Shown here in pieces: positions 1-64,000 of a DNA stretch of 64,000 bases (positions are counted from its first letter, which is position 1; each line of letters opens with the position of its first letter). The notes below the pieces were generated by a model. The model worked only from the letters and a program-made list of their open reading frames with translations, was not told the origin of the DNA and ran no database searches. Position numbers and translations under genes: made by a program. Origin of the DNA: Marinifilum sp. D714. Its GTDB lineage: Bacteria > Bacteroidota > Bacteroidia > Bacteroidales > Marinifilaceae. The stretch is taken from positions 1 to 64,000 of the forward strand of contig NZ_JALPNU010000009.1 of assembly GCF_030851345.1 (NCBI RefSeq). The letters are read 5' to 3'.

Positions 1-23
1 TCGTAGGTTTCGTGATCAGTCAT
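1..23 (-). CDS. Start of a leftward gene cut by the window edge
   Basis: On the minus strand an ATG at 23-21 opens a frame reading MTDHETY before the window ends. It sits about 25 nt downstream of a well-formed Bacteroidota promoter at 48-78. Only seven codons are visible, so no product can be named. The call rests on the promoter and the open frame alone. Confidence 0.4.
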
Positions 24-47
24 CTTTGTGTTTCAATTTTACTCGTA

Positions 48-78
48 CAAAGATGTGTGTTTAGAAGTTTCCCCACAA
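48..78 (-). promoter_or_regulatory. Promoter for the left-edge gene
   Basis: The minus strand carries CATCTTTG (55-48), one mismatch from the Bacteroidota -7 box TAnnTTTG. A TTG lies at 78-76 with a 20-nt spacer. The predicted start of transcription is a few bases before the ATG at 23. Confidence 0.45.
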
Positions 79-127
79 GTTTTTTACTTGATCCTAGCTA
101 TGCACGATGATGATATCAGCAAATAGC

Positions 128-161
128 AAAAAAAAATCGCCACCGGATGAAGGGTGACGAT
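128..161 (-). terminator. Rho-independent terminator of the first tRNA-Arg unit
   Basis: Minus-strand hairpin ATCGTCACC / GGTGGCGAT (136-161) around a TTCATCC-containing loop, followed by nine T residues. It lies 52 nt downstream of the tRNA at 214-287. It has the same loop as the terminator at 405-435, with paired base changes in the stem. Confidence 0.75.
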
Positions 162-213
162 TTCTTAACCTGGAAGGGTGGAAGCCCCTTTGCTCCAAGA
201 AAGATTTTTAGAG

Positions 214-287
214 TGAACACGGAGGGAGTCGAACCCCCAACCTCCACAGCCGTAATGTGGTGCACTATCCAGTTATGCTACGCGTCC
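214..287 (-). tRNA. tRNA-Arg (anticodon ACG), copy 1
   Basis: The minus strand folds as a full cloverleaf: acceptor GGACGCG paired with CGTGTTC, D arm GCAT/GTGC, anticodon stem CCACA/TGTGG with loop TTACGGC (anticodon ACG), and T arm GGGGG-TTCGACT-CCCTC. The discriminator base is A, and CCA is not encoded. The first A of the anticodon is normally converted to inosine by TadA so that CGU, CGC and CGA are read. The mature sequence is the same as copy 2. Confidence 0.95.
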
Positions 288-311
288 GTTGGTCTCTTAA
301 AAAAGAGGCTG

Positions 312-344
312 CAAATATAGCAGTTTAAATTTTATTGATGCAAA
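312..344 (-). promoter_or_regulatory. Promoter of tRNA-Arg copy 1
   Basis: The minus strand has TATATTTG (319-312) as the -7 box and TTTG (344-341) with a 21-nt spacer. A short AT-rich hairpin (CTCTT/AAGAG) lies between it and the tRNA. Confidence 0.65.
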
Positions 345-404
345 CGAATTTGCATTTTTTTTGTCATTACATTTCAGAAATGACTTCTTTCAAAAAGAAA
401 GATT

Positions 405-435
405 TAAAAATCGTTACCGGATGAAGGGTAACGAT
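405..435 (-). terminator. Rho-independent terminator of the second tRNA-Arg unit
   Basis: Minus-strand hairpin ATCGTTACC / GGTAACGAT with the loop shared with the first copy, followed by a short T run. Relative to copy 1, one stem pair changes from C-G to T-A and a neighbouring T-G becomes T-A. Pairing is therefore kept while the sequence drifts. It should stop read-through into copy 1. Confidence 0.7.
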
Positions 436-487
436 TTCTTAACTTGGAAGGGTGGAAGCCCCTTTGCTCCAAGAAAGACTTTTAAAG

Positions 488-561
488 TGAACACGGAGGG
501 AGTCGAACCCCCAACCTCCACAGCCGTAATGTGGTGCACTATCCAGTTATGCTACGCGTCC
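488..561 (-). tRNA. tRNA-Arg (anticodon ACG), copy 2
   Basis: The same 74-nt cloverleaf as 214-287: acceptor GGACGCG, anticodon loop TTACGGC, T-loop TTCGACT, discriminator A and no encoded CCA. It is transcribed leftward from its own promoter at 581-612 and is followed by its own terminator. The two genes therefore appear to be independent units, not one transcript. Confidence 0.95.
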
Positions 562-580
562 GTTTTCCTTAAAGGCGCTG

Positions 581-612
581 CAAATATAGGGGTTTTAGCT
601 TGTTTTATGCAA
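581..612 (-). promoter_or_regulatory. Promoter of tRNA-Arg copy 2
   Basis: The minus strand has TATATTTG (588-581) and TTG (612-610) separated by 21 nt, the same layout as the promoter of copy 1. The sequence around the boxes differs between the two copies. Confidence 0.6.
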
Positions 613-894
613 GCCTTTTTTCTCTTTTTTTTGAAAGTTTCTTTGGTAAATATTCTAAGCGGTTTGTAAGTAGAAACTTACAAAATAAAATATTTTTTCA
701 ATTGACGCCTTATTCTGTATTTACTTTCATTTTTAACATGCCTTTAACAAGAATTTATGCTAGTTGCTCGGGAATATTTCCTTAAATTTATTTGGAATAA
801 AAACAAATAGTGTATTGAGATTGTATTCCATACTGTGAATCTCTCATTCAAATCGATTCAATAATTTTAAATTATCAAATAAAAAACGGAAAAT

Positions 895-1494
895 ATGAAA
901 CGAACCATTTTAAGAAAAACAGCATTCCTTGTGGTATTGGCTTTTGTTTTTACAATTAGTGCTAGTGCTGATGGTGGAAGCAAGAAATTAAATAGTGAAA
1001 AAAGTAAGGTTGAGTGGTTGGGTAAAAAAGTAACTGGTGAGCACTCAGGAATCATAAAAGTGTCCGAAGGAAGTTTGATGCTAAATGGAGACAAGCTTGA
1101 AAAAGGGAGCTTTGTGGTTGACATGACATCAATTGAAAATACCGATATTAAAGATGATGGCTATAAAGCCAAGCTGGAAGGACATTTAAAATCGGATGAT
1201 TTCTTTGGTGTAGAAAAATATCCCGAAGCAAAATTTGAAATGCTGAAGGCTAAGAATTTGGGCGATGGAAGTTATGAAGTACATGGTAATATCACCATTA
1301 AAGGCATTACCAAGCCAATTAGTTTTAATGTACATATGCATCATCATGGCAACGATTTGCACGTTAGTGGTAAAATTGTGATTGACCGAAGCCAATTTAA
1401 TGTGAGGTATGGATCGGGAAGTTTTTTCGATAATTTGGGAGACAAAACCATATATGATAATTTTGAATTGACCTTAGATCTGTATTTACAATAA
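895..1494 (+). CDS. YceI family periplasmic protein
   Basis: A 199-residue protein with an N-terminal signal peptide (residues 1 to about 25, ending near SASADG). One YceI-like domain fills the rest. Family landmarks are the early SKVEWLGKKVTGEHSG stretch, LEGHLKSDDFFGVEKYPEA in the middle and GNITIKGITKPISF near the centre-end. YceI proteins are small lipocalin-like beta barrels that bind isoprenoid or other amphipathic lipids; the ligand here is unknown. It ends at a clear terminator and stands as a single-gene unit. The family call is firm, the role is not. Confidence 0.9.
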   Translation: MKRTILRKTAFLVVLAFVFTISASADGGSKKLNSEKSKVEWLGKKVTGEHSGIIKVSEGSLMLNGDKLEKGSFVVDMTSIENTDIKDDGYKAKLEGHLKSDDFFGVEKYPEAKFEMLKAKNLGDGSYEVHGNITIKGITKPISFNVHMHHHGNDLHVSGKIVIDRSQFNVRYGSGSFFDNLGDKTIYDNFELTLDLYLQ

Positions 1495-1510
1495 GCGTTT
1501 GATAATAATT

Positions 1511-1541
1511 AAAACCGAATTCAAAATGAATTCGGTTTTTT
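1511..1541 (+). terminator. Terminator after the YceI gene
   Basis: AAAACCGAATTC and GAATTCGGTTTT form a long perfect stem around AAAAT, continuing into a T run. It is 16 nt after the stop codon. Confidence 0.85.
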
Positions 1542-1656
1542 CTTGATAATATCTCTGCATTAATCATCTTAAATAATTAGTTAATAAAGGAATGCTTTTT
1601 TCATATTGTAAATAATTGTATTTTAATAAGGTTAAATCCACTTAAACCCTACTTGT

Positions 1657-2841
1657 ATGAAGCGAAGTATATTTGCTACATTATTATTGATTTTTTGTGT
1701 GAGTAGTTTATTTGCAAAGGTTAATCCTAAAAACCTTATTAATGCCAATGTATATTCTACAATTTTAAAGGAAAATAGAGACTTGCAAATTCTATTGCCA
1801 AATGAATTCAAAGATACTTATTTTAGTTACCCGGTTATTTATTTGCTGGATGCTGAGTCTAACTTTGCCACAGGTGTTGAGGTGCTGAGTTTTTTGATGG
1901 ACAATCATTTTATTCCCCCTCATGTTGTAGTTGGCATACCCAATACAGATCGATTTAGAGATATGACACCGGTAGATTCGGTTTTGAATAAAACCATATT
2001 TCCGAGCAGGGGTGGAGCCGATACCTTTTTGCAAGTTCTCGAAACGGATATCTTTCCATTTGTAGCAAAGGAGTACCGAGGCAGTTCTCGTCGTTTGGTA
2101 ATGGGGCATAATTATAGCGGATTGTTTGTAATGCATGCCTTTCTCTCACGTCCCGATATGTTTGATCGATACATGGCTTTTAGTCCAATTCTATGGTGGA
2201 ATGATACGGCCATGCTTCATGATATGGACCTGTTTTTTACGAAAAACTCCAGCGTACGCAAGCATTTGTTTATGAGCTTTGCCAAAGAGGCTAAAAATAT
2301 GCTGGAAGCTTGTAAAGAGCTTACCAAATTATTGGAAGAGAAAGCACCTGTAGATTTAAAGTGGAAATATGAATGGATGCCCGATGAAGATCATTACAGC
2401 TTGTATAGAAAAAGTTTAATGAGAGGGATGGAAGTGATCTTTAAGGATTACAAATACCCAAGTGTTGAAGATTTGGCAAATGGTGGTGTAGGAAGTGCAA
2501 ATGGTTTTTTACGAGATGTTATGCTGAATTATGGTAGAAAGGAAAAATTACCATACTCTTTGCTGGAAAGCGTTTGTTTGCAATTAAAGCAAGAAGAAAG
2601 ATATGATGAAGCCATAAAGTTTTTAACCTACACATCGGTTAATTATCCTGAAAGGGCAGAACCATACTTTTATGCCGGTGAAATTTATGAATCTACAAAT
2701 AAACCAAAGCAGGCATTTAAGTTTTATGAAGCAGCACATCAGAAGGATAAGGGAAGATGGGATTATGAGCAAAAGTACCTGGCAATTCAAAAACTATTGA
2801 AAGAATTGCGTAACAAGGAACAAAACAAAGCTTCACTTTAA
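1657..2841 (+). CDS. Secreted esterase-fold protein with C-terminal TPR; nucleophile Ser replaced by Asn
   Basis: 394 residues with a signal peptide (1 to about 20). Residues 30-270 resemble the putative esterase family (alpha/beta hydrolase, as in esterase D and siderophore esterases): YPVIYLLDAE near 58-67, FPFVAKEYR near 133-141, and DEDHYSLY as the likely histidine region. The segment that normally reads GHSFGG is GHNYSG at 150-155, so the catalytic serine position holds Asn152. Residues 295-380 look like tetratricopeptide repeats (YDEAIKFLTY, AEPYFYAGEIY). A binding or scaffolding role without hydrolysis is therefore possible, or Ser154 may act instead; neither can be decided here. Confidence 0.8.
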   Translation: MKRSIFATLLLIFCVSSLFAKVNPKNLINANVYSTILKENRDLQILLPNEFKDTYFSYPVIYLLDAESNFATGVEVLSFLMDNHFIPPHVVVGIPNTDRFRDMTPVDSVLNKTIFPSRGGADTFLQVLETDIFPFVAKEYRGSSRRLVMGHNYSGLFVMHAFLSRPDMFDRYMAFSPILWWNDTAMLHDMDLFFTKNSSVRKHLFMSFAKEAKNMLEACKELTKLLEEKAPVDLKWKYEWMPDEDHYSLYRKSLMRGMEVIFKDYKYPSVEDLANGGVGSANGFLRDVMLNYGRKEKLPYSLLESVCLQLKQEERYDEAIKFLTYTSVNYPERAEPYFYAGEIYESTNKPKQAFKFYEAAHQKDKGRWDYEQKYLAIQKLLKELRNKEQNKASL

Positions 2842-2895
2842 TACTTTGGATAATAAAAAATATATACTCTCGTTGTAGTAATTAAATTGGATTGA

Positions 2896-3450
2896 ATGAA
2901 AGGAATATTTTTTACTGAATTGCTGGAAATGGCAGAAAGAGAGTATGGCTCTCAGGCGGTAGACAAAATCATTCCATTTTTGGAGGTTGGAGATCATGGT
3001 GTGTTTAATGCCAATATGGATTATCCTTATACACAATTTCATGATCTAATCCATCGTCTGGCGAATGAAGTTCGAATTGCTTCAACCGATTTGACCAAGC
3101 TTTACGGAGAGTATCTATTCAGTCGCCTGATTATAATCTATCGTCCACATTTTGCAGGAAATTCGGATATTTTCGAATTCTTAGAACAGATCGACTATTT
3201 TATTCATGTAAAACTTCAAGCCGATTTTCCTCACCAAGGCATTCCTGGCTTTAAGGCAGAAAGGATCAGTCAAAACAAATTTGCAGTAAGTTACCAGTCG
3301 AAATATGATCTTATCGATCTGGCTATCGGGTTATTTATGGGCTGTCAAAAGTTCTTTAATGAAGATCTAACGGTTAGCGCCGAAATAAAAACCGAATTCG
3401 AAAAGGAATGGGTCTATTTTACCTTAAACAAATCAAATGTCCTAGTTTGA
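2896..3450 (+). CDS. H-NOX-like haem-NO-binding domain protein
   Basis: 184 residues, a single domain. The opening MKGIFFTELLEMAEREYG, the helix LYGEYLFSRLIIIYRPHF (69-86) and IHVKL with His104 near the usual proximal position match the HNOB/H-NOX fold. H-NOX proteins bind haem and sense NO or O2, passing the signal to a kinase or cyclase partner. The canonical YxSxR haem-propionate motif appears as YQSKY (133-137), so its arginine is replaced by Tyr137. No partner kinase is adjacent. Its last 9 nt overlap the end of the convergent gene at 3442. The fold is probable; haem binding is uncertain. Confidence 0.7.
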   Translation: MKGIFFTELLEMAEREYGSQAVDKIIPFLEVGDHGVFNANMDYPYTQFHDLIHRLANEVRIASTDLTKLYGEYLFSRLIIIYRPHFAGNSDIFEFLEQIDYFIHVKLQADFPHQGIPGFKAERISQNKFAVSYQSKYDLIDLAIGLFMGCQKFFNEDLTVSAEIKTEFEKEWVYFTLNKSNVLV

Positions 3451-4854
3451 TTCCATATTGTGGAAAGTATAGAAGCTGGTTTTTCCCGCTTTTATAATCA
3501 CCTGTACCTTGTGATTGTTCACGGAACCATCTGGAGAGCTAACTTGTAGGTTTAAGTTGTTCTCACCTTCTTTCAATCTTATTCTTTTGTAATGGATACT
3601 ATGAGGCAATGTTTGCCAGTTTCTGGTATCGGCTTTCTCGGTTACTGCATTTAAAAGGCCAACAAACATTCCTAATGTGTCATCTTTGCTGCGGGCATAA
3701 TTTTCCAAAGCTTTTTTAGTTGCCAGGCGCAATAAGGAATTTGCCATTTCTCTTAGCATTCTATCGCGAAGAGATTTAAAGGCAATGGCATTAATATCCT
3801 CTGCTTTTTCCAATGGATAATGGATTGTATCGTTCACCAGAATAGAAGCATTGGTATATATTGGCATTCTTTCCCGGTATTTTGGGAATGCGACTCTAAC
3901 AAATTCCAAATCGTTTAATGAATTTCTCTTGTCGCTGTCCATATTGCCAACATAGAAAGGAAAACTAACATCTTCCCCTTCGTTTACCATGGTAAGGTAT
4001 CCATCTCTGCTATTTAGCGCACTAAAGTTAATGCTCCATTCATCTTTTACCGGGCCCAAACCTGTAAGCCAAATAAAAATTAAATCCCCTTCATCTTTAT
4101 TGCTTTTAATAAAATCGAAGCCAAATTTTTCTTTGTAAAATTCGTACTCCTGATTTAAACCGGTTAGGTAAGCAGTTCTTAGCATATCCTCTTTAAGTTG
4201 TTGAGGAGCAGGAGTGCCAAAGTTTTTGGTGTAATTTTCTTCGTAAATCTTAAAAGCATTGCGATATGCAATAAAGGCATTGTTATAATCCTTTGAAGAA
4301 TCATAAATTAAGCCCATTAGAATGTGAGCAAAAGCATCATCGCTGTAGCGGTTTTTATAGTTTCTTGGGTACTTGTCATTTAAAGCATAAAGCTTTTCGT
4401 TTACCCTTCGGCATTCAATTAATGCAGATTCGGTATTGCCCAATTCCAAATAGCTTAAAGCTTTGTAGAAATTTAGCATTACATTTTCGAAATCTTCAGG
4501 GATGTATGGTTTTGTTGCCGGATTGGTTAGCAATGCCAAGGCTTCGTTGGCAATGTTTTTTCTCTGGTCTTCAATGAACAGGTCAGCTTGATTAAAATAA
4601 TCCGTAGCCTTTTGGTAATCTTGTTGCATCCATGCAAGAGTACCCTTATTCAAAAGGTATAGAGAACGATTTTTATTTCTTTTGTTTTTTGGATCCTGAT
4701 CAAGTGTTTTTTCGGCATTGGCAATATCTCCATTAAGGAAGTACTGATTGAATGCCTCGTTTTGTGCATAGTAAGTTGCACATCCTGAAAAGAATAAACT
4801 GCTAACAAATAGAATTAAAATAAAGACCTTGTTTGTAGGAAGCATATTGTTCAT
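3442..4854 (-). CDS. TPR lipoprotein, COG3014-like
   Basis: 470 residues with a lipoprotein signal ending FFSGC (Cys25). Residues 30-240 carry TPR-like helices (NKGTLAWMQQDYQKATDYF; ALSYLELGNTESALIECRRV). The C-terminal half is beta-rich and ends in a cell-envelope-like domain. The layout matches the COG3014 lipoproteins often found beside LpoB-type penicillin-binding-protein activators. It lies 48 nt downstream of such a gene (4903-5499) on the same strand. This suggests a shared outer-membrane-anchored role in peptidoglycan synthesis, which is inferred from pairing only. Confidence 0.75.
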   Translation of the reverse strand: MNNMLPTNKVFILILFVSSLFFSGCATYYAQNEAFNQYFLNGDIANAEKTLDQDPKNKRNKNRSLYLLNKGTLAWMQQDYQKATDYFNQADLFIEDQRKNIANEALALLTNPATKPYIPEDFENVMLNFYKALSYLELGNTESALIECRRVNEKLYALNDKYPRNYKNRYSDDAFAHILMGLIYDSSKDYNNAFIAYRNAFKIYEENYTKNFGTPAPQQLKEDMLRTAYLTGLNQEYEFYKEKFGFDFIKSNKDEGDLIFIWLTGLGPVKDEWSINFSALNSRDGYLTMVNEGEDVSFPFYVGNMDSDKRNSLNDLEFVRVAFPKYRERMPIYTNASILVNDTIHYPLEKAEDINAIAFKSLRDRMLREMANSLLRLATKKALENYARSKDDTLGMFVGLLNAVTEKADTRNWQTLPHSIHYKRIRLKEGENNLNLQVSSPDGSVNNHKVQVIIKAGKTSFYTFHNMESN

Positions 4855-4902
4855 TGCCGAAGTAGAGAAGAGAAGGGAAGACGAATCTTCCCTTATTAAA
4901 CT

Positions 4903-5499
4903 TTATCGATTAACGTATTTCTTGATTTTTTTATCACCCATCCAAACCAATTCGTTTGTTTCAAGATTAGTTAATTCAAGATTTAATTGGTAATATCTTA
5001 CCTTTTCTTTCTTGTAACTATCAATAATAGAGGTGATGTCTCCTTGAAGGATAAAGTCAGCTCCTAATTCACGTCCCCATTTTTTAATGGTTTCCTTAGA
5101 AGCGAAATCTTGTTGATCTGCTCTTTCTTGTCTCAATTCTTCTCTTTTAGCACCAGCTTGAACCAAGCGCACACGGCCGTCGTTCAAAATTGCTTTTTCA
5201 ATGTCTTTGATATAAGTATCAGCATCGATATGCTCAGAGCTTTTGTTCATGATTAAACCAACGGTTACCACTGGTTTTTTATTGAACTCTTTTTGATAAT
5301 CAGAAATCCAACCTTGATTAAGTACCTGATCAATTAAAGCTTCGGCAGCCAGTTTGGAATCGGTATCGTTCCAACGGCCACTTAAATCAATTTGCTGATC
5401 TGGAGAAACTCTTGTTACTTGTCTTGAACATGAAGCAAAGCTTATCACTGCAAGAGCGAAAACAAATAGGCGAAATGAGTGTTTCATATAACTAATCAT
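4903..5499 (-). CDS. LpoB-like penicillin-binding protein activator lipoprotein
   Basis: 198 residues with lipobox FASC (Cys24). The mature part has the LpoB/TolB-N-like alpha/beta fold: SGRWNDTDSKLAAEAL (about 40-55), KPVVTVGLIMNKSSEHID, the stretch FASKETIKKWGRELGADFIL and a final NLETNELVWMGDKKIKK. In Proteobacteria LpoB reaches from the outer membrane to activate PBP1B. The Bacteroidota target is not established. An in-frame ATG four codons in (5487) is an equally good start. It is probably co-transcribed with the COG3014 gene at 3442. Confidence 0.85.
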   Translation of the reverse strand: MISYMKHSFRLFVFALAVISFASCSRQVTRVSPDQQIDLSGRWNDTDSKLAAEALIDQVLNQGWISDYQKEFNKKPVVTVGLIMNKSSEHIDADTYIKDIEKAILNDGRVRLVQAGAKREELRQERADQQDFASKETIKKWGRELGADFILQGDITSIIDSYKKEKVRYYQLNLELTNLETNELVWMGDKKIKKYVNR

Positions 5500-5557
5500 T
5501 TTTGTTTGTAAAATTCAATTTAAGTGTAACTATTAAACTTTTTTTAGAAAACAATAT

Positions 5558-6451
5558 TTATGCCATACTATTAATCTCTTCCTTTAAATTATTTAGTTTT
5601 TTGTAAAGTGATTCGCTTACCGGAACCAGAGGAAGTCTTAAGTTGTTCAATATAATTCCTTTTTGATGAAGTATGGCTTTTACACCTGCAGGATTACCTT
5701 CTTCAAAAATACCTTTAATGATATCGAAAAAAAGATAATGGGTTTGTAAAGCTTCGCTTTTTCGTTCTAATGCTTGTGTCACCATGCTGCTAAACTCATT
5801 CGGAAAAGCATTACCAATAACCGAAATTACTCCTGAAGCACCCAATTGAATCATTGGATAAGTAAGCGCATCATCGCCTGATATTAGCATGAAATGATCA
5901 GGTTTGTTTTTGATGATTTGCATGATCTGTTCCATATTACCAGAAGCTTCTTTAACTGCGATAACATTATTCAATTCATTGGCAATACGAATGGTGGTAT
6001 CGGCATTGATGTTAACACCAGTTCTGCCCGGAACATTGTAAATGATTACAGGCACCGGACTTGCTAAAGCGATTTCTTTGTAATGTTGGTAAATTCCTTC
6101 TTGACTTGGTTTGTTATAGTACGGCGCAACCGATAAAATTGCATCGATTTTGTCAAAAGAATTGAATTGATTGATTTGTTCAACAACTTCTCTGGTATTG
6201 TTGCCTCCAAATCCTACCACCAATGGTACTCGATTGTTATTGATTTCAATTACAGAGTTGATTACAGCTGCTTTTTCATCTTTAGATAAGGTTGCTGCTT
6301 CTCCTGTAGTTCCCAATACTACCAAATAGTTTACCCCATTGGTAATTTGAAAATCTACAAGCTTGTGTAAAGAATCGAAATCAACATCACCATTGTCGAG
6401 AAATGGGGTAATAATGGCAATTCCTGTTCCTTCAAATTTATTAAGTGTCAT
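5558..6451 (-). CDS. dapA: 4-hydroxy-tetrahydrodipicolinate synthase
   Basis: 297 residues, the normal DapA length. It condenses pyruvate with aspartate semialdehyde in the first committed step to meso-diaminopimelate and lysine. Visible active-site features are GTTGEAATL (47-55), Tyr138 in IIYNVPGRTGVN with Arg143, and the Schiff-base Lys167 in VKEASGN. It starts 1 nt after the stop of the DUF6913 gene, so the two are translated from one message. It supplies DAP for cell wall, which fits the LpoB-type gene downstream. Confidence 0.97.
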   Translation of the reverse strand: MTLNKFEGTGIAIITPFLDNGDVDFDSLHKLVDFQITNGVNYLVVLGTTGEAATLSKDEKAAVINSVIEINNNRVPLVVGFGGNNTREVVEQINQFNSFDKIDAILSVAPYYNKPSQEGIYQHYKEIALASPVPVIIYNVPGRTGVNINADTTIRIANELNNVIAVKEASGNMEQIMQIIKNKPDHFMLISGDDALTYPMIQLGASGVISVIGNAFPNEFSSMVTQALERKSEALQTHYLFFDIIKGIFEEGNPAGVKAILHQKGIILNNLRLPLVPVSESLYKKLNNLKEEINSMA

Positions 6452-6452
6452 C

Positions 6453-6995
6453 TTAGTCTTTTTTTATTAGTGATAGGTAGTTAAGGCTTTCTGTTATTAA
6501 ATTATCAATGGATTTATTATTTCCCTGATTAATCATTAAATCCAAACGACCACTTTGATCCGATGCAGCACCCACTTTACAAGCCGCAGCGGACAATTCT
6601 GCCAGGTATCTAAATGAAATGTGATCCGAATCAGACAAGATAAATAGCAGATCGAATCTTTGGTTCATAAAGTTGATTAACTCTTCAGAAATTGGATGCC
6701 CCGACCATTTTACATCCTTATTGGTATAAAAAATGATCTTTTGAGCTACACCAAAATCAGGTAATTCATTTGCATTTATCCAGCCAACAGCTTGAACGTC
6801 ATACCCTTTTTTGCTTAAATCATCGGAAAACTTCTTCACCCTTGGATAATTCTTATCATCGAGAGTATCGAATAGAATTCCAATGTTTTTTGCACTTTGC
6901 AAATTATGAAATTCTTTTTTTCTTGGATTTTTGCTTAGTTTATTATTAATAATACGATTAGCAAGCTTTTCTTTGATATTTTGGATAAAACTCAT
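6453..6995 (-). CDS. DUF6913 family protein upstream of dapA
   Basis: 180 residues, no signal peptide. It starts MSFIQNIKEKLANRIINNKL and has an alpha/beta pattern with IGILFDTLDDKNYPRVKKF (about 38-56) and FDLLFILSDSDHISFRYLA (about 113-131). It resembles the small cytosolic DUF6913 family of Bacteroidota, commonly placed directly before dapA as here. No function is known. The tight coupling to dapA implies a link to lysine/DAP synthesis or simply shared growth-rate control. Confidence 0.75.
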   Translation of the reverse strand: MSFIQNIKEKLANRIINNKLSKNPRKKEFHNLQSAKNIGILFDTLDDKNYPRVKKFSDDLSKKGYDVQAVGWINANELPDFGVAQKIIFYTNKDVKWSGHPISEELINFMNQRFDLLFILSDSDHISFRYLAELSAAACKVGAASDQSGRLDLMINQGNNKSIDNLITESLNYLSLIKKD

Positions 6996-7101
6996 TTTCA
7001 GAATACTAGTTTAAATTCAGACTTGTCGTCAAGAGGCTTTAGTTTACAAACTTATTTGAAATGACAAGTTATGAAAAATTTTTAAGCCTAATTTATGTAG
7101 C

Positions 7102-7689
7102 CTATTTATATTTTTTAGGAGATTGATAACCACCGTTAAAAACTTTCCCAGGCTTTATTTTTATCTCCTTTGCAAGATCATTCATGTTTTTTGCACTAAT
7201 GCTTTTACAAGCTTTAATTGCAATTTTTGCACAAGCTAAAGTGTCCTCAAGTGCATCATGATGCTTTAAGGGAATATCAAATAGATGTGCTAGAGTATTG
7301 AGTTTATGATTGGGCATGCTTGGCCACAAATACTTGCTTATTTGAACGGTACACATGTAATCAAAGTTTGGATTTGGAATCCCATAGGTTTCCAAACAGG
7401 CACGTAGTACGGAAACATCGAAACTTGCATTGTGTGCAATTACCATACTATCTTGTAAGTAATCCTCCATTTCGTCCCAAATGTAATTAAAGCTTGGTTG
7501 GTTGGCTACATCATCTTCAGTAATGCCATGTATGCTAACATTAATGGGATGAAAGTACATTTCAGGAGGTGAAATTAACCATTCCCGACTGTCAATAATT
7601 ACACCATTTTCAACTTTAACCAAACCAAGCGAACAGGCAGAATTTCTTTTGCCATTGGCGGTTTCAAAATCAATTGCGGTAAAATTCAT
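7102..7689 (-). CDS. DnaQ-like 3'-5' exonuclease
   Basis: 195 residues. It is a DEDDh exonuclease: Asp7 and Glu9 in IDFETAN, Asp91 in AHNASFDVSVL, then His144 and Asp149 in HHDALEDTLA. The roughly 25-residue C-terminal tail ending YQSPKKYK is outside the catalytic domain. Such stand-alone proteins proofread or trim DNA ends, and the exact partner is unknown. It lies 14 nt downstream of ligA on the same strand, so both are likely made together for DNA repair or lagging-strand work. Confidence 0.88.
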   Translation of the reverse strand: MNFTAIDFETANGKRNSACSLGLVKVENGVIIDSREWLISPPEMYFHPINVSIHGITEDDVANQPSFNYIWDEMEDYLQDSMVIAHNASFDVSVLRACLETYGIPNPNFDYMCTVQISKYLWPSMPNHKLNTLAHLFDIPLKHHDALEDTLACAKIAIKACKSISAKNMNDLAKEIKIKPGKVFNGGYQSPKKYK

Positions 7690-7703
7690 ATGCTATACCT
7701 GAC

Positions 7704-10011
<2,308 letters not shown>

Positions 10012-10350
10012 ATGGATGAACATAGAAGAAATAAAAGCCTTTTTGTAGGCATTGGATTAATAATAGTTGGTTTAGTTGTTATGCTTGAACGACTAAATTT
10101 TCATTCTGATTTTATTTGGACCTGGTTGTATCGTTGGGAGTCTATACTGATTTTAGTAGGCTTGCTATCAATTGTTATCAAAAGGAAAATTTTAGGTGGT
10201 TTTGCAGCTATTGCAGTTGGGGCTTATTTTCTGTTGGATGAAATGATTTTTATGCCAGTTAATTGGGAAGTTTGGTTTTTACCGATAGCTTTAATTGTAG
10301 CGGGAGTGGCATATATATTCCAACCTGTCTCAAAAGAATGTAAGAAATAA
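10012..10350 (+). CDS. Small membrane protein, LiaI/LiaF-like TM region
   Basis: 112 residues with about four hydrophobic segments (residues 9-25, 43-58, 62-80, 84-103). The pattern LFVGIGLIIVGLVVMLERL followed by WESILILVGLLSIVIKRK is that of the LiaI/LiaF transmembrane region (DUF5668-like). It is cytoplasmic-membrane located. It begins a four-gene unit with a longer LiaF-like protein, a LytS-type kinase and a LytTR regulator, implying a part in envelope-stress sensing. Confidence 0.75.
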   Translation: MDEHRRNKSLFVGIGLIIVGLVVMLERLNFHSDFIWTWLYRWESILILVGLLSIVIKRKILGGFAAIAVGAYFLLDEMIFMPVNWEVWFLPIALIVAGVAYIFQPVSKECKK

Positions 10351-10382
10351 AGTATAAATTAACAGTTTAAAAATATAAAGTT

Positions 10383-11111
10383 ATGAAGCATCATTATCAT
10401 CATAAAGATCAAGAATCAAAACAAAATAACAGAATAATTTTTGGTGTTTTTCTAATCCTGTTTGGCTGCCTGTTGGTATTGAAAAATCTGGATATCTTTC
10501 CTTATTACATGAAGGATGTTATTTTTTCGTGGCCAGCATTGTTATTTGGACTGGGAGCACTCTTTTATGCTGGAAAAAAGGATAAAACTACTGGATTAAT
10601 TTTAATGGGAGTTGGTGGAGTTTTTCTATTGCCAATTATCTTCGATTGGGGATTCCATTGGAAGGGATTATTCTGGCCGGTAATTCTTATTGTTGTGGGA
10701 ATCTTTATCATCAGAAAAAGAAATGAATGTATGCCTGGCGGTAGAAATATTGATAGTAATGATACAGGGTATATTGATGAGTTGAATGTGTTTGGTGGAG
10801 GTGAGAAGATGATCAATACCAAAAATTTTAAAGGAGGTAAAATTACTTGTTTGTTCGGTGGTTCAGAAATTAACCTAACCAATGCAGATTTGGCAGAAGG
10901 AACCAATGTTATAGATGTTTTTGCCATGTTTGGTGGTTGTGTTTTAATTGTTCCTTCCGATTGGGATGTTAAAGTTGAAGTTTCGGCAGTTTTAGGAGGA
11001 GTTGCAGATAAAAGAATGCCAACTACAAATTATGTGGTAGAGCCTAAAAAAGAACTGGTTATTAAAGGATTGGTTGCTTTGGGAGGCTGCGAAATTAAAT
11101 CGTATAAATAA
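10383..11111 (+). CDS. LiaF-like membrane protein
   Basis: 242 residues. Residues 18-112 hold four membrane segments like those of the previous gene. Residues about 135-242 form a soluble right-handed beta domain with repeated FGGGE, FGGSE, FGGC and LGGC motifs, typical of the LiaF C-terminal domain (DUF2154). In Firmicutes LiaF inhibits the LiaS kinase until cell-wall damage. Here the partner would be the LytS-like kinase that starts 5 nt later. The N-terminus (MKHHYHHKDQE) is histidine-rich. Confidence 0.82.
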   Translation: MKHHYHHKDQESKQNNRIIFGVFLILFGCLLVLKNLDIFPYYMKDVIFSWPALLFGLGALFYAGKKDKTTGLILMGVGGVFLLPIIFDWGFHWKGLFWPVILIVVGIFIIRKRNECMPGGRNIDSNDTGYIDELNVFGGGEKMINTKNFKGGKITCLFGGSEINLTNADLAEGTNVIDVFAMFGGCVLIVPSDWDVKVEVSAVLGGVADKRMPTTNYVVEPKKELVIKGLVALGGCEIKSYK

Positions 11112-11116
11112 TAAAA

Positions 11117-12172
11117 ATGAGGCATCCATTATTACGGAATTATTATGGAATACCAATTTATATTGGTGCGTGGATTTTATTCGTGTTACTTCTCTTTATA
11201 ATTGGGTGGTATTTTGATGGAAATGACTTATATTCCTCCTTTGTAAACTCGTTTAGCTTCTCGTTGCCTTTGTTTATTCTTGGGGCATGTGTTTGGTATG
11301 TAGTTCGTTACATTAGTATGGATGAATCCGGAATTTTGGGTTTTATACTTCATCATTTAACTGCAGGTGCGATTGTAGTTGGGATTTGGGTTTCCGCGGC
11401 ATATCAAATTCGAATTGGCTTTTTTGGTGAAGATCCAGATGGAATTAACTATTTTATACCAATACATTGGCAGGTGTTTTTCGCATTATGTGTATACGAT
11501 TATCTAATATTGGTTTATTATTTGATCATTTATTACAGAAACTTTCAGGATAAAACCATTCAGGAATCGGAACTTAAAAACCTGGTGAAGGAAGCTGAAT
11601 TAAATGCCCTAAAATCACAGATAAATCCACATTTTTTATTTAATAGTTTAAATTCGGTCAGTTCACTTACATTATCAAGTCCGAAATTATCGCGGGAAAT
11701 GGTTGTCAAATTGTCTACTTTCTTAAGATATTCCTTAGGGCAAGATTTAAAAGAGTTAAATAGTTTATCAAATGAGTTGAATAATATTCGTCTGTATCTT
11801 GATATTGAAAAGGTGAGATTTGGTGAGAGATTATTATTAGATTTTAATTCTACCTCTGATTGTGAAAATTTGAAGATACCAAATTTAATCTTACAACCTA
11901 TATATGAAAACGCAATTAAATATGGGGTTCATGAAAGTATACAGCCTGTTACAATACTTACTAATTGTGAAATGATTGATGATGTACTTAAAATTACAAT
12001 TAGCAATAATTTTGATCCGGAATCCATTCCTCCAAGAGGCAATGGTATTGGATTAAGAAATATACAGGAACGATTACGTTTAATTTATGGAAGAACTGAT
12101 TTGATGAAGATTGTTAAAACCGAAAATCAATTTACCGTAAATTTAGAATTCCCACAAAATATACAAGCATGA
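11117..12172 (+). CDS. LytS-type sensor histidine kinase
   Basis: 351 residues. Four hydrophobic segments (about 15-32, 47-66, 76-96, 120-140) precede a His_kinase domain. The phospho-acceptor His172 lies in QINPHFLFNSLNS, and the ATP-binding part has NAIKYG and NGIGLRNIQERL. No extracellular sensor domain is visible, so sensing probably occurs in the membrane, perhaps through the LiaF-like neighbours. The stop overlaps the regulator start by 4 nt (ATGA), giving strong translational coupling. Confidence 0.93.
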   Translation: MRHPLLRNYYGIPIYIGAWILFVLLLFIIGWYFDGNDLYSSFVNSFSFSLPLFILGACVWYVVRYISMDESGILGFILHHLTAGAIVVGIWVSAAYQIRIGFFGEDPDGINYFIPIHWQVFFALCVYDYLILVYYLIIYYRNFQDKTIQESELKNLVKEAELNALKSQINPHFLFNSLNSVSSLTLSSPKLSREMVVKLSTFLRYSLGQDLKELNSLSNELNNIRLYLDIEKVRFGERLLLDFNSTSDCENLKIPNLILQPIYENAIKYGVHESIQPVTILTNCEMIDDVLKITISNNFDPESIPPRGNGIGLRNIQERLRLIYGRTDLMKIVKTENQFTVNLEFPQNIQA

Positions 12173-12915
12173 TAAAAGCAATAATTATAGATGATGAATC
12201 CCTTGCCAGAGATTTGGTGTCTAACTATTTGGATTCTGAAAGCGATATTAAAATTATAGGAGAGTACTCGAATGGTTTTGAGGGATTAAAGGCGATCAAT
12301 GATTTACATCCAGACTTGGTGTTTTTAGATGTGCAAATGCCTAAATTAACTGGATTTGAATTGCTGGAATTACTGGATAGACCTTGCAACATCGTATTTA
12401 CTACAGCTTACAACGAATATGCAATAAAAGCATTTGAACACAATGCCATTGATTACTTGTTGAAACCATTTTCGGAGGATAGGTTTCTTGCTGCTTTGGC
12501 TAAAGCAAAAGAAAGAATTTTGAATTCTACTGACAGTCAAGACCAGATTGAAAAAATTAAATTACATAACGATGAATCAGAAGAATTAATCAATAGAGTT
12601 GTTATCAAATCAAGAAACAAGATCGATGTAATTGCAGTTGATAAAATTAAATATTTTGAAGCTCAAGATGATTATGTAATGATTTATACAGCTGATGGGC
12701 GATACCTAAAGCAAAAAACAATGAAGTATTTTGAATCACATCTGAATTCCAGTGAGTTTTGTAGGATTCATCGATCATATTTGGTTAAAATAGATCAAAT
12801 TTCACAATTGCAACCATATGAGAAAGACAATTGGGTTGTGATCTTAAAATCAGGAGAAAGTTTAAAAGTTAGTCGTAATGGATTCAAACTTCTTAAAAAA
12901 CAATTTGAGATTTAA
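12169..12915 (+). CDS. LytTR response regulator
   Basis: 248 residues. A receiver domain at 1-115 has Asp8, Asp9, the phospho-site Asp54 (VFLDVQMP) and Lys99 (LLKPF). A LytTR DNA-binding domain occupies about 145-248 (KIKYFEAQDDYVMIYT, FCRIHRSYLVKIDQI). It is the cognate output of the kinase it overlaps. The target may be its own operon or the TonB-dependent receptor that follows, but no LytTR site could be picked out by eye. Confidence 0.95.
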   Translation: MIKAIIIDDESLARDLVSNYLDSESDIKIIGEYSNGFEGLKAINDLHPDLVFLDVQMPKLTGFELLELLDRPCNIVFTTAYNEYAIKAFEHNAIDYLLKPFSEDRFLAALAKAKERILNSTDSQDQIEKIKLHNDESEELINRVVIKSRNKIDVIAVDKIKYFEAQDDYVMIYTADGRYLKQKTMKYFESHLNSSEFCRIHRSYLVKIDQISQLQPYEKDNWVVILKSGESLKVSRNGFKLLKKQFEI

Positions 12916-12938
12916 TCTGATGAGGACGAAGAAAAATT

Positions 12939-12968
12939 CGCTATTACATAATTGTAGTAGCGTTTTTT
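12939..12968 (+). terminator. Terminator after the LytTR operon
   Basis: CGCTATTAC and GTAGTAGCG pair (one T-G) around ATAATT and are followed by TTTTTT, 24 nt after the regulator stop codon. Confidence 0.75.
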
Positions 12969-13128
12969 ATTTATACCCACAAAACAGCAACAATAAGTGC
13001 CTTTTGCTGAATTTGTAATTTTATAAAATTTAAGTGAAATGATTTAAATAATAGATAAGAGTATTTGTTTTTATTATAAATATTAAAAATATTTTTAGAT
13101 CACTGTTTTCATTTTCAACATAATCATA

Positions 13129-13136
13129 TATATTTG
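13129..13136 (+). promoter_or_regulatory. -7 promoter box of the TonB-dependent receptor
   Basis: TATATTTG matches TAnnTTTG exactly, 36 nt before the start codon. No clear TTG is present 20 nt upstream, so the -33 element is weak or an activator is needed. Confidence 0.5.
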
Positions 13137-13172
13137 TGTTGCCCAACTACAATTAACTAATCTATAACTACA

Positions 13173-15614
13173 ATGAACCTAAAATTTACTTACGCCAAGA
13201 GTGCGTTCATTATTATTTTGATTTGTGTTTTTACTTCTCATTTGGCTTTTTCACATAACCAGCCAAATGAAAAAAGGAATTCGTCACTAAAGGGAAAAAT
13301 AGTTGAAAACCAATCAAACAAACCATTAGAATTTGCAACCATTTCCATTTACTCTACTGATAGTTCAAAGCTTGTAAGTGGAACAATATCTAATAAGAGA
13401 GGCGATTTTTTACTGGAACAATTAAATGCTGGATCCTATTACTTTAAGGTTGAGTATATGGGGTATTCTACTTATAAAAGTAATCTGTTCGATATTAAGA
13501 ATGGAGAAATTAAGGAACTAACCAATCCTGTGAAGCTTGAGATTAGCACAAAAGCCATTTCAGAAGTTAAGGTTGAAGGAAATAGAGAATTTTCCAAGGT
13601 TGAACTTGGTAAAACGGTTTACAATGTTTCCAAATCTCCAGTTGCCGATGGTGGAACCATAAATGAAGTTTTAAATACTCTTCCGAGATTAAGTGTTGAT
13701 GCTGAAGGAGCTATTCAATTTAGAGGAAGTTCAGATGTTAAGATTTTAATTGATGGTAAAATCAGTGGTCTTCTAGGTATGAATCCTGCAGAAGTTTTAA
13801 ATAGTATGTCTGCTCATGATGTAGATCGTGTTGAGGTAATTAGTACATCTTCAGCCAGATATGATGCCACGGGGGCTGGAGGAATCATCAATATTATCAT
13901 GAAAAAGGACAGGGTAAAAGGCTTTAATGGTAGTGTTGCTGCAACGGTAGGCACCAAGGATAAAAAGTCAGGTGGTTTTAGCGGAAACTATCGTACTGGA
14001 AAAGTGAACTTCTTTGGTTCCTATAATTATAAAGATGATTGGGCAGGGCGAGATTACAATGTGCAAAGAGAAATTAAGAAGGAAGATGTACATACTCTTC
14101 TATTGGAAAATGCAGATGTTGATTTTGGGAATCGATATCATATTGGAAAACTGGGTTTGGATTATTTGATCAATAATAATAACACCCTAACTTTTTCAGC
14201 CAAGTACCAAGACGTTCTTCAAAATTGGAATGGAAACTATGATTATACTCGTACAAATGTTATAAGTAGTGCAATGCCAATTGTTGATTATAGAACCAGT
14301 GCGGTTGATTTAGATATGAATTCTTGGGTTTACAACGCTTCATATATCCACAAATTTGCCAAGAAAGGGGAAACACTTTCGATAGACCTGGCTTATACTG
14401 ATAATGCTGCAGATAATTCTGGTAATTATGCAGAGTATCTTAACATCCAATCTTTTGGGCAGGATCTATTATTTGGATCAGATGTGAACGCGACTAGCTT
14501 GTATTCAGATTATTACAAAACAGCAAGAAAAGAGGCTGTTGCTCAGGTAGATTATGTGCTTCCAGTAGGGGATAAAGGTAAGTTTGAAACAGGTTACCTA
14601 TATCGTAACAATGAAATAGATTACAAGGTTGGATCAGCTACTGATGATTTTAATTACGAAGAAAACATTCATGGTTTGTATGCCATGTATTCTGGTTCGA
14701 AAGGAAAGTTTGCCTACGAATTGGGTCTTCGTGCAGAATATTCAGATATAAATACCAATAAAGAATTTAAGGATGATTATTTGGATCTTTTTCCGAGTGT
14801 TCACTTGTCGTATCAGATTTCGGATAAGAAGCAGTGGCAATTGGCTTATAGTAGAATGATCTATCGACCTAATTCAGGAATGTTAAATCCTTTCCAAAAT
14901 CTTCGAGATCCTGAAAATCAAAGATATGGTTCGCAAAATATTGAAGCATATTACAATCACAACATTGAAATGTCGATGGCTTTCGATAGAGAAAAGGCCA
15001 GTTACAAAACAACTTTATATGTGAATTATTATAAGAATCTAATAAATCAATATCGCTTTATTGATGATGAAACCAATGAATCTATTGTTCAATTTGGTAA
15101 TTTCGATTCAAAATTTTTCTCTGTATTAGAGTTTGAAGGATCAACCAAGCTAAATAAGTGGTGGAGTTTGAATGGATATGTGGCAGGTATTTATGAGGAA
15201 ACAAAGCCAGGAGAAGGATATAAATTTGGTACACGAGATATGTGGGAGGTTACTGGAAAAGTAACATCAGTTATGAACTTTAAAAAGTGGTTTAAACTTC
15301 AAGCAAGTTTCCGTTATCAATCTGAAATATTGGTTGCGCAAGGAAAATACCAAAACCTGTACTATGTAGATCTAGGCTTAAGTAGAAAAGTCTTAAAAGG
15401 AAGAGGACGTTTGTCTTTTACGGCTAATGACATATTTAATACTTTCAGATTTAAGGTTCATACTTCAGATCCTGAGTGCTATAATAAGGAAATTAAATAC
15501 AGAGAAACTCAAATTGCCAAATTAAGTTTTAGATACTTTTTTGGTAAGCGATATAGAATCATGAGAGCTAAACCGAAAAAATCAGGAATGCGACATTCCG
15601 AAAATGACATTTAA
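13173..15614 (+). CDS. Outer-membrane TonB-dependent receptor with N-terminal CarboxypepD-like domain
   Basis: 813 residues. Signal peptide about 1-27; a carboxypeptidase-regulatory-like beta-sandwich domain (about 38-120, LKGKIVENQSNKPLEFATI); a plug domain (about 150-250, with ARYDATGAGGIINIIMKK); then a 22-strand barrel typical of the outer membrane beta-barrel (OMP_b-brl_3) family. No SusD-like gene follows, so this is not a glycan-uptake SusCD pair. The substrate is unknown; metal, peptide or small-molecule uptake or signalling are all possible. It has its own promoter and terminator. Confidence 0.9.
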   Translation: MNLKFTYAKSAFIIILICVFTSHLAFSHNQPNEKRNSSLKGKIVENQSNKPLEFATISIYSTDSSKLVSGTISNKRGDFLLEQLNAGSYYFKVEYMGYSTYKSNLFDIKNGEIKELTNPVKLEISTKAISEVKVEGNREFSKVELGKTVYNVSKSPVADGGTINEVLNTLPRLSVDAEGAIQFRGSSDVKILIDGKISGLLGMNPAEVLNSMSAHDVDRVEVISTSSARYDATGAGGIINIIMKKDRVKGFNGSVAATVGTKDKKSGGFSGNYRTGKVNFFGSYNYKDDWAGRDYNVQREIKKEDVHTLLLENADVDFGNRYHIGKLGLDYLINNNNTLTFSAKYQDVLQNWNGNYDYTRTNVISSAMPIVDYRTSAVDLDMNSWVYNASYIHKFAKKGETLSIDLAYTDNAADNSGNYAEYLNIQSFGQDLLFGSDVNATSLYSDYYKTARKEAVAQVDYVLPVGDKGKFETGYLYRNNEIDYKVGSATDDFNYEENIHGLYAMYSGSKGKFAYELGLRAEYSDINTNKEFKDDYLDLFPSVHLSYQISDKKQWQLAYSRMIYRPNSGMLNPFQNLRDPENQRYGSQNIEAYYNHNIEMSMAFDREKASYKTTLYVNYYKNLINQYRFIDDETNESIVQFGNFDSKFFSVLEFEGSTKLNKWWSLNGYVAGIYEETKPGEGYKFGTRDMWEVTGKVTSVMNFKKWFKLQASFRYQSEILVAQGKYQNLYYVDLGLSRKVLKGRGRLSFTANDIFNTFRFKVHTSDPECYNKEIKYRETQIAKLSFRYFFGKRYRIMRAKPKKSGMRHSENDI

Positions 15615-15633
15615 TACGATTACAAATCAATAT

Positions 15634-15663
15634 AAAGCTTCATCATAAGGTGAAGCTTTTTTT
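15634..15663 (+). terminator. Terminator after the TonB-dependent receptor
   Basis: AAAGCTTCA and TGAAGCTTT form a perfect stem around TCATAAGG, followed by a T run. Confidence 0.85.
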
Positions 15664-15775
15664 ATCATTACTTTAATCAAAATTTATTTATACTCAATAA
15701 AAATAAATCTGTTTTCTGCTTGACATTCAGCTCTGTCTTTCTTAATTTCTATTCTATTGGATAAACCGGAGGGAT

Positions 15776-18700
15776 ATGAGCTTGAAGTTATTGGATATTA
15801 AGAAGCTGAAAAATGCTAGAAGTATTGACAAGAACAATAAACCCAAATCAAGAAGCAGAAGAAATTTTCTGAAAGGTTTGGGATTTGGATTTCTTGCTTT
15901 TCAACCTTCTTTAAAGGCATTGGGAAAGGCTGTTGGGAATGATATACAATACAGAAAGAATGGAAAATCGATTACTTTATACTCTCAGGAAGGAAATTCT
16001 TGGAATATCAATTTGAATTCTTTTGATGGTAATCCAAAATTGTATTTTCGAAAGAAACAGGAAGATTATTATTTAATTCTTCGTAATGCTTTTTATCCAG
16101 GGACCAGTTTGCCAATGGATTTTAAAGCCATTCTCTACAATGATTTATCGTGGAGAATAAAAATCACTTTTACAAAACTTAATATATCGGAAGATCTAAG
16201 TCTGACGGATTGGATCAATGGTAATACTCAGCTGAATTCATTTGTTTATCTTCATCAAAGAATAGAATTGAATAATCGGTATTCTTTGGATATTGAAGAT
16301 CATTATCATTTTATCATTGATAAGTTTTGGAAAATAACTTTACGTGGAAAAGATCTGGCAAATTACAAACTCAATGATTTTTCTGGTACTGCTGAACGAA
16401 TTTGTTTCAGTTTTCCTGTTAAGGAAGATCTTAGTTATTTTAACTCCAATTTTGAACCAAAACTGAAATTGAGTATCACAACTCAAAATGTAGAACCATT
16501 TCTTTCAAATTGGAAAATTATGAATGGTTCAGAATTGAATAGTTGTAGGGATGTACAGCATCATGTTCAAATATTAAAATCTGTGAGGCTTTCAGAAAGA
16601 TCTTCATCAGTGATATTGCTTGATGAAGAGGATGTTAAGGAGGCAAATGGCTTTTTATTTCATAAGAAAGTAAAAAATGATCTAGAAGAAACTCTTAAAC
16701 TTTATCGTTCACAACTTGCAATTGAGTTCAATCATGATTTAGAAAATTTAGTTTTCATTGCCAGTATTGCAAATCATGGAATTTGGACAAAATCCTCCGA
16801 GGCTTCATACCAACTAATTAATTCAAATGAAAAAGCTGCATTTGAAATGCATGGTACAAATGGTAGAATAAATTCTGTAAACGGATTGGCACATGTAGCT
16901 GCTACCAAATACCTCTTACCTGATGCCATTAGTTTGGCAGTTGAATATCCGGAGAAGCCAGTCATTGAAATAGAGTATCAGGATCAGAAATTGCAATCGA
17001 AAAAGAAGATTGTAATTGATTCCCGTTTGGGAAAGATTAAAATTAAAGAGAAGGAAATCATACGATTGAGTGTTCTTCGACCTGAGGATATGCTTTTTCT
17101 TCAGTTTGAGTTTTACAATTTCAAATACATAAAAAAGGATCAACAAAGCTTTTTAGAAATTAACAATACGAAGAAGCCAGCAACTATGGTGGTGGTTTTT
17201 CCTCCTCAACATACATTGGAGCAAGCCTTTTGGGAGAACAATTCATTGCCGGGAGGAGAGGGAAATGAAAATGTAATATTACCTGCAAAATATATACGTA
17301 GTGGTAAAAGTAGATTGGTATATTCAGTTCCTTCCAACTTTAAGGGGATGCCAATTATTATGGAGGAATTGTTAAACTGGTCACGTTTTAAGTTAAGGGT
17401 AAATTATCGTGCAAGGGTATTGGAGCCAGTTAAACTAGTAATTAATAAATTTCAGAATCTTGGTTCTTTTATTGATAAGAAAAGTACTAGCAAACCAAAA
17501 ACGATTAGCAAACAGAGCTTAAACATTGCGAAATATTCAAAGAATCGTTTAAGTAGCAGATCTCTTTATAGTAAAGATCAGTTATCAAAGAATTTACCTG
17601 CTGAAGTAAGTGGGCAGCTGTATGCAAAGATTAACTATGCAGCATTGAAAGCCAATTTGTTGGAGATGAGAAAACCAAACCTGTTGGAAACCTCTATTGA
17701 GGCGCCAACCAGACTATTCATTTCGCCCAATCAATTGGCTGGTTTTGCTCATCAGCAGAGGATTCATTTAAAGGATCATAAAGAAATCCCAAAAGGAAAA
17801 ATTCAGAATCTACAATTCAATAATCCATTAATAAGCAATAAAGGGGAGTTGTCGGAACTGTGGCATTCACGCATGGGTGTGCGCTTAAAAAATGGGGAGA
17901 TTGATGAAGATGGAATGGAAGGATTTAGAAGCATTCGTGCACTTTGGGCCAGGGATGCATTCAAAAAATTAACTCCTAAGCCACAAAGAAATAAGCCGTT
18001 CCGAACAGCCTTAGATGGTAGGGATCGACACAATATCGTTCATCAGACTTCGAATTTTACCATCAAGTCTTACACGCCAAGAGCTGTGAAGGCCAAGCAA
18101 TTCATGATGTCATCCTTAGGCGCATGGATTGATTTCAACGCAAACTTTAATTACCCGGATTTTCATGCACAGCCTGATTTGGAGCTTTTGGAATGGGAAC
18201 ATCTTTCCACTTTAGGGAGAGATCACTATGTAAAAGTGGTGGAGGCAGGATTTCTGTTTCCATTTGGGCATACAGCAGCACTGGTGAAAATTACAGAGAG
18301 AAAACCAGATAAAGCAACAAGAGCAGCTGTGAATCGACAAAGAATGTACATTGTCATTCTTGAGCCTGTTGTGTACTACCAAATGAGAGATCAGCAGAAT
18401 GGATTTATTCCTTTTCCTTTCCAAACCGTTGAGTTGCCAGCTACACGCACACCAGATTTGGATGCTCCTGTTGATTTGGTGAATTTGGGTGGTGATTATA
18501 ACTTCTTGATTCGTAGCGGAGGTACGGATTTAATTTTTGATTTGCTATTGGTTGATCAGGAAGGGCGAGAGCAGAAAATAAAATTGCCATTGATATTTAT
18601 AGGCAAGTCGGCTGCTTATAATGAAACCAAATCAGAGCAATTGGTAGATGTATACAACGCTGAGATGAATCGATTCAAGGCCGATTTCAACTTGCAAAAG

Positions 18701-20437
18701 GTGGCCTATTCTCCTTCATTGATAGAAGATGATACAACATTCGAGACAAGAGGAATCGATTTTGGAGCTTTGTCTCTTGAAAATAAAGCAGCTACAGTGC
18801 TGAAGTTTCATCCTAAGGTGAAGACTGCTTCGGTTAAGGTAAAGGCAATCGAAGAATTAACCGGAAATCCTGACCCTGTGAATATTGAGTTGCAAGATGA
18901 TGAAAATGCAGCCAAAGTATTTGCCAAGGTTCTGGACAATTTAAAAGCTGATTTTTCAAGCGGATCAGATAAGTCCGGTGGATTTATGTGTCCCAATACA
19001 CAGGTTACCTCCCTTTCGAAGTTGAAAGGACCTTTGGGAGGAGCAGTGGATAAGTTACAAAAACTGGAATTTGATCCGGCAGAGTTTTTTGCCTCTTCGG
19101 GTGATATGCCTGTTGCCAAGCTGTTTGGTGTGGTGTCCATTTTCGATTTACTATTGGGCAATTTGAATTTTGGGGATCAAGGGAATCAACAGTCTGAAGC
19201 CTTAAGTGGAATCAGTCAGCAAATGGAATCCTTAAAGGAGGACATCCTGGAACAGCAAGCCATTTTGGAGACAGCTGCTGAGGATGCTCAGGCAGCGATT
19301 GAACAGGAGATTCAGAATTTGAGAAATCAATTGGAGTCGAAAGTCAATGAATTGGAACAGCAATTGACCAGTCAGATTCCTCGAATCCCAAATTTTAATG
19401 CATACAAAACCGATAAGGCATTTGTGGTAGAATATCGTTGGATACCGGAAATGGAAGCCAGTAAGTCTTTATTTGGAGGATTTCTAACGGTAAATGTTCA
19501 AAAACCAAGTGAAGCATTGCAAGTGTTAAGTAAGCTAAGTAGGCCTTTCGATACTTCACAAAAAACACAGTTTGGTGTAAATGCATCTTTCACTGATTTT
19601 TCTGTTGAGATCAAAGAATTGATTCGGGTTAGTTTTAAATCTCTGAAGTTTGGAGGAGGATCGGGTAAGAAAGCTGATGTGAAAGTGGAAATGGCGGAAG
19701 ACGATTCAATTCTCTTCCTGGGGCCATTGAGTTTTGTAAATCAACTGCAGAATTTGATTCCTTCCAATGGATTTGCTGATGGACCATATATGAAATTATC
19801 ACCTGCAGGAGTTAAAGCTGGCTTCGATTTGGCTATACCGAGTGTAGAGGTCGGTGTTTGTACCATTGCAAATATGACACTGGGAGCTGGAGTTCATCTG
19901 CCATTTACAGGAGCTCCACTTACCCTTTCCTTTAATTTCTGTAAGCGTGAATCACCATTCCTATTAACGGTTTCTGCATTTGGTGGTGGAGGTTATTTCC
20001 TGATGAAAACCAGCGTAAAAGGATTTGTTGGAATGGAGGCGGCTTTCGAGTTTGGTGCAGCCTTATCCATGAATTTTGGAGTAGCAAGTGGAGGTGTATC
20101 TGTAATGGGTGGTTTCTATTTCAGTATGGAAATCGTGGATGATCATACCGAAACCATACTAACAGGTTACATCCGTTTTAACGGATATTTATCGATACTT
20201 GGAATCATAAGTCTTTCCTTGGAAATTTATTTGGCTTTTGTCGCCATGTTCCAGAATGGAAAGGTTGAAAAATTATATGGTGAAGCCATTGTAAAAGTGA
20301 AGGTTGAAGTGTTATTCTTCAGCAAAACTGTGACTTTAACAGCTCGAAGAGAATTAAAGGGAGCCGATGCAGACCCAACCTTCCAAATGATTATGGAAGA
20401 AAACGATTGGCTGGAATATTGCCAAGCTTACGCTTAA
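15776..20437 (+). CDS. Giant Tat-targeted protein of unknown function (1553 aa)
   Basis: No known domain is recognised. Residues 27-33 read SRRNFLK, a perfect twin-arginine motif followed by the hydrophobic GLGFGFLAF, so folded export by Tat is likely. Residues 55-1090 look beta-rich. A segment near 1100 reads DPAEFFASSGDMP then VAKLFGVVSIFDLLL. Residues about 1138-1205 form a coiled coil with many Gln and Glu. The last 250 residues alternate Gly and hydrophobics (VSVMGGFYFSMEI at 1441) and end in W1545-LEYCQAYA. From memory, similar C-termini occur in large uncharacterised proteins of Actinobacteria; this is not checked. GGAGGG lies only 2 nt before the ATG, an odd spacing. The partner gene follows 17 nt later. 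Confidence 0.85.
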   Translation: MSLKLLDIKKLKNARSIDKNNKPKSRSRRNFLKGLGFGFLAFQPSLKALGKAVGNDIQYRKNGKSITLYSQEGNSWNINLNSFDGNPKLYFRKKQEDYYLILRNAFYPGTSLPMDFKAILYNDLSWRIKITFTKLNISEDLSLTDWINGNTQLNSFVYLHQRIELNNRYSLDIEDHYHFIIDKFWKITLRGKDLANYKLNDFSGTAERICFSFPVKEDLSYFNSNFEPKLKLSITTQNVEPFLSNWKIMNGSELNSCRDVQHHVQILKSVRLSERSSSVILLDEEDVKEANGFLFHKKVKNDLEETLKLYRSQLAIEFNHDLENLVFIASIANHGIWTKSSEASYQLINSNEKAAFEMHGTNGRINSVNGLAHVAATKYLLPDAISLAVEYPEKPVIEIEYQDQKLQSKKKIVIDSRLGKIKIKEKEIIRLSVLRPEDMLFLQFEFYNFKYIKKDQQSFLEINNTKKPATMVVVFPPQHTLEQAFWENNSLPGGEGNENVILPAKYIRSGKSRLVYSVPSNFKGMPIIMEELLNWSRFKLRVNYRARVLEPVKLVINKFQNLGSFIDKKSTSKPKTISKQSLNIAKYSKNRLSSRSLYSKDQLSKNLPAEVSGQLYAKINYAALKANLLEMRKPNLLETSIEAPTRLFISPNQLAGFAHQQRIHLKDHKEIPKGKIQNLQFNNPLISNKGELSELWHSRMGVRLKNGEIDEDGMEGFRSIRALWARDAFKKLTPKPQRNKPFRTALDGRDRHNIVHQTSNFTIKSYTPRAVKAKQFMMSSLGAWIDFNANFNYPDFHAQPDLELLEWEHLSTLGRDHYVKVVEAGFLFPFGHTAALVKITERKPDKATRAAVNRQRMYIVILEPVVYYQMRDQQNGFIPFPFQTVELPATRTPDLDAPVDLVNLGGDYNFLIRSGGTDLIFDLLLVDQEGREQKIKLPLIFIGKSAAYNETKSEQLVDVYNAEMNRFKADFNLQKVAYSPSLIEDDTTFETRGIDFGALSLENKAATVLKFHPKVKTASVKVKAIEELTGNPDPVNIELQDDENAAKVFAKVLDNLKADFSSGSDKSGGFMCPNTQVTSLSKLKGPLGGAVDKLQKLEFDPAEFFASSGDMPVAKLFGVVSIFDLLLGNLNFGDQGNQQSEALSGISQQMESLKEDILEQQAILETAAEDAQAAIEQEIQNLRNQLESKVNELEQQLTSQIPRIPNFNAYKTDKAFVVEYRWIPEMEASKSLFGGFLTVNVQKPSEALQVLSKLSRPFDTSQKTQFGVNASFTDFSVEIKELIRVSFKSLKFGGGSGKKADVKVEMAEDDSILFLGPLSFVNQLQNLIPSNGFADGPYMKLSPAGVKAGFDLAIPSVEVGVCTIANMTLGAGVHLPFTGAPLTLSFNFCKRESPFLLTVSAFGGGGYFLMKTSVKGFVGMEAAFEFGAALSMNFGVASGGVSVMGGFYFSMEIVDDHTETILTGYIRFNGYLSILGIISLSLEIYLAFVAMFQNGKVEKLYGEAIVKVKVEVLFFSKTVTLTARRELKGADADPTFQMIMEENDWLEYCQAYA

Positions 20438-20454
20438 ACAATTAACAATTAGCA

Positions 20455-23400
20455 ATGAAACAAAAAATCATATTCACCTGTTTGCCACATCGAATTGATG
20501 AACAAGAAAAATTGCGATTTTCGGTGCAGGTAAGTTTGCGCCTCGAAAATGCAAGTTCAAGCACATTAGCTAGTTTTCCTGATATGAAGAATTGGCCTGC
20601 AAAGTTGAAGAACTCCAGCTTTAAGCTAAGATTGAAAAATGGCAATGAATATGATATAGATCTGAATTCAAGTGTGCTTGATGAAGATCTCTGGGGGAAG
20701 TTAATGCACAAGGATATTCGTGTAGATGGTTTTCAGCAAGAAGATTTAACGTCCAGTAGAATTCATTCCTATCCAATCAAACATGTGCAGAATTTTGTAT
20801 TGGATACCTACAAAAGGCTTGGTGTTCAAAATCCGGATCGATTGATTGAACCCAAAGACTTGAGCGACCCGAAAAGTTTGGGACAGATTTCGAAATTTAA
20901 AAAGCGAGATACACCAAAACCACAGGAAAGCAACACAACGGTTGCTGGTAGAAGGGTATTTAAGGAATCAGATTTTTTAGATGTGGATGAATCTGCTTCC
21001 AGACGATTGGATGAACTCAGAAGAAAGAATGGATTCGTTCCTTTCCAGCAACAGGCCAATCCTAAAATGGATTTCGCACAGTTTAGAGATTTTCATAAAA
21101 CGGATCGCCCAACAAGATATGAGCCTTTGGCTAAGATCAAGAAACCTGAATTCGAGTTTCATGATATTATGGCGGTGGTCAGTACTTATCCGCAAATTCA
21201 AAGAAAATTGGGGGTTGTGCTTGACTTTAGTATGGATATTCCCAATGGATTTCCTGCAAATCATTCCATGCGATTGATCATTCAGGATATTGATTTTACA
21301 ACGAATACGGAAGTTTCGGTTCCTTTAACAGCTTATCGCTACACCGAAAAAGGATTTTATGCAAAATCAAAGGAGGGATCGGATATCAATTTGGGATTTG
21401 TGAAAATCAATACCGATAAGTTTACAGCTTTTCAGATTGATACCGATGGGGTTGCCTTGAAGGTAAACCAGATGGTGGATAATAAGATTCAGGAAGAGGT
21501 GAAGTTGAAAATTGTGGAGTTGGATCTGGGTAAAAGTGAACGATTCAAAAATGGAGTAATCCCAGCAGATGAACCTGAAAAAGAAGGACTGCCAAGTTTA
21601 CGATCGGCAGGAATTGGAATTGCACGAAATGGAATGGGACAACACTTAAATGCCAGGTTTATTAAAGCAAAACAACTGCAAGCCAAGATCATCGATCCGT
21701 CGAAAATGGATGACAGTTTAAAACTCATCCTTTCTGATGAAAGACTATATGCAGAAGATTTGGTACAAGGCTACAGAATGGATGTTGCTTATTCAACAGA
21801 ACCAGAGAAGTGGTATTCATTGCACATGAGAAAAGAATCTTATTCCTACTTCGATTCCAGTAATGTTGAGGAGTTTATTGATGATATTAATGCAGATGAG
21901 GGATTTATACAAACTGCAGCTGCCGAGGATACTGAGAATGCCAGTGAGCTTTTTGTTGGTGAGAACATGATTCGCTGGGAAGGATGGAGTTTATCGGTTC
22001 CCAAACCTGGTTTTGCCATTAATGAAGCTGAGGATGAAAATGTAGATCCATCAAAACGCGTGGACTATGTGAATACATCAAAGAATGTGGAGGCAAAGAA
22101 ATATGAGTTTGATTCCACCAGGGAGTTTCGACTACATACCAAAACAGAAACGGTTAAGGGAACATTACCAAGATTGCGTTTTGGAAAGGATTATATGCTA
22201 CGTGTGAGAACCGTGGACATGGCTGGTAATAGTGTGCCGCTCGATTCTCAACCTGAAAAAGTAAGTGAGGCTGTTATCCGTGGTTTTAGATATTATAGGT
22301 ATGATGCTTTGATGAATCCGGTATTGCTTTTGGGATCGGAATTGAAAGATGGTGAGGCTTTGGAAGAATTGGTAGTTCGAAGCAATTACAATATGAACAC
22401 CGAGGAGTTCCAGGGGCGTTATGGAAATGTGGATTCAAGTGAAAATACAAAGGCAACAAGACATTTCTTACCGCCAAGAAATTCTCAATTGATTGCAGAA
22501 CAACATGCCAGGTTCGATAAGGCTTTTGGGAACAATCCTGAACTTGCCAAGGCATTGTATGAATTGATCAGTTCGAAAGAAGTACAGTTGGAAAAAGGAG
22601 AAAATGGTAAGGAAAAGGTGTACAAAGGAGATCAGGTGGATCTGGTTTATTTGCCTGATCCTGCAGCTGCAGGTTTAGCTCTATTTCTGGCTGATGGATA
22701 TGATGATTCGCATTCACAAAATTTTGAGCCAAGACTGTTCAGCTTCTTCGGCAATGATGAATTGAGTCCGAATAATACCAATATCAACCTTTCAGATGAG
22801 GAGTGGTATAAAGCCAAATCCTTGCGCATTCAGTTGGTAGAAGGAAGTACTGCGTTTAATTGGAATGCTGCTGCTCGGGTTTTAACGGTAGCTCTGCCAA
22901 AGGGTGAAAGAATCAAACTGAGATTTTCTACTTTCTGGAATGAGAAGGATCTGGAGGAGTTTTCCGGGATGTGGCAATTGCTGCAGGAAGACAACCCGGG
23001 GAATATTACAAAGCTTAAAGAACTGGCAAAAACAGGAAGACACTGGATGATTAGTCCGGCACGGGAAATTGAATTGACCCATGCAGTTCAGCAGCCTGTA
23101 GATGCTCCTCAAATCGAAATCATTAATCCGGATAAGAATTACGACGATACGCATGCATGGCTGCATACAAGGTTTTCAGTTCATGGATTTTCAACTCATA
23201 AGATAGAATACAAAGCACGTTGGAAGGACAGAAGAGATGATCCAAGAACGGTTGAGCCCGATTGGGTATACCATTCGGATAATGTGGAAGAAATCGATAT
23301 TCAATATCACGATAAAACTGTGGATAAAGGAAATCTTCCAGAGAAGAAAGATCTTTCCAAACAAATTGCCATTCAGGGACAAGTCAATCCGGCTAAAAAA

Positions 23401-24618
23401 CAACTAAAAGTGAGTCTGGCAAGCGAATTCAGTGGTGCATTACAGCACAAGTTTGGTGATACCAAGCACCGATATGTGGATTATCATCCTGAAGCCACAA
23501 CACGATATGCTGAGCATTTCGACAAGCTAATCAAATCGGAAGGACTGGAAATTACCAGGGATGGTGAGTGGTACGAAAAGGTGAACATTTTGAGTTCGGA
23601 TAGACCGAAAATACCATTTGTTGATTATGTGATCCCAACATTCGAGTGGAGAAAGACCAAAACAGCTATGGCTATGCGTCAGCATCGTTTGGGTGGCGGT
23701 TTGCGTGTGTACCTAAAACGTCCTTGGTTTTCGACTGGCGAGGATGAGATGTTGGCTGTAGTGTTGCCGGGATCAGATCCATCGAAGATATCACAGACCA
23801 TTGCTGCATTAGGAACAGCTGGGTTCAACACCATGTTTACCCATTGGGCACAGGATCCAATTCGTCCATCGAAACCTGGAAGTATGAACTATCCTGGCAT
23901 CAATGATTTTAGACACAATCCAAGTGTTGACAAGGGATTAATATACCCCGGAAAGGAGAATGTAAAGGTAAATGCAATTACTTATCCTGTAGAGTTTGAC
24001 AAGGAACGAAAGTTATGGTATGCCGATTTTGCCATCAATCATGGCAAGATGTATTTCCCATTCGTTAAATTGGCTTTGGCCAGATATCAACCACATTCGG
24101 TTCGTAAAGCTGGGCGTGATGTTTGTTTGTCTTCCGTTGTGATGGCCGATTACATTCAGTTGGTACCTGAGCGAATTGCAACGCTTACCTTTAAAAAGGA
24201 CAATATGAATTCTCGATTTACCCTCCAGATTGAAGGAGTGATATCCAATGCATTGGATAGAAATGGAAATACAGGGAATTATTTGGATATTAGTTTCCTC
24301 GATCCAGAATTGGTTCAGCCTGTATACGGAAGTGTAAGTGATGGTAGAAATGAGGAGAGTTTGGAAGATGAGGGAGTAAGAATTCCCATATCAGGCAGTG
24401 TGGTAAAAAACAATTACTATACAATTGTTCGTGAGTTTAAGTTGAGCAGAAGATATAAAGACCAGCCTTTGCAGGTAATTGTGCAAGAATTTGAAGGATC
24501 GCCGCCAGCAAGAGGAAATATAAGTAGTGTTACAAGTGGTGTAAATGAAGAAAACCAGCCGAGGTTGGTTTATGCTGATGTGTTTAAAATTAATGCGCCA
24601 AATCTGGATAAGAAATAA
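20455..24618 (+). CDS. Giant partner protein of unknown function (1387 aa)
   Basis: No signal peptide, membrane segment or known domain is recognised. The start has a recognisable block: LRFSVQVSLRLE (about 20-31), then FPDMKNWP, then DEDLWGKLM. Late landmarks are LGGGLRVYLKRPWFSTGEDE (1079-1098) and MYFPFVKLALARYQPHS from 1199. These blocks resemble, from memory, a family of large uncharacterised proteins in distant phyla. Many short Trp/Tyr-containing strands suggest a large beta-rich scaffold. It begins 17 nt after its neighbour, which bears the Tat signal, and may be exported as its passenger; this is a guess. Base composition matches the surrounding genes. Confidence 0.85.
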   Translation: MKQKIIFTCLPHRIDEQEKLRFSVQVSLRLENASSSTLASFPDMKNWPAKLKNSSFKLRLKNGNEYDIDLNSSVLDEDLWGKLMHKDIRVDGFQQEDLTSSRIHSYPIKHVQNFVLDTYKRLGVQNPDRLIEPKDLSDPKSLGQISKFKKRDTPKPQESNTTVAGRRVFKESDFLDVDESASRRLDELRRKNGFVPFQQQANPKMDFAQFRDFHKTDRPTRYEPLAKIKKPEFEFHDIMAVVSTYPQIQRKLGVVLDFSMDIPNGFPANHSMRLIIQDIDFTTNTEVSVPLTAYRYTEKGFYAKSKEGSDINLGFVKINTDKFTAFQIDTDGVALKVNQMVDNKIQEEVKLKIVELDLGKSERFKNGVIPADEPEKEGLPSLRSAGIGIARNGMGQHLNARFIKAKQLQAKIIDPSKMDDSLKLILSDERLYAEDLVQGYRMDVAYSTEPEKWYSLHMRKESYSYFDSSNVEEFIDDINADEGFIQTAAAEDTENASELFVGENMIRWEGWSLSVPKPGFAINEAEDENVDPSKRVDYVNTSKNVEAKKYEFDSTREFRLHTKTETVKGTLPRLRFGKDYMLRVRTVDMAGNSVPLDSQPEKVSEAVIRGFRYYRYDALMNPVLLLGSELKDGEALEELVVRSNYNMNTEEFQGRYGNVDSSENTKATRHFLPPRNSQLIAEQHARFDKAFGNNPELAKALYELISSKEVQLEKGENGKEKVYKGDQVDLVYLPDPAAAGLALFLADGYDDSHSQNFEPRLFSFFGNDELSPNNTNINLSDEEWYKAKSLRIQLVEGSTAFNWNAAARVLTVALPKGERIKLRFSTFWNEKDLEEFSGMWQLLQEDNPGNITKLKELAKTGRHWMISPAREIELTHAVQQPVDAPQIEIINPDKNYDDTHAWLHTRFSVHGFSTHKIEYKARWKDRRDDPRTVEPDWVYHSDNVEEIDIQYHDKTVDKGNLPEKKDLSKQIAIQGQVNPAKKQLKVSLASEFSGALQHKFGDTKHRYVDYHPEATTRYAEHFDKLIKSEGLEITRDGEWYEKVNILSSDRPKIPFVDYVIPTFEWRKTKTAMAMRQHRLGGGLRVYLKRPWFSTGEDEMLAVVLPGSDPSKISQTIAALGTAGFNTMFTHWAQDPIRPSKPGSMNYPGINDFRHNPSVDKGLIYPGKENVKVNAITYPVEFDKERKLWYADFAINHGKMYFPFVKLALARYQPHSVRKAGRDVCLSSVVMADYIQLVPERIATLTFKKDNMNSRFTLQIEGVISNALDRNGNTGNYLDISFLDPELVQPVYGSVSDGRNEESLEDEGVRIPISGSVVKNNYYTIVREFKLSRRYKDQPLQVIVQEFEGSPPARGNISSVTSGVNEENQPRLVYADVFKINAPNLDKK

Positions 24619-24627
24619 TAGAATATA

Positions 24628-25335
24628 ATGACCAAAGAAGAAGTTTTCAAAAAGTTGGAATACTACGGAAATGAAGGAACCAAAAATGTACTCATAAAAC
24701 ATGGAGCCCGTGAGCCGTTTTATGGTGTGAAAGTACAGGATTTGAAGAAAATTGTGAAGAAGATTAGAAAGGATTATCAACTTTCTTTGGAATTGTATGA
24801 TTCAGGGAATTCAGATGCGATGTATTTGGCTGGGTTAATTGCAGATGAAAAGATGATGACTAAAGCAGATCTTCAGAAATGGGTGAAAGGTGCATATTGG
24901 TACATGATTAGTGAATACACGGTGCCTTGGATTGCAGCAGAGTCTCAATTTGGTTTTGAATTGGCATTGGAGTGGATTGAATCCAAGGAAGAAAACATAG
25001 CAGCTGCCGGTTGGTCAACTCTTTCGAGCCTGGTTGCTTTTAAGACAGATGAAGAATTGGATTTAGAATTGCTAAAGAGACTTTTATTACGTGTTGAAAA
25101 GGATATTCATACTTCATTGAATAGGGTAAAATATACCATGAATGGTTTCGTGATCTCGCTTGGTGCTTATGTGATAGAATTAACCGATTTGTCCATGGAG
25201 ATTGCAAAGAAGATTGGTAAAGTAGATGTGTACATGGGAGAAACATCATGCAAAGTACCTTTTGCACCAGAATATTTACAAAAAATAATAGATAAAGGAA
25301 GATTAGGAAAAAAGAAAAGAACAGCTCGATGCTAA
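24628..25335 (+). CDS. AlkD-like HEAT-repeat protein, probably lacking the catalytic Asp
   Basis: 235 residues, all-helical. The YGVKVQDLKKIVKKI start and the repeated helix pairs fit the DNA alkylation repair (AlkD, PF08713) superfamily. The catalytic-type AlkD paralogue next door has SWWDSVDSLA, but the matching stretch here reads AYWYMISEYTVPW, with no aspartate. It may bind DNA or protein without glycosylase action. The C-terminus is basic (GRLGKKKRTARC). It follows the 1387-aa gene by 9 nt, so it is likely in the same transcript. Confidence 0.8.
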   Translation: MTKEEVFKKLEYYGNEGTKNVLIKHGAREPFYGVKVQDLKKIVKKIRKDYQLSLELYDSGNSDAMYLAGLIADEKMMTKADLQKWVKGAYWYMISEYTVPWIAAESQFGFELALEWIESKEENIAAAGWSTLSSLVAFKTDEELDLELLKRLLLRVEKDIHTSLNRVKYTMNGFVISLGAYVIELTDLSMEIAKKIGKVDVYMGETSCKVPFAPEYLQKIIDKGRLGKKKRTARC

Positions 25336-25375
25336 TAGAAAAGTATAGTTCAGCTTTTGCAAAATCAATATCATT

Positions 25376-26035
25376 ATGCAAACAAAAACCATTAAAATAG
25401 TAGAACAATTTAGAACGAACTCCGATGAGGAAAATGCCATAAAAATGTCGGCATATATGAAATATCGTTTCCCTTTTCTGGGATTGCCTAAACCTCAAAG
25501 GGATGAATTGAGTAAAGACTTTCTGAGGAAAGTTACCAAGGGAAAAATGATCGATTGGAATTTGGTTAATTATCTTTGGGAATTGCCTGAGAGAGAGTTT
25601 CAATACCTGGCGCTTGAATACCTTGGAAAGCTTAAAAAACAACTCAAAAAATCAGAGATCTCAAAATTAGAGCAATTGATTGTTACGAAATCTTGGTGGG
25701 ATTCCGTGGATTCCTTGGCTCCATTGGTAGGTGTATTGTGTAAAAAATATCCTGAATTAAAGACTGAGGTTATAAGTAATTGGATCATTAGCTCAAATAT
25801 TTGGTTGAAACGTGTATCAATTATTTTCCAATTAAAATTTAAAGATGATGTTGATACAGAATTACTATCAAAGGCAATCATTGCAAATACCCTGACTAAA
25901 GAGTTTTTTGTGAACAAAGCCATAGGTTGGGCATTGCGACAGTATTCAAAATTTAATCCTGATTGGGTCAAAGAATTTATTTCCACCTATCCTTTGTCAC
26001 CGCTTAGTGTAAGGGAAGGCAGTAAATATTTGTAA
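25376..26035 (+). CDS. AlkD-type DNA alkylation repair protein
   Basis: 219 residues of HEAT-like helices. AlkD excises bulky or cationic alkylated bases (3-methyladenine, 7-methylguanine) without flipping the base. The cleft residues described for Bacillus cereus AlkD appear to be kept: Trp108 and Asp112 in SWWDSVDSLA, Arg146 in IWLKRVSII, and Trp185 in KAIGWALRQY. The start MQTKTIKIVEQF and the typical KYRFPFLGLPKPQR block also fit. It is 40 nt downstream of the degenerate paralogue. Confidence 0.9.
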   Translation: MQTKTIKIVEQFRTNSDEENAIKMSAYMKYRFPFLGLPKPQRDELSKDFLRKVTKGKMIDWNLVNYLWELPEREFQYLALEYLGKLKKQLKKSEISKLEQLIVTKSWWDSVDSLAPLVGVLCKKYPELKTEVISNWIISSNIWLKRVSIIFQLKFKDDVDTELLSKAIIANTLTKEFFVNKAIGWALRQYSKFNPDWVKEFISTYPLSPLSVREGSKYL

Positions 26036-26064
26036 ATTGCAAACGAATTTAAACTTTATTTCAA

Positions 26065-26397
26065 ATGCAAGACATTTACCCTAATATGATTAAGAATTTG
26101 CCTGAAGCAGATATTCCTTTTAATGGAGTGCGCGGTTGGGTAGCACAAGGAGAAAATCATCAGATTGTTTTTTTTGATATTGAACCAATTGGTGAAGTGC
26201 CTCGTCATTCACATGGAGCACAGTGGGGAATGGTGATTGATGGAGATATGGATCTAACGATTGATGGTGAAAACAAAAAATATAGAAAAGGTGATCATTA
26301 TTTTATACCAGATGGCGTTTTACATTCGGCTAAATTTAATCGTAGGACCATAGTTATGGACTATTTTTCGGAAAGTGATAGGTATAAACTGAAATAA
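26065..26397 (+). CDS. Small cupin-domain protein
   Basis: 110 residues forming one cupin barrel. Motif 1 is PRHSHGAQWGMVIDGDMDL (about 50-68), with two histidines and a glutamine. Motif 2 is GDHYFIPDGVLHSAKF (about 75-90). Metal binding by His52, His54 and His86 is plausible. Substrate and reaction are unknown. It is the last gene of the unit starting at 15776 (29 nt gap); no hairpin terminator follows clearly. Confidence 0.85.
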   Translation: MQDIYPNMIKNLPEADIPFNGVRGWVAQGENHQIVFFDIEPIGEVPRHSHGAQWGMVIDGDMDLTIDGENKKYRKGDHYFIPDGVLHSAKFNRRTIVMDYFSESDRYKLK

Positions 26398-26408
26398 TTC
26401 TTTAAAGA

Positions 26409-26438
26409 TTGACGTCTTTTTTTATTTAACCTTATTTG
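26409..26438 (+). promoter_or_regulatory. Candidate promoter of the MATE gene
   Basis: TTG (26409-26411), 19 nt, then CTTATTTG (26431-26438), one mismatch from TAnnTTTG. A second exact -7 match, TACATTTG, lies at 26545-26552, only 11 nt before the ATG. Use of that one would give an almost leaderless transcript. Confidence 0.4.
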
Positions 26439-26563
26439 TATAAGTTTACAGGCAATCAGGTACTTTTTACCTGTTAACTAATACAACTTACCGACTATTA
26501 ATAAAATTTGTTTGTAATTAGTCTTTGTTACCAGGCATTCTTGGTACATTTGTCCCACTTTCT

Positions 26564-27922
26564 ATGGATAAAAACAGCCAAAACGTATACGAATTAGAGA
26601 ATGCCAAAATAAGCAGCTTGCTGTGGAAGTATTTTTGGCCTGCATTTACGGGAGTAGTGATCAACTCACTATACAATGTTGTAGATAGAATTTTTATAGG
26701 CCAAGGCGTTGGATCAATTGCACTTTCGGGACTAAGTGCGGTATATCCTATCATGCTTATTCTTATGGCATTTGGCATGCTAATAGGATTGGGAGCAGGT
26801 GTTCGAATCTCAATTAATTTGGGAAAGAAGGATTTTAAAAGAGCAGAATGGGTTTTAGGTAACTCTTTTATCCTAATGCTTATTGTATCTGCAATAATTA
26901 CCATTTTAGGTTTTGCCATTAAAGATCCACTTTTGCAATTGTTTGGAGTTTCTGTAGACACCAAGGATATAGCGAATGAATACTTGAATATCATTTTATA
27001 TGGTGCTGTATTTAATGTGGTTGGTTTTTCTTTGAACAATTTGATTCGTTCTGAGGGAAATGCAAAAATTGCCATGTACTCCATGTTAATTAGTGCAGGA
27101 ACCAACATAGTTCTCGATCCAATATTCATCTTTCTTTTGGATATGGGAGTTGCTGGAGCAGCTTATGCTACCATTATATCTCAGCTTATATTGTGCATTT
27201 GGGTGATCAAACACTTTAGAAGTAATCGATCGGTAATTAGATTGAGTGCCACTAATTTTAAGTTGAATCCTCAAATTATTTGGTATATCATTTCCATTGG
27301 ATTTGCACCATTCTCTATGCAAATTGCAGGTAGTTTTGTGCAAGGCTTATACAATGTGCAGTTAATAAAGTTTAGTAACGATATTGCCATAGCGGCCATG
27401 GGAATTATAAACTCTGTGGCAATGTTAATTGTTATGACCATTGTTGCAATTAATATGGCGGCACAACCAATATTTGGTTTTAGTCATGGTGCAAAACACT
27501 ACCATAGGGTAAAAGAAACATTGAAAATTTGCATGACTGCTGCCACTGGAATTGCTTTAATTGGTTGGATATTGGTGCAGCTATTCCCGGAAACTATGGT
27601 ACTGGCATTTAATAGTACGGATAAGGAATTATTACAAGTAGGAGCCAAAGGTCTTCGAACGTTTCTGGTTGCACTACCAATAGTAGGATTTCAAATCATT
27701 GTAGGAAACTACTTCCAATCCATTGGAAAAGCAGGTGTATCTACCTTGCTAACTTTAATGCGACAAGTAATTCTTTTGATCCCTATTCTTTTTATACTTC
27801 CCAATTATTTGGGACTTGATGGAGTTTGGTTTGCAGGGCCAATTTCTGATGTTGGTTCCGCTATGATAGCGGGAATCTTTATCATCAGAGAGTTCAGAAA
27901 GTTGAATACTCAAATTGCATAA
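26564..27922 (+). CDS. MATE family multidrug/cation antiporter
   Basis: About 452 residues with 12 membrane helices in two halves, typical of NorM/DinF-type MATE exporters that extrude drugs or metabolites in exchange for Na+ or H+. Landmarks are KYFWPAFTGVVINSLYNVVDRIFIGQGVG near the start and the matching second-half segment AAMGIINSVAMLIVMTIVAIN. The frame is open further up to a TTG at 26525, but an exact -7 box lies inside that stretch, so the ATG at 26564 is preferred. Substrate unknown. Confidence 0.93.
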   Translation: MDKNSQNVYELENAKISSLLWKYFWPAFTGVVINSLYNVVDRIFIGQGVGSIALSGLSAVYPIMLILMAFGMLIGLGAGVRISINLGKKDFKRAEWVLGNSFILMLIVSAIITILGFAIKDPLLQLFGVSVDTKDIANEYLNIILYGAVFNVVGFSLNNLIRSEGNAKIAMYSMLISAGTNIVLDPIFIFLLDMGVAGAAYATIISQLILCIWVIKHFRSNRSVIRLSATNFKLNPQIIWYIISIGFAPFSMQIAGSFVQGLYNVQLIKFSNDIAIAAMGIINSVAMLIVMTIVAINMAAQPIFGFSHGAKHYHRVKETLKICMTAATGIALIGWILVQLFPETMVLAFNSTDKELLQVGAKGLRTFLVALPIVGFQIIVGNYFQSIGKAGVSTLLTLMRQVILLIPILFILPNYLGLDGVWFAGPISDVGSAMIAGIFIIREFRKLNTQIA

Positions 27923-28043
27923 TTCCTGTTTTGATTCGCAGGTATGATTCGTCATTCTAAATAAGCAGTTTTACGAAATATTAATCTGCTCAATCCCTTG
28001 AATTTTTGTATTTTATACTTCGATATGTCAAATAAGGGACAAG

Positions 28044-30659
28044 ATGAGAAGTGTATTGGTATTTCTGTTTTTCTTTTTGCTGTTTGGTTGCTATTCCCAG
28101 GATGTTCCACTTGTTAATGAACAACATCCAAGAATAGAATTGAGTCAGGAGCGCTTTGACTGGTTAAAAGCGAATATAACAAGTGGTGAGTGCCAGGAAA
28201 CTTACCAGCGATTTAAAAGTGCCTACGATAGAAATTGGGTGACCAGTTCAAGAACTTATATGGTTGGTTCGGATTCTACTCAATGGAATTTTGAGTTTGG
28301 TTCGAGCGATGCATTTCAAATGTCACGAATGACTGCCTTTCTACTGAAAATGGGAACGGATGGATTGGCTTTGAAGCGTTGCGAATTCATCATTTCGAGA
28401 TATGTAGAATACCTGAATTCCTTAAATTTCGATAATTACTCTGGAGACACCAAAGAGAATCTGCTAAGGAACAATTGCAATTACGGAGCCATTCTTTTAG
28501 ATTGGACCTACAATGATGTTCCTCAGTTGAAGAGGCAACAGCTTTCAAGAGCTTTGTTCCGGGTGTTGGAGTACTTTATGGACAATTATGTTTTGACTCC
28601 TTCGGGCAATAGCTATGTAACCAGCCATAACATTTACAATTGCGGAATTACTATGCATGCGGCTCTTGCACTTCATGGGGCTGATGGCTTATCATCTGGC
28701 CAAATGTCGGATGTTAATTCATGGTACGCTACTTTGGTGGATAAGTGGGAAAATGGAATTCTCCCTGCATTTGCTCACTTTCGTGATGATGATGGTGGTT
28801 GGAATTGGGGAGCAGCTTATTCCATGTTCGGTTTGCCACGTCAGTACCAATTTTTTGATGATATGAAAATCGCAACAGGAACCGATTACTATCAGGAGCA
28901 AGCCTGGATTAGGGAATCTATTAACCAATACTGGTATTTTTATCGTCCGGATAATTATACCATTCATTTGGGCGATGCTGTAATTGATATCGATCAGGCC
29001 AACCGGGTAATGTATCGCCATGCAGCTGAGTTTGGCGATGAAAGAAGTCAGTACTTGGTTCAAAAATATGGAGCAACCCAATACCTGAACAATTCGAACC
29101 TGGTATTTCAAAAACTTTTATTTAAAGATTTTGAAGCTGCTACGGTTTCGCATCCCCAACCACCTTTAGATTGGTGGGCCGACAAAACCGGATTGGCTGT
29201 CAGCCGAACTTCATGGGACGAGGATGCCACCATGATTTGGTACTACTGTGCTCCAGCTAAACGTGCCGATCACGAACACAGAGACAACAACCATTTTGTA
29301 ATTATAAAAGACAAACCCCAAATTTTGGATGCAGGTCATTACGACTCTTACGCAACGAATCATTATAACAATTACTATTCGCGCACCATTGCACACAATT
29401 CCATTTGTGTATTCGATGGATCAGAATCTTACCGTGCATTTGGGCGATCCGTTTCGAATGATGGCGGCCAAATATGGACCGATCGATTGGAGAATGTAGG
29501 TGAGGTTAATGATAGAGATCACAGAAGAGGAGAGTGGCTCAAGTTTGCAGCTGACGATGAGTATGCTTATTATATCAGCGATGCCGCAGATTCCTATGCA
29601 TCCGATAAATTGGATCGGTTCGAACGCAGGTTATTGTATCACAAGCCTGATCGGGTAATTGTGTTGGATCATTTGCATTTGCGAAATGTATCTTCGCAAG
29701 AACGAAAAGCCAAATACATCAATCATTTTGCCAATCGCCCCGATATAAACGGTCAGGTGGTGAATACTGCGGTTGCCAATAATATTATCACCTACAATGG
29801 TAGAAATTATAAGGCATCACACGGAAATGGAAATGTAGCCATCCGCACTTTACTGCCGGAATCTACCACCACAACCTTAATTGGAGGGAGTGCATATGAA
29901 TATTGGGTAAATGGGACGAATTATCCGCCCAATAACAGTCCTGATTTTGAATCGGCACATCCGGGAACGTGGAGAATTGAAGTTGAGCCAACGCAAGTAA
30001 GCGACGATTTGGTTTATCTTCATACCATTAAAATTGGCGATAATCAAAACCCATCGAATGCGGGTGGTGAACTGTTTGAAAACGAAAGCACCATTGGAGT
30101 GGATTGGGAGAATCATTTGTACCTGTTCCATTCTAAAGGCGATACATTAAATTCTACCTACTCGGTAAATCCGCTTGACGGAAACCGAACCATAAAGATT
30201 TTTGCTTTGGATATGCAGGCCAATACTTCTTATGGTGTGTTTTTAAACGATGATTTGGCCAGAACAGGAGACTCTAACGAGGATGGTATTTTTGAGATTA
30301 CGGTTGATTTGGCTGAAGGAGTTTACAAGCTGGTAGTTCGTGACACCATTGCTGGAGATCCTAATCCCGGTACCGATCCTGAGCCAGATCCTACTCCGGA
30401 ACCAGGCGATGAGGCAGAAGGAGAGGTGAAGGTATACCCAAATCCAAGTGATGGTATTTTTACCGTATTGATTGAACACGATGAGGTGAATGAGTTTCAC
30501 TTGAGTGCATTCGATTCTGCAGGGAGGAAGATCATGGAATATTTAAATTCGGGCAATCGTGCTGATTTGAACCTGAATGGACTTTCTTCTGGTGTCTACT
30601 ATATACTCATACAATATCTCGACAAACAAGTGAAGCGAAAGATTGTGCTTGTTGATTAA
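28044..30659 (+). CDS. Secreted heparinase II/III-like polysaccharide lyase with T9SS sorting domain
   Basis: 871 residues. A signal peptide or lipobox-like start (1 to about 18) leads to an alpha/alpha toroid (about 30-350) and then a beta-sandwich with HEHRDNNHFVI (His410 to Ile420), as in heparinase II/III family lyases. A Pro/Asp/Glu linker (about 770-793) joins a type IX secretion sorting domain (about 795-871, VYPNPSDGIFTV to QVKRKIVLVD). It probably degrades an acidic polysaccharide (alginate or glycosaminoglycan-like) outside the cell; the exact family and substrate are not resolved. It is monocistronic and not inside a glycan-utilisation locus. Confidence 0.85.
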   Translation: MRSVLVFLFFFLLFGCYSQDVPLVNEQHPRIELSQERFDWLKANITSGECQETYQRFKSAYDRNWVTSSRTYMVGSDSTQWNFEFGSSDAFQMSRMTAFLLKMGTDGLALKRCEFIISRYVEYLNSLNFDNYSGDTKENLLRNNCNYGAILLDWTYNDVPQLKRQQLSRALFRVLEYFMDNYVLTPSGNSYVTSHNIYNCGITMHAALALHGADGLSSGQMSDVNSWYATLVDKWENGILPAFAHFRDDDGGWNWGAAYSMFGLPRQYQFFDDMKIATGTDYYQEQAWIRESINQYWYFYRPDNYTIHLGDAVIDIDQANRVMYRHAAEFGDERSQYLVQKYGATQYLNNSNLVFQKLLFKDFEAATVSHPQPPLDWWADKTGLAVSRTSWDEDATMIWYYCAPAKRADHEHRDNNHFVIIKDKPQILDAGHYDSYATNHYNNYYSRTIAHNSICVFDGSESYRAFGRSVSNDGGQIWTDRLENVGEVNDRDHRRGEWLKFAADDEYAYYISDAADSYASDKLDRFERRLLYHKPDRVIVLDHLHLRNVSSQERKAKYINHFANRPDINGQVVNTAVANNIITYNGRNYKASHGNGNVAIRTLLPESTTTTLIGGSAYEYWVNGTNYPPNNSPDFESAHPGTWRIEVEPTQVSDDLVYLHTIKIGDNQNPSNAGGELFENESTIGVDWENHLYLFHSKGDTLNSTYSVNPLDGNRTIKIFALDMQANTSYGVFLNDDLARTGDSNEDGIFEITVDLAEGVYKLVVRDTIAGDPNPGTDPEPDPTPEPGDEAEGEVKVYPNPSDGIFTVLIEHDEVNEFHLSAFDSAGRKIMEYLNSGNRADLNLNGLSSGVYYILIQYLDKQVKRKIVLVD

Positions 30660-30751
30660 ATAAAAAACGATTATAAATTGTCTGATATTGATGGCATCGA
30701 GCTTATGATAGCCTCAACACGATTTAAACTGTTGGAAAAGATATGACAATG

Positions 30752-30893
30752 CTCTCGCAGAAATGTAAAGGCAAATTCGCTGCAATAAAGATCTCTCGAC
30801 AATTTGTAAAGGCAATTTTGGTGCAAAAAAATGCTCTCGCAGAAATGTAAAGGCAAATTTGCTGCAAAAAAGATCTCTCGATGATTTGTAATC
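30752..30893. repeat. 41-bp tandem repeat array (three full units and a part)
   Basis: Units begin with CTCTCG at 30752, 30793, 30834 and 30875, exactly 41 bp apart. Units 1 and 3 are nearly identical (two differences), while units 2 and 4 are alike at their start. The true period may therefore be 82 bp. Each holds a TTTGTAAAGGCAA-like core. Short reading frames on the minus strand repeat the same phrases and look spurious. No gene lies within 30660-30974. Confidence 0.85.
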
Positions 30894-30946
30894 AACTAAA
30901 ATCAGTTGTATGAGTAGGAAGTTCGCCAATGCCCATAATTTTCTCT

Positions 30947-30954
30947 TATCTTTG
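30947..30954 (+). promoter_or_regulatory. -7 promoter box of the lactonase gene
   Basis: TATCTTTG is an exact TAnnTTTG match 20 nt before the ATG at 30975. The upstream -33 element is not clear. Confidence 0.5.
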
Positions 30955-30974
30955 AGTGAATTAATTCAAATCTC

Positions 30975-32075
30975 ATGAATAAACCTACAATCTTACTAGC
31001 GTTGATAAGCATATTTGCGCTATCATGCAATCAATCAAAAGAGAAGAAAATGACTAAGGCAGTCTATTCCATCTATGTAGGTACTTATACCGATACCGAC
31101 TCTAAGGGAATCTATAAAATCACAATGAACAAATCGGGAAAATTTGGCGAATTGAGTTTGCAAGCTGAAACCAAGAATCCATCTTTCTTGTGTTTTGCCA
31201 ATAAAGGTAAAAATTTACTTGCCATTAATGAGATCAATTCATTGGATGGAGTAGGGAGTGTTGAAAGTTATAAGATAGGGGATCAGCTTGAGTTAATTAG
31301 TAGGAAATCGAGTGGAGGAGCACATCCTTGTTTTGTTACAGAAAAGGATGGTATTGTTTTAACGGCAAACTATACCGGTGGAAATACGGGTTTACTGCGA
31401 GTGGATAAAAAAGGAAATCTTTCTGAATTGCTGGATGTGAATCAGCATGAAGGAACAGGAACCGTTGAGGGCAGACAAGATGCACCACACGCTCATAGCA
31501 TCTGGTTTCAGTCCAATAAAAATAGAGTGATTGCGGTGGATTTAGGAACCAATGAATTGTGGGCTTCTACCATTTCGGATGATAAATTTAACAATGCAGA
31601 GCGCATTGCAATGCCTGAAGGGGCAGGAGCACGACATTTGGCCTTCCATCCCAATGGCAAGTTTATTTATGTGATTAATGAACTAAGCAATACAATTACC
31701 ATTCTAAACGGAGAAAGCCTACAAATTATTGACAATGTGAATACCTTGCCAAAAGCTTTTGAAGGAAGCAGTTTTACTGCTGATATTCACATTTCATCCA
31801 ATGGAAAGTTTCTGTACGGTTCTAATCGCGGGCACAACAGTATTGTGATATATGCAGTATTGGAAGATGGAGGATTGGAAATGATAGGACATGAGCCTAC
31901 ACGTGGTGATCATCCACGTAATTTTAGCCTAAGTCCTGATGAGAAATATTTACTTGTAGCGAATCAAAAAACAAACAATCTGGTAAGTTTTAAACGCAAC
32001 AAAAAAACAGGTTTACTTACTTTCGTTGATGAGGTAAAAGCACCTAAACCTGTTTGTGTGTTATTTGAGCAATAG
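30975..32075 (+). CDS. Lactonase-family beta-propeller lipoprotein
   Basis: 366 residues with lipobox FALSC (Cys18). The rest is a seven-bladed propeller of the 6-phosphogluconolactonase/YbhE type (PF10282): YVGTYTDTDSKGIY near the start, DAPHAHSIWF (about 166-175), GAGARHLAFHPNGKFIYVINE (about 216-236) and DHPRNFSLSPDEKYLLVANQ late on. The lipoprotein signal places it in the periplasm or outer membrane, which argues against a role in the cytosolic pentose phosphate pathway. A sugar-lactone or binding function is open. Confidence 0.88.
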   Translation: MNKPTILLALISIFALSCNQSKEKKMTKAVYSIYVGTYTDTDSKGIYKITMNKSGKFGELSLQAETKNPSFLCFANKGKNLLAINEINSLDGVGSVESYKIGDQLELISRKSSGGAHPCFVTEKDGIVLTANYTGGNTGLLRVDKKGNLSELLDVNQHEGTGTVEGRQDAPHAHSIWFQSNKNRVIAVDLGTNELWASTISDDKFNNAERIAMPEGAGARHLAFHPNGKFIYVINELSNTITILNGESLQIIDNVNTLPKAFEGSSFTADIHISSNGKFLYGSNRGHNSIVIYAVLEDGGLEMIGHEPTRGDHPRNFSLSPDEKYLLVANQKTNNLVSFKRNKKTGLLTFVDEVKAPKPVCVLFEQ

Positions 32076-32077
32076 AA

Positions 32078-32383
32078 TTATAAAGCTTCAAACTCTATTA
32101 ACATTAAATGGTCTGTTTGTTTTAATTCAGGATAAAATCCAAGCAAAACAGACCATAATTCTTCTTTCGAATCAAAGCCATCCTTCTTGATTTCTTCTAA
32201 TGTCAGTTCTTCAAAGTTCTTGTGTTTCACTTTCGTGATTTGTATATCAATTGATGGCTTGTCATCAAAAATGGCTTCGCCTTTTCCCAATTGAGGAACA
32301 GGTTCATTTACTCTGGCAGTTTGAGTTTTGTTGCCATTTTTAATGGACTCATAAAAATCGGAATGGAAGTGGATTTGGGACAT
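32078..32383 (-). CDS. ASCH domain protein
   Basis: 101 residues, single domain. The signature GNKTQTARVNEP (about 17-28) matches the GxKxxTxR motif of ASCH (PUA-like) domains, which are thought to bind RNA or modified nucleosides. It is the last gene of a compact leftward operon; it begins directly after the stop of the upstream gene, with no gap. Its stop is 3 nt from the end of the convergent lactonase gene. Confidence 0.8.
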   Translation of the reverse strand: MSQIHFHSDFYESIKNGNKTQTARVNEPVPQLGKGEAIFDDKPSIDIQITKVKHKNFEELTLEEIKKDGFDSKEELWSVLLGFYPELKQTDHLMLIEFEAL

Positions 32384-32950
32384 TTATATATATTTGATTG
32401 CACTTAAGATGTTTAGGGTGATCCATATGATTAAAAAAGGACTAATATTAATGAGAGCTTTAAAATATCCATAATCATTAAAGAAATTTAACCCTTGGAT
32501 TAGAATCTTAATAGATAGGATATAGAATGCTAAATTAAATATATTTAGAAAATAAGTGTGTGATTGAATGTTCTCAATGTTAAAATACAAAGGTATAAGT
32601 ATACAAAGTTTGATTAATGTTGGAATTAATGAATATGCAAAAACAGTCTTTATATCTATATATTCAGCTTGACCCTTCAATAATTTTCCGAAAAGCAAAG
32701 TAATGTATGGTAGAATATATCTTCCTACTATTACAGAAACTCCTATGCTTAATAAAATTATAAACAACAAAATTCCCAAACCTGATTCATTGAAATATGG
32801 ATAATCCTTAAAAACAGAATCTAATCCAATTAGAATACCATAAATCATGAATATTATATCACCATATGCACTTAGTTCATCTGAAAATTTATTGTTAAGC
32901 TTTTCATAGGTCATTTTAGTGTTAAAAAGAATACTAAATACAGTCGACAT
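32384..32950 (-). CDS. Yip1-like integral membrane protein
   Basis: 188 residues with about five membrane helices (near 35-46, 58-80, 105-125, 132-155, 165-185). The start FSILFNTKMTYEKL and the hydrophilic loop LFGKLLKGQAEYIDIKTVFAYSLIP match the Yip1 domain (PF04893). The start at 32950 overlaps the NUDIX gene by 17 nt but keeps this N-terminal motif; ATG 32914 would lose it. Function is unknown. Confidence 0.7.
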   Translation of the reverse strand: MSTVFSILFNTKMTYEKLNNKFSDELSAYGDIIFMIYGILIGLDSVFKDYPYFNESGLGILLFIILLSIGVSVIVGRYILPYITLLFGKLLKGQAEYIDIKTVFAYSLIPTLIKLCILIPLYFNIENIQSHTYFLNIFNLAFYILSIKILIQGLNFFNDYGYFKALINISPFLIIWITLNILSAIKYI

Positions 32951-33389
32951 GGCAATTAGAGTTATTTATTAATATCTGATTTACCACTTCAAAAACCAGG
33001 TTTTGAATATCAGGATAGGTTAAATCCTCAGGCAAATCTTTAAAGAAACGAATCTCTGCAATCTCAGATTTAGGCAATTCTGCCAAATAAGTAATATTGG
33101 CAAAGAAGATTCGTCCATAATTGATTTCGCCTTTCCAATCACATGAATAGTCTACAATCAGTTTAAGGCTAAATTCTTTAGCTCCGGTTTCTTCGTACAG
33201 CTCTCTTCTGGCTGCCTGTAGTGCAGTTTCATTCGCTTCAATATGACCGGCTGGCATTTCCCAAGTCTCACGCATTCTATGACGCACAAACACCCATGTA
33301 TTTTGATATTTCGAACAAACTATGGAATACTTTAAATTTTCTTCCGGTATGCTTAAGGGATCTAAAAAATTAACGATTGGTTTTGTCAT
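32934..33389 (-). CDS. NUDIX hydrolase
   Basis: 151 residues. The Nudix box is complete: Gly48, Glu54, Arg62-Glu63, Glu66-Glu67 and Gly69 in GHIEANETALQAARRELYEE and onward. Such enzymes cleave nucleoside diphosphates linked to other groups, using Mg2+. The sequence before the box (VFVRHRMRETWEMPAG) suggests an ADP-ribose- or oxidised-nucleotide-type subfamily, but the substrate cannot be told. It sits 9 nt after the VOC gene. Confidence 0.93.
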   Translation of the reverse strand: MTKPIVNFLDPLSIPEENLKYSIVCSKYQNTWVFVRHRMRETWEMPAGHIEANETALQAARRELYEETGAKEFSLKLIVDYSCDWKGEINYGRIFFANITYLAELPKSEIAEIRFFKDLPEDLTYPDIQNLVFEVVNQILINNSNCHVDCI

Positions 33390-33398
33390 GTGTATATT

Positions 33399-33830
33399 TT
33401 ACTCAGAGGTTGATTTTCCTTTGTACATCTCACTAAATGGACCTTCAATGGGTTCCCAAAGTTCTACTTTATTTCCTTCCGGATCAAGAATCCATCCAAA
33501 TTTTCCATATTCGAATACCTGCATCTCTCCAACAATTTCAACACCTTCTTCTTTCAACACATTGAGCAATTCCTCAAGGTTCTCAACACGATAATTGAAC
33601 ATGAAATCTTTCTTCGAAGGCTGAAAATATTCAGTGTTCTCATCAAATGGCCCCCAAATGGTAAATCCAGTTTCTTCAGGTTTACTGGTTTTCTGCCACT
33701 CAAATACACCACCATATTCATCAGGACATTGAATGCCCAAATGCTTGTTGTACCATTCTCTTGTACCTTTGGGATCTTTGGTTTTGAAAAAGATGCCGCC
33801 TATTCCTGTAACGCGTTTTTTCATGATCAT
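33399..33830 (-). CDS. VOC (glyoxalase/dioxygenase fold) protein
   Basis: 143 residues with the paired beta-alpha-beta-beta-beta modules of the vicinal oxygen chelate superfamily: GGIFFKTKDPKGTREWYNKHLG at the start, and VEIVGEMQVFEYGKFGWILDPEGNKVELWEP at the end, with the usual metal-ligand Glu. Members isomerise, cleave or bind small molecules; the substrate is unknown. The start codon overlaps the stop of the SDR gene (ATGA), so translation is coupled. An ATG two codons in is also possible. Confidence 0.88.
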   Translation of the reverse strand: MIMKKRVTGIGGIFFKTKDPKGTREWYNKHLGIQCPDEYGGVFEWQKTSKPEETGFTIWGPFDENTEYFQPSKKDFMFNYRVENLEELLNVLKEEGVEIVGEMQVFEYGKFGWILDPEGNKVELWEPIEGPFSEMYKGKSTSE

Positions 33831-35254
33831 TTATTGTAATTTATAATGCCATTAATCATTCCTTTAAATATAAAAACATGGAATGGGTAACTCAAATACC
33901 AATACAGTCTTCCAGCCAAGCCTTTGGGTCTGAAAATGGCTTTTTGTTCTAGGTGGTTTTGCTTCAGTGAAAATTCGAGCCAAGCTTCTCCAGGTAATTT
34001 CATTTCAGCATAGAGCAATAACCTTTTATTTTCTTTATCAGCCAATAATACTCTCCAAAAATCCAGCGAATCTCCAATCTCTATCTCTGTAGGATGTCTT
34101 CGTCCACGGTTTAGGCCAACACCACCAAACAGCTTATCCAAAAAGCCACGAAATTGCCATAGCCAATTTGCATAATACCAGCCTCTATTCCCACCTAAAG
34201 CCCAAACATTTTCTAAAACCAATTGCTTGTTCTCTACTGGAAGAATTTTGGTGTCGAAATAGCAACCAAAACTTGGAGGCTCTACATACTTAAAGTTTTT
34301 GTTCGATAATATTCCACTACTTAAGGCGTCTTTCCAGGATGAAATTACCATCTGTTGTTTGATTTTACCCATAGCTTTTTCAATCGCTTCTTTGTATGAA
34401 ATTGGATGAATATCAAGTTTTTGGGCAAAATCATTAGGTCGGCAAACTACTTCCACTTTCATGCTGTTAACCAGGTTTATCGCCAGGTTATAGGACGTTG
34501 AAGTAATAAAAAATAACCAGTAGGAAGAAAGGCGAGGCGTCATTATGGGTAAAGTGATTACCTTTCTATTCAGTTTTCTAACCTCAGCATATTGCAGCAG
34601 CATTTCCTTATAGCTTAGAACCTCGGTTCCGCCAATATCAAAGGTCTGGTTCATACAGTGTTTGTTGTAAATCACCTTATGCAAATACTCAATTACATTG
34701 CGAATGGCTATGGGTTGACATTTGGTTAATAACCACTGTGGAGTTATCATTATTGGTAACTTTTCAACCAAATCGCGAATAATTTCGAATGATGCACTGC
34801 CAGAACCAACTATAATTCCTGCTCTTAAAATGGTCACATAGCTGCGACTCTCTTTTAGGATGTTTTCAACTTCTTTTCTCGATTGTAAATGCTTTGAAAG
34901 TTTTTCTTCATTGGCAATGCCGCTTAGGTATACAATCTGTCGATTCTCCGTTTTCTTTAGGCAGTTTACAAAGTTTTGTGCACATCGTTTTTCCAGAACA
35001 TCAAATCCTACAGTACCATGAAGCATTGAATGGATCAGGTAGTAGCTGACCTGGATATCTTTAGGGATTTTCTCTAAAGATATTGGATCTAGAAGATCTA
35101 CTTCCAATACCCTAATGTTTGGGTGAAAATATTCTTTATGCGTAAACCTTTGTTTGTTTCGAACACAGCAATACACAGTATGACCTTGTTCCAAAAGAAC
35201 AGGAAGTAATCGTTTACCTATATAACCATTGGCGCCAGTCAATAAAATCTTCAT
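33827..35254 (-). CDS. SDR family oxidoreductase with C-terminal DUF2867
   Basis: 475 residues. An N-terminal extended SDR Rossmann fold has GANGYIGKRLL (7-17) for NAD(P)H binding, continuing to about 300. The C-terminal 160 residues match DUF2867: GWYYANWLWQFRGFLDKLFG, LNRGRRHPTEIEIGD and GEAWLEFSL. Substrate unknown. It is separated by 4 nt from the upstream PD40 gene and overlaps the VOC gene. Confidence 0.88.
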   Translation of the reverse strand: MKILLTGANGYIGKRLLPVLLEQGHTVYCCVRNKQRFTHKEYFHPNIRVLEVDLLDPISLEKIPKDIQVSYYLIHSMLHGTVGFDVLEKRCAQNFVNCLKKTENRQIVYLSGIANEEKLSKHLQSRKEVENILKESRSYVTILRAGIIVGSGSASFEIIRDLVEKLPIMITPQWLLTKCQPIAIRNVIEYLHKVIYNKHCMNQTFDIGGTEVLSYKEMLLQYAEVRKLNRKVITLPIMTPRLSSYWLFFITSTSYNLAINLVNSMKVEVVCRPNDFAQKLDIHPISYKEAIEKAMGKIKQQMVISSWKDALSSGILSNKNFKYVEPPSFGCYFDTKILPVENKQLVLENVWALGGNRGWYYANWLWQFRGFLDKLFGGVGLNRGRRHPTEIEIGDSLDFWRVLLADKENKRLLLYAEMKLPGEAWLEFSLKQNHLEQKAIFRPKGLAGRLYWYLSYPFHVFIFKGMINGIINYNK

Positions 35255-35258
35255 AAGC

Positions 35259-36278
35259 CTACTGTTTGTTCTGTTTTGCTAACGCTTGTTTCCTAAGATC
35301 TTCTATAAAATCGGTTTTTATCCAATACAAATCAAGATTTCCATTTTGAGGAGAAACAGCATTTTGCTTTATCTCCTTAAGGTTTGGTTTTTCCTGACGT
35401 ATTTGCTTGTTATTGGAAAAGATAAAATATTTTCCATCAGGAGACAAAGAAGGCGACAATGCAAATGTGTTTGGGAAATTTACTTTATTCCCCATATTCA
35501 TTAAAGGAGTCCAATTATCATTACCCAAATTAAAGCTGATATAATAATCAGCTCTGCCAATGCTATTTCCTTCAATCAAGGTACAAACAATAATATAACT
35601 TTCATCAGGTGCAATCAGCGAGTTGTATTGCATATTGGTGGGATTCACTTCTTTTGGAAGACGCTTTGGCGTTTGATATTTCCCATCAATCAATTTCGAT
35701 CGATATATGACTTGCACATTTTTACTTTCTTCGTGTGTGTAGTAAATGGTACCATCATTGGTTAATGTTGGGTAATATTGTCCTGAATCAGTATTTATTG
35801 GTCCTTCCAGTTCATAAGGTTCCGACCATCCCTCAGTTGTTTTGTCCATTACCCAAATGTTTTGATAGAACCATCCATCTTTTTGTTCTTTTCCTTTTGG
35901 TGGTCTTGTAGACATGAAGAACAATTTCTTGCCATCGCGGGTAATGAATGGTTCAAGATCTTTGTATGCAGGATTACCTGAAAAAGAAGCAAATTCAGGT
36001 TCTGTCCAAACATCATTTACCATTTTAGAAGTGGTAATGTAATAGTCAGCTCCATTTCTAATGGTATAATATATTTCTTTACCATCAGGACTCATTGTAA
36101 AGTCTCTTTCATGCAGATGACTTGATACGAAGTTAGGTGCAAATAACCTGGCGGTGCTATCCGGTTTTATTTCTCCTAAATATTCTCCTTTTCGGATATT
36201 TTTAATACCTGATTCTTTTTGTTGAGTGCATGAGCAAATAATTACAAGAAGGAATGTTGCGTAAATTAGTTTTTTCAT
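35259..36278 (-). CDS. PD40 (TolB-like) beta-propeller lipoprotein
   Basis: 339 residues with lipobox near Cys17 (ICSC). Repeated WD40-like PD40 blades are visible: DFTMSPDGKEIYYTIRNG, PFITRDGKKLFFMSTRPP, YYPTLTNDGTIYYTHEE and ALSPSLSPDGKYFIFSNN. Such propellers bind partners or small ligands at the envelope; no enzymatic motif is seen. It heads the six-gene leftward operon ending at 32078. Confidence 0.87.
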   Translation of the reverse strand: MKKLIYATFLLVIICSCTQQKESGIKNIRKGEYLGEIKPDSTARLFAPNFVSSHLHERDFTMSPDGKEIYYTIRNGADYYITTSKMVNDVWTEPEFASFSGNPAYKDLEPFITRDGKKLFFMSTRPPKGKEQKDGWFYQNIWVMDKTTEGWSEPYELEGPINTDSGQYYPTLTNDGTIYYTHEESKNVQVIYRSKLIDGKYQTPKRLPKEVNPTNMQYNSLIAPDESYIIVCTLIEGNSIGRADYYISFNLGNDNWTPLMNMGNKVNFPNTFALSPSLSPDGKYFIFSNNKQIRQEKPNLKEIKQNAVSPQNGNLDLYWIKTDFIEDLRKQALAKQNKQ

Positions 36279-36464
36279 TGAGTTTTAGGTTAAAATTTGG
36301 TAGTTATCTAATTTACTAAAATATTTATTCATTTATATCTTAAAAATCAACGGCGGACAATATAAGAGGTGATTAATGAATATTGGAAGTACATTTCTTA
36401 GAATTAAATTAAAAAAATGAAGCAGCTTTTGCACGAAATGTAGGATATGAATGCTTGTTTTGTT

Positions 36465-36472
36465 TATATTTG
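36465..36472 (+). promoter_or_regulatory. -7 promoter box of the GH92 gene
   Basis: TATATTTG, an exact -7 match, lies 72 nt before the preferred start at 36545. The -33 TTG is not evident. Its position argues against translation starting at 36455. Confidence 0.45.
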
Positions 36473-36544
36473 GAGCATATTTCCAAAAGCCAATTTACTA
36501 TTTACATTTTCCATTTTATTTGGAAAATAAACTATTTACTTATT

Positions 36545-38728
36545 ATGAGATTATTAGCCTTTTGTTTGGCAATGATTGGTCTCTTTGCATGCAATAAAAA
36601 GCAGGCAGAGCCTCGGAAATTAACTAGCTATGTAAATACTTTCGTTGGTACCGATGGACCAGGTAATACTTACCCTGGAGCAGTAATGCCTTTTGGTATG
36701 GTACAGCTTAGTCCTGATAACGGTTTGCCAGGTTGGGATAGAATCGCAGGGTATTTTTGGCCTGATTCAACCATAGCTGGATTTAGTCATACACATTTAT
36801 CGGGAACTGGAGCAGGGGATATGTATGATATTCTTTTGATGCCTTTAAATAGTCGTTTTACTGATAATTTAACACCAGAAGGAGATTATCGTCCATATTC
36901 AAAATTTTCTCATGATAAGGAAGAAGCTTCACCTGGCTATTACAAGGTGGAATTGTTGAGTTCAGGAATTACTGCTGAGCTTACCACTACAAAGCGTGTA
37001 GGTTTCCACAGATACAGTTTTCCTAAAGATTCTGACTCCAAAATCATTCTGGATTTGGGATATAAATTGAATTGGGATAACCCATATGATACTAAAATAA
37101 TTGTTGAAAATGATTCGACCATATCGGGACACAGAAAATCCAATGGTTGGGCAAGAGATCAACATCTGTATTTTACGGCACAATTTTCAAAATCTTTTAA
37201 ATCTGTAGAATTGTTCGAAGGAGATAATAAGTCAGCAAATATGATGGTTAACTCTCCTAAAACAAAATTGATTGCAAATTTTGATACTGAAAATCCTGAA
37301 GAAATTTTGGTGAAAGTTGCCTTATCTTCCGCTTCCATTGAAGGAGCAAAAAAGAATTTAAAGGCAGAGCTAAACCATTGGGATTTTGATGGTGTAGTAG
37401 AGAAAGCTGATCAAGAATGGGAGAACTTATTGTCTCAAATTGAGATTGAAGCTGACGAAGAGCAAAAAGAATTGTTTTATACCAATTTGTATCATTTGTA
37501 TCTTACTCCTAGTTTGCACTCAGATATTGATGGAATGCACAAAGGTGCAGATGGAAAATACAGCAAAGCAGAGGGATTTGATCGCTATGATACCTTTTCA
37601 TTATGGGATACCTACAGAGCTGCACATCCATTATACACAATTTTATGTCCTGATAAAGTAGAAGATTTTATCAAATCTTTTCTAATTCATTATGATGAAA
37701 CAGGCTTGTTGCCTGTATGGTCTATGGCAGGAAACGAAACCAATATGATGATTGGATATCATGCGGTTCCGGTAATTGTAGATGCTTATTTTAAGGGGAT
37801 TGAAATGGATGTTGAAAAAGCATACAAAGCTTGTAAAGAATCAGCAATGGAGAAAGGCCGCCAGATTGATGAGTATATGCATTTGGGCTATGTTCCTACT
37901 GATGAAGAAGGAGAAAACTGGTCTGTTTCAAAGACATTGGAGTATGCTTACGATGATTGGTGTATTGCACAGTTTGCAAAAGCTTTAAATAAAGAAGCGG
38001 ACTATAAATATTTCTTAAAACGAGGAGAAAATTGGAAAAATCTATACGATCCGAAATCAACTTTCTTCAGACCTAAAGATCCTAAAGGAAATTTTGTTTC
38101 ACCATTCGTACCTAAGGAATATACCAATTACTTTTGTGAGAGTAATGCTTGGCAGTATTTCTGGTATGTACCACAAGATGTGCCAGAGTTTATAAAAACA
38201 GTAGGCGAGGAAAAGTTTTCAGCGAAATTGGATTCCATGTTTACTTATTATCCTACAGCTGATGATAAGTTGCCAATATTTAGTACGGGCATGATTGGTC
38301 AATATGCTCACGGAAATGAACCAAGTCATCATGTTGCCTATTTGTACAATTATATCAATCAAGCAGAGAAAACACAGGAAATGGTTCGCAGAATTATCAA
38401 TACCCAATACACTACTCAACCAGATGGATATTGTGGTAATGAGGATTGCGGTCAAATGTCTGCTTGGATGGTATTTTCATCTCTAGGAATCTATCCGGTA
38501 AATCCGGCGAACGGAGTTTATGATATTACTTCACCTTGGGTTGAAAAGGCTGTGCTTCATTTACCAAATGGTAAGACTTTTACCATTTCAACCGAAAATC
38601 AGGGAAAGGAAAATCACTACATCGAAAAGGTATTGCTAAATGGTAAAGAGTACAAGGAATTTACTATTACTCATCAGCAAATAATGCAAGGAGGAGAATT
38701 GCATTTTGTATTAAAATCAACCAAATAG
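36545..38728 (+). CDS. GH92 family alpha-mannosidase lipoprotein
   Basis: About 727 residues. Lipobox LFAC (Cys16). The N-terminal beta-sandwich (about 25-250) has VNTFVGTDGPGNTYPGAVMPFGM, and an alpha/alpha toroid has FSLWDTYRAAHPL, PVWSMAGNETNMMIGYH, GNEPSHHVAYLYNY and GNEDCGQMSAWMVFSSLG, all GH92 signatures. GH92 enzymes are Ca2+-dependent inverting exo-alpha-mannosidases acting on N-glycans or other mannans. The frame continues upstream to 36455, but the lipoprotein signal begins at 36545. No SusCD pair is adjacent. Confidence 0.94.
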   Translation: MRLLAFCLAMIGLFACNKKQAEPRKLTSYVNTFVGTDGPGNTYPGAVMPFGMVQLSPDNGLPGWDRIAGYFWPDSTIAGFSHTHLSGTGAGDMYDILLMPLNSRFTDNLTPEGDYRPYSKFSHDKEEASPGYYKVELLSSGITAELTTTKRVGFHRYSFPKDSDSKIILDLGYKLNWDNPYDTKIIVENDSTISGHRKSNGWARDQHLYFTAQFSKSFKSVELFEGDNKSANMMVNSPKTKLIANFDTENPEEILVKVALSSASIEGAKKNLKAELNHWDFDGVVEKADQEWENLLSQIEIEADEEQKELFYTNLYHLYLTPSLHSDIDGMHKGADGKYSKAEGFDRYDTFSLWDTYRAAHPLYTILCPDKVEDFIKSFLIHYDETGLLPVWSMAGNETNMMIGYHAVPVIVDAYFKGIEMDVEKAYKACKESAMEKGRQIDEYMHLGYVPTDEEGENWSVSKTLEYAYDDWCIAQFAKALNKEADYKYFLKRGENWKNLYDPKSTFFRPKDPKGNFVSPFVPKEYTNYFCESNAWQYFWYVPQDVPEFIKTVGEEKFSAKLDSMFTYYPTADDKLPIFSTGMIGQYAHGNEPSHHVAYLYNYINQAEKTQEMVRRIINTQYTTQPDGYCGNEDCGQMSAWMVFSSLGIYPVNPANGVYDITSPWVEKAVLHLPNGKTFTISTENQGKENHYIEKVLLNGKEYKEFTITHQQIMQGGELHFVLKSTK

Positions 38729-38735
38729 TTTAGTT

Positions 38736-38763
38736 AGGCTGTGCTTTAAGTACAGCCTTTTTT
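38736..38763 (+). terminator. Terminator between GH92 and the endonuclease-like gene
   Basis: AGGCTGT and ACAGCCT pair around GCTTTAAGT and run into TTTTTT. It may be partial, since the next gene begins 17 nt later on the same strand. Confidence 0.75.
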
Positions 38764-38780
38764 CAAATTTGAAAAGAAAA

Positions 38781-39605
38781 ATGAAGAAAGTAATATGTAA
38801 TATCATAATAATATTGGGATTACTAACGAATTCTTTGTATGCCCAAAAATTTATGACCTATAATCTGCGATACGACAATCCCAATGATGGCATAAACAAG
38901 TGGGAACTTCGAAAAGAAAATATCATTGACCTAATTTGTGAGTATCATCCGGATGTATTCGGTACGCAGGAAGGTTTGTGTCATCAACTTGAATTTCTAG
39001 ATAGCAACTTGACAGGTTATTCATATGTTGGAGTTGGAAGAGACGATGGGAAAAAGAAAGGTGAATACTGTGCTATTTTTTATAAACATTCAGTCTATAA
39101 AATTGTAAAAGAATCAACATTCTGGTTGTCAACCACTCCGAATGAAATATCGGTTGGTTGGGATGCTGTTCTTGAGAGAATATGCACATATGCTTTATTT
39201 GAGGATAAGAAATCCGGAAAGCAATTTTGGGTGTTTAATGCTCATTTCGATCATGTTGGGGAAAAAGCTCAATACGAAAGCGCTAAGTTAATCTTGAGGA
39301 AAATTCAAAAATTGAATCAAGGAAATTTACCTGTTGTTTTAATGGGTGATTTGAATCTAAAGCCAAAAAGTGAAGCCATAAAGTATTTGGCCGATAATAT
39401 GATTGATTCTCATCTTAAAGCAGAAGCAAAAGCTAAGATTGGAACCTTTAATGCTTTTAAACATGATGAACCAGTAACGGATAGAATCGATTATATCTTT
39501 GTGGATAACTCAACAAAAATAGTCAATTATAAAATTATTGATCTTAAAGTAGATGGTAGATATCCATCTGATCATTTGCCTGTAATGATTGAAATAAAAA
39601 AATAA
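38781..39605 (+). CDS. Secreted endonuclease/exonuclease/phosphatase family protein
   Basis: 274 residues with a signal peptide (1 to about 21, LLTNSLYAQ). The EEP fold is clear: MTYNLRYDNPNDGINKWE (N and D metal site), PDVFGTQEG (catalytic Glu), VFNAHFDHVG (His), VVLMGDLNLKPKS (Asp/Asn) and YPSDHLPVMIEI (Asp-His). The NLRYDN-type start is that of secreted Bacteroidota enzymes of unknown phosphoester substrate. ATG 38781 is preferred over an in-frame TTG four codons earlier. Confidence 0.9.
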   Translation: MKKVICNIIIILGLLTNSLYAQKFMTYNLRYDNPNDGINKWELRKENIIDLICEYHPDVFGTQEGLCHQLEFLDSNLTGYSYVGVGRDDGKKKGEYCAIFYKHSVYKIVKESTFWLSTTPNEISVGWDAVLERICTYALFEDKKSGKQFWVFNAHFDHVGEKAQYESAKLILRKIQKLNQGNLPVVLMGDLNLKPKSEAIKYLADNMIDSHLKAEAKAKIGTFNAFKHDEPVTDRIDYIFVDNSTKIVNYKIIDLKVDGRYPSDHLPVMIEIKK

Positions 39606-39700
39606 ATCTTCAAGTTTCTGATTGTATCTTTTATACCAATTCACTCTTTTTATTATCTTGAAAGAAGAATTAAAGGGGGAGAATAAAAATTTAAAGGCTT

Positions 39701-42250
39701 ATGCAATCAGAAACATTTCAAAACGAAGTTGAACTTCGGTACAAATTGTACAATAGTATCTTTCTAACGCTTCCGTTGGATGGTATACATGGAACAGGTA
39801 TTCTTATTCCCCTTATGAAGGATACTTGTCGTAAGGGATTAGAGGATGGAAAATCTCCTGTTGAGATTTTAGATCATTTTTTCGAAAAGCAAACCAATTT
39901 TAAAACAGAATCGGAACAGTTGGATTTCATGTTTCGTGTGATTAGCTATATTGAACGTCAAGTAGTATTGCTGGATGCCTTGGAAGATGCTGCTTTTTTA
40001 GATTTGCATGATCCGGAAAGAAGAGGAAAGATTGAATCGATAAAAAACCGATTGTCAAGTAGTGAAAGCAAGGAAAAAATTGGTGAGGCATTAAAAAGTC
40101 TGGCAGTTCGAATTGTATTAACAGCGCATCCAACACAGTTTTACCCAAGTACGGTATTGGCAATTATTAACGATTTAATTGATGCCATTCAAAAGAATGA
40201 CCTACTCCAGATAAAAATGTTATTAACACAGCTTGGTAAAACTCCTTTCTTTAAAAAGGAACGACCAACGCCTTATGATGAGGCCAAGAGTTTAAGCTGG
40301 TATCTCGAAAATATATTTTATCAATCGGCATCCGAATTGTATGGAGATCTGATGAAAGAAGTGAGCAACCCGCAAGAACAGCATGGAAATGTACTTACTT
40401 TTGGATTTTGGCCTGGAGGCGATCGTGATGGTAATCCTTTTGTAAAGGTAGATACTACTTTAGCTGTGGCAGATAGATTGCGAAGTATTCTTCTGTCAAA
40501 TTATCACGATGATATCAGGAAACTGCGAAGACGATTAAGTTTTAAAGGCGTTTACGAAAAAGTACTAGCTCTGGAAGAGAGAATACTACAGGCGGTTAAT
40601 GGTGAAGATACCTCATCCAGGATTCAGCAGGAAGAAATCCTTCAATCCTTGGCTGTGATTGAAAAACAATTGAAAGAAGAGCATGATGGTTTCTTTGTAG
40701 AATTATTGCATGAATTTAGGAACAAGGTCTTGTTGTTTGGAACCCATTTCGCTGGAATAGATATCAGGCAGGATAGTAGAATTATAAAGCAAGCCTTTGA
40801 TGTGCTTTGTTCCACAGCTCCAGAATTGAAGGATCGAAATTCTAGTTTGGAGTTTGAGGATTTAACCAAATTGAATACCCCAGTTTCTTTATTTCAATCG
40901 GATGATGAAGTTGTAAAAGATACTTTGAGTCTTTTTGGAACCATTAAGGAAATTCAGAAAAGAAATGGAGAAAAGGCTTGTAATCGTATAGTTATAAGCA
41001 ATTGTAGGGGTGAAGATGACGTAGCAAGAGTTTTTGCTATGGCTAAAATGTGTGCTTGGCAGGATGAAATTCCATTGGATATTATTCCACTGTTTGAAAC
41101 CATAAATGATTTGGAAAAAGCGGCGATTACCATGCGTAAGCTTTATGAGAATGAAGAATATTCGGAGCATCTTGTAAGCAGAGGAAAGAAACAAACCATT
41201 ATGCTCGGATTCTCTGATGGAACAAAGGATGGAGGATATTTCTCGGCAAACTGGAATATCTACAAAGCGAAGGAGAATATTACCAAACTATCTCGTGAAA
41301 TGGGAATTACAGTTGCATTCTTTGATGGTCGTGGGGGGCCACCTGCAAGAGGAGGTGGAAATACGCATAAATTCTATTCATCATTGGGAAATACGATAGA
41401 GAATCGTGAAATACAAGTTACCATTCAAGGACAAACCATTAGTTCTAAATTTGGAACCCGAGATTCGGCAAGATTTTACCAGGAGAGATTAATTTCTGCA
41501 GTTTTGGAAAACAGCTTATTTGATGACTCGGACAAGTTGTTGAGTGAAACAGATAGATTAGTGATGGAAAAGCTTTCGGAATATAGTTTGACCGAATATC
41601 AAAGGTTTAAGTCATCAGATAAATTTGTTGCTTACCTGGAGAAGATGAGTGCTTTAAAATACTATGGTAAGGCAAATATTGGAAGTCGTCCGGGAAAAAG
41701 AAAACAATCAGAGAAGCTGAATTTCGAAGATCTTAGAGCAATTCCTTTTGTTGGAGCATGGAGCCAAATGAAACAGAACGTTCCTGGCTTTTTTGGAGTA
41801 GGATCATCATTAAAAAAGCTCGAAGAGGAAGGTTTACTTTCTGATTGTAAAAACTTGTACAATTCATCTTTGTTTTTCCGAACACTGGTAGCAAATAGCA
41901 TGCAATCCATATGTAAGTCATACTTTAAACTAACCGAGTATATGAAGAATGATGAAGAATTTGGTGAATTTTGGACGTGGATCTTTAATGAATATCAATT
42001 AAGCATAGAAATGTTGCTGAAGGTGTCTGGTCAGGATGAGTTGATGCAAACCGCTTTATTCTTAAAAGATTCGATTAATCTTAGAGAAGAAATCGTATTA
42101 CCATTAATAACAATTCAACAGTATGCCTTAATAAAAATTAGAGAATTAGAGCAAAAAAATGTAACAAACGCTACAAAATACAGTATATTGCAAAAGTTGG
42201 TCATCAGATCTCTTTATGGTAACATAAATGCAAGTCGAAATTCTGCCTAA
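39701..42250 (+). CDS. ppc: Phosphoenolpyruvate carboxylase
   Basis: 849 residues, near the usual 880. It fixes bicarbonate onto PEP to give oxaloacetate, refilling the TCA cycle. Catalytic blocks: LTAHPTQFYPS with His143, GFWPGGDRDGNPFVKVDTT, FGTHFAGIDIRQDS, LGFSDGTKDGG and FDGRGGPPARGGG. The last two differ from the textbook forms (GYSDSxKDAG, HGRGGxxGRGG), and the C-terminus ends NINASRNSA where the textbook form ends RNTG. The key Arg and Gly residues remain. It probably represents a Bacteroidota branch of the family. Confidence 0.93.
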   Translation: MQSETFQNEVELRYKLYNSIFLTLPLDGIHGTGILIPLMKDTCRKGLEDGKSPVEILDHFFEKQTNFKTESEQLDFMFRVISYIERQVVLLDALEDAAFLDLHDPERRGKIESIKNRLSSSESKEKIGEALKSLAVRIVLTAHPTQFYPSTVLAIINDLIDAIQKNDLLQIKMLLTQLGKTPFFKKERPTPYDEAKSLSWYLENIFYQSASELYGDLMKEVSNPQEQHGNVLTFGFWPGGDRDGNPFVKVDTTLAVADRLRSILLSNYHDDIRKLRRRLSFKGVYEKVLALEERILQAVNGEDTSSRIQQEEILQSLAVIEKQLKEEHDGFFVELLHEFRNKVLLFGTHFAGIDIRQDSRIIKQAFDVLCSTAPELKDRNSSLEFEDLTKLNTPVSLFQSDDEVVKDTLSLFGTIKEIQKRNGEKACNRIVISNCRGEDDVARVFAMAKMCAWQDEIPLDIIPLFETINDLEKAAITMRKLYENEEYSEHLVSRGKKQTIMLGFSDGTKDGGYFSANWNIYKAKENITKLSREMGITVAFFDGRGGPPARGGGNTHKFYSSLGNTIENREIQVTIQGQTISSKFGTRDSARFYQERLISAVLENSLFDDSDKLLSETDRLVMEKLSEYSLTEYQRFKSSDKFVAYLEKMSALKYYGKANIGSRPGKRKQSEKLNFEDLRAIPFVGAWSQMKQNVPGFFGVGSSLKKLEEEGLLSDCKNLYNSSLFFRTLVANSMQSICKSYFKLTEYMKNDEEFGEFWTWIFNEYQLSIEMLLKVSGQDELMQTALFLKDSINLREEIVLPLITIQQYALIKIRELEQKNVTNATKYSILQKLVIRSLYGNINASRNSA

Positions 42251-42348
42251 AAAATAGTTTAAGAAAAAATGAACATTTGGCAATTTTAAGGCATGTTGAT
42301 CGTTTAATTGTAATCAGAGCTTAAATTAATAATAGAAACCAAATTAAA

Positions 42349-42966
42349 ATGCACAAATCAATTCTTACGTACTGTTTACTGTTTTTATTTTCGTTAACAT
42401 TATCGGCACAGGAAACTGAATCGACTCAACAGGAAGCGAAACCATCTTTGGATAATGGAACAATAAGTAGTCAATTTCAATATCTGACAAAAAAATCGAG
42501 TAATTGGCAAGGTCATGAAGTGATTAAGGTTGAGATGTTGAGTAAGTACCAGTCAAATGTTCAAGATTCTCTAAAACAATTAAAATCATTTCTTAAAAAA
42601 TCTGAAACTAAAGTAGATAATCAGGGAAGCGAGATTGATAATCTTAATACTGAAATTCAGAATTTAAAAAAGCAGTTGGATGAAACTATCCGTATGAAGG
42701 ACAGTATGAAATTTTTAGGCATGGAATTGTCTAAATCTACATATAATACTTTAATGTGGATACTTATTCTAGGTTCGTTGGTCGTAGCTGGTGTGTGCTT
42801 TATGATGTTTAAACGAAGCAATGTTGTAACCGTTGAAACCAAGCAGACTTTGGAAGAGGTTAGAGAAGAGTTCGATACTCATAGAAAAAATGCATTGGTA
42901 AGAGAACAAAAACTAGCTCGTCGTCTTCAGGATGAGGTAATAAAAAATAAAAATTTGGGATTGTAA
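42349..42966 (+). CDS. Membrane-anchored coiled-coil protein conserved in Bacteroidota
   Basis: 205 residues. Signal peptide 1 to about 20 (TLSAQE); coiled coil about 60-122; one membrane helix about 134-153 (NTLMWILILGSLVVAGVCFM); then a basic helical tail (about 165-205, EEFDTHRKNALVREQKLARRL). Similar proteins in Flavobacteria are sometimes labelled tRNA (guanine-N1)-methyltransferase, which the sequence does not support: no SAM-binding or knotted domain is present. Function unknown; a periplasmic coiled coil joined to a cytoplasmic helix suggests a structural role. Confidence 0.8.
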   Translation: MHKSILTYCLLFLFSLTLSAQETESTQQEAKPSLDNGTISSQFQYLTKKSSNWQGHEVIKVEMLSKYQSNVQDSLKQLKSFLKKSETKVDNQGSEIDNLNTEIQNLKKQLDETIRMKDSMKFLGMELSKSTYNTLMWILILGSLVVAGVCFMMFKRSNVVTVETKQTLEEVREEFDTHRKNALVREQKLARRLQDEVIKNKNLGL

Positions 42967-42986
42967 ATATTCCTTGAAAAAATAAG

Positions 42987-43026
42987 AAAAAACAAGGCTG
43001 TACACCATTGGGTGCAGCCTTGTTTT
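42987..43026. terminator. Bidirectional terminator
   Basis: AAAACAAGGCTG and CAGCCTTGTTTT form a long stem with A and T tracts on both sides. It serves both the rightward gene ending at 42966 and the leftward gene ending at 43048. Confidence 0.85.
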
Positions 43027-43047
43027 GTATATATGAGATGCCTGAAT

Positions 43048-43260
43048 TTATAAAACCTTATGCGTAATTTTCCAAGAGTAAAAAAATCCTCCAAGAACAG
43101 ATAAAGCAATTAGGCTTAAAGCAAACTTGCAATAAAAACCGCAGTAAAATCCTTCTTGGGCTCCACATTTAAATGCAGAACAACCTACTGCTATTAAAAT
43201 CAGGTAATCTATAAACAGAATACAAGCTAATAGTAATGTTGAAAACAACAATTTTTTCAT
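43048..43260 (-). CDS. Small two-helix membrane protein, cysteine-rich loop
   Basis: 70 residues, no family recognised. Two hydrophobic segments (about 3-27 and 46-63) flank a loop with five cysteines between 27 and 44 (VGCSAFKCGAQEGFYCGFYC). A real gene is supported by the bidirectional terminator just beyond its stop and by an exact -7 box (43307-43314) upstream. It is divergent from the FNR-like regulator, so it could be under that regulator's control. The cysteines might bind metal or form disulphides. Confidence 0.5.
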   Translation of the reverse strand: MKKLLFSTLLLACILFIDYLILIAVGCSAFKCGAQEGFYCGFYCKFALSLIALSVLGGFFYSWKITHKVL

Positions 43261-43306
43261 TTTTCTAATTATTACGTTTCTTAATCAAAATGAATGGTTC
43301 CCATTA

Positions 43307-43314
43307 CAAAGTTA
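43307..43314 (-). promoter_or_regulatory. -7 promoter box of the small membrane protein
   Basis: The minus strand reads TAACTTTG, an exact TAnnTTTG match, 46 nt before the ATG at 43260. The perfect palindrome TGCATATATGCA lies upstream at 43328-43339, between the two divergent promoters. Confidence 0.5.
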
Positions 43315-43363
43315 CGACAGCCTATTATGCATATATGCAGTGAATGATGTGAATGTTTTATCT

Positions 43364-43385
43364 TATCTTTGTGATATATATCACA
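43364..43385 (+). promoter_or_regulatory. FNR-like gene promoter with overlapping Crp/Fnr-type operator
   Basis: TATCTTTG (43364-43371) is an exact -7 box. It overlaps TGTGATATATATCACA (43370-43385), a perfect TGTGA-N6-TCACA palindrome of the Crp/Fnr type. The operator covers the expected transcription start, 14 nt before the ATG, a placement expected of repression. Autoregulation by the adjacent regulator is the simplest reading. Confidence 0.7.
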
Positions 43386-43398
43386 TTACTAATTAAGC

Positions 43399-44103
43399 AT
43401 GATAATTCAGCCTGATTATAAGATTTTTTCTAATTGTCTAACCTGTGACGATCGCTCATGTGCTTCTCAAGCTCTATCGGTATCTGAATTAGAATTACTG
43501 AGTAAAAACTGCAATGAAGCCAAGTTTGAACAAGGAGAAACGATATTGGCTGAAGGTTCCAGAACTTCGAATATTATTTATTTAAGAGAAGGTTTGGTAA
43601 AGGAGTATGGAAAGAAGCGATTACAGGAAGAGTATATTTTACAGGTTATTAAGCCTCATTCCTATTTGGGATTGCATTCCATATTTAGTGATAACAACAA
43701 TCATTATTCCTATGCTGCATTAACCCCAGTGCGTGTTTGTTACATTGATTTGAATGTATTCACTCAATTTATTAAAGAGAATGGACGTTTTGGATATAAA
43801 ATACTTTCTTCGGTATGTAACGATAGTTTGAACAATTACCATCGCTTTATTGATAAGCATCAGAAGAAAATTTACGGAAAGCTGGCAGATGCAATACTCT
43901 ATTTTGCGCTAGTTATTTTTGGGAAAAATGAATTTGATTTGCCACTGAGTCGTAAAGAACTTGCATACCTAATTGGTATGAGCCGAGAAAGTGTTTCTAA
44001 GCAAATAAGTGTGTTTGTACAAGATAAAATCATATCAGTTGATGGTAGAAATATAAAAATTCTGGATATGATACGTTTGAAGAATATTAGTAAGATGGGA
44101 TAG
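43399..44103 (+). CDS. FNR-like Crp/Fnr regulator with possible Fe-S cysteines
   Basis: 234 residues. A cyclic-nucleotide-binding-type beta roll (about 25-125), dimer helix (about 126-165) and winged helix (about 170-225, recognition helix GMSRESVSKQISVF). N-terminal Cys13, Cys16 and Cys21 (C-x2-C-x4-C) plus Cys114 in VRVCYIDLN sit where E. coli FNR has its four 4Fe-4S ligands (C-x2-C-x5-C and Cys122). Oxygen or NO sensing is therefore plausible. The recognition helix has the CRP-like Arg-Glu pair, in keeping with the TGTGA operator at its own promoter. Confidence 0.85.
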   Translation: MIIQPDYKIFSNCLTCDDRSCASQALSVSELELLSKNCNEAKFEQGETILAEGSRTSNIIYLREGLVKEYGKKRLQEEYILQVIKPHSYLGLHSIFSDNNNHYSYAALTPVRVCYIDLNVFTQFIKENGRFGYKILSSVCNDSLNNYHRFIDKHQKKIYGKLADAILYFALVIFGKNEFDLPLSRKELAYLIGMSRESVSKQISVFVQDKIISVDGRNIKILDMIRLKNISKMG

Positions 44104-44223
44104 AAAACCTCATTTTTGAATGCAATAAATACCAACATGTAGGTATTTACATCCTCAATAATAAATCCCAATTTTGAGCTATTCTAAATAAATTAGGAAA
44201 ATTTTACAAGTATAGTTCGTATT

Positions 44224-44931
44224 ATGAGTTTATTGCAGAAGAATTGGTCGTGGTTGATTGTATGTGTGTTGGCATTATTTCCTTTGATTAAGATTTTTTC
44301 ATTAATTAGTTTCAATTTTGAATATCCTGAATTCGACTTTATACTTTTTGATGATATGGAATTGTCGGAACAAGTTGCCCTAAAAACAGGAAGAGACATT
44401 ATTCCCGGAATTGAGGTAGCAATAGAAAAAACTGGTGAATGGGCTATACGGTGGCTAATAGCTGTTTTAATGATTACGCCATTTAAGATTGTATTTGGCA
44501 CAAAAAGTAATCTATTTGTTAGGCAAGCAATGGGAATATCATGCGGTGTTTATGTATTTTTGCATGCTTTCTTTTTTATGTATCATGAAGGATTATTTTC
44601 GATTTTTTCAGATTTACCTTTGATCCTTTCAGGAATTTCTGCGGTAATAATATTCGCATTAACAATTACTTCAAATCGTCGATCGATGAAGTTTTTGAAA
44701 CGACATTGGAAAACATTACATCGATTCATTTATTTTGCTGCAATTTTGACCATAGCTCATGTTGTTCTTCTAAATAAAGATTGGGAATTGTATTCAAGTT
44801 TATTCTGTATTGGATTAATTGTAAGGTTTGGTCCGGTTCGTCAGTTTTTCCAAACGCAAAACCTAAAAGAAGTATTGTTGAATCAATTTAAGGCAGCCGG
44901 ATTTCTTACCAAGATTCGTCGTCTGTCATAG
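44224..44931 (+). CDS. MsrQ-like ferric-reductase-type haem membrane protein
   Basis: 235 residues with about six membrane helices. The blocks GEWAIRWLIAVLMITPFKIVFG (about 72-93), RQAMGISCGVYVFLHAFFF, and KRHWKTLHRFIYFAAILTIAH with paired histidines match the YedZ/MsrQ group. There, b-type haems pass electrons from quinol to the periplasmic molybdoenzyme MsrP. No msrP gene is in the window, though modABC is 0.8 kb away. An insertion (about 28-66, EYPEFDFILFDDMELSE) after the first helix is longer than I expect. Its last 49 nt overlap the convergent regulator gene. Confidence 0.82.
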   Translation: MSLLQKNWSWLIVCVLALFPLIKIFSLISFNFEYPEFDFILFDDMELSEQVALKTGRDIIPGIEVAIEKTGEWAIRWLIAVLMITPFKIVFGTKSNLFVRQAMGISCGVYVFLHAFFFMYHEGLFSIFSDLPLILSGISAVIIFALTITSNRRSMKFLKRHWKTLHRFIYFAAILTIAHVVLLNKDWELYSSLFCIGLIVRFGPVRQFFQTQNLKEVLLNQFKAAGFLTKIRRLS

Positions 44932-45587
44932 GTAATTACTCCATTTCGTTCTAACTCATTAAGTGTTGTTGTTACTGTTTGACGAGTTGTAGCTGCCAAA
45001 CTAGCTATGTCTTGATGCGTAAGATTTAAACGGATTTCCCTTTCATCACCAATTTTAATTCCATGTTCCTCAATTAAATCGAGTAATAAGCATTTCACTC
45101 TTTCGGGTGCCGATTTAAACCATATTCGCTCCAATCTGCTTCGGACTTTTTTCAGTCTGAAACCAATTAGCTTGGTAACCTTTAAACTAAGGCGAGGATG
45201 TGATGCCAGAAAATGCTCAAAATCTTGAATATTTACATAGCAAATTTCAGCATATTCTGTTGTTGCGGCAATTTGTTCTCGTTTGCTCTGTCCTGTAATT
45301 GCCAATTCTCCAAATATTTCACCAGGGCCAAGAATGGCATAAATTAGCTCTTTTCCATCATCCGAAAAGGAAGAAATTTTAACCTTGCCTTTTTTAAGAA
45401 AGTATACCGAGTTTGCCTCATCATTTGGAAGATAAATGGTCTGGTTTTTAGTAGCCTCTAGCATTTTTACCTTTTTTCTTAAATCCATTTTTTCAAGAAT
45501 GGATAGCGAGCCTAAAAAATTGAAGTTTTCGAAATACCATAGGATTCTGTCCTGCATAACTGGTTGATTTTGTGGATTAGTCGGCAT
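44883..45587 (-). CDS. Crp/Fnr family transcription regulator
   Basis: 234 residues. Beta-roll sensor domain (about 22-135, with PGEIFGELAITGQ as the phosphate-binding-cassette-like stretch) and a winged helix (about 165-230, LTHQDIASLAATTRQTVTTTLNELERNGV). It lacks the N-terminal cysteine set of the regulator at 43399, so it is of the CRP rather than the FNR kind; the effector is unknown. It is divergent from modA and may control molybdate uptake. No matching palindrome was seen in the 45588-45744 gap. Confidence 0.92.
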   Translation of the reverse strand: MPTNPQNQPVMQDRILWYFENFNFLGSLSILEKMDLRKKVKMLEATKNQTIYLPNDEANSVYFLKKGKVKISSFSDDGKELIYAILGPGEIFGELAITGQSKREQIAATTEYAEICYVNIQDFEHFLASHPRLSLKVTKLIGFRLKKVRSRLERIWFKSAPERVKCLLLDLIEEHGIKIGDEREIRLNLTHQDIASLAATTRQTVTTTLNELERNGVITYDRRRILVRNPAALN

Positions 45588-45744
45588 TATGAAGATACAA
45601 AAATTATTTAAAATGAATCAAAATAATAATAGCTAAATATGTGTTAATTATAAGTTAGAGAATATGATTTTGGAGTCGTATTGTTTTAAGTAGTTCAGTA
45701 TTCTTTAAAAATTACTATTTTCAGGTTTTGCTAAGTAATTCTGC

Positions 45745-46515
45745 ATGAAGAAAACTGTAATTATAATCATATTATCGATGTTTGTTTTTTCTTGTTCAAA
45801 TAGAAAGAATAGAAAAAATGAAATTACCTTATTTGCTGCTTCCAGTGTAACAAATGTTGCTCAAGAAATATCCAGAAATTTTGAGAAGGAAACTGGCATT
45901 AAGATCAAACTTAATATTGCTTCGTCGGGAATATTGGCCAGGCAAATTGAAAGTGGAGCCGATTTTGATTATTACATTTCTGCCAATAAAAAATGGATGG
46001 ATTATATAAACAGTTTGAACTTGGTTGAAAAGGCCACAATAGAGAACTTGGCCACGAACCGATTGGTTGCGATTGTTCCTTTAGGAAATAATAAAAAGTC
46101 AAAAAAAGAAGAGGTTGAAAACAATTTGCCAGACTTATTTGCGGGGCGTTTATCAATTGGTGATCCGAAACATGTTCCAGCGGGTAAGTATGCAATGCAG
46201 GCGATTAAATTTTATGGATGGGAAAAAGATCTTGCTGATAGATATTTACCTGCAAAAAATGTAAGAGATGCATTGTTAATGGTTGAAATGGGCGAAGCCG
46301 AAATGGGAATCGTTTATGAAACAGATGCCATGAAATCTGAAAAGGTCAATATCATTTATCGATTTCCAAATACTGCATGTGAAGTCATTGCCTATGTTGG
46401 TGCTACAAAAAAGGAGAGATCCGAAAGCTTAAACTCATTTTTGTTGTACCTTCAGTCGGATGATGTGAAAAGTATATGGAGAACAAACGGATTCAAGCTA
46501 GATGAATATGAATGA
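45745..46515 (+). CDS. modA: Molybdate-binding lipoprotein
   Basis: 256 residues with a lipoprotein signal (VFSCS, Cys17). It is the periplasmic molybdate/tungstate-binding part of an ABC importer. Landmarks are LFAASSVTNVAQEISRNFEKETG (about 29-51), NIASSGILARQIESGADFDYYIS (about 57-79), LSIGDPKHVPAGKYAMQAI (about 136-154) and GEAEMGIVYETDA. Serine residues in AASS and SSG are the expected oxyanion ligands. The gene overlaps modB. Confidence 0.95.
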   Translation: MKKTVIIIILSMFVFSCSNRKNRKNEITLFAASSVTNVAQEISRNFEKETGIKIKLNIASSGILARQIESGADFDYYISANKKWMDYINSLNLVEKATIENLATNRLVAIVPLGNNKKSKKEEVENNLPDLFAGRLSIGDPKHVPAGKYAMQAIKFYGWEKDLADRYLPAKNVRDALLMVEMGEAEMGIVYETDAMKSEKVNIIYRFPNTACEVIAYVGATKKERSESLNSFLLYLQSDDVKSIWRTNGFKLDEYE

Positions 46516-47203
46516 ACTGCTAAACTTTAGTGAAGATGAATTGCTGGCAATCGGACTTTCGTTTCGTGTTGCTTTTTGGTGTGCTGTTTTCATTCTTCCC
46601 CCATCGGTATTCTTGGCTTGGTGGTTGGCTCGTAAACAATTCAGAGGAAAATCAATAGTGGAAGGTTTTTTGAATTTGCCTTTGGTCCTTCCGCCTGTTG
46701 CAACAGGATTTATATTGCTTTTGTTATTGGGAACAAATGGATTACTTGGGAAGTGTTTGAACGAATGGTTTGGAATAAAGTTGGCATTTAGTTTCTATGC
46801 AGCTGTAATTGCCTCAATGGTGGTTTCATTTCCATTGGCAATTCGAGCCATTCGCCTGTCAATCGAAATGGTGGATCCAGGCTACGAAGAAGCAGCGAAA
46901 ACCCTTGGGGCAAATTCGTTACAGACTTTCATTCGGGTTACTTTGCCATTGGCGCTTCCTGGAATTATAAGTGGTTTTATTTTGGCTTTTGCCAGATCAT
47001 TAGGAGAGTTTGGTGCCACCATAATTTTTGCCGGAAACATATCTGGTGAAACCCAAACCATACCCTTGGCGCTTTTTAATGAAATTCAGGTTCCCGGACA
47101 TGAAACAGCAGCTTTCCGATTGCTATTGGTGGCTGTGGTATTTTCATTTGCAGCCATGTCTTTTTCCGAGATTTTGGTAAAAAAACTTCATCATCGTAAA
47201 TAA
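46502..47203 (+). CDS. modB: Molybdate ABC transporter permease
   Basis: 233 residues, about five to six membrane helices. The EAA loop that contacts the ATPase is visible: YEEAAKTLGANSLQTFIRVTLPLALPGI (about 129-156). It forms the channel for molybdate passed from ModA. It overlaps modA by 14 nt, with a second ATG two codons in that would reduce the overlap to 8. Translation is clearly coupled. Confidence 0.96.
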   Translation: MNMNELLNFSEDELLAIGLSFRVAFWCAVFILPPSVFLAWWLARKQFRGKSIVEGFLNLPLVLPPVATGFILLLLLGTNGLLGKCLNEWFGIKLAFSFYAAVIASMVVSFPLAIRAIRLSIEMVDPGYEEAAKTLGANSLQTFIRVTLPLALPGIISGFILAFARSLGEFGATIIFAGNISGETQTIPLALFNEIQVPGHETAAFRLLLVAVVFSFAAMSFSEILVKKLHHRK

Positions 47204-47226
47204 TCAATCAAGATACATCACACAAT

Positions 47227-48321
47227 ATGCACGCATTATCGGCCAGATTAAAAATTCAAAAAGGAAATTTTTCCCTCGATGTAGAGGTTGATTTTTTGAA
47301 GGGAATTACTGGAGTTTTTGGTCCTTCGGGATCGGGAAAAACCACTTTAATGCATTTGATTTCAGGATTGGAAAAACCAGATGAAGGACATATTGAGATT
47401 GATAACAGCTTGATATTGGATACCTCTAAAAATTGGAATGTAAAATCCCGTAAAAGGAGGATTGGATATGTATTTCAGGAAGGAAGATTATTCCCTCATA
47501 TGACTGTTAGAAAGAATCTCTTGTTTGGAAGTATTTATGCCAATAAAGATCAACAAATCATACATTTTAATGAGGTAGTGGACCTATTGGAAATACGTGA
47601 ATTATTGGAGAAGAGACCCAAGAATTTATCGGGAGGTGAAAAGCAACGTGTAGCCATTGGAAGAGCTTTGTTAAGCGCTCCCAAATTACTTCTTATGGAT
47701 GAGCCATTCTCTTCTTTGGATGTTGCCTTAAGAAGACAGATTATACCCTACCTGATTCGAATCAATATAAAACTGGGTATTCCAATGTTGGTGGTAAGTC
47801 ACGATTTACCTGACCTATTAAGTCTGACGCAAGAGTTGTTTCTACTTCGCAATGGTAGAGTGGAAGGACATGGCAATTATTTTGATTTGATACAGTCCGA
47901 AAAATCGCTGGATATCATGCGTGGTGCCGGTTTAATGAATGTAATTCCTTTTAAAGTGGAATCGCATGATGTGGAGAATGGATTAACCCATTTAATTAAT
48001 CGCGATGCCAGTCATGAAATTAATGTGGAACGCGAATTAATTAACGACTGCTGTAAAGTGGGAGATGAGTTAAATGTTTCTTTACGTCCTGAAGATATAG
48101 CGATTACCTTGAATGAAATAAGTGACATTTCTATTCGCAATCAACTAAAAGGAAAAATTACCAAAATCATAAAAAAGGAGAACAGAACTTATTGCCTTGT
48201 GGATGTGGGATTCCTTTTAATTGTTTCAATTACGCAGGCCTCTCAACAAAAGATGAATCTGGATGTAGACGAAGAAGTGTATTGTCTGTTTAAATCGATG
48301 GCCTTGCAGATAAACATTTAA
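47227..48321 (+). CDS. modC: Molybdate ABC transporter ATP-binding protein
   Basis: 364 residues. Walker A GPSGSGKTT (32-40), ABC signature LSGGE (134-138), Walker B LLLMDEPFSSLD (about 155-166) and an H-loop His in VVSHDL. The C-terminal 140 residues hold a TOBE-like (molybdate-responsive) region including NVSLRPEDIAI. It powers ModAB. It starts 23 nt after modB and completes the operon. Imported molybdate would feed molybdenum-cofactor enzymes, none of which is in the window. Confidence 0.96.
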   Translation: MHALSARLKIQKGNFSLDVEVDFLKGITGVFGPSGSGKTTLMHLISGLEKPDEGHIEIDNSLILDTSKNWNVKSRKRRIGYVFQEGRLFPHMTVRKNLLFGSIYANKDQQIIHFNEVVDLLEIRELLEKRPKNLSGGEKQRVAIGRALLSAPKLLLMDEPFSSLDVALRRQIIPYLIRINIKLGIPMLVVSHDLPDLLSLTQELFLLRNGRVEGHGNYFDLIQSEKSLDIMRGAGLMNVIPFKVESHDVENGLTHLINRDASHEINVERELINDCCKVGDELNVSLRPEDIAITLNEISDISIRNQLKGKITKIIKKENRTYCLVDVGFLLIVSITQASQQKMNLDVDEEVYCLFKSMALQINI

Positions 48322-48333
48322 ATGTTCTGGGTG

Positions 48334-48359
48334 TAGAGACGCACGGCCTTGCGTCTCTA
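48334..48359. repeat. REP-like palindrome (GAGACGC...GCGTCTC)
   Basis: AGAGACGC and GCGTCTCT flank ACGGCCTT. A near-copy lies at 48635-48658 on the other side of the DUF3820 gene. It can form a hairpin in either strand. Confidence 0.8.
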
Positions 48360-48370
48360 GTAAAGTTATA

Positions 48371-48613
48371 CTATTGATATTTTTTACACAGCGGACGCAA
48401 CATTCCTTCCAATCCATTCAATTTAATTTCGTACATGGATGCCAACATTTCGCCCAACTTTCCAGGAGGAAATCCTTTTTCGCGAAACCATACCAAATAA
48501 GGTTCTGGCAAATCGATAAGGTATCGGCCTTTGTATTTTCCAAAAGGCATACGCATTTGAATCAATTTAATCAATTCCTCGTTTAGTTCTGTTTTATTGA
48601 TTTCGTCAGTCAT
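48371..48613 (-). CDS. DUF3820 family protein
   Basis: 80 residues, single small domain. MPFGKYKGRYLIDLPEPYLVWF (about 22-43) is the signature of this family, sometimes called quorum-sensing-regulator-like or exodeoxyribonuclease-X-C-like; Gly/Lys-rich PFGKYKG is its core. Function is not established. It is flanked on both sides by GAGACGC palindromes and lies upstream of nothing on its own strand, so it looks like a single-gene unit. Confidence 0.85.
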   Translation of the reverse strand: MTDEINKTELNEELIKLIQMRMPFGKYKGRYLIDLPEPYLVWFREKGFPPGKLGEMLASMYEIKLNGLEGMLRPLCKKYQ

Positions 48614-48634
48614 TTAAAATATCGTTAGTACTGC

Positions 48635-48658
48635 AGAGACGCAAGGCCTTGCGTCTTT
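48635..48658. repeat. REP-like palindrome, second copy
   Basis: GACGCAAGG and CCTTGCGTC form a perfect 18-nt palindrome, flanked by AGA and TTT. It lies between mnmA (leftward, ending at 48670) and the DUF3820 start, so it could also stop or attenuate transcription. Confidence 0.8.
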
Positions 48659-48669
48659 ACAAATAGTGA

Positions 48670-49794
48670 TTAATCGTTATATTCGGCAAACCCACCGCCA
48701 ATAAGTTTGTTGCCAATGTAAAAAGCAACTGGTTGTCCGGGAGCCATAGCCCAAGCTGGGTTTTCCAAATCAACCAATAGTTCATTATTGTCCAAAATTG
48801 TAATCTTTGAATAGCCATCAGGATTTAATCCAAGACCTCTTACCACTGTGGTAATATTGTTTTGCGTGATATCCTCGATATTATGGAAATAGTAGCCAGA
48901 TATTTTAAGCTGTAGCTTATTTAAATCGGCTTTTTTCTCCAGAATTAGGGTGTTGTTCTTGGCATCAATTCGACTAACCATTAAACCCGTTTTTTCTTTC
49001 AGTTCAATACCACGCTTTTGACCTACGGTGTAGTATGGATAACCATCGTGCGTTCCCAACACTTCACCATTTACATTCATAGCTTTACCAGGTCCAATTT
49101 TTTCATTCAAACCTGGAATCATTTCCTGAAGAAAGTCACGGTAATCTTTTCGATCCATAAAGCAAACGCCCATACTTTCCTTTTTTTTGGCAACTTCTTC
49201 GTATCCATAAGATTTTGCAATTTCTCTCACTTCAGGTTTGGTATATTTTCCAAGTGGAGTTAGCGTTCTGGAAAGAATATCTTGTTTCAGATTCCACAAA
49301 AAGTACGATTGATCTTTAGCAGGATCTTTCCCTTTGTTGATGTAGAACAATCCGTTCTCATTCTCAATGGTAATATAATGTCCTGTTGCAATGTAATCAC
49401 ATTGTAATTCATCAGCTTTTTCCAGCAATAACTTCCATTTCAAATTAGGATTGCATTGAATACATGGACTAGGTGTACGACCTGCCAAGTACTCATCCAA
49501 AAAGAACTGAATGATAGTATCTCTAAATTCTCTACGGGCATCAATTACATGATGTTCCAGACCAAGTTTATGGGCAAGCTTTTGAGCATCCAAAATAAAA
49601 TCAGGATACTTGTCATTTTCATCATAAGAATGATTGTTGGAGTAAAACCAAAGTGACACTCCAATTACTTCATAACCCTGATCTTGTAGCATCATTGCTG
49701 TTACCGAAGAGTCGGTTCCTCCACTCATTCCCAATATTACTTTTCCCTTGCTCGCTTCCTGATTCATCCTGTGTAGTTCTAATTCCGAATGCAA
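48670..49794 (-). CDS. mnmA: tRNA 2-thiouridine(34) synthase
   Basis: 374 residues. It thiolates U34 of tRNA-Lys, -Glu and -Gln. The PP-loop reads GMSGGTDSSVTAMML (22-36), with Thr where Val is usual. The catalytic pair is Cys111 (PCIQCN) and Cys211 (GVCFMDRKDYRDFL), with the usual spacing of about 100. The C-terminal half contains the tRNA-binding and beta-barrel domains (YTVGQKRGI; WAMAPGQPVAFY). A later in-frame ATG at codon 10 (MNQEASKGKV) is a possible start. Confidence 0.96.
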   Translation of the reverse strand: MHSELELHRMNQEASKGKVILGMSGGTDSSVTAMMLQDQGYEVIGVSLWFYSNNHSYDENDKYPDFILDAQKLAHKLGLEHHVIDARREFRDTIIQFFLDEYLAGRTPSPCIQCNPNLKWKLLLEKADELQCDYIATGHYITIENENGLFYINKGKDPAKDQSYFLWNLKQDILSRTLTPLGKYTKPEVREIAKSYGYEEVAKKKESMGVCFMDRKDYRDFLQEMIPGLNEKIGPGKAMNVNGEVLGTHDGYPYYTVGQKRGIELKEKTGLMVSRIDAKNNTLILEKKADLNKLQLKISGYYFHNIEDITQNNITTVVRGLGLNPDGYSKITILDNNELLVDLENPAWAMAPGQPVAFYIGNKLIGGGFAEYND

Positions 49795-49945
49795 ACATAT
49801 TGCTTTCGCAGAAGATAAGCAAAGGGTCTTATCCCGAGATTTGTTCTGCTTATCGAAAAAATAGGCGTATTGTTCTTAATTTTTATAAATTCGGCAGTTT
49901 AAAGAAAACCAAAGAATCAAAAACTAAATTATAAAAACAGTAAAC

Positions 49946-51985
49946 ATGAAAAAACTAGCATGGGGAGCATTAGGCCTTGGAGCCGCTCTTGCTATTACAG
50001 TTGCATGTTCACAGCAAGCACAAAAGGGCATTGGTGTGATCAAAAAAGAGGACATGAACTTATCTGTTAAACCAGGTGAGGATTTCTTCGAATACGCGAA
50101 TGGAACCTGGATGAAAAACACTCCAATTCCTGCAGATAGAAGTCGTTATGGCGCTTTTGATATCCTTGGTGAAAAAGCCAATGAAGCAGTTCACACTTTG
50201 TTGGAAGATGCAGCAAAAACTGAAAATGCAGAAGAAGGAAGTAATCTGAAAAAGATTAAAGATTTCTATGCTACAGCAATGGATGTAAAGAAGATTGACG
50301 AAGTTGGTATCAAGCCATTGTTACCAGAGTTTGAAAGAATTGCAAACCTAAAGAATGCAACAGATCTTCGCAAAGAACTGGTTCATCTGCACCAAATGGG
50401 AATTAGTGCTTTATTTGGCGCTGGTGTTGAGCAGGATATGAAAAATACAGAGGTAAATCGCATGTATTTGTCAGAAGATGGTCTTTCATTATCTGATCGT
50501 GATTACTACGTGGTTGATAACGAAACCAACCTGAACATCCGTAAAGAGTTTGTGAAGCATATTGCCAAAATGTTCGAATTGATTGGCGAAGATGCTGATG
50601 TTGCTGCAAAAAATGCAGAGAAAATCATGAAGTTTGAGACTCGCATGGCAGCTAAATTTAATACTCGTTTAGAGAACAGAAACTATCCTGCAATGTACAA
50701 TCCTAAGCCGGTTGAAACATTGCTGAAAGAATATCCAAACTTCGATTGGGCAAGCTATTTTAAAGAAAGAGGCGCTGATATCAAAGAGTATGTTATTACA
50801 ACTCATCCAAGATATATGGCTGAATTGAACCAGATGTTGGTTGATGAGAAAATGGATGACATTAAGCTTTACCTAAAATGGAAAGTATTGGATGATGCTG
50901 CAGGTTCGGTTGGAACTGAATTGGAGAAGCAAAACTTTGCTTTTTATGGCACTGTTTTAACTGGTGCTACAGAACAGAAACCACGTTGGAGACGTATATC
51001 GGATGCTACAGGTAGTGTTTTGGGCGAAGCTGTTGGTCAATTGTATGTAGCAAAATATTTCCCACCTGAAGCTAAAGAGAGAATGGACAAGTTGGTAAAC
51101 AATTTGAAAATTGCTTTGCGCGGAAGAATTGAGAAATTGGATTGGATGAGCGATTCAACAAGAACACAAGCATTGGCTAAGTTAGATGCTTTTGGTGTGA
51201 AGATTGGTTATCCTAGCAAATGGGAAGATTACTCAAAGCTGGAAGTTAGCACAGATTCTTACATCCAAAACTTATGGAGAGCTGCAAAATTCTACGATGC
51301 TAAAAACATTGCAAAATTAGGTCAGCCTGTTGATACAGAAAAATGGGGTATGACTCCTCAAACGGTAAATGCATACTACCACCCATTGTTGAACGAAGTA
51401 GTATTTCCAGCTGCAATTCTTCAGCCTCCATTCTTTTATTTGGATGGTGATGATGCAGTTAACTACGGTGCAATTGGTGTAGTTATTGGTCACGAAATGA
51501 CCCACGGTTTCGATGATTCTGGTCGTAGATTCGATAAAGATGGTAACATGAGAGATTGGTGGACTGCTGAAGATACTGAGAAGTTTAATGCAAGAGCAGA
51601 GAAGTTGGTTGAGCAATTCAACGGATTCTACGCATTTGAAGATCTTCACGTTGACGGTAAACTAACTCTTGGCGAAAATATTGCTGATTACGGTGGATTA
51701 ACTGTTGCTTTGGAAGCATACAAAATGGCTTTAAATGGTGATCAACCAGCAGATATCGAAGGTTTCACTAACATGCAGCGTTTCTTCTTGGCTTACTCGA
51801 AAGTTTGGAGAGGTAACACTCGCGATAAGTATCTTAGAAAATTGATTAAGGAAGATGTTCACTCACCAGGTAAATACCGTGTAAATGGTGGATTGTTCAA
51901 TATTCCTGAATTCTACGAAGCATTCGAAATTGCTGAAACAGATCCATTGTACCGCACCGAAGAACAACGTGCAGTAATCTGGTAA
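49946..51985 (+). CDS. M13 family (neprilysin-like) zinc metallopeptidase lipoprotein
   Basis: 679 residues. Lipobox ITVAC (Cys21). The zinc site is HEMTH (His516-His520), with the third ligand Glu577 in GENIADYGG, and Asp581. N-terminal landmarks are MNLSVKPGEDFFEYANGTWMK and IPADRSRYGAFD. NAYYHPLLNEVVFPAAILQPPFF precedes the zinc motif, and the C-terminus is AVIW. M13 enzymes cut oligopeptides outside the cytoplasm, so it probably helps peptide scavenging. It is a single gene with its own terminator. Confidence 0.96.
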   Translation: MKKLAWGALGLGAALAITVACSQQAQKGIGVIKKEDMNLSVKPGEDFFEYANGTWMKNTPIPADRSRYGAFDILGEKANEAVHTLLEDAAKTENAEEGSNLKKIKDFYATAMDVKKIDEVGIKPLLPEFERIANLKNATDLRKELVHLHQMGISALFGAGVEQDMKNTEVNRMYLSEDGLSLSDRDYYVVDNETNLNIRKEFVKHIAKMFELIGEDADVAAKNAEKIMKFETRMAAKFNTRLENRNYPAMYNPKPVETLLKEYPNFDWASYFKERGADIKEYVITTHPRYMAELNQMLVDEKMDDIKLYLKWKVLDDAAGSVGTELEKQNFAFYGTVLTGATEQKPRWRRISDATGSVLGEAVGQLYVAKYFPPEAKERMDKLVNNLKIALRGRIEKLDWMSDSTRTQALAKLDAFGVKIGYPSKWEDYSKLEVSTDSYIQNLWRAAKFYDAKNIAKLGQPVDTEKWGMTPQTVNAYYHPLLNEVVFPAAILQPPFFYLDGDDAVNYGAIGVVIGHEMTHGFDDSGRRFDKDGNMRDWWTAEDTEKFNARAEKLVEQFNGFYAFEDLHVDGKLTLGENIADYGGLTVALEAYKMALNGDQPADIEGFTNMQRFFLAYSKVWRGNTRDKYLRKLIKEDVHSPGKYRVNGGLFNIPEFYEAFEIAETDPLYRTEEQRAVIW

Positions 51986-52030
51986 AATACACCTGCCAGA
52001 GTCTATAGACCTGCCAGCGTTTTAAAATAT

Positions 52031-52060
52031 AGCCATCTCCATTGTGGGGATGGCTTTTTT
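52031..52060 (+). terminator. Terminator after the M13 peptidase
   Basis: AGCCATCTCC and GGGGATGGCT pair around ATTGT, followed by TTTTTT, 45 nt past the stop. Confidence 0.8.
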
Positions 52061-52116
52061 ATATCATGAACTTGGTACATTTTCCATAGTATGAAATAAA
52101 CTAAAACTTATTTAGC

Positions 52117-52216
52117 CTCGAAGAGGCGTTAGCAATAGAGTAGGGCAACGCCCTACTTTGGAGTTAATATGAGAATAGAAGCCCTGAAAGGGCGTAAGCT
52201 TACGCCCCTCAGGGCT
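52117..52216. repeat. Composite REP-like element with nested palindromes
   Basis: Three palindromes in about 100 bp: CCTC-GAA-GAGG at 52117; AGTAGGGC-AAC-GCCCTACT at 52139-52157; and at 52180-52216 AGCCCTGA facing TCAGGGCT, enclosing the perfect GGGCGTAAGCTTACGCCC. The rest of 51986-52364 holds no gene. Elements built from AGCCCTGAAAGGGCG-type palindromes recur across Bacteroidota genomes, from memory; copy number in this genome cannot be told from one window. Confidence 0.75.
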
Positions 52217-52364
52217 AGAAAAAATGAAATATATCTGGTCAAATGGTGATGCCCTTTGCTATTGCTGTAAGACTTTCAGTCTTAATTTATAAAAGACCAT
52301 AAATGCCGCCCAAAACACAAGCTATATCAATCCTAAAGCTTAAATTGCAGAAAAAGCATTCAAA

Positions 52365-53153
52365 TTGGAAGTAATAAAAATCAACCTACAGGTAAAGTCC
52401 ATACAAGAAGATCGAGTGGAATGTTTTCTTTCCGATGAAAATGAACATCTTCGCTTGTTTTATGATTCCGAAAAGGGAGAGATAGAATTTGAAGAAGAGT
52501 TGAATTTGGCACAGACCATTCTTAGTTTACAGTTTCAGTTCGAAAAGGTGATGCGCTCTGCCATTAAAGGAAATTTGAGACCCAATCAGACCATCAACTG
52601 TGTGTTTATAGAAGATTTCCGATTTTTAGAAGAGGTCGATTTTAACGCCTACATCAGGGTTGACAGAAGAACGGATGAGCTACAAATTACTACCAGTAAG
52701 ACCGAAACAAAAAGCATTCATAAAATTTATGCCGATGGATCACATTCATCGGAATTCAATCAATCGGCTTATGGTGGATTTACTGAAGATCCGAATGGTA
52801 CGCAGCAAATCTACTCCCGGATGATTAAAGGGGGAAGCAGCAATATGATGGAGCTACTTGCCATACTGGACGGATTACAGCGCTTAAAAATGGTAGAGAA
52901 AATACAGATCAATACCGATAGCCGCTTTGTAATTCGTGGCCTGGTGCAATGGGTGCATTTTTGGCAGCACAACCATTGGAAAACCGTATTTGGTCGCGAT
53001 GTTCAATTTGCAAAATACTGGAAAGAGGTAAACGAACTTTGCAAAGGAAAACTGATGGAGTTCAACTGGATAAAAGGACACTCCGGAGATGAGAAGCAAG
53101 ATTTCTGTCATCGCTTGGCACGTGAATTGGTGAATGTAAATAAAAAAGCCTGA
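52365..53153 (+). CDS. RNase H family protein with N-terminal extension; TTG start
   Basis: 262 residues. The RNase H domain spans about 118-258 with Asp124 (YADGS), Glu163 (NMMELLA), Asp185 (NTDSRF), His239 (KGHSGD) and Asp246, a full catalytic set for cutting RNA in RNA-DNA hybrids. Residues 1-115 are a beta-rich extension of unknown role. No ATG precedes Met63 in this frame, and a stop codon lies at 52341. The TTG at 52365 is therefore the likely start if the N-terminal region is real, as its conserved-looking strands suggest. Confidence 0.85.
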   Translation: MEVIKINLQVKSIQEDRVECFLSDENEHLRLFYDSEKGEIEFEEELNLAQTILSLQFQFEKVMRSAIKGNLRPNQTINCVFIEDFRFLEEVDFNAYIRVDRRTDELQITTSKTETKSIHKIYADGSHSSEFNQSAYGGFTEDPNGTQQIYSRMIKGGSSNMMELLAILDGLQRLKMVEKIQINTDSRFVIRGLVQWVHFWQHNHWKTVFGRDVQFAKYWKEVNELCKGKLMEFNWIKGHSGDEKQDFCHRLARELVNVNKKA

Positions 53154-53221
53154 CTCAATTGCCAAGAAAACTCATGAAAGACTCAAATGAATTGCAATAG
53201 CAGAGAAAATACTCATGAAAT

Positions 53222-53500
53222 GATCGTTTTTGTGCAAATATGAGTGTTTCAAGAGAGGAAATCTGCATATTTGTGCAAATACCTGCATTGAAATAAAATA
53301 AATTGATGTTTTTGTGCAAAAACATGCATTGAAAGACAAGAAATGAGTGATTTTCCAACAAAAATGAGTATTTCAAATGAGTAAATCATCATATTTGCAC
53401 AAATACGGCCTTTTCCAGAGGTGAAACGCTCATATTTGTACAAATATGGCTTTTGAAAGAGGTGAAAAGCTTGTATTTGTACGAATACAAGGATTTAAAA
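53222..53500. repeat. 41-bp periodic array of palindromic TTTGTnCAAA cores (seven units)
   Basis: Cores begin at 53230, 53271, 53312, 53353, 53395, 53436 and 53477: spacing 41, 41, 41, 42, 41, 41. The best core is CATATTTGTACAAATATG; others read TTGTGCAAA or TTGCACAAA, and unit 4 is degenerate. Between cores runs a variable stretch rich in GAAA/GAGG. A degenerate eighth unit may precede it (53180-53221). The 458-bp gap 53154-53611 holds no gene. The same period occurs at 30752-30893. Confidence 0.85.
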
Positions 53501-53611
53501 TAATTCAACGCCTCTTTTAGTGCTGATTTTGATATTTAAAATAAAATTAATAGGGTATTTGTCTTAAATATACTCATCTAAAGAGTTGAAACAGTCAATT
53601 AACACACAAGA

Positions 53612-54037
53612 ATGAAAATAAAAATAGTTGATTACGGAATTTGCAAAGCCATAGGGAAGACGAAGAAAGAATATGTTCCTGGCAGCTCAACAGGTTACTT
53701 TTTGCATTCCGACGATATGGAGTTTCAGGAAAGAACGCATATTATTTACCCTGAAAAAGGCTTGAGTTTTGGAATCAGCTATCGCTTCGAAACAGGTTCT
53801 GAAATTGCAGAACGTGTTGATTTTGTATGTAGAATCAGACATCCCAAATTGGTTAATCCCGAAACCCATGAAGCATTTATCGAAACCACCGAGGAAAAAG
53901 ACGAATACAGCGATGAGTTAGGCTTCGATTTTTACACCTTCGAGTTCGATTGGGAAATGCAGCTGGGCGAATGGATTTTTGAGATCATCCATGAAGGTGA
54001 GGTGATGTGTAGTCAGACTTTTGTGCTGAAAGAATAA
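53612..54037 (+). CDS. DUF3859 family protein
   Basis: 141 residues, no signal peptide. The Ig-like beta pattern has MKIKIVDYGIC at the start, EKGLSFGISYRFE near the middle and a closing LGEWIFEIIHEGEVMCSQTFVL, all as in DUF3859. Function unknown. It is a stand-alone cytosolic protein, lying just downstream of the 41-bp array and followed by a 29-nt hairpin repeat that may end its transcript. Confidence 0.82.
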   Translation: MKIKIVDYGICKAIGKTKKEYVPGSSTGYFLHSDDMEFQERTHIIYPEKGLSFGISYRFETGSEIAERVDFVCRIRHPKLVNPETHEAFIETTEEKDEYSDELGFDFYTFEFDWEMQLGEWIFEIIHEGEVMCSQTFVLKE

Positions 54038-54082
54038 TTTATTTGATGCTCTCACTCTGAGTTATGGTATCAATTAGTCTAA

Positions 54083-54111
54083 TGAGAGCTTCACGGAAAG
54101 TGAAACCCTCA
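54083..54111. repeat. 29-nt imperfect hairpin repeat, copy 1
   Basis: TGAGAGCTTCAC-GGAAA-GTGAAACCCTCA. Stem pairs hold except for two A/C mismatches at the same places as in copy 2 (54930-54958). The inner pair is T-A here and A-T there, a compensating change. It is not followed by a T run. A partial inverted piece (GATGCTCTCA) lies at 54043-54052. Confidence 0.8.
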
Positions 54112-54170
54112 TGCAATTAATTCGGATTTCCACTTAAGAATTTTAACGTTATAAAGATTTGTTAGTTCAA

Positions 54171-54896
54171 ATGCATAAAAAAATTGAAAATGTAAGAGCT
54201 CGATTAGAATTTGTTAATAAACTCACGACTGTCAAAGAAGCTTTTAGAGGAACAGAACTAGTGAGGAAGAGCGAAAATGGGGATTTTATACATCCATATA
54301 TTCATTTTGATGGCCTGAGATTCTATTTAATTTTAACATGTTTTGATATTTTGGGATCCACTACGGAGTATTTACCCTTTTCAAATTGGTTAACTTCGTC
54401 CTCGACTAAAAATGAAAGAGAAGAGATTTTTGGTCAAATTAATAATAGTGAACTTACTCCAGAAAGTGTTAATAATTTATATTTACACTATAATAAGATT
54501 TATGGCGTTACTAAAGGGTTTAAGCGCTTTATAACAGAAATTCTTTCAGACGAGAATAGAAAACTATTACTAGATAACATTATGATACGTAAATTTGATA
54601 GTGTATCTAAAATTCAATTAGAATATGCGCCTTCAGATAGTAAAAAAATCAATTTTTTATATCAAATTAGAAATTCATTTACCCATACCGGTGAGCCATA
54701 TGCAACACCTGCTTCAGGAATATTTGATATAATTGAAGATGGAATCATAATGGACGGTGTTAGGAAATGGGGATATTACTGTATTCATATTGAAAAGAAT
54801 AACAAATTTTATTACGAATACTATGTTCGAAAATGGCCTTTAGTGTTAATTGAGATTTTAAATAATACCATTGAGACTATAAAGTTAAGTGATTAA
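54171..54896 (+). CDS. Uncharacterised protein with HEPN-like RxxxxH motif
   Basis: About 241 residues, mostly helical, no signal peptide, more AT-rich than its neighbours to the eye. No family is recognised with confidence. The sequence QIRNSFTHTGEPY carries Arg167-Asn168-x3-His172, the RNxxxH form typical of HEPN domains, which are often RNases in defence and toxin-antitoxin systems. The fold cannot be confirmed here, and no antitoxin-like partner is adjacent. ATG 54171 is preferred over an in-frame TTG four codons earlier. It is bracketed by two copies of a 29-nt hairpin repeat. Confidence 0.6.
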   Translation: MHKKIENVRARLEFVNKLTTVKEAFRGTELVRKSENGDFIHPYIHFDGLRFYLILTCFDILGSTTEYLPFSNWLTSSSTKNEREEIFGQINNSELTPESVNNLYLHYNKIYGVTKGFKRFITEILSDENRKLLLDNIMIRKFDSVSKIQLEYAPSDSKKINFLYQIRNSFTHTGEPYATPASGIFDIIEDGIIMDGVRKWGYYCIHIEKNNKFYYEYYVRKWPLVLIEILNNTIETIKLSD

Positions 54897-54929
54897 CTAA
54901 ATCAATTGTTTACCTCTTTCTATACAAAC

Positions 54930-54958
54930 TGAGAGCATCACTTAAAGTGATACCCTCA
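54930..54958. repeat. 29-nt imperfect hairpin repeat, copy 2
   Basis: TGAGAGCATCAC-TTAAA-GTGATACCCTCA, with the same two stem mismatches as copy 1. It is followed on the plus strand by GGAAATTTTTTAAG, so this copy could act as a terminator for the HEPN-like gene. It also lies just past the stop of purU on the other strand. Confidence 0.8.
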
Positions 54959-54979
54959 GGAAATTTTTTAAGTACGGAA

Positions 54980-55843
54980 TTAATCAAAAACAATCGTCCT
55001 GGTACCATCCACAATAATACGATGCTCGGCTTTATAGCTAAGTGCACGAGCCAGAACAATACGTTCCAGATCACGACCTTTACGGATTAAATCGGGAATG
55101 GTATCCTTGTGGGTAATGCGCATGATATCTTGTTCGATAATTGGTCCTTCGTCTAAATCTTCTGTTACGAAATGGCTGGTTGCACCAATCATTTTTACAC
55201 CACGTTCGTAGGCCTGTTTGTATGGGTTTCCACCCACAAATCCCGGAAGGAAAGAGTGATGAATATTAATGATTTTATTTTGATAGGCCTCGATAAAACC
55301 TGGCGATAATACCTGCATGTAACGAGCCAATATTACCAAATCGATATCATGCTCTTTTAAAAGTGCAATCTCTTTGGCTTCCTGTTCCTGTTTGTTTTCC
55401 TTCGTAATTGGGAACACATGGTAAGGAATGTTATGAGCATCGGCAATATGCTTTAAATCGGGATGATTGGAGATGATCAATGGAATTTCAATCTCGTATT
55501 CATTCATATTGTATCGCCATAAAATCTCCTGCAGGCAATGATCGTATTTCGATACAAAAATGGCCACGCGTTGTTTCTGTCCGGAAAACTCTATTCTCCA
55601 GTGAGCCTTAAACTCCTGTGCAAGCGGCTCGAAAGCTGCATGCAACTCCGACGCAGGAATGCTTGAGTTTTTCATGTTCCAAACCACACGAAAAGAAAAG
55701 AATTCCTGATTTTGATTTACATGCTCATCCAGCGCAATGATATTGCCACCACTTTGGTAAATGAACTGGGTGATTTTAGCTACAATCCCATTCTGATCGG
55801 GACAAGTAAGAAGTAAATAAGCATTTACATTATTTTCAGACAT
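54980..55843 (-). CDS. purU: Formyltetrahydrofolate deformylase
   Basis: 287 residues. An N-terminal ACT domain (about 7-80, LLTCPDQNGIVAKITQFIY) and a C-terminal formyltransferase-like domain with Asn193, His195 (NIHHSFLPGF) and Asp231 (EDLDEGPII). It hydrolyses 10-formyl-THF to formate and THF, balancing the one-carbon pool; in E. coli the ACT part senses glycine and methionine. It is monocistronic. Confidence 0.96.
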   Translation of the reverse strand: MSENNVNAYLLLTCPDQNGIVAKITQFIYQSGGNIIALDEHVNQNQEFFSFRVVWNMKNSSIPASELHAAFEPLAQEFKAHWRIEFSGQKQRVAIFVSKYDHCLQEILWRYNMNEYEIEIPLIISNHPDLKHIADAHNIPYHVFPITKENKQEQEAKEIALLKEHDIDLVILARYMQVLSPGFIEAYQNKIINIHHSFLPGFVGGNPYKQAYERGVKMIGATSHFVTEDLDEGPIIEQDIMRITHKDTIPDLIRKGRDLERIVLARALSYKAEHRIIVDGTRTIVFD

Positions 55844-55927
55844 ATTCGTGCGTTTAATCGGATATTCCCGATGGTTAATTACTTAAAATTTACGAATTGT
55901 CCGTTAGAATTTGATAGGTGTGTCATG

Positions 55928-55935
55928 CAAAAATA
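55928..55935 (-). promoter_or_regulatory. Candidate -7 box of purU
   Basis: The minus strand reads TATTTTTG, an exact TAnnTTTG match 84 nt before the purU ATG. No good -33 TTG is seen. Confidence 0.35.
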
Positions 55936-56073
55936 GAAATTTTGTCGAAAAGAGAGAAAATCCTAAGAAACAGTTTAAATTCTGAAGGGTAATTTTAATC
56001 ACTTTCTAATATATTTCATTAGGTTTGCTATGTAAAATCACAGTTCGAAAGAGAACTGTAAGCATAGCGAAAG

Positions 56074-57024
56074 ATGACAAAGGAAAGAATGTATAAATAT
56101 TTGTTTGGGCCAATCCCATCAAGACGTTTAGGCATGTCGTTGGGTGTTGATTTGGTGCCAAAAAAAGTGTGTTCAATTGATTGCGTGTATTGCGAAGTTG
56201 GAAGAACAACGCAATTATCGGTTCAGCAGGAAGATTATATCGCTGCAGATAAGATTAAGGAAGAGTTGAACCATTATTTGCAACACAATCAGGCTCCCGA
56301 TTATGTGACCATTACTGCATCGGGTGAGCCAACCTTAAATGCCAATTTGGAAGAGATTATTGCCTTTGTAAAGCAGAATGAGGCAAATATTCCAGTGTGT
56401 GTGATCACCAATGGAACCCTTTTACATGATAAGAAGGTAAGAGAAGCGCTAAACAAAGCAGATTTGATTCTGCCATCATTAGATGCAGCAACAGAGCCTG
56501 TATTCAGAAAAATCAACCGTCCGCACAAAGAGATCAATTTTGAAGCTTACATTCAGGGGATGATCGATTTTAGTGCTGAGTTTACAGGTGAAATTTGGCT
56601 GGAAGTATTCATCTTGCCAAACTATAACGACAGTAAGGAGGAATTGTTGGCCTTAAAGGAAATCATTTTGAAGATTAATCCCGATATCGTTCAGTTAAAT
56701 ACTTTGGATCGTCCGGGAACTGTGGCTAATCTTCGAGGTGCAACCCAAGAAGAATTGCAAGCAGTAATGGATTTGTGGCAATTGGATAATGTGAGAATTA
56801 TTGCCAAAGCCAAGCAGTCCAAACAAACCCAATTCCGATCGGATACTGAAACGGCAATCAAGGAAACCATATCTCGCAGACCATGTACGGTTGAAGATCT
56901 AATTACAATGCTGGGACTGTGTGAAGAGGAAATTGATCGTTGTCTGGCAAATTTGGCAAGCCTAAAAGGATTTGAAAAAGTAGAACAGGAGAGAGGTGTG
57001 TTTTACCAAATAAGGGAACAGTAA
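56074..57024 (+). CDS. Radical SAM protein with C-terminal winged-helix-like region
   Basis: 316 residues. The start LFGPIPSRRLGMSLGVDLVP is typical of a widespread radical SAM group. The 4Fe-4S cluster cysteines are Cys33, Cys37 and Cys40 (CSIDCVYC). SAM-binding GEPTLN (about 85-90) and the barrel continue to about 240. Residues 255-316 (TISRRPCTVEDLITMLGLC) look like a helix-turn-helix module. Substrate unknown. ATG 56089 (MYKYLFGPIPS) is an alternative start. Confidence 0.92.
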   Translation: MTKERMYKYLFGPIPSRRLGMSLGVDLVPKKVCSIDCVYCEVGRTTQLSVQQEDYIAADKIKEELNHYLQHNQAPDYVTITASGEPTLNANLEEIIAFVKQNEANIPVCVITNGTLLHDKKVREALNKADLILPSLDAATEPVFRKINRPHKEINFEAYIQGMIDFSAEFTGEIWLEVFILPNYNDSKEELLALKEIILKINPDIVQLNTLDRPGTVANLRGATQEELQAVMDLWQLDNVRIIAKAKQSKQTQFRSDTETAIKETISRRPCTVEDLITMLGLCEEEIDRCLANLASLKGFEKVEQERGVFYQIREQ

Positions 57025-57135
57025 AATTTCACGCAGAGTTCGCAAAGAATTTATACGGGAAGAACGCAGAGTGTTACTTCGACGAGAGTCGTTCATTTAA
57101 TACTTGAAAAGCAATAGAAAGGTTTGTTTAGGAAT

Positions 57136-57239
57136 TCTTCCCTTCTAGGGAAGATGGCAACAGCCAGAAGGGTGTATTTTTAATTATATTATTCTTATTT
57201 CACCCTTTTCCCTATCGGGATTTTCCCTTGAAGGGAAAA
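57136..57239. repeat. Intergenic composite palindrome element
   Basis: TCTTCCC-TTCTA-GGGAAGA (57136-57154) and TTTTCCCTT-G-AAGGGAAAA (57221-57239) flank a spacer. Inside it, AGAAGGGTG faces CACCCTTTT. Together they could fold as a long stem with side loops. The gap 57025-57402 has no gene; ACGCAGAG also occurs twice near 57031 and 57064. Confidence 0.65.
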
Positions 57240-57320
57240 ACACAGCTTGAAAAGTGATAAGGTTCATCATTGTCTAATTAATAAAGTTATTTTAACCTTT
57301 GATTGGCATATAATTATAAG

Positions 57321-57356
57321 AACAAAGGCAGTTGAATCATTTCAACTGCCTTTGTT
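57321..57356. terminator. Long perfect hairpin, terminator after the phosphofructokinase
   Basis: AACAAAGGCAGTTGAA and TTCAACTGCCTTTGTT form a perfect 16-bp stem around TCAT. It lies downstream of both the leftward gene at 57403 and the rightward gene at 56074, so it may serve either strand. Confidence 0.75.
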
Positions 57357-57402
57357 ATATCCTTACAATTATTAATTACTCATTATTAATTGTACATTAA
57401 TT

Positions 57403-58644
57403 TTAGTTCCAGTTCAAAATCTTTTTGAAGATGTAGTTCTCTGGATCTGGAAGATACTCCTTAGCCGCTTCCATATCTTCTTCGGTTAGATAATGCAAGT
57501 TGTAATTCATTATATTTTGCACTTTTTCGCTGTTTACATCAACCAAACGAGGTTTTACTTTTCCGTTTTCATCTTCAACATCTTTCAAGAAAAGTGGAGC
57601 AACATCACCTTTAGGATCAACAGTAACCATACATTTCGAGTGACCTTGCTTGAATAGGCTGTAAACGCCATCACCAAGAAGAGTACAAAGGCTCAAGTCG
57701 AATCCGATAGGACGACAACAACGCAAACCGAAACCTAACTCAACCGGACGAGTTCCAATTTTTAGTCCGTAAGATTTGATCTTGCGCTGAATCAACATGT
57801 TAAATACGTGAGATTTACTTACGTTGAACAACTCTGGATGACCGTGAGCATCATAAGTAAAGTTCACACCTGTACTTTCAATTTCTTCGTCGCTCATAAA
57901 GTGGAAAACACCTTCACTAATTACAGCAGCACCATAGTTCAAGCCTAAAATTCTACGCTTAATGATAGATGAGATCACCAATTGAGCAATTTTCTCTGCA
58001 GAGATAGCAGTTTTGTTGAACATCTCAGGGATAATAATCATTGGGAAATGACATGCAGCGCCAATTCCGAATGCCAGGTGACCGGCTTCACGCCCCATAG
58101 CTGCCAAAACGAACCAGTTTTGAGAAGTTCTTGCATCTTCATAAACCGTTGTTGCAATCTTAACCCCTTCGTCTTTTGCCGAGTGGAATCCGAATGTAGG
58201 AGTTCCTTCTGGCAGTGGAAGATCATTATCTATTGTTTTTGGTACGTGAATGTTTGAAATGTTCACATTGTTATCAGCCAAATATTTGCTGATTCTGTTT
58301 GCAGTAGATGCCGTATCGTCTCCACCAACAGTAACTAATAGTTTTACGTTGTTATCAATAAAGAATTTGGTTGAAAAATCGCTGTCTTTTGGCTTAAAAC
58401 GACTCATCTTAAGGTGAGAACCACCTTTGGTGAAAATTGCATCAAGAGTTACAAAGTCTAGTTCCTCCATTTTACGATCTTCAGAGAAAAGACCTTTATA
58501 ACCTTCGTGTAAACCAATAACTCGGTAACCATTTCTTAAAAACACTTTACCAACGCTACTAATTACAGTATTAATTCCTGGTGCTGGACCTCCACCACAC
58601 AAAATAACAACAGATTCTTTCATACTATTAGTCTCAAATATCAT
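57403..58644 (-). CDS. 6-phosphofructokinase, pyrophosphate-dependent type
   Basis: 413 residues. It phosphorylates fructose 6-phosphate to the 1,6-bisphosphate. Two residues that decide the donor are of the PPi kind: GGDD (107-110) where ATP enzymes have GGDG, and PKTIDND (135-141) where ATP enzymes have GTIDND. Further landmarks are AMGREAGHLA and the N-terminal GGGPAPGIN. PPi use makes the step reversible and saves ATP, common in anaerobes. A second ATG at codon 8 (MKESVVILCGGG) is a good alternative start. Confidence 0.92.
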   Translation of the reverse strand: MIFETNSMKESVVILCGGGPAPGINTVISSVGKVFLRNGYRVIGLHEGYKGLFSEDRKMEELDFVTLDAIFTKGGSHLKMSRFKPKDSDFSTKFFIDNNVKLLVTVGGDDTASTANRISKYLADNNVNISNIHVPKTIDNDLPLPEGTPTFGFHSAKDEGVKIATTVYEDARTSQNWFVLAAMGREAGHLAFGIGAACHFPMIIIPEMFNKTAISAEKIAQLVISSIIKRRILGLNYGAAVISEGVFHFMSDEEIESTGVNFTYDAHGHPELFNVSKSHVFNMLIQRKIKSYGLKIGTRPVELGFGLRCCRPIGFDLSLCTLLGDGVYSLFKQGHSKCMVTVDPKGDVAPLFLKDVEDENGKVKPRLVDVNSEKVQNIMNYNLHYLTEEDMEAAKEYLPDPENYIFKKILNWN

Positions 58645-58660
58645 TTTTATAAAGATTGGG

Positions 58661-58668
58661 CAAATATA
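58661..58668 (-). promoter_or_regulatory. -7 promoter box of the phosphofructokinase
   Basis: The minus strand reads TATATTTG, an exact match, 16 nt before the ATG at 58644. This implies a very short leader, or use of the later ATG at 58623. No strong -33 TTG is seen. Confidence 0.5.
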
Positions 58669-58837
58669 GAGCTTTTGAATTGAATTGATTGATTGCGAAA
58701 GCTAATTCTTAAGCAGAATTAAATGATTTGAACAGGATATAAATATTTTGTAAAGCCGATACAATGTTATAAATTTACACCTGACACCACTCTTAATACT
58801 TAATTCTAAAAGTATTTCTAACCTTCATTAAAAAAAT

Positions 58838-60757
58838 ATGAAACGTAATTATCTGATTTTATTGATTTTTATTGCTGCTCTTGTGTCTTGTGAGCCAGCA
58901 AAAGAAAAGATTACAGTACCATCGTACAGTATCGAACAATTCTACAAAAATATTAGTGTAAGCGGAGGATCATTTTCTTCTGATAAATCTAAGTTATTGG
59001 TAAGTAGTAACGAAACAGGTATCTATAACCTGTTCGAGATACCTGTTGATGGTTCGGCTCAGAAACAATTAACTTCCTCCGAAAAGGAGTCCTACTTTGC
59101 CATTTCCTATTTCCCAAATAGTGATAAGGTTTTGTTCTCGGCTGATCAGGGTGGGAATGAGAACAATCACATTTACATGAGAGATGAAGAAGGGAATATT
59201 ACAGATCTCACACCTTTCGAAAATGCCAAAGCAAGTTTTTGGGGATGGGATCGTGATGAAAAATCTTTCTTTTATCAATCGAACAAACGTAATCCTAAGT
59301 TTATGGATTTGTACCAGGTAAGTGTTGAATCTATTCTTAATGGCAAACCAAATCATAAGCTAATTTACACCAATAATGATGGTTTTGATGTTGCAGCAAA
59401 AAGTAAGAATAACAGATACCTGGCCCTTACGCAAAGTCTGACTACTACAAATAATGAGATGTATTTGTACGATAGAAAAACAGGCAAGCGTACACACATT
59501 TCGGAGCATCATGGAGATGCAACTTATAATCCACAATTCTTCAGTTTAGATAACAAGTACTTGTATTATTTGTGCAATGAAGATTCTGATTTTGTTTATT
59601 TAAACAAGTATAATATTGAAACTGGGGAGAAAAGTTTGGTTTATAAAACCAATTGGGATATTTGGTATGCTTACCACAGTTATAATGAAACTTATCGAAT
59701 TATAGGTATCAATGAGGATGGCAAAACAAATATTAAAGTGGTTGAAATTGCAACGGGAGAAGAAGTTCAATTGCCTAAAATTCCTGGTGCCGATATCAAA
59801 TCGATTAGCTTAACCAAAGATGAACAAAGAGGAAGGCTGGTTGTTGGAACATCTGTATCGCCAAATAATATTTATGTATTTGATATGGGAGACACAGAAG
59901 CCAGAAAACTTACCAATACGCTAAACCCTGAAATTGATCCGGCAAATCTTGTTGAAGCAGAAGTGGTTCGCTACGAATCGTTTGATGGTTTGCCAATTCC
60001 TGCAATTTATTATCAACCCAAAGTTGCAAGTACCGATAATAAAGTACCTGCTTTAGTTTGGGTTCATGGTGGTCCTGGCGGACAATCGCGTGTAGGCTAT
60101 TTTTCGTTAATTCAATATATGGTGAATCAGGGCTATGCCGTTTTGGCTGTAAATAACCGTGGAAGTAGTGGTTATGGTAAGAAATTCTATGCTATGGACG
60201 ATAAAAAGCATGGCGATGTGGATTTGAAAGATTGCATCTGGGGAAAGAAATTCTTAATTAATACTGGCGTTGTGGATCCTGATAAAATTGGTATCATTGG
60301 TGGATCGTATGGTGGATACATGACCATGGCTGCGCTTACTTATACTCCTGAAGAGTTTAAAGTGGGTGTAAATATTTTTGGAGTAACCAACTGGTTGAGA
60401 ACGCTAAAGTCAATTCCTCCATATTGGGAATCGTTTAGAAAAGCTTTATATGCTGAAATGGGTGATCCTACTACGCAAGATTCTGTTGCCTTGTATAACA
60501 AATCGCCACTATTTTTCGCTGATAAAGTAACCAAACCATTAATGGTACTACAAGGAGCTAACGATGTACGTGTTCTTCAGGTTGAATCGGACGAAATTGT
60601 TGAGGCAGTAAAGAAAAACAATGTTCCTGTGGAATACATCGTATTCCCGGATGAAGGTCATGGCTTCCGTAAAAAGGAAAATGAAATTAAAGGATATGGA
60701 CAAATTGTTACTTTCTTGGATAAACATTTAAAAGGGAAGAAAGATCAAAAAGAATAA
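58838..60757 (+). CDS. S9 family (prolyl oligopeptidase-like) peptidase lipoprotein
   Basis: 639 residues. Lipobox ALVSC (Cys18). A beta-propeller fills about 30-370 and an alpha/beta hydrolase domain about 380-639. The catalytic triad is Ser490 (GGSYGG), Asp576 (GANDVRV) and His608 (DEGHGF), with the oxyanion block WVHGGPGGQSR upstream. Such enzymes release di- or tripeptides or acylated residues from short peptides in the envelope. It is a single gene with its own terminator, and with the M13 peptidase it points to peptide use. Confidence 0.95.
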   Translation: MKRNYLILLIFIAALVSCEPAKEKITVPSYSIEQFYKNISVSGGSFSSDKSKLLVSSNETGIYNLFEIPVDGSAQKQLTSSEKESYFAISYFPNSDKVLFSADQGGNENNHIYMRDEEGNITDLTPFENAKASFWGWDRDEKSFFYQSNKRNPKFMDLYQVSVESILNGKPNHKLIYTNNDGFDVAAKSKNNRYLALTQSLTTTNNEMYLYDRKTGKRTHISEHHGDATYNPQFFSLDNKYLYYLCNEDSDFVYLNKYNIETGEKSLVYKTNWDIWYAYHSYNETYRIIGINEDGKTNIKVVEIATGEEVQLPKIPGADIKSISLTKDEQRGRLVVGTSVSPNNIYVFDMGDTEARKLTNTLNPEIDPANLVEAEVVRYESFDGLPIPAIYYQPKVASTDNKVPALVWVHGGPGGQSRVGYFSLIQYMVNQGYAVLAVNNRGSSGYGKKFYAMDDKKHGDVDLKDCIWGKKFLINTGVVDPDKIGIIGGSYGGYMTMAALTYTPEEFKVGVNIFGVTNWLRTLKSIPPYWESFRKALYAEMGDPTTQDSVALYNKSPLFFADKVTKPLMVLQGANDVRVLQVESDEIVEAVKKNNVPVEYIVFPDEGHGFRKKENEIKGYGQIVTFLDKHLKGKKDQKE

Positions 60758-60763
60758 AAAAAG

Positions 60764-60791
60764 AAAAGGGAAACCAAACGGTTTCCCTTTT
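60764..60791. terminator. Bidirectional terminator between S9 peptidase and superoxide reductase
   Basis: AAAAGGGAAACC and GGTTTCCCTTTT pair perfectly around AAAC, with A and T tracts on either side. It serves the convergent genes ending at 60757 and 60810. Confidence 0.9.
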
Positions 60792-60809
60792 TACAAATCT
60801 ATGAAATTG

Positions 60810-61190
60810 TTATTCTGAAACTTCAACTAGTTTCTCATCTGAATGCCATAATCCGTGTTTTGTACAGAAAGCAGTTGCAGTTAATTTCATTTTACGAGAA
60901 GGAACCACGTAAAAATCAACTTCGGTTTGGTTCGCTGCACCACCAAGTACTCCTGAAGAGAAGTTAGCTTGAGTTAACATTTTCTCACCATCCCATAATT
61001 GAACCCATGCTACATAGTGATCGAAATCATCTGGATGAGCATAAGCATCACCTATTTTCACTTTTACCTTGAATTTTTCACCTTTTTTTGCTGATTCATC
61101 ACAGTGAATGAAAGCTGAGTGTCTATCGATATAATCTTTTTTTGCTTCACCTTCGATAGTGGTGATATCTTGATAAGTGTTAATTTTCAT
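60810..61190 (-). CDS. Superoxide reductase (neelaredoxin type)
   Basis: 126 residues, one domain. It reduces superoxide to hydrogen peroxide at a Fe(His)4Cys centre without making oxygen. Expected ligands are His24, His52, His58, Cys109 and His112 (ATAFCTKHGLW). Asp22 sits where Pyrococcus furiosus SOR has the sixth ligand Glu14. There is no N-terminal desulforedoxin domain, hence the one-iron form. It lies 61 nt downstream of a peroxiredoxin that would remove the peroxide formed. Confidence 0.93.
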   Translation of the reverse strand: MKINTYQDITTIEGEAKKDYIDRHSAFIHCDESAKKGEKFKVKVKIGDAYAHPDDFDHYVAWVQLWDGEKMLTQANFSSGVLGGAANQTEVDFYVVPSRKMKLTATAFCTKHGLWHSDEKLVEVSE

Positions 61191-61251
61191 GATCTTGTTT
61201 TTTTGATTTTAACCACTTAAGTGGTATAGAGATTAATTTTGTTTTTTATTC

Positions 61252-61884
61252 TTAGTTCTTGCTTAAGTATTCGGCAACACCAGCAGCAGTAGCTTGCATA
61301 GCTTCTTCACCTTTGCTCCAGTTTGCTGGACATACTTCACCGTTTTCTTCGAAGTGGTGCAGTGCATCAACCATACGAATTGCTTCATCAACGTTACGTC
61401 CCAATGGAAGATCGTTAATAACAGAGTGGCGAACAACACCTTGCTTGTCGATTAGGAATAATCCACGGTAAGCAACAGGAGCACCTGTCGAAACAGCATT
61501 TCCTTCAGCATCGTAATCATACTCAGAAGCCAAAACACCGAAGTTTTCTGAAATTGTTTTAGACAAGTCAGCAACAAGTGGGTAAGTTACACCTTCGATA
61601 CCACCTTTGTTTTTTGGAGTATTTAACCAAGCAAAGTGTGAGAATTCTGAATCAACAGAACAACCTACTACTGCTACATTTCTTTTTTCAAATTCAGCTA
61701 ATTTGTCTTGGAATGCGATTAACTCAGTTGGACAAACAAATGTAAAGTCAAGAGGGTAGAAAAAGAATACTACTTCTTGTTTTCCTACGAATTGATCTAA
61801 AGAAAATCCTTCAACAATTTGATTTCCGTTTACTACAGCGCTAGCCTGAAATGATGGAGCTTTTTTTCCGATTAAAGTTTGCAT
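61252..61884 (-). CDS. Typical 2-Cys peroxiredoxin (AhpC-like)
   Basis: 210 residues. Peroxidatic Cys51 in FTFVCPTEL and resolving Cys185 in EVCPANWSKG. The GGIEG stretch (94-98) and C-terminal YL match the flexible eukaryote-like 2-Cys group, sensitive to overoxidation. It reduces hydrogen and organic peroxides using thioredoxin or AhpF. It stands first in a two-gene unit with superoxide reductase and has a strong promoter at 61931-61962. Confidence 0.96.
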   Translation of the reverse strand: MQTLIGKKAPSFQASAVVNGNQIVEGFSLDQFVGKQEVVFFFYPLDFTFVCPTELIAFQDKLAEFEKRNVAVVGCSVDSEFSHFAWLNTPKNKGGIEGVTYPLVADLSKTISENFGVLASEYDYDAEGNAVSTGAPVAYRGLFLIDKQGVVRHSVINDLPLGRNVDEAIRMVDALHHFEENGEVCPANWSKGEEAMQATAAGVAEYLSKN

Positions 61885-61930
61885 CTTAGATTTATTTTAA
61901 AGTTATTTTTCTTTTGTTTTTGTAACGATA

Positions 61931-61962
61931 CAAATGTAGAATTGATTTGAATAACGCACAAA
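61931..61962 (-). promoter_or_regulatory. Promoter of the peroxiredoxin/superoxide reductase unit
   Basis: The minus strand has TTTG (61962-61959), 20 nt, then TACATTTG (61938-61931). This is the best match to the Bacteroidota consensus in the window and is consistent with high expression. Confidence 0.75.
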
Positions 61963-62185
61963 TTATATTAATCAGTTATTTTTATGCCTATATAGAGAGA
62001 ATTAATAATAGGGTACTGAAACCGCTTAAATATGCAGTGTTTCAGGTAAAACCAAAAAATGGAGAGATCATGTATCGCAAAAATTTTTTATTGGGTTATA
62101 ATTTTTAGTTTTGTAGAAGTTACAACTTTATTTTGGTAAATACTTGCTCTTAATTTAGATTTTATAAAAAGATAATATCCTGAAT

Positions 62186-63010
62186 ATGAATGCCTCTAAA
62201 TATTGTTTTGAAAGCTATGATGAAATAAAGAATGTCTCTGCTAAAGATGGGAAAATAAGCTTTTTTGTTTTCAATAGCAGATCACGTTCCTGGGTTCCAT
62301 ACTTTGTTTATTTGCCACCCAATTTTTCTAAAGAAAGAAACTATCCTTTGATACTTTTTATGCATGGACAAGGTGGAGATGAGACAACTTTTAATAAATA
62401 CGTTAATGAAGAACAGCTTAATAAATGGATACTGGATGGAGAAATTGAACCTGTTGTAATTGCTGGAATACGAGGAGATAATGATAGAGAGAATGTGCAA
62501 TGGTTTACCCCAGAGAATGAAAGTTTAATTGCAGATGGTCAACTAGGAGAGTTTGTCCAGTATTGTCAGAGGAACTTTAATGCAGGTGTTGAAAAGAAAG
62601 CTATTTCAATAGAAGGACATTCTCGTGGTGCAGCAGGAGCCATTCATTATTATTTGAAATATCCGGGAAAGTTTGTTTCAGTTGTTGGAATAGGATATGT
62701 TAGCGATTATACTTTACCATCAAATAAAAAATTAGCATTACAAAATCTGGAATTATTAAAGGAATTACAAATTCCATTGCGATTGGAGATCGGTACAGAA
62801 GATAGCTTTGTACTGACTAAGAATCGCAGATGCATTTACGATTTGCATGACTATTTGAACGAATTAGATTTGGAGCATGAATTTGAAGTTTTACATGGGG
62901 TAGAGCATAGGTTCGATTACTTTTGGCATTATTATACCGACGAAGGATTGATTAATGGATTACGACATCTAAAATTTCATGAGAAGGCCAGAAAACTTTT
63001 AAAGAAGTAA
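62186..63010 (+). CDS. Alpha/beta hydrolase (esterase D/feruloyl-esterase-like)
   Basis: 274 residues, no signal peptide. LILFMHGQGGDETTF (56-70) is the oxyanion region, and the nucleophile Ser146 lies in EGHSRGAA. A likely acid is Asp206 in GTEDSF, with His241 in GVEHRF. It probably cleaves short esters or peptides in the cytosol; the substrate is unknown. It is 43 nt upstream of the MORN-repeat gene and may share its transcript. It keeps its nucleophile, unlike the esterase-fold protein at 1657. Confidence 0.87.
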   Translation: MNASKYCFESYDEIKNVSAKDGKISFFVFNSRSRSWVPYFVYLPPNFSKERNYPLILFMHGQGGDETTFNKYVNEEQLNKWILDGEIEPVVIAGIRGDNDRENVQWFTPENESLIADGQLGEFVQYCQRNFNAGVEKKAISIEGHSRGAAGAIHYYLKYPGKFVSVVGIGYVSDYTLPSNKKLALQNLELLKELQIPLRLEIGTEDSFVLTKNRRCIYDLHDYLNELDLEHEFEVLHGVEHRFDYFWHYYTDEGLINGLRHLKFHEKARKLLKK

Positions 63011-63053
63011 CTTTAGGAATGAATATTGCTGCATCCACTTAAAACACATTAAT

Positions 63054-64000
63054 ATGAAACCAAATCTACTTTTACTCTTTTGTTTGATCTTTTTTTCCTC
63101 TTTAAGTTATGGACAAAAAACAGTTTACTTCGATGAAAATTGGCTTTCGATAGAAAAAGCTGATGCCAAATACTATAGCGTTATTTATCCCATTTCTGAA
63201 GGTAAATATCAGGTTAAAGATTATACAATTTCAGGTACATTACTATCCGAAACGGATTATTTGCCAAAAGTTGAATTTATAGAGTGGGAAAAATTGTATG
63301 AAAAAGGATTTCAGGAGTTAGCAGTTGAAGATGGCAAGAGTACAGAATATTTTCCTAATGGAAATAAAAAGAAGCAGTTTTCCTATAAAAAGGGAGTGCA
63401 GGAAGGAAATATTCGTTTATGGACCGAAGACGGTAAATTACTACGAGATTTTATTGCACAAAACAACATTGCCAATGGATTGTATCTAGAATATTATCCG
63501 AATGGAAAGGCTAGTTTATCGGTAAACTTTAAAAACGATACTTTAAATGGACCAGCTGCCTATTATTACTCAAATGGGGCATTCTCGCAAAAAGGAAACT
63601 TTAAAAAGGGTAAAAAAAATGGGAAATGGACTTATTGGTCGGAGAAAGGTGAAGTGGTTGGTACAGAAACCTATCGGAATAGTTTTTTTATTGAAGGACC
63701 GGATATCAATATCGGTTTTCCAAAAGGAAATTGGTGTTTGGAAGATCAATTTAAGGATGGTAAGCTGATGAACTTTGTTTTTTCCAGAAGTGCAGCTGTT
63801 GAAACACTAAAAAGCGGAGTTGTGCCGTCTTGTATTTTGTCTTTGGAATATATCGGAGAAGAAAATAAACTACTCGACTACTCATCATTTAAAAGAAGAA
63901 GGTTAACTGTTGATATTCACAAGGTAATTGCAAAGGAACAAGAATTATTTTCGTTAGATAATTCAATGGGGTATTTGGGTTCCTATAATGATGATGAATC
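63054..64000 (+). CDS. MORN-repeat secreted protein, cut by the right edge
   Basis: The frame opens at ATG 63054 and is still open at 64000 (315 codons seen). A signal peptide (1 to about 22, SSLSYGQ) is followed by an extracytoplasmic region. Residues about 100-210 hold MORN-like repeats (EYFPNGNKKKQFSYKKGVQE, LEYYPNGKASLSVNFKNDTL, YYYSNGAFSQKGNFKKGKKN, GKWTYWSEKGEVVG), as in the YwqK family. MORN repeats form beta strands that bind lipid or partners. Function unknown; the C-terminus is outside the window. Confidence 0.85.
   Translation, partial: MKPNLLLLFCLIFFSSLSYGQKTVYFDENWLSIEKADAKYYSVIYPISEGKYQVKDYTISGTLLSETDYLPKVEFIEWEKLYEKGFQELAVEDGKSTEYFPNGNKKKQFSYKKGVQEGNIRLWTEDGKLLRDFIAQNNIANGLYLEYYPNGKASLSVNFKNDTLNGPAAYYYSNGAFSQKGNFKKGKKNGKWTYWSEKGEVVGTETYRNSFFIEGPDINIGFPKGNWCLEDQFKDGKLMNFVFSRSAAVETLKSGVVPSCILSLEYIGEENKLLDYSSFKRRRLTVDIHKVIAKEQELFSLDNSMGYLGSYNDDE

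What the first reader, a model, noticed from the sequence alone, without database searches (positions are those of the whole stretch)
15776..24618. Two-giant-protein locus, Tat-targeted partner plus unsignalled partner: candidate undescribed system
Seen: 1553- and 1387-aa proteins encoded 17 nt apart. The first has a perfect Tat motif (SRRNFLK), a coiled coil and a Gly-rich C-terminus ending WLEYCQAYA; the second lacks any signal. Neither shows a domain I can name. From memory, the blocks LGGGLRVYLKRPWF and FPDMKNWP (protein 2) and VSVMGGFYF (protein 1) recall uncharacterised proteins of distant phyla, which would make this a conserved two-part system. Inference: protein 2 may be exported folded with protein 1, since Tat can carry signal-less passengers.
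Basis: partly seen in the sequence, partly recalled or inferred. Interest (0 to 1): 0.85.

Follow-up and report, generated by a model that had tools for sequence, protein, structure and literature searches.

The report
Undescribed mobile two-giant-protein gene pair
Two very large neighbouring bacterial genes, whose proteins match no family in the libraries searched, turn out to be a strictly linked pair that recurs in at least three bacterial phyla, usually with one partner marked for export in folded form and the other never marked, so they look like an undescribed two-part machine of unknown job.

Summary
P1 (1553 aa, perfect Tat motif) and P2 (1387 aa, no signal) lie 17 nt apart; neither matches any family in Pfam, NCBIfam, PHROGs, PADLOC or PDB. 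Profile searches of 395 Bacteroidota genomes find P2 in 18 and P1 in the same 18 plus one cut off by a contig end; P1 lies directly upstream of P2 wherever visible. The pair also occurs on Streptomyces, Cupriavidus, Diaphorobacter, Rhizobiaceae and Ruegeria replicons (12 of 15 inspected loci; the rest are P2 relics). P1 and P2 trees mirror each other (r = 0.90). Presence is patchy (about 5% of genomes). So 'conserved two-part system' is well supported. Co-export of P2 with P1 is plausible, not shown: P2 never carries a signal and two rhizobial P2 genes are followed by tatA; but P1 lacks a Tat signal in Chlorobia, beta-proteobacteria, some Rhizobium and Streptomyces, and the 334-kDa pair is twice the usual Tat limit. 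P1 ends in strongly amphipathic beta strands after a helical segment of very variable length. Function is unknown; an envelope complex that binds something hydrophobic is the leading guess.

The parts
15776..20437 (+). P1 gene, 1553 aa, 175.3 kDa
   Evidence: homologues
15854..15874 (+). twin-arginine motif SRRNFLK of P1 (residues 27-33)
   Evidence: sequence; hydrophobic core follows; motif kept in all intact primary Bacteroidota P1 outside Chlorobia
15923..17065 (+). P1 N-terminal region (residues 50-430), an optional module absent from beta-proteobacterial, some Rhizobium and Streptomyces P1
17066..19165 (+). P1 core (residues 431-1130) with invariant R435, D438, Q478, E482, E642, R815, R842 and the GRDH...LFPFGH block
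19166..19390 (+). P1 helical/coiled-coil spacer (about 1131-1205); the corresponding mid segment varies from 108 to 1135 aa in homologues
19703..20365 (+). P1 C-terminal beta domain (residues 1310-1530): at least nine strands with one hydrophobic face
   Evidence: alignment A4; amphipathicity; strand positions from a low-confidence model
20408..20434 (+). conserved P1 C-terminal tail WLEYCQAYA (family W..YC.AFA)
20455..24618 (+). P2 gene, 1387 aa, 158.8 kDa, no export signal
   Evidence: homologues
20455..20844 (+). P2 N-terminal domain (residues 1-130) with FPDMKNWP block
21130..23304 (+). P2 middle region (residues 226-950), includes a fibronectin-III-like stretch near 571-600 (LPRLRFG..Y.LRVRTVD.AGNS)
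   Evidence: fn3 E=0.064 in one member only
23422..24240 (+). P2 conserved C-terminal block (residues 990-1262) with LGGGLRVYLKRPWF at 23689-23730
   Evidence: alignment A3
15634..15659 (+). terminator-like hairpin that separates P1-P2 from the upstream outer-membrane protein gene
   Evidence: pattern match only

Best explanation
P1 and P2 are the two obligate parts of one undescribed, horizontally spread system. Shown: strict linkage in fixed order, co-inheritance, purifying selection, no own signal on P2, a Tat signal on P1 in most lineages including this one. Inferred: P1 and P2 fold together in the cytoplasm; where P1 has a Tat signal the folded complex is moved by Tat into the periplasm, P2 riding along without a signal; there it works as a large envelope complex, P1's helical segment setting reach and its C-terminal one-sided hydrophobic beta sheet holding a hydrophobic ligand, lipid or membrane surface, in some lineages beside an outer-membrane-barrel-like neighbour. 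Lineages without the Tat signal would use the same pair inside the cell.
For: Independent profile searches find P2 in 18 and P1 in 19 of 395 genomes, the same 18 plus one P1 cut off by a contig end; adjacency and order kept in all intact loci. A second, very divergent pair in a Marinifilum relative is also adjacent. Tree distances correlate at r=0.897, best of 2000 permutations 0.35; 16 of 26 splits shared. Same pair in Actinomycetota and alpha/beta-Pseudomonadota. Tat motif in all intact primary Bacteroidota P1 outside Chlorobia and in the giant alpha-proteobacterial P1; TatC in the host and in all 17 tested relatives. tatA follows P2 at once in S. meliloti LMB1 (Pfam TatA 2.4e-9) and in Ensifer adhaerens. 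Barrel-like and other secreted proteins sit beside the pair in eight or more loci. Amphipathic long strands in P1's C-terminus across the family.
Against: No contact between P1 and P2 was predicted or measured; both models are poor (pLDDT 39). The Tat signal is absent in Chlorobia, beta-proteobacteria, some Rhizobium and Streptomyces, so export is not part of the common core. 334 kDa exceeds known Tat cargo (up to 150 kDa, PMC6708511; PaoABC 135 kDa 'one of the largest', PMC4273604). tatA is next to P2 in only two loci, and the Ensifer P2 is 5'-truncated with no P1. Barrel-protein relatives also occur in many genomes without P1-P2. The hydrophobic-ligand step rests on the strand pattern alone.
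Confidence: 0.42

Rival explanations
1. The pair is basically a cytoplasmic complex; the Tat signal, with or without the N-terminal region, is a removable address tag acquired or lost by lineage. P2 always stays with P1, wherever that is.
For: Signal-less P1 in Chlorobia, Cupriavidus, Diaphorobacter, some Rhizobium and Streptomyces and the second Marinifilum copy, all with P2 adjacent; core domains conserved with or without a signal; at least 3 changes of state on the tree.
Against: The Tat signal is kept by all intact primary Bacteroidota copies outside Chlorobia although these proteins share only about 30% identity; exported neighbours and tatA linkage in Tat-bearing groups.
Confidence: 0.22
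2. P2 is a dedicated cytoplasmic folding or quality-control partner for P1 that stays behind when P1 crosses by Tat, like a giant analogue of redox-enzyme maturation chaperones.
For: P2 lacks any signal in the homologues; P1 alone (175 kDa) is already large for Tat; Tat needs folded cargo (PMC6708511).
Against: P2 is as large and as conserved as P1, unlike the small known Tat chaperones (own knowledge); it persists where P1 has no Tat signal.
Confidence: 0.18
3. A mobile conflict or adhesion module (large toxin-like or surface protein pair) spread by plasmids, P1-P2 acting on other cells.
For: Patchy presence (18 of 395; 9 of 119; 5 of 91 genomes), presence on conjugative plasmids, great size, variable helical segment, weak Ig/adhesin-like look of the P2 model (not significant).
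Against: No toxin or effector domain, no variable tip, no consistent small neighbour gene that could be an immunity gene; no match to defence models; the most conserved parts are the C-terminal regions.
Confidence: 0.1
4. Two unrelated large genes that merely stay linked in an operon without physical or functional partnership.
For: No contact demonstrated; profile comparison shows no shared domains.
Against: No intact orphan of either gene among 395 genomes; co-occurrence across phyla and in a divergent second copy.
Confidence: 0.05

Closest known systems
Tat hitch-hiker complexes (HybO/HybC, PaoABC aldehyde oxidoreductase)
   Same: One subunit with a twin-arginine signal, partner without any signal, adjacent genes
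   Different: No cofactor-enzyme family or cofactor-binding domain was detected; more than twice the mass of PaoABC; the Tat signal is not conserved across the whole family; co-export not shown
Specialised TatA paralogues (Campylobacter jejuni TatA2, PMC4148689)
   Same: A second TatA affecting particular Tat substrates
   Different: Here a tatA gene lies directly behind P2 on two rhizobial replicons; no functional data
AsmA/TamB-type bridge-like lipid transfer proteins with an outer-membrane partner (TAM)
   Same: Large envelope protein with one-sided hydrophobic beta strands; barrel-like partner gene nearby in some lineages
   Different: No sequence match to these Pfam families; Tat signal instead of a plain N-terminal membrane anchor; a second giant partner P2; the likeness rests on strand pattern only

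Membership tests
Tat hitch-hiker complex | One subunit bears a twin-arginine signal with hydrophobic core | tested here: met
   SRRNFLK at residues 27-33
Tat hitch-hiker complex | Partner subunit has no export signal of its own | tested here: met
   No signal in the window's P2 nor at the aligned N-termini of its homologues
Tat hitch-hiker complex | Genes adjacent and co-inherited | tested here: met
Tat hitch-hiker complex | Size within the known range of Tat cargo | tested here: not met
   334 kDa against up to 150 kDa (PMC6708511)
Tat hitch-hiker complex | Subunits form a complex and partner export depends on the signal-bearing subunit | not testable with these tools
   needs fractionation and deletion strains
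Tat hitch-hiker complex | Signal conserved throughout the family | tested here: not met
   absent in Chlorobia, beta-proteobacteria, some Rhizobium and Streptomyces
AsmA/TamB-like lipid bridge | Match to AsmA/TamB family models | tested here: not met
   no such Pfam match in P1 or in the 29 members scanned over the C-terminal domain
AsmA/TamB-like lipid bridge | Long strands with one hydrophobic face | tested here: met
   (strand positions from a low-confidence model)
AsmA/TamB-like lipid bridge | Groove fold | tested here: inconclusive
   model pLDDT 38.8, no significant fold match
Known anti-phage defence system | Match to defence models | tested here: not met
   only coiled-coil-region matches
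Phage or phage-tail-derived system | Match to phage families or phage records | tested here: not met

The most novel reading that the evidence does not exclude
A previously undescribed class of giant, horizontally spread two-protein machine in which the Tat system, in some species with its own linked TatA, carries a folded complex of 330-570 kDa across the cytoplasmic membrane, far larger than any known Tat cargo, to act in the envelope.
Probability: 0.2. Interest if true: 0.88.

Novelty: categorically new. Interest (0 to 1): 0.64.

Why it matters
A strictly linked pair of 1000-3300-aa proteins present in at least three phyla, with no family name in the libraries searched, is a real gap in annotation, and the linkage lets the pair be tested as a unit. 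If P2 really rides with P1, it would raise the known size limit of Tat transport at least two-fold and give a natural test case (signal-bearing against signal-less versions; with and without a linked TatA).

Tried and rejected
Known family for P1 or P2: rejected. Shared domain or duplication between P1 and P2: none. Phage origin: no hit in phage records or phage families, none in IMG/VR for six strict peptide patterns. Structure route: two AlphaFold jobs gave pLDDT 39 from 13-15 rows (only rows from the loci that the tool admits were used); Foldseek gave nothing at E<=0.001, so the weak likeness to outer-membrane barrels (P1) and Ig-like folds (P2) is not used as evidence of fold. TatC presence as a test of the Tat idea: uninformative, present everywhere. 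Barrel-like neighbour ('FSG') as an obligate third part: rejected, absent from Marinifilum and Chlorobia, and relatives are widespread without P1-P2. One P2 matched a peptidoglycan-binding domain (L056), an insert in a single member. Literature searches gave no paper on the pair. Other phyla could not be surveyed genome-wide, only through plasmid records.

Full report
What is there. The window is from a Marinifilum (Bacteroidota) genome, contig G000:C105; close relatives are M. flexuosum, M. breve and Marinifilum sp. D737. P1 (15776-20437, 1553 aa, 175 kDa) and P2 (20455-24618, 1387 aa, 159 kDa) are intact, 17 nt apart, and under strong purifying selection. A terminator-like hairpin at 15634-15659 separates them from the upstream outer-membrane beta-barrel gene; downstream, two AlkD-like DNA-alkylation-repair genes follow, the first after only 9 nt. 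P1 carries S-R-R-N-F-L-K at residues 27-33; P2 has no hydrophobic N-terminus.

No known family. hmmscan against Pfam, NCBIfam, PHROGs and PADLOC gave only coiled-coil-type matches in P1 at about 1130-1205 and nothing for P2. phmmer and profile searches of the PDB gave nothing. Scanning 28 P2 and 29 P1 family members one by one gave only isolated weak hits. This covers only the libraries at hand; full public protein databases and AlphaFold DB could not be searched.

The pair is real and obligate. P2 as a single query, and later as a 32-row profile, finds the same 18 of 395 Bacteroidota-phylum genomes. The P1 C-terminal profile finds those 18 plus G231, where P1 runs into the contig end. In all 18, P1 lies directly upstream of P2 where the contig allows it to be seen. 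Presence is patchy: 9 of 119 genomes in the class of G101, 5 of 91 in the class of G048, 6 of 39 close relatives. Two genomes of the G101 class carry two P2 copies, and a Marinifilum relative carries a second, very divergent pair, again adjacent and without a Tat signal. On plasmid and megaplasmid records the pair is found in Streptomyces, Cupriavidus metallidurans, Diaphorobacter, Rhizobium, Sinorhizobium, Agrobacterium and Ruegeria; in 12 of 15 inspected loci P1 precedes P2, and the other three (Ensifer, Rhizobium Pop5, Bradyrhizobium) are P2 pieces without P1. Distances in P1 and P2 trees correlate at 0.897 (best of 2000 permutations 0.35), with 16 of 26 splits shared; a few supported deep conflicts remain, which may be long-branch effects.

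Anatomy. P1 has an optional Tat signal, an optional N-terminal region (about 400 aa), a core with invariant polar residues, a helical mid segment of 108 to 1135 aa, and a C-terminal beta domain ending in W..YC.AFA. In that domain the predicted strands have one hydrophobic and one polar face over the whole family (difference 2.6-4.5 Kyte-Doolittle units). P2 has a conserved N-terminal domain, a middle region with a fibronectin-III-like stretch, and the conserved block with GGGLRVYLxRPWFSSGEGE. Invariant D443, D735, H876, E1098 and D1134 of P2 may be catalytic or structural; this is not resolved.

Export. All 21 readable primary Bacteroidota P1 N-termini outside Chlorobia, and the five alpha-proteobacterial P1 of the Tat-bearing group, carry RR plus a hydrophobic core; Chlorobia, Cupriavidus, Diaphorobacter, Rhizobium TP23 and two Streptomyces do not (the Rhizobium WYJ-E13 start is ambiguous). 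At least three changes of state are needed on the tree. In S. meliloti LMB1 plasmid pC a divergent tatA (55 aa, Pfam 2.4e-9) follows P2, and a tatA 69% identical over 45 aa follows the P2 remnant of Ensifer adhaerens. In eight or more loci of four families the pair sits beside a barrel-like secreted protein and/or a 'PPPNQL' secreted protein, the latter with RCC1 repeats in some; relatives of the barrel protein are widespread without the pair, so it is a frequent neighbour, not a required part. Known Tat cargo goes up to about 150 kDa (PMC6708511) and PaoABC (135 kDa) was called one of the largest (PMC4273604); P1+P2 would be 334 kDa here and 523 kDa in S. meliloti. Co-export of P2 is therefore possible but needs an experiment.

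Mechanism, with status. Shown: obligate linkage, co-inheritance, Tat signal on P1 in most lineages, no signal on P2. Inferred (moderate): the two form one complex. Inferred (weaker): P2 is carried out with P1 here. Speculative: P1's C-terminal sheet holds a hydrophobic ligand or membrane, with the helical segment as a spacer. Structure models were too poor to help (pLDDT 39).

Novelty. I mark the pair as categorically new because no named family or system matched either protein or the arrangement; the proposed mode of export, if true, would be an extreme variant of Tat hitch-hiking. A fold-level relation to something known cannot be excluded, and a database outside those searched may already hold an unnamed family for either protein.

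Noticed in passing
L058:15244-15411 and L060:15506-15643: A divergent tatA gene directly follows P2 in S. meliloti LMB1 plasmid pC and follows a P2 remnant on an Ensifer adhaerens replicon; the TatA proteins are 69% identical over 45 aa.
   Followed up: partly
L034, L035, L038, L039, L045-L048: P1-P2 are flanked by a secreted outer-membrane-barrel-like protein and a secreted 'PPPNQL' protein, the latter with RCC1 repeats in several genomes.
   Followed up: partly
L079:2725-11996: A Marinifilum relative carries a second, very divergent P1-P2 pair without a Tat signal.
   Followed up: partly
window 10383-15614: Upstream of P1: LiaF-like membrane protein, histidine kinase, LytTR regulator and a beta-barrel outer-membrane protein, conserved in Marinifilum and Labilibaculum; possibly an envelope-stress regulatory set.
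   Followed up: partly
window 24628-26035: Two different AlkD-like DNA-alkylation-repair genes in tandem directly after P2, conserved in Marinifilum and Labilibaculum.
   Followed up: no
window 28044-30659: Heparinase II/III-like protein with a type IX secretion C-terminal sorting domain.
   Followed up: no
L056:14070-16694: One Streptomyces P2 homologue carries an inserted putative peptidoglycan-binding domain (Pfam E=9e-5).
   Followed up: partly
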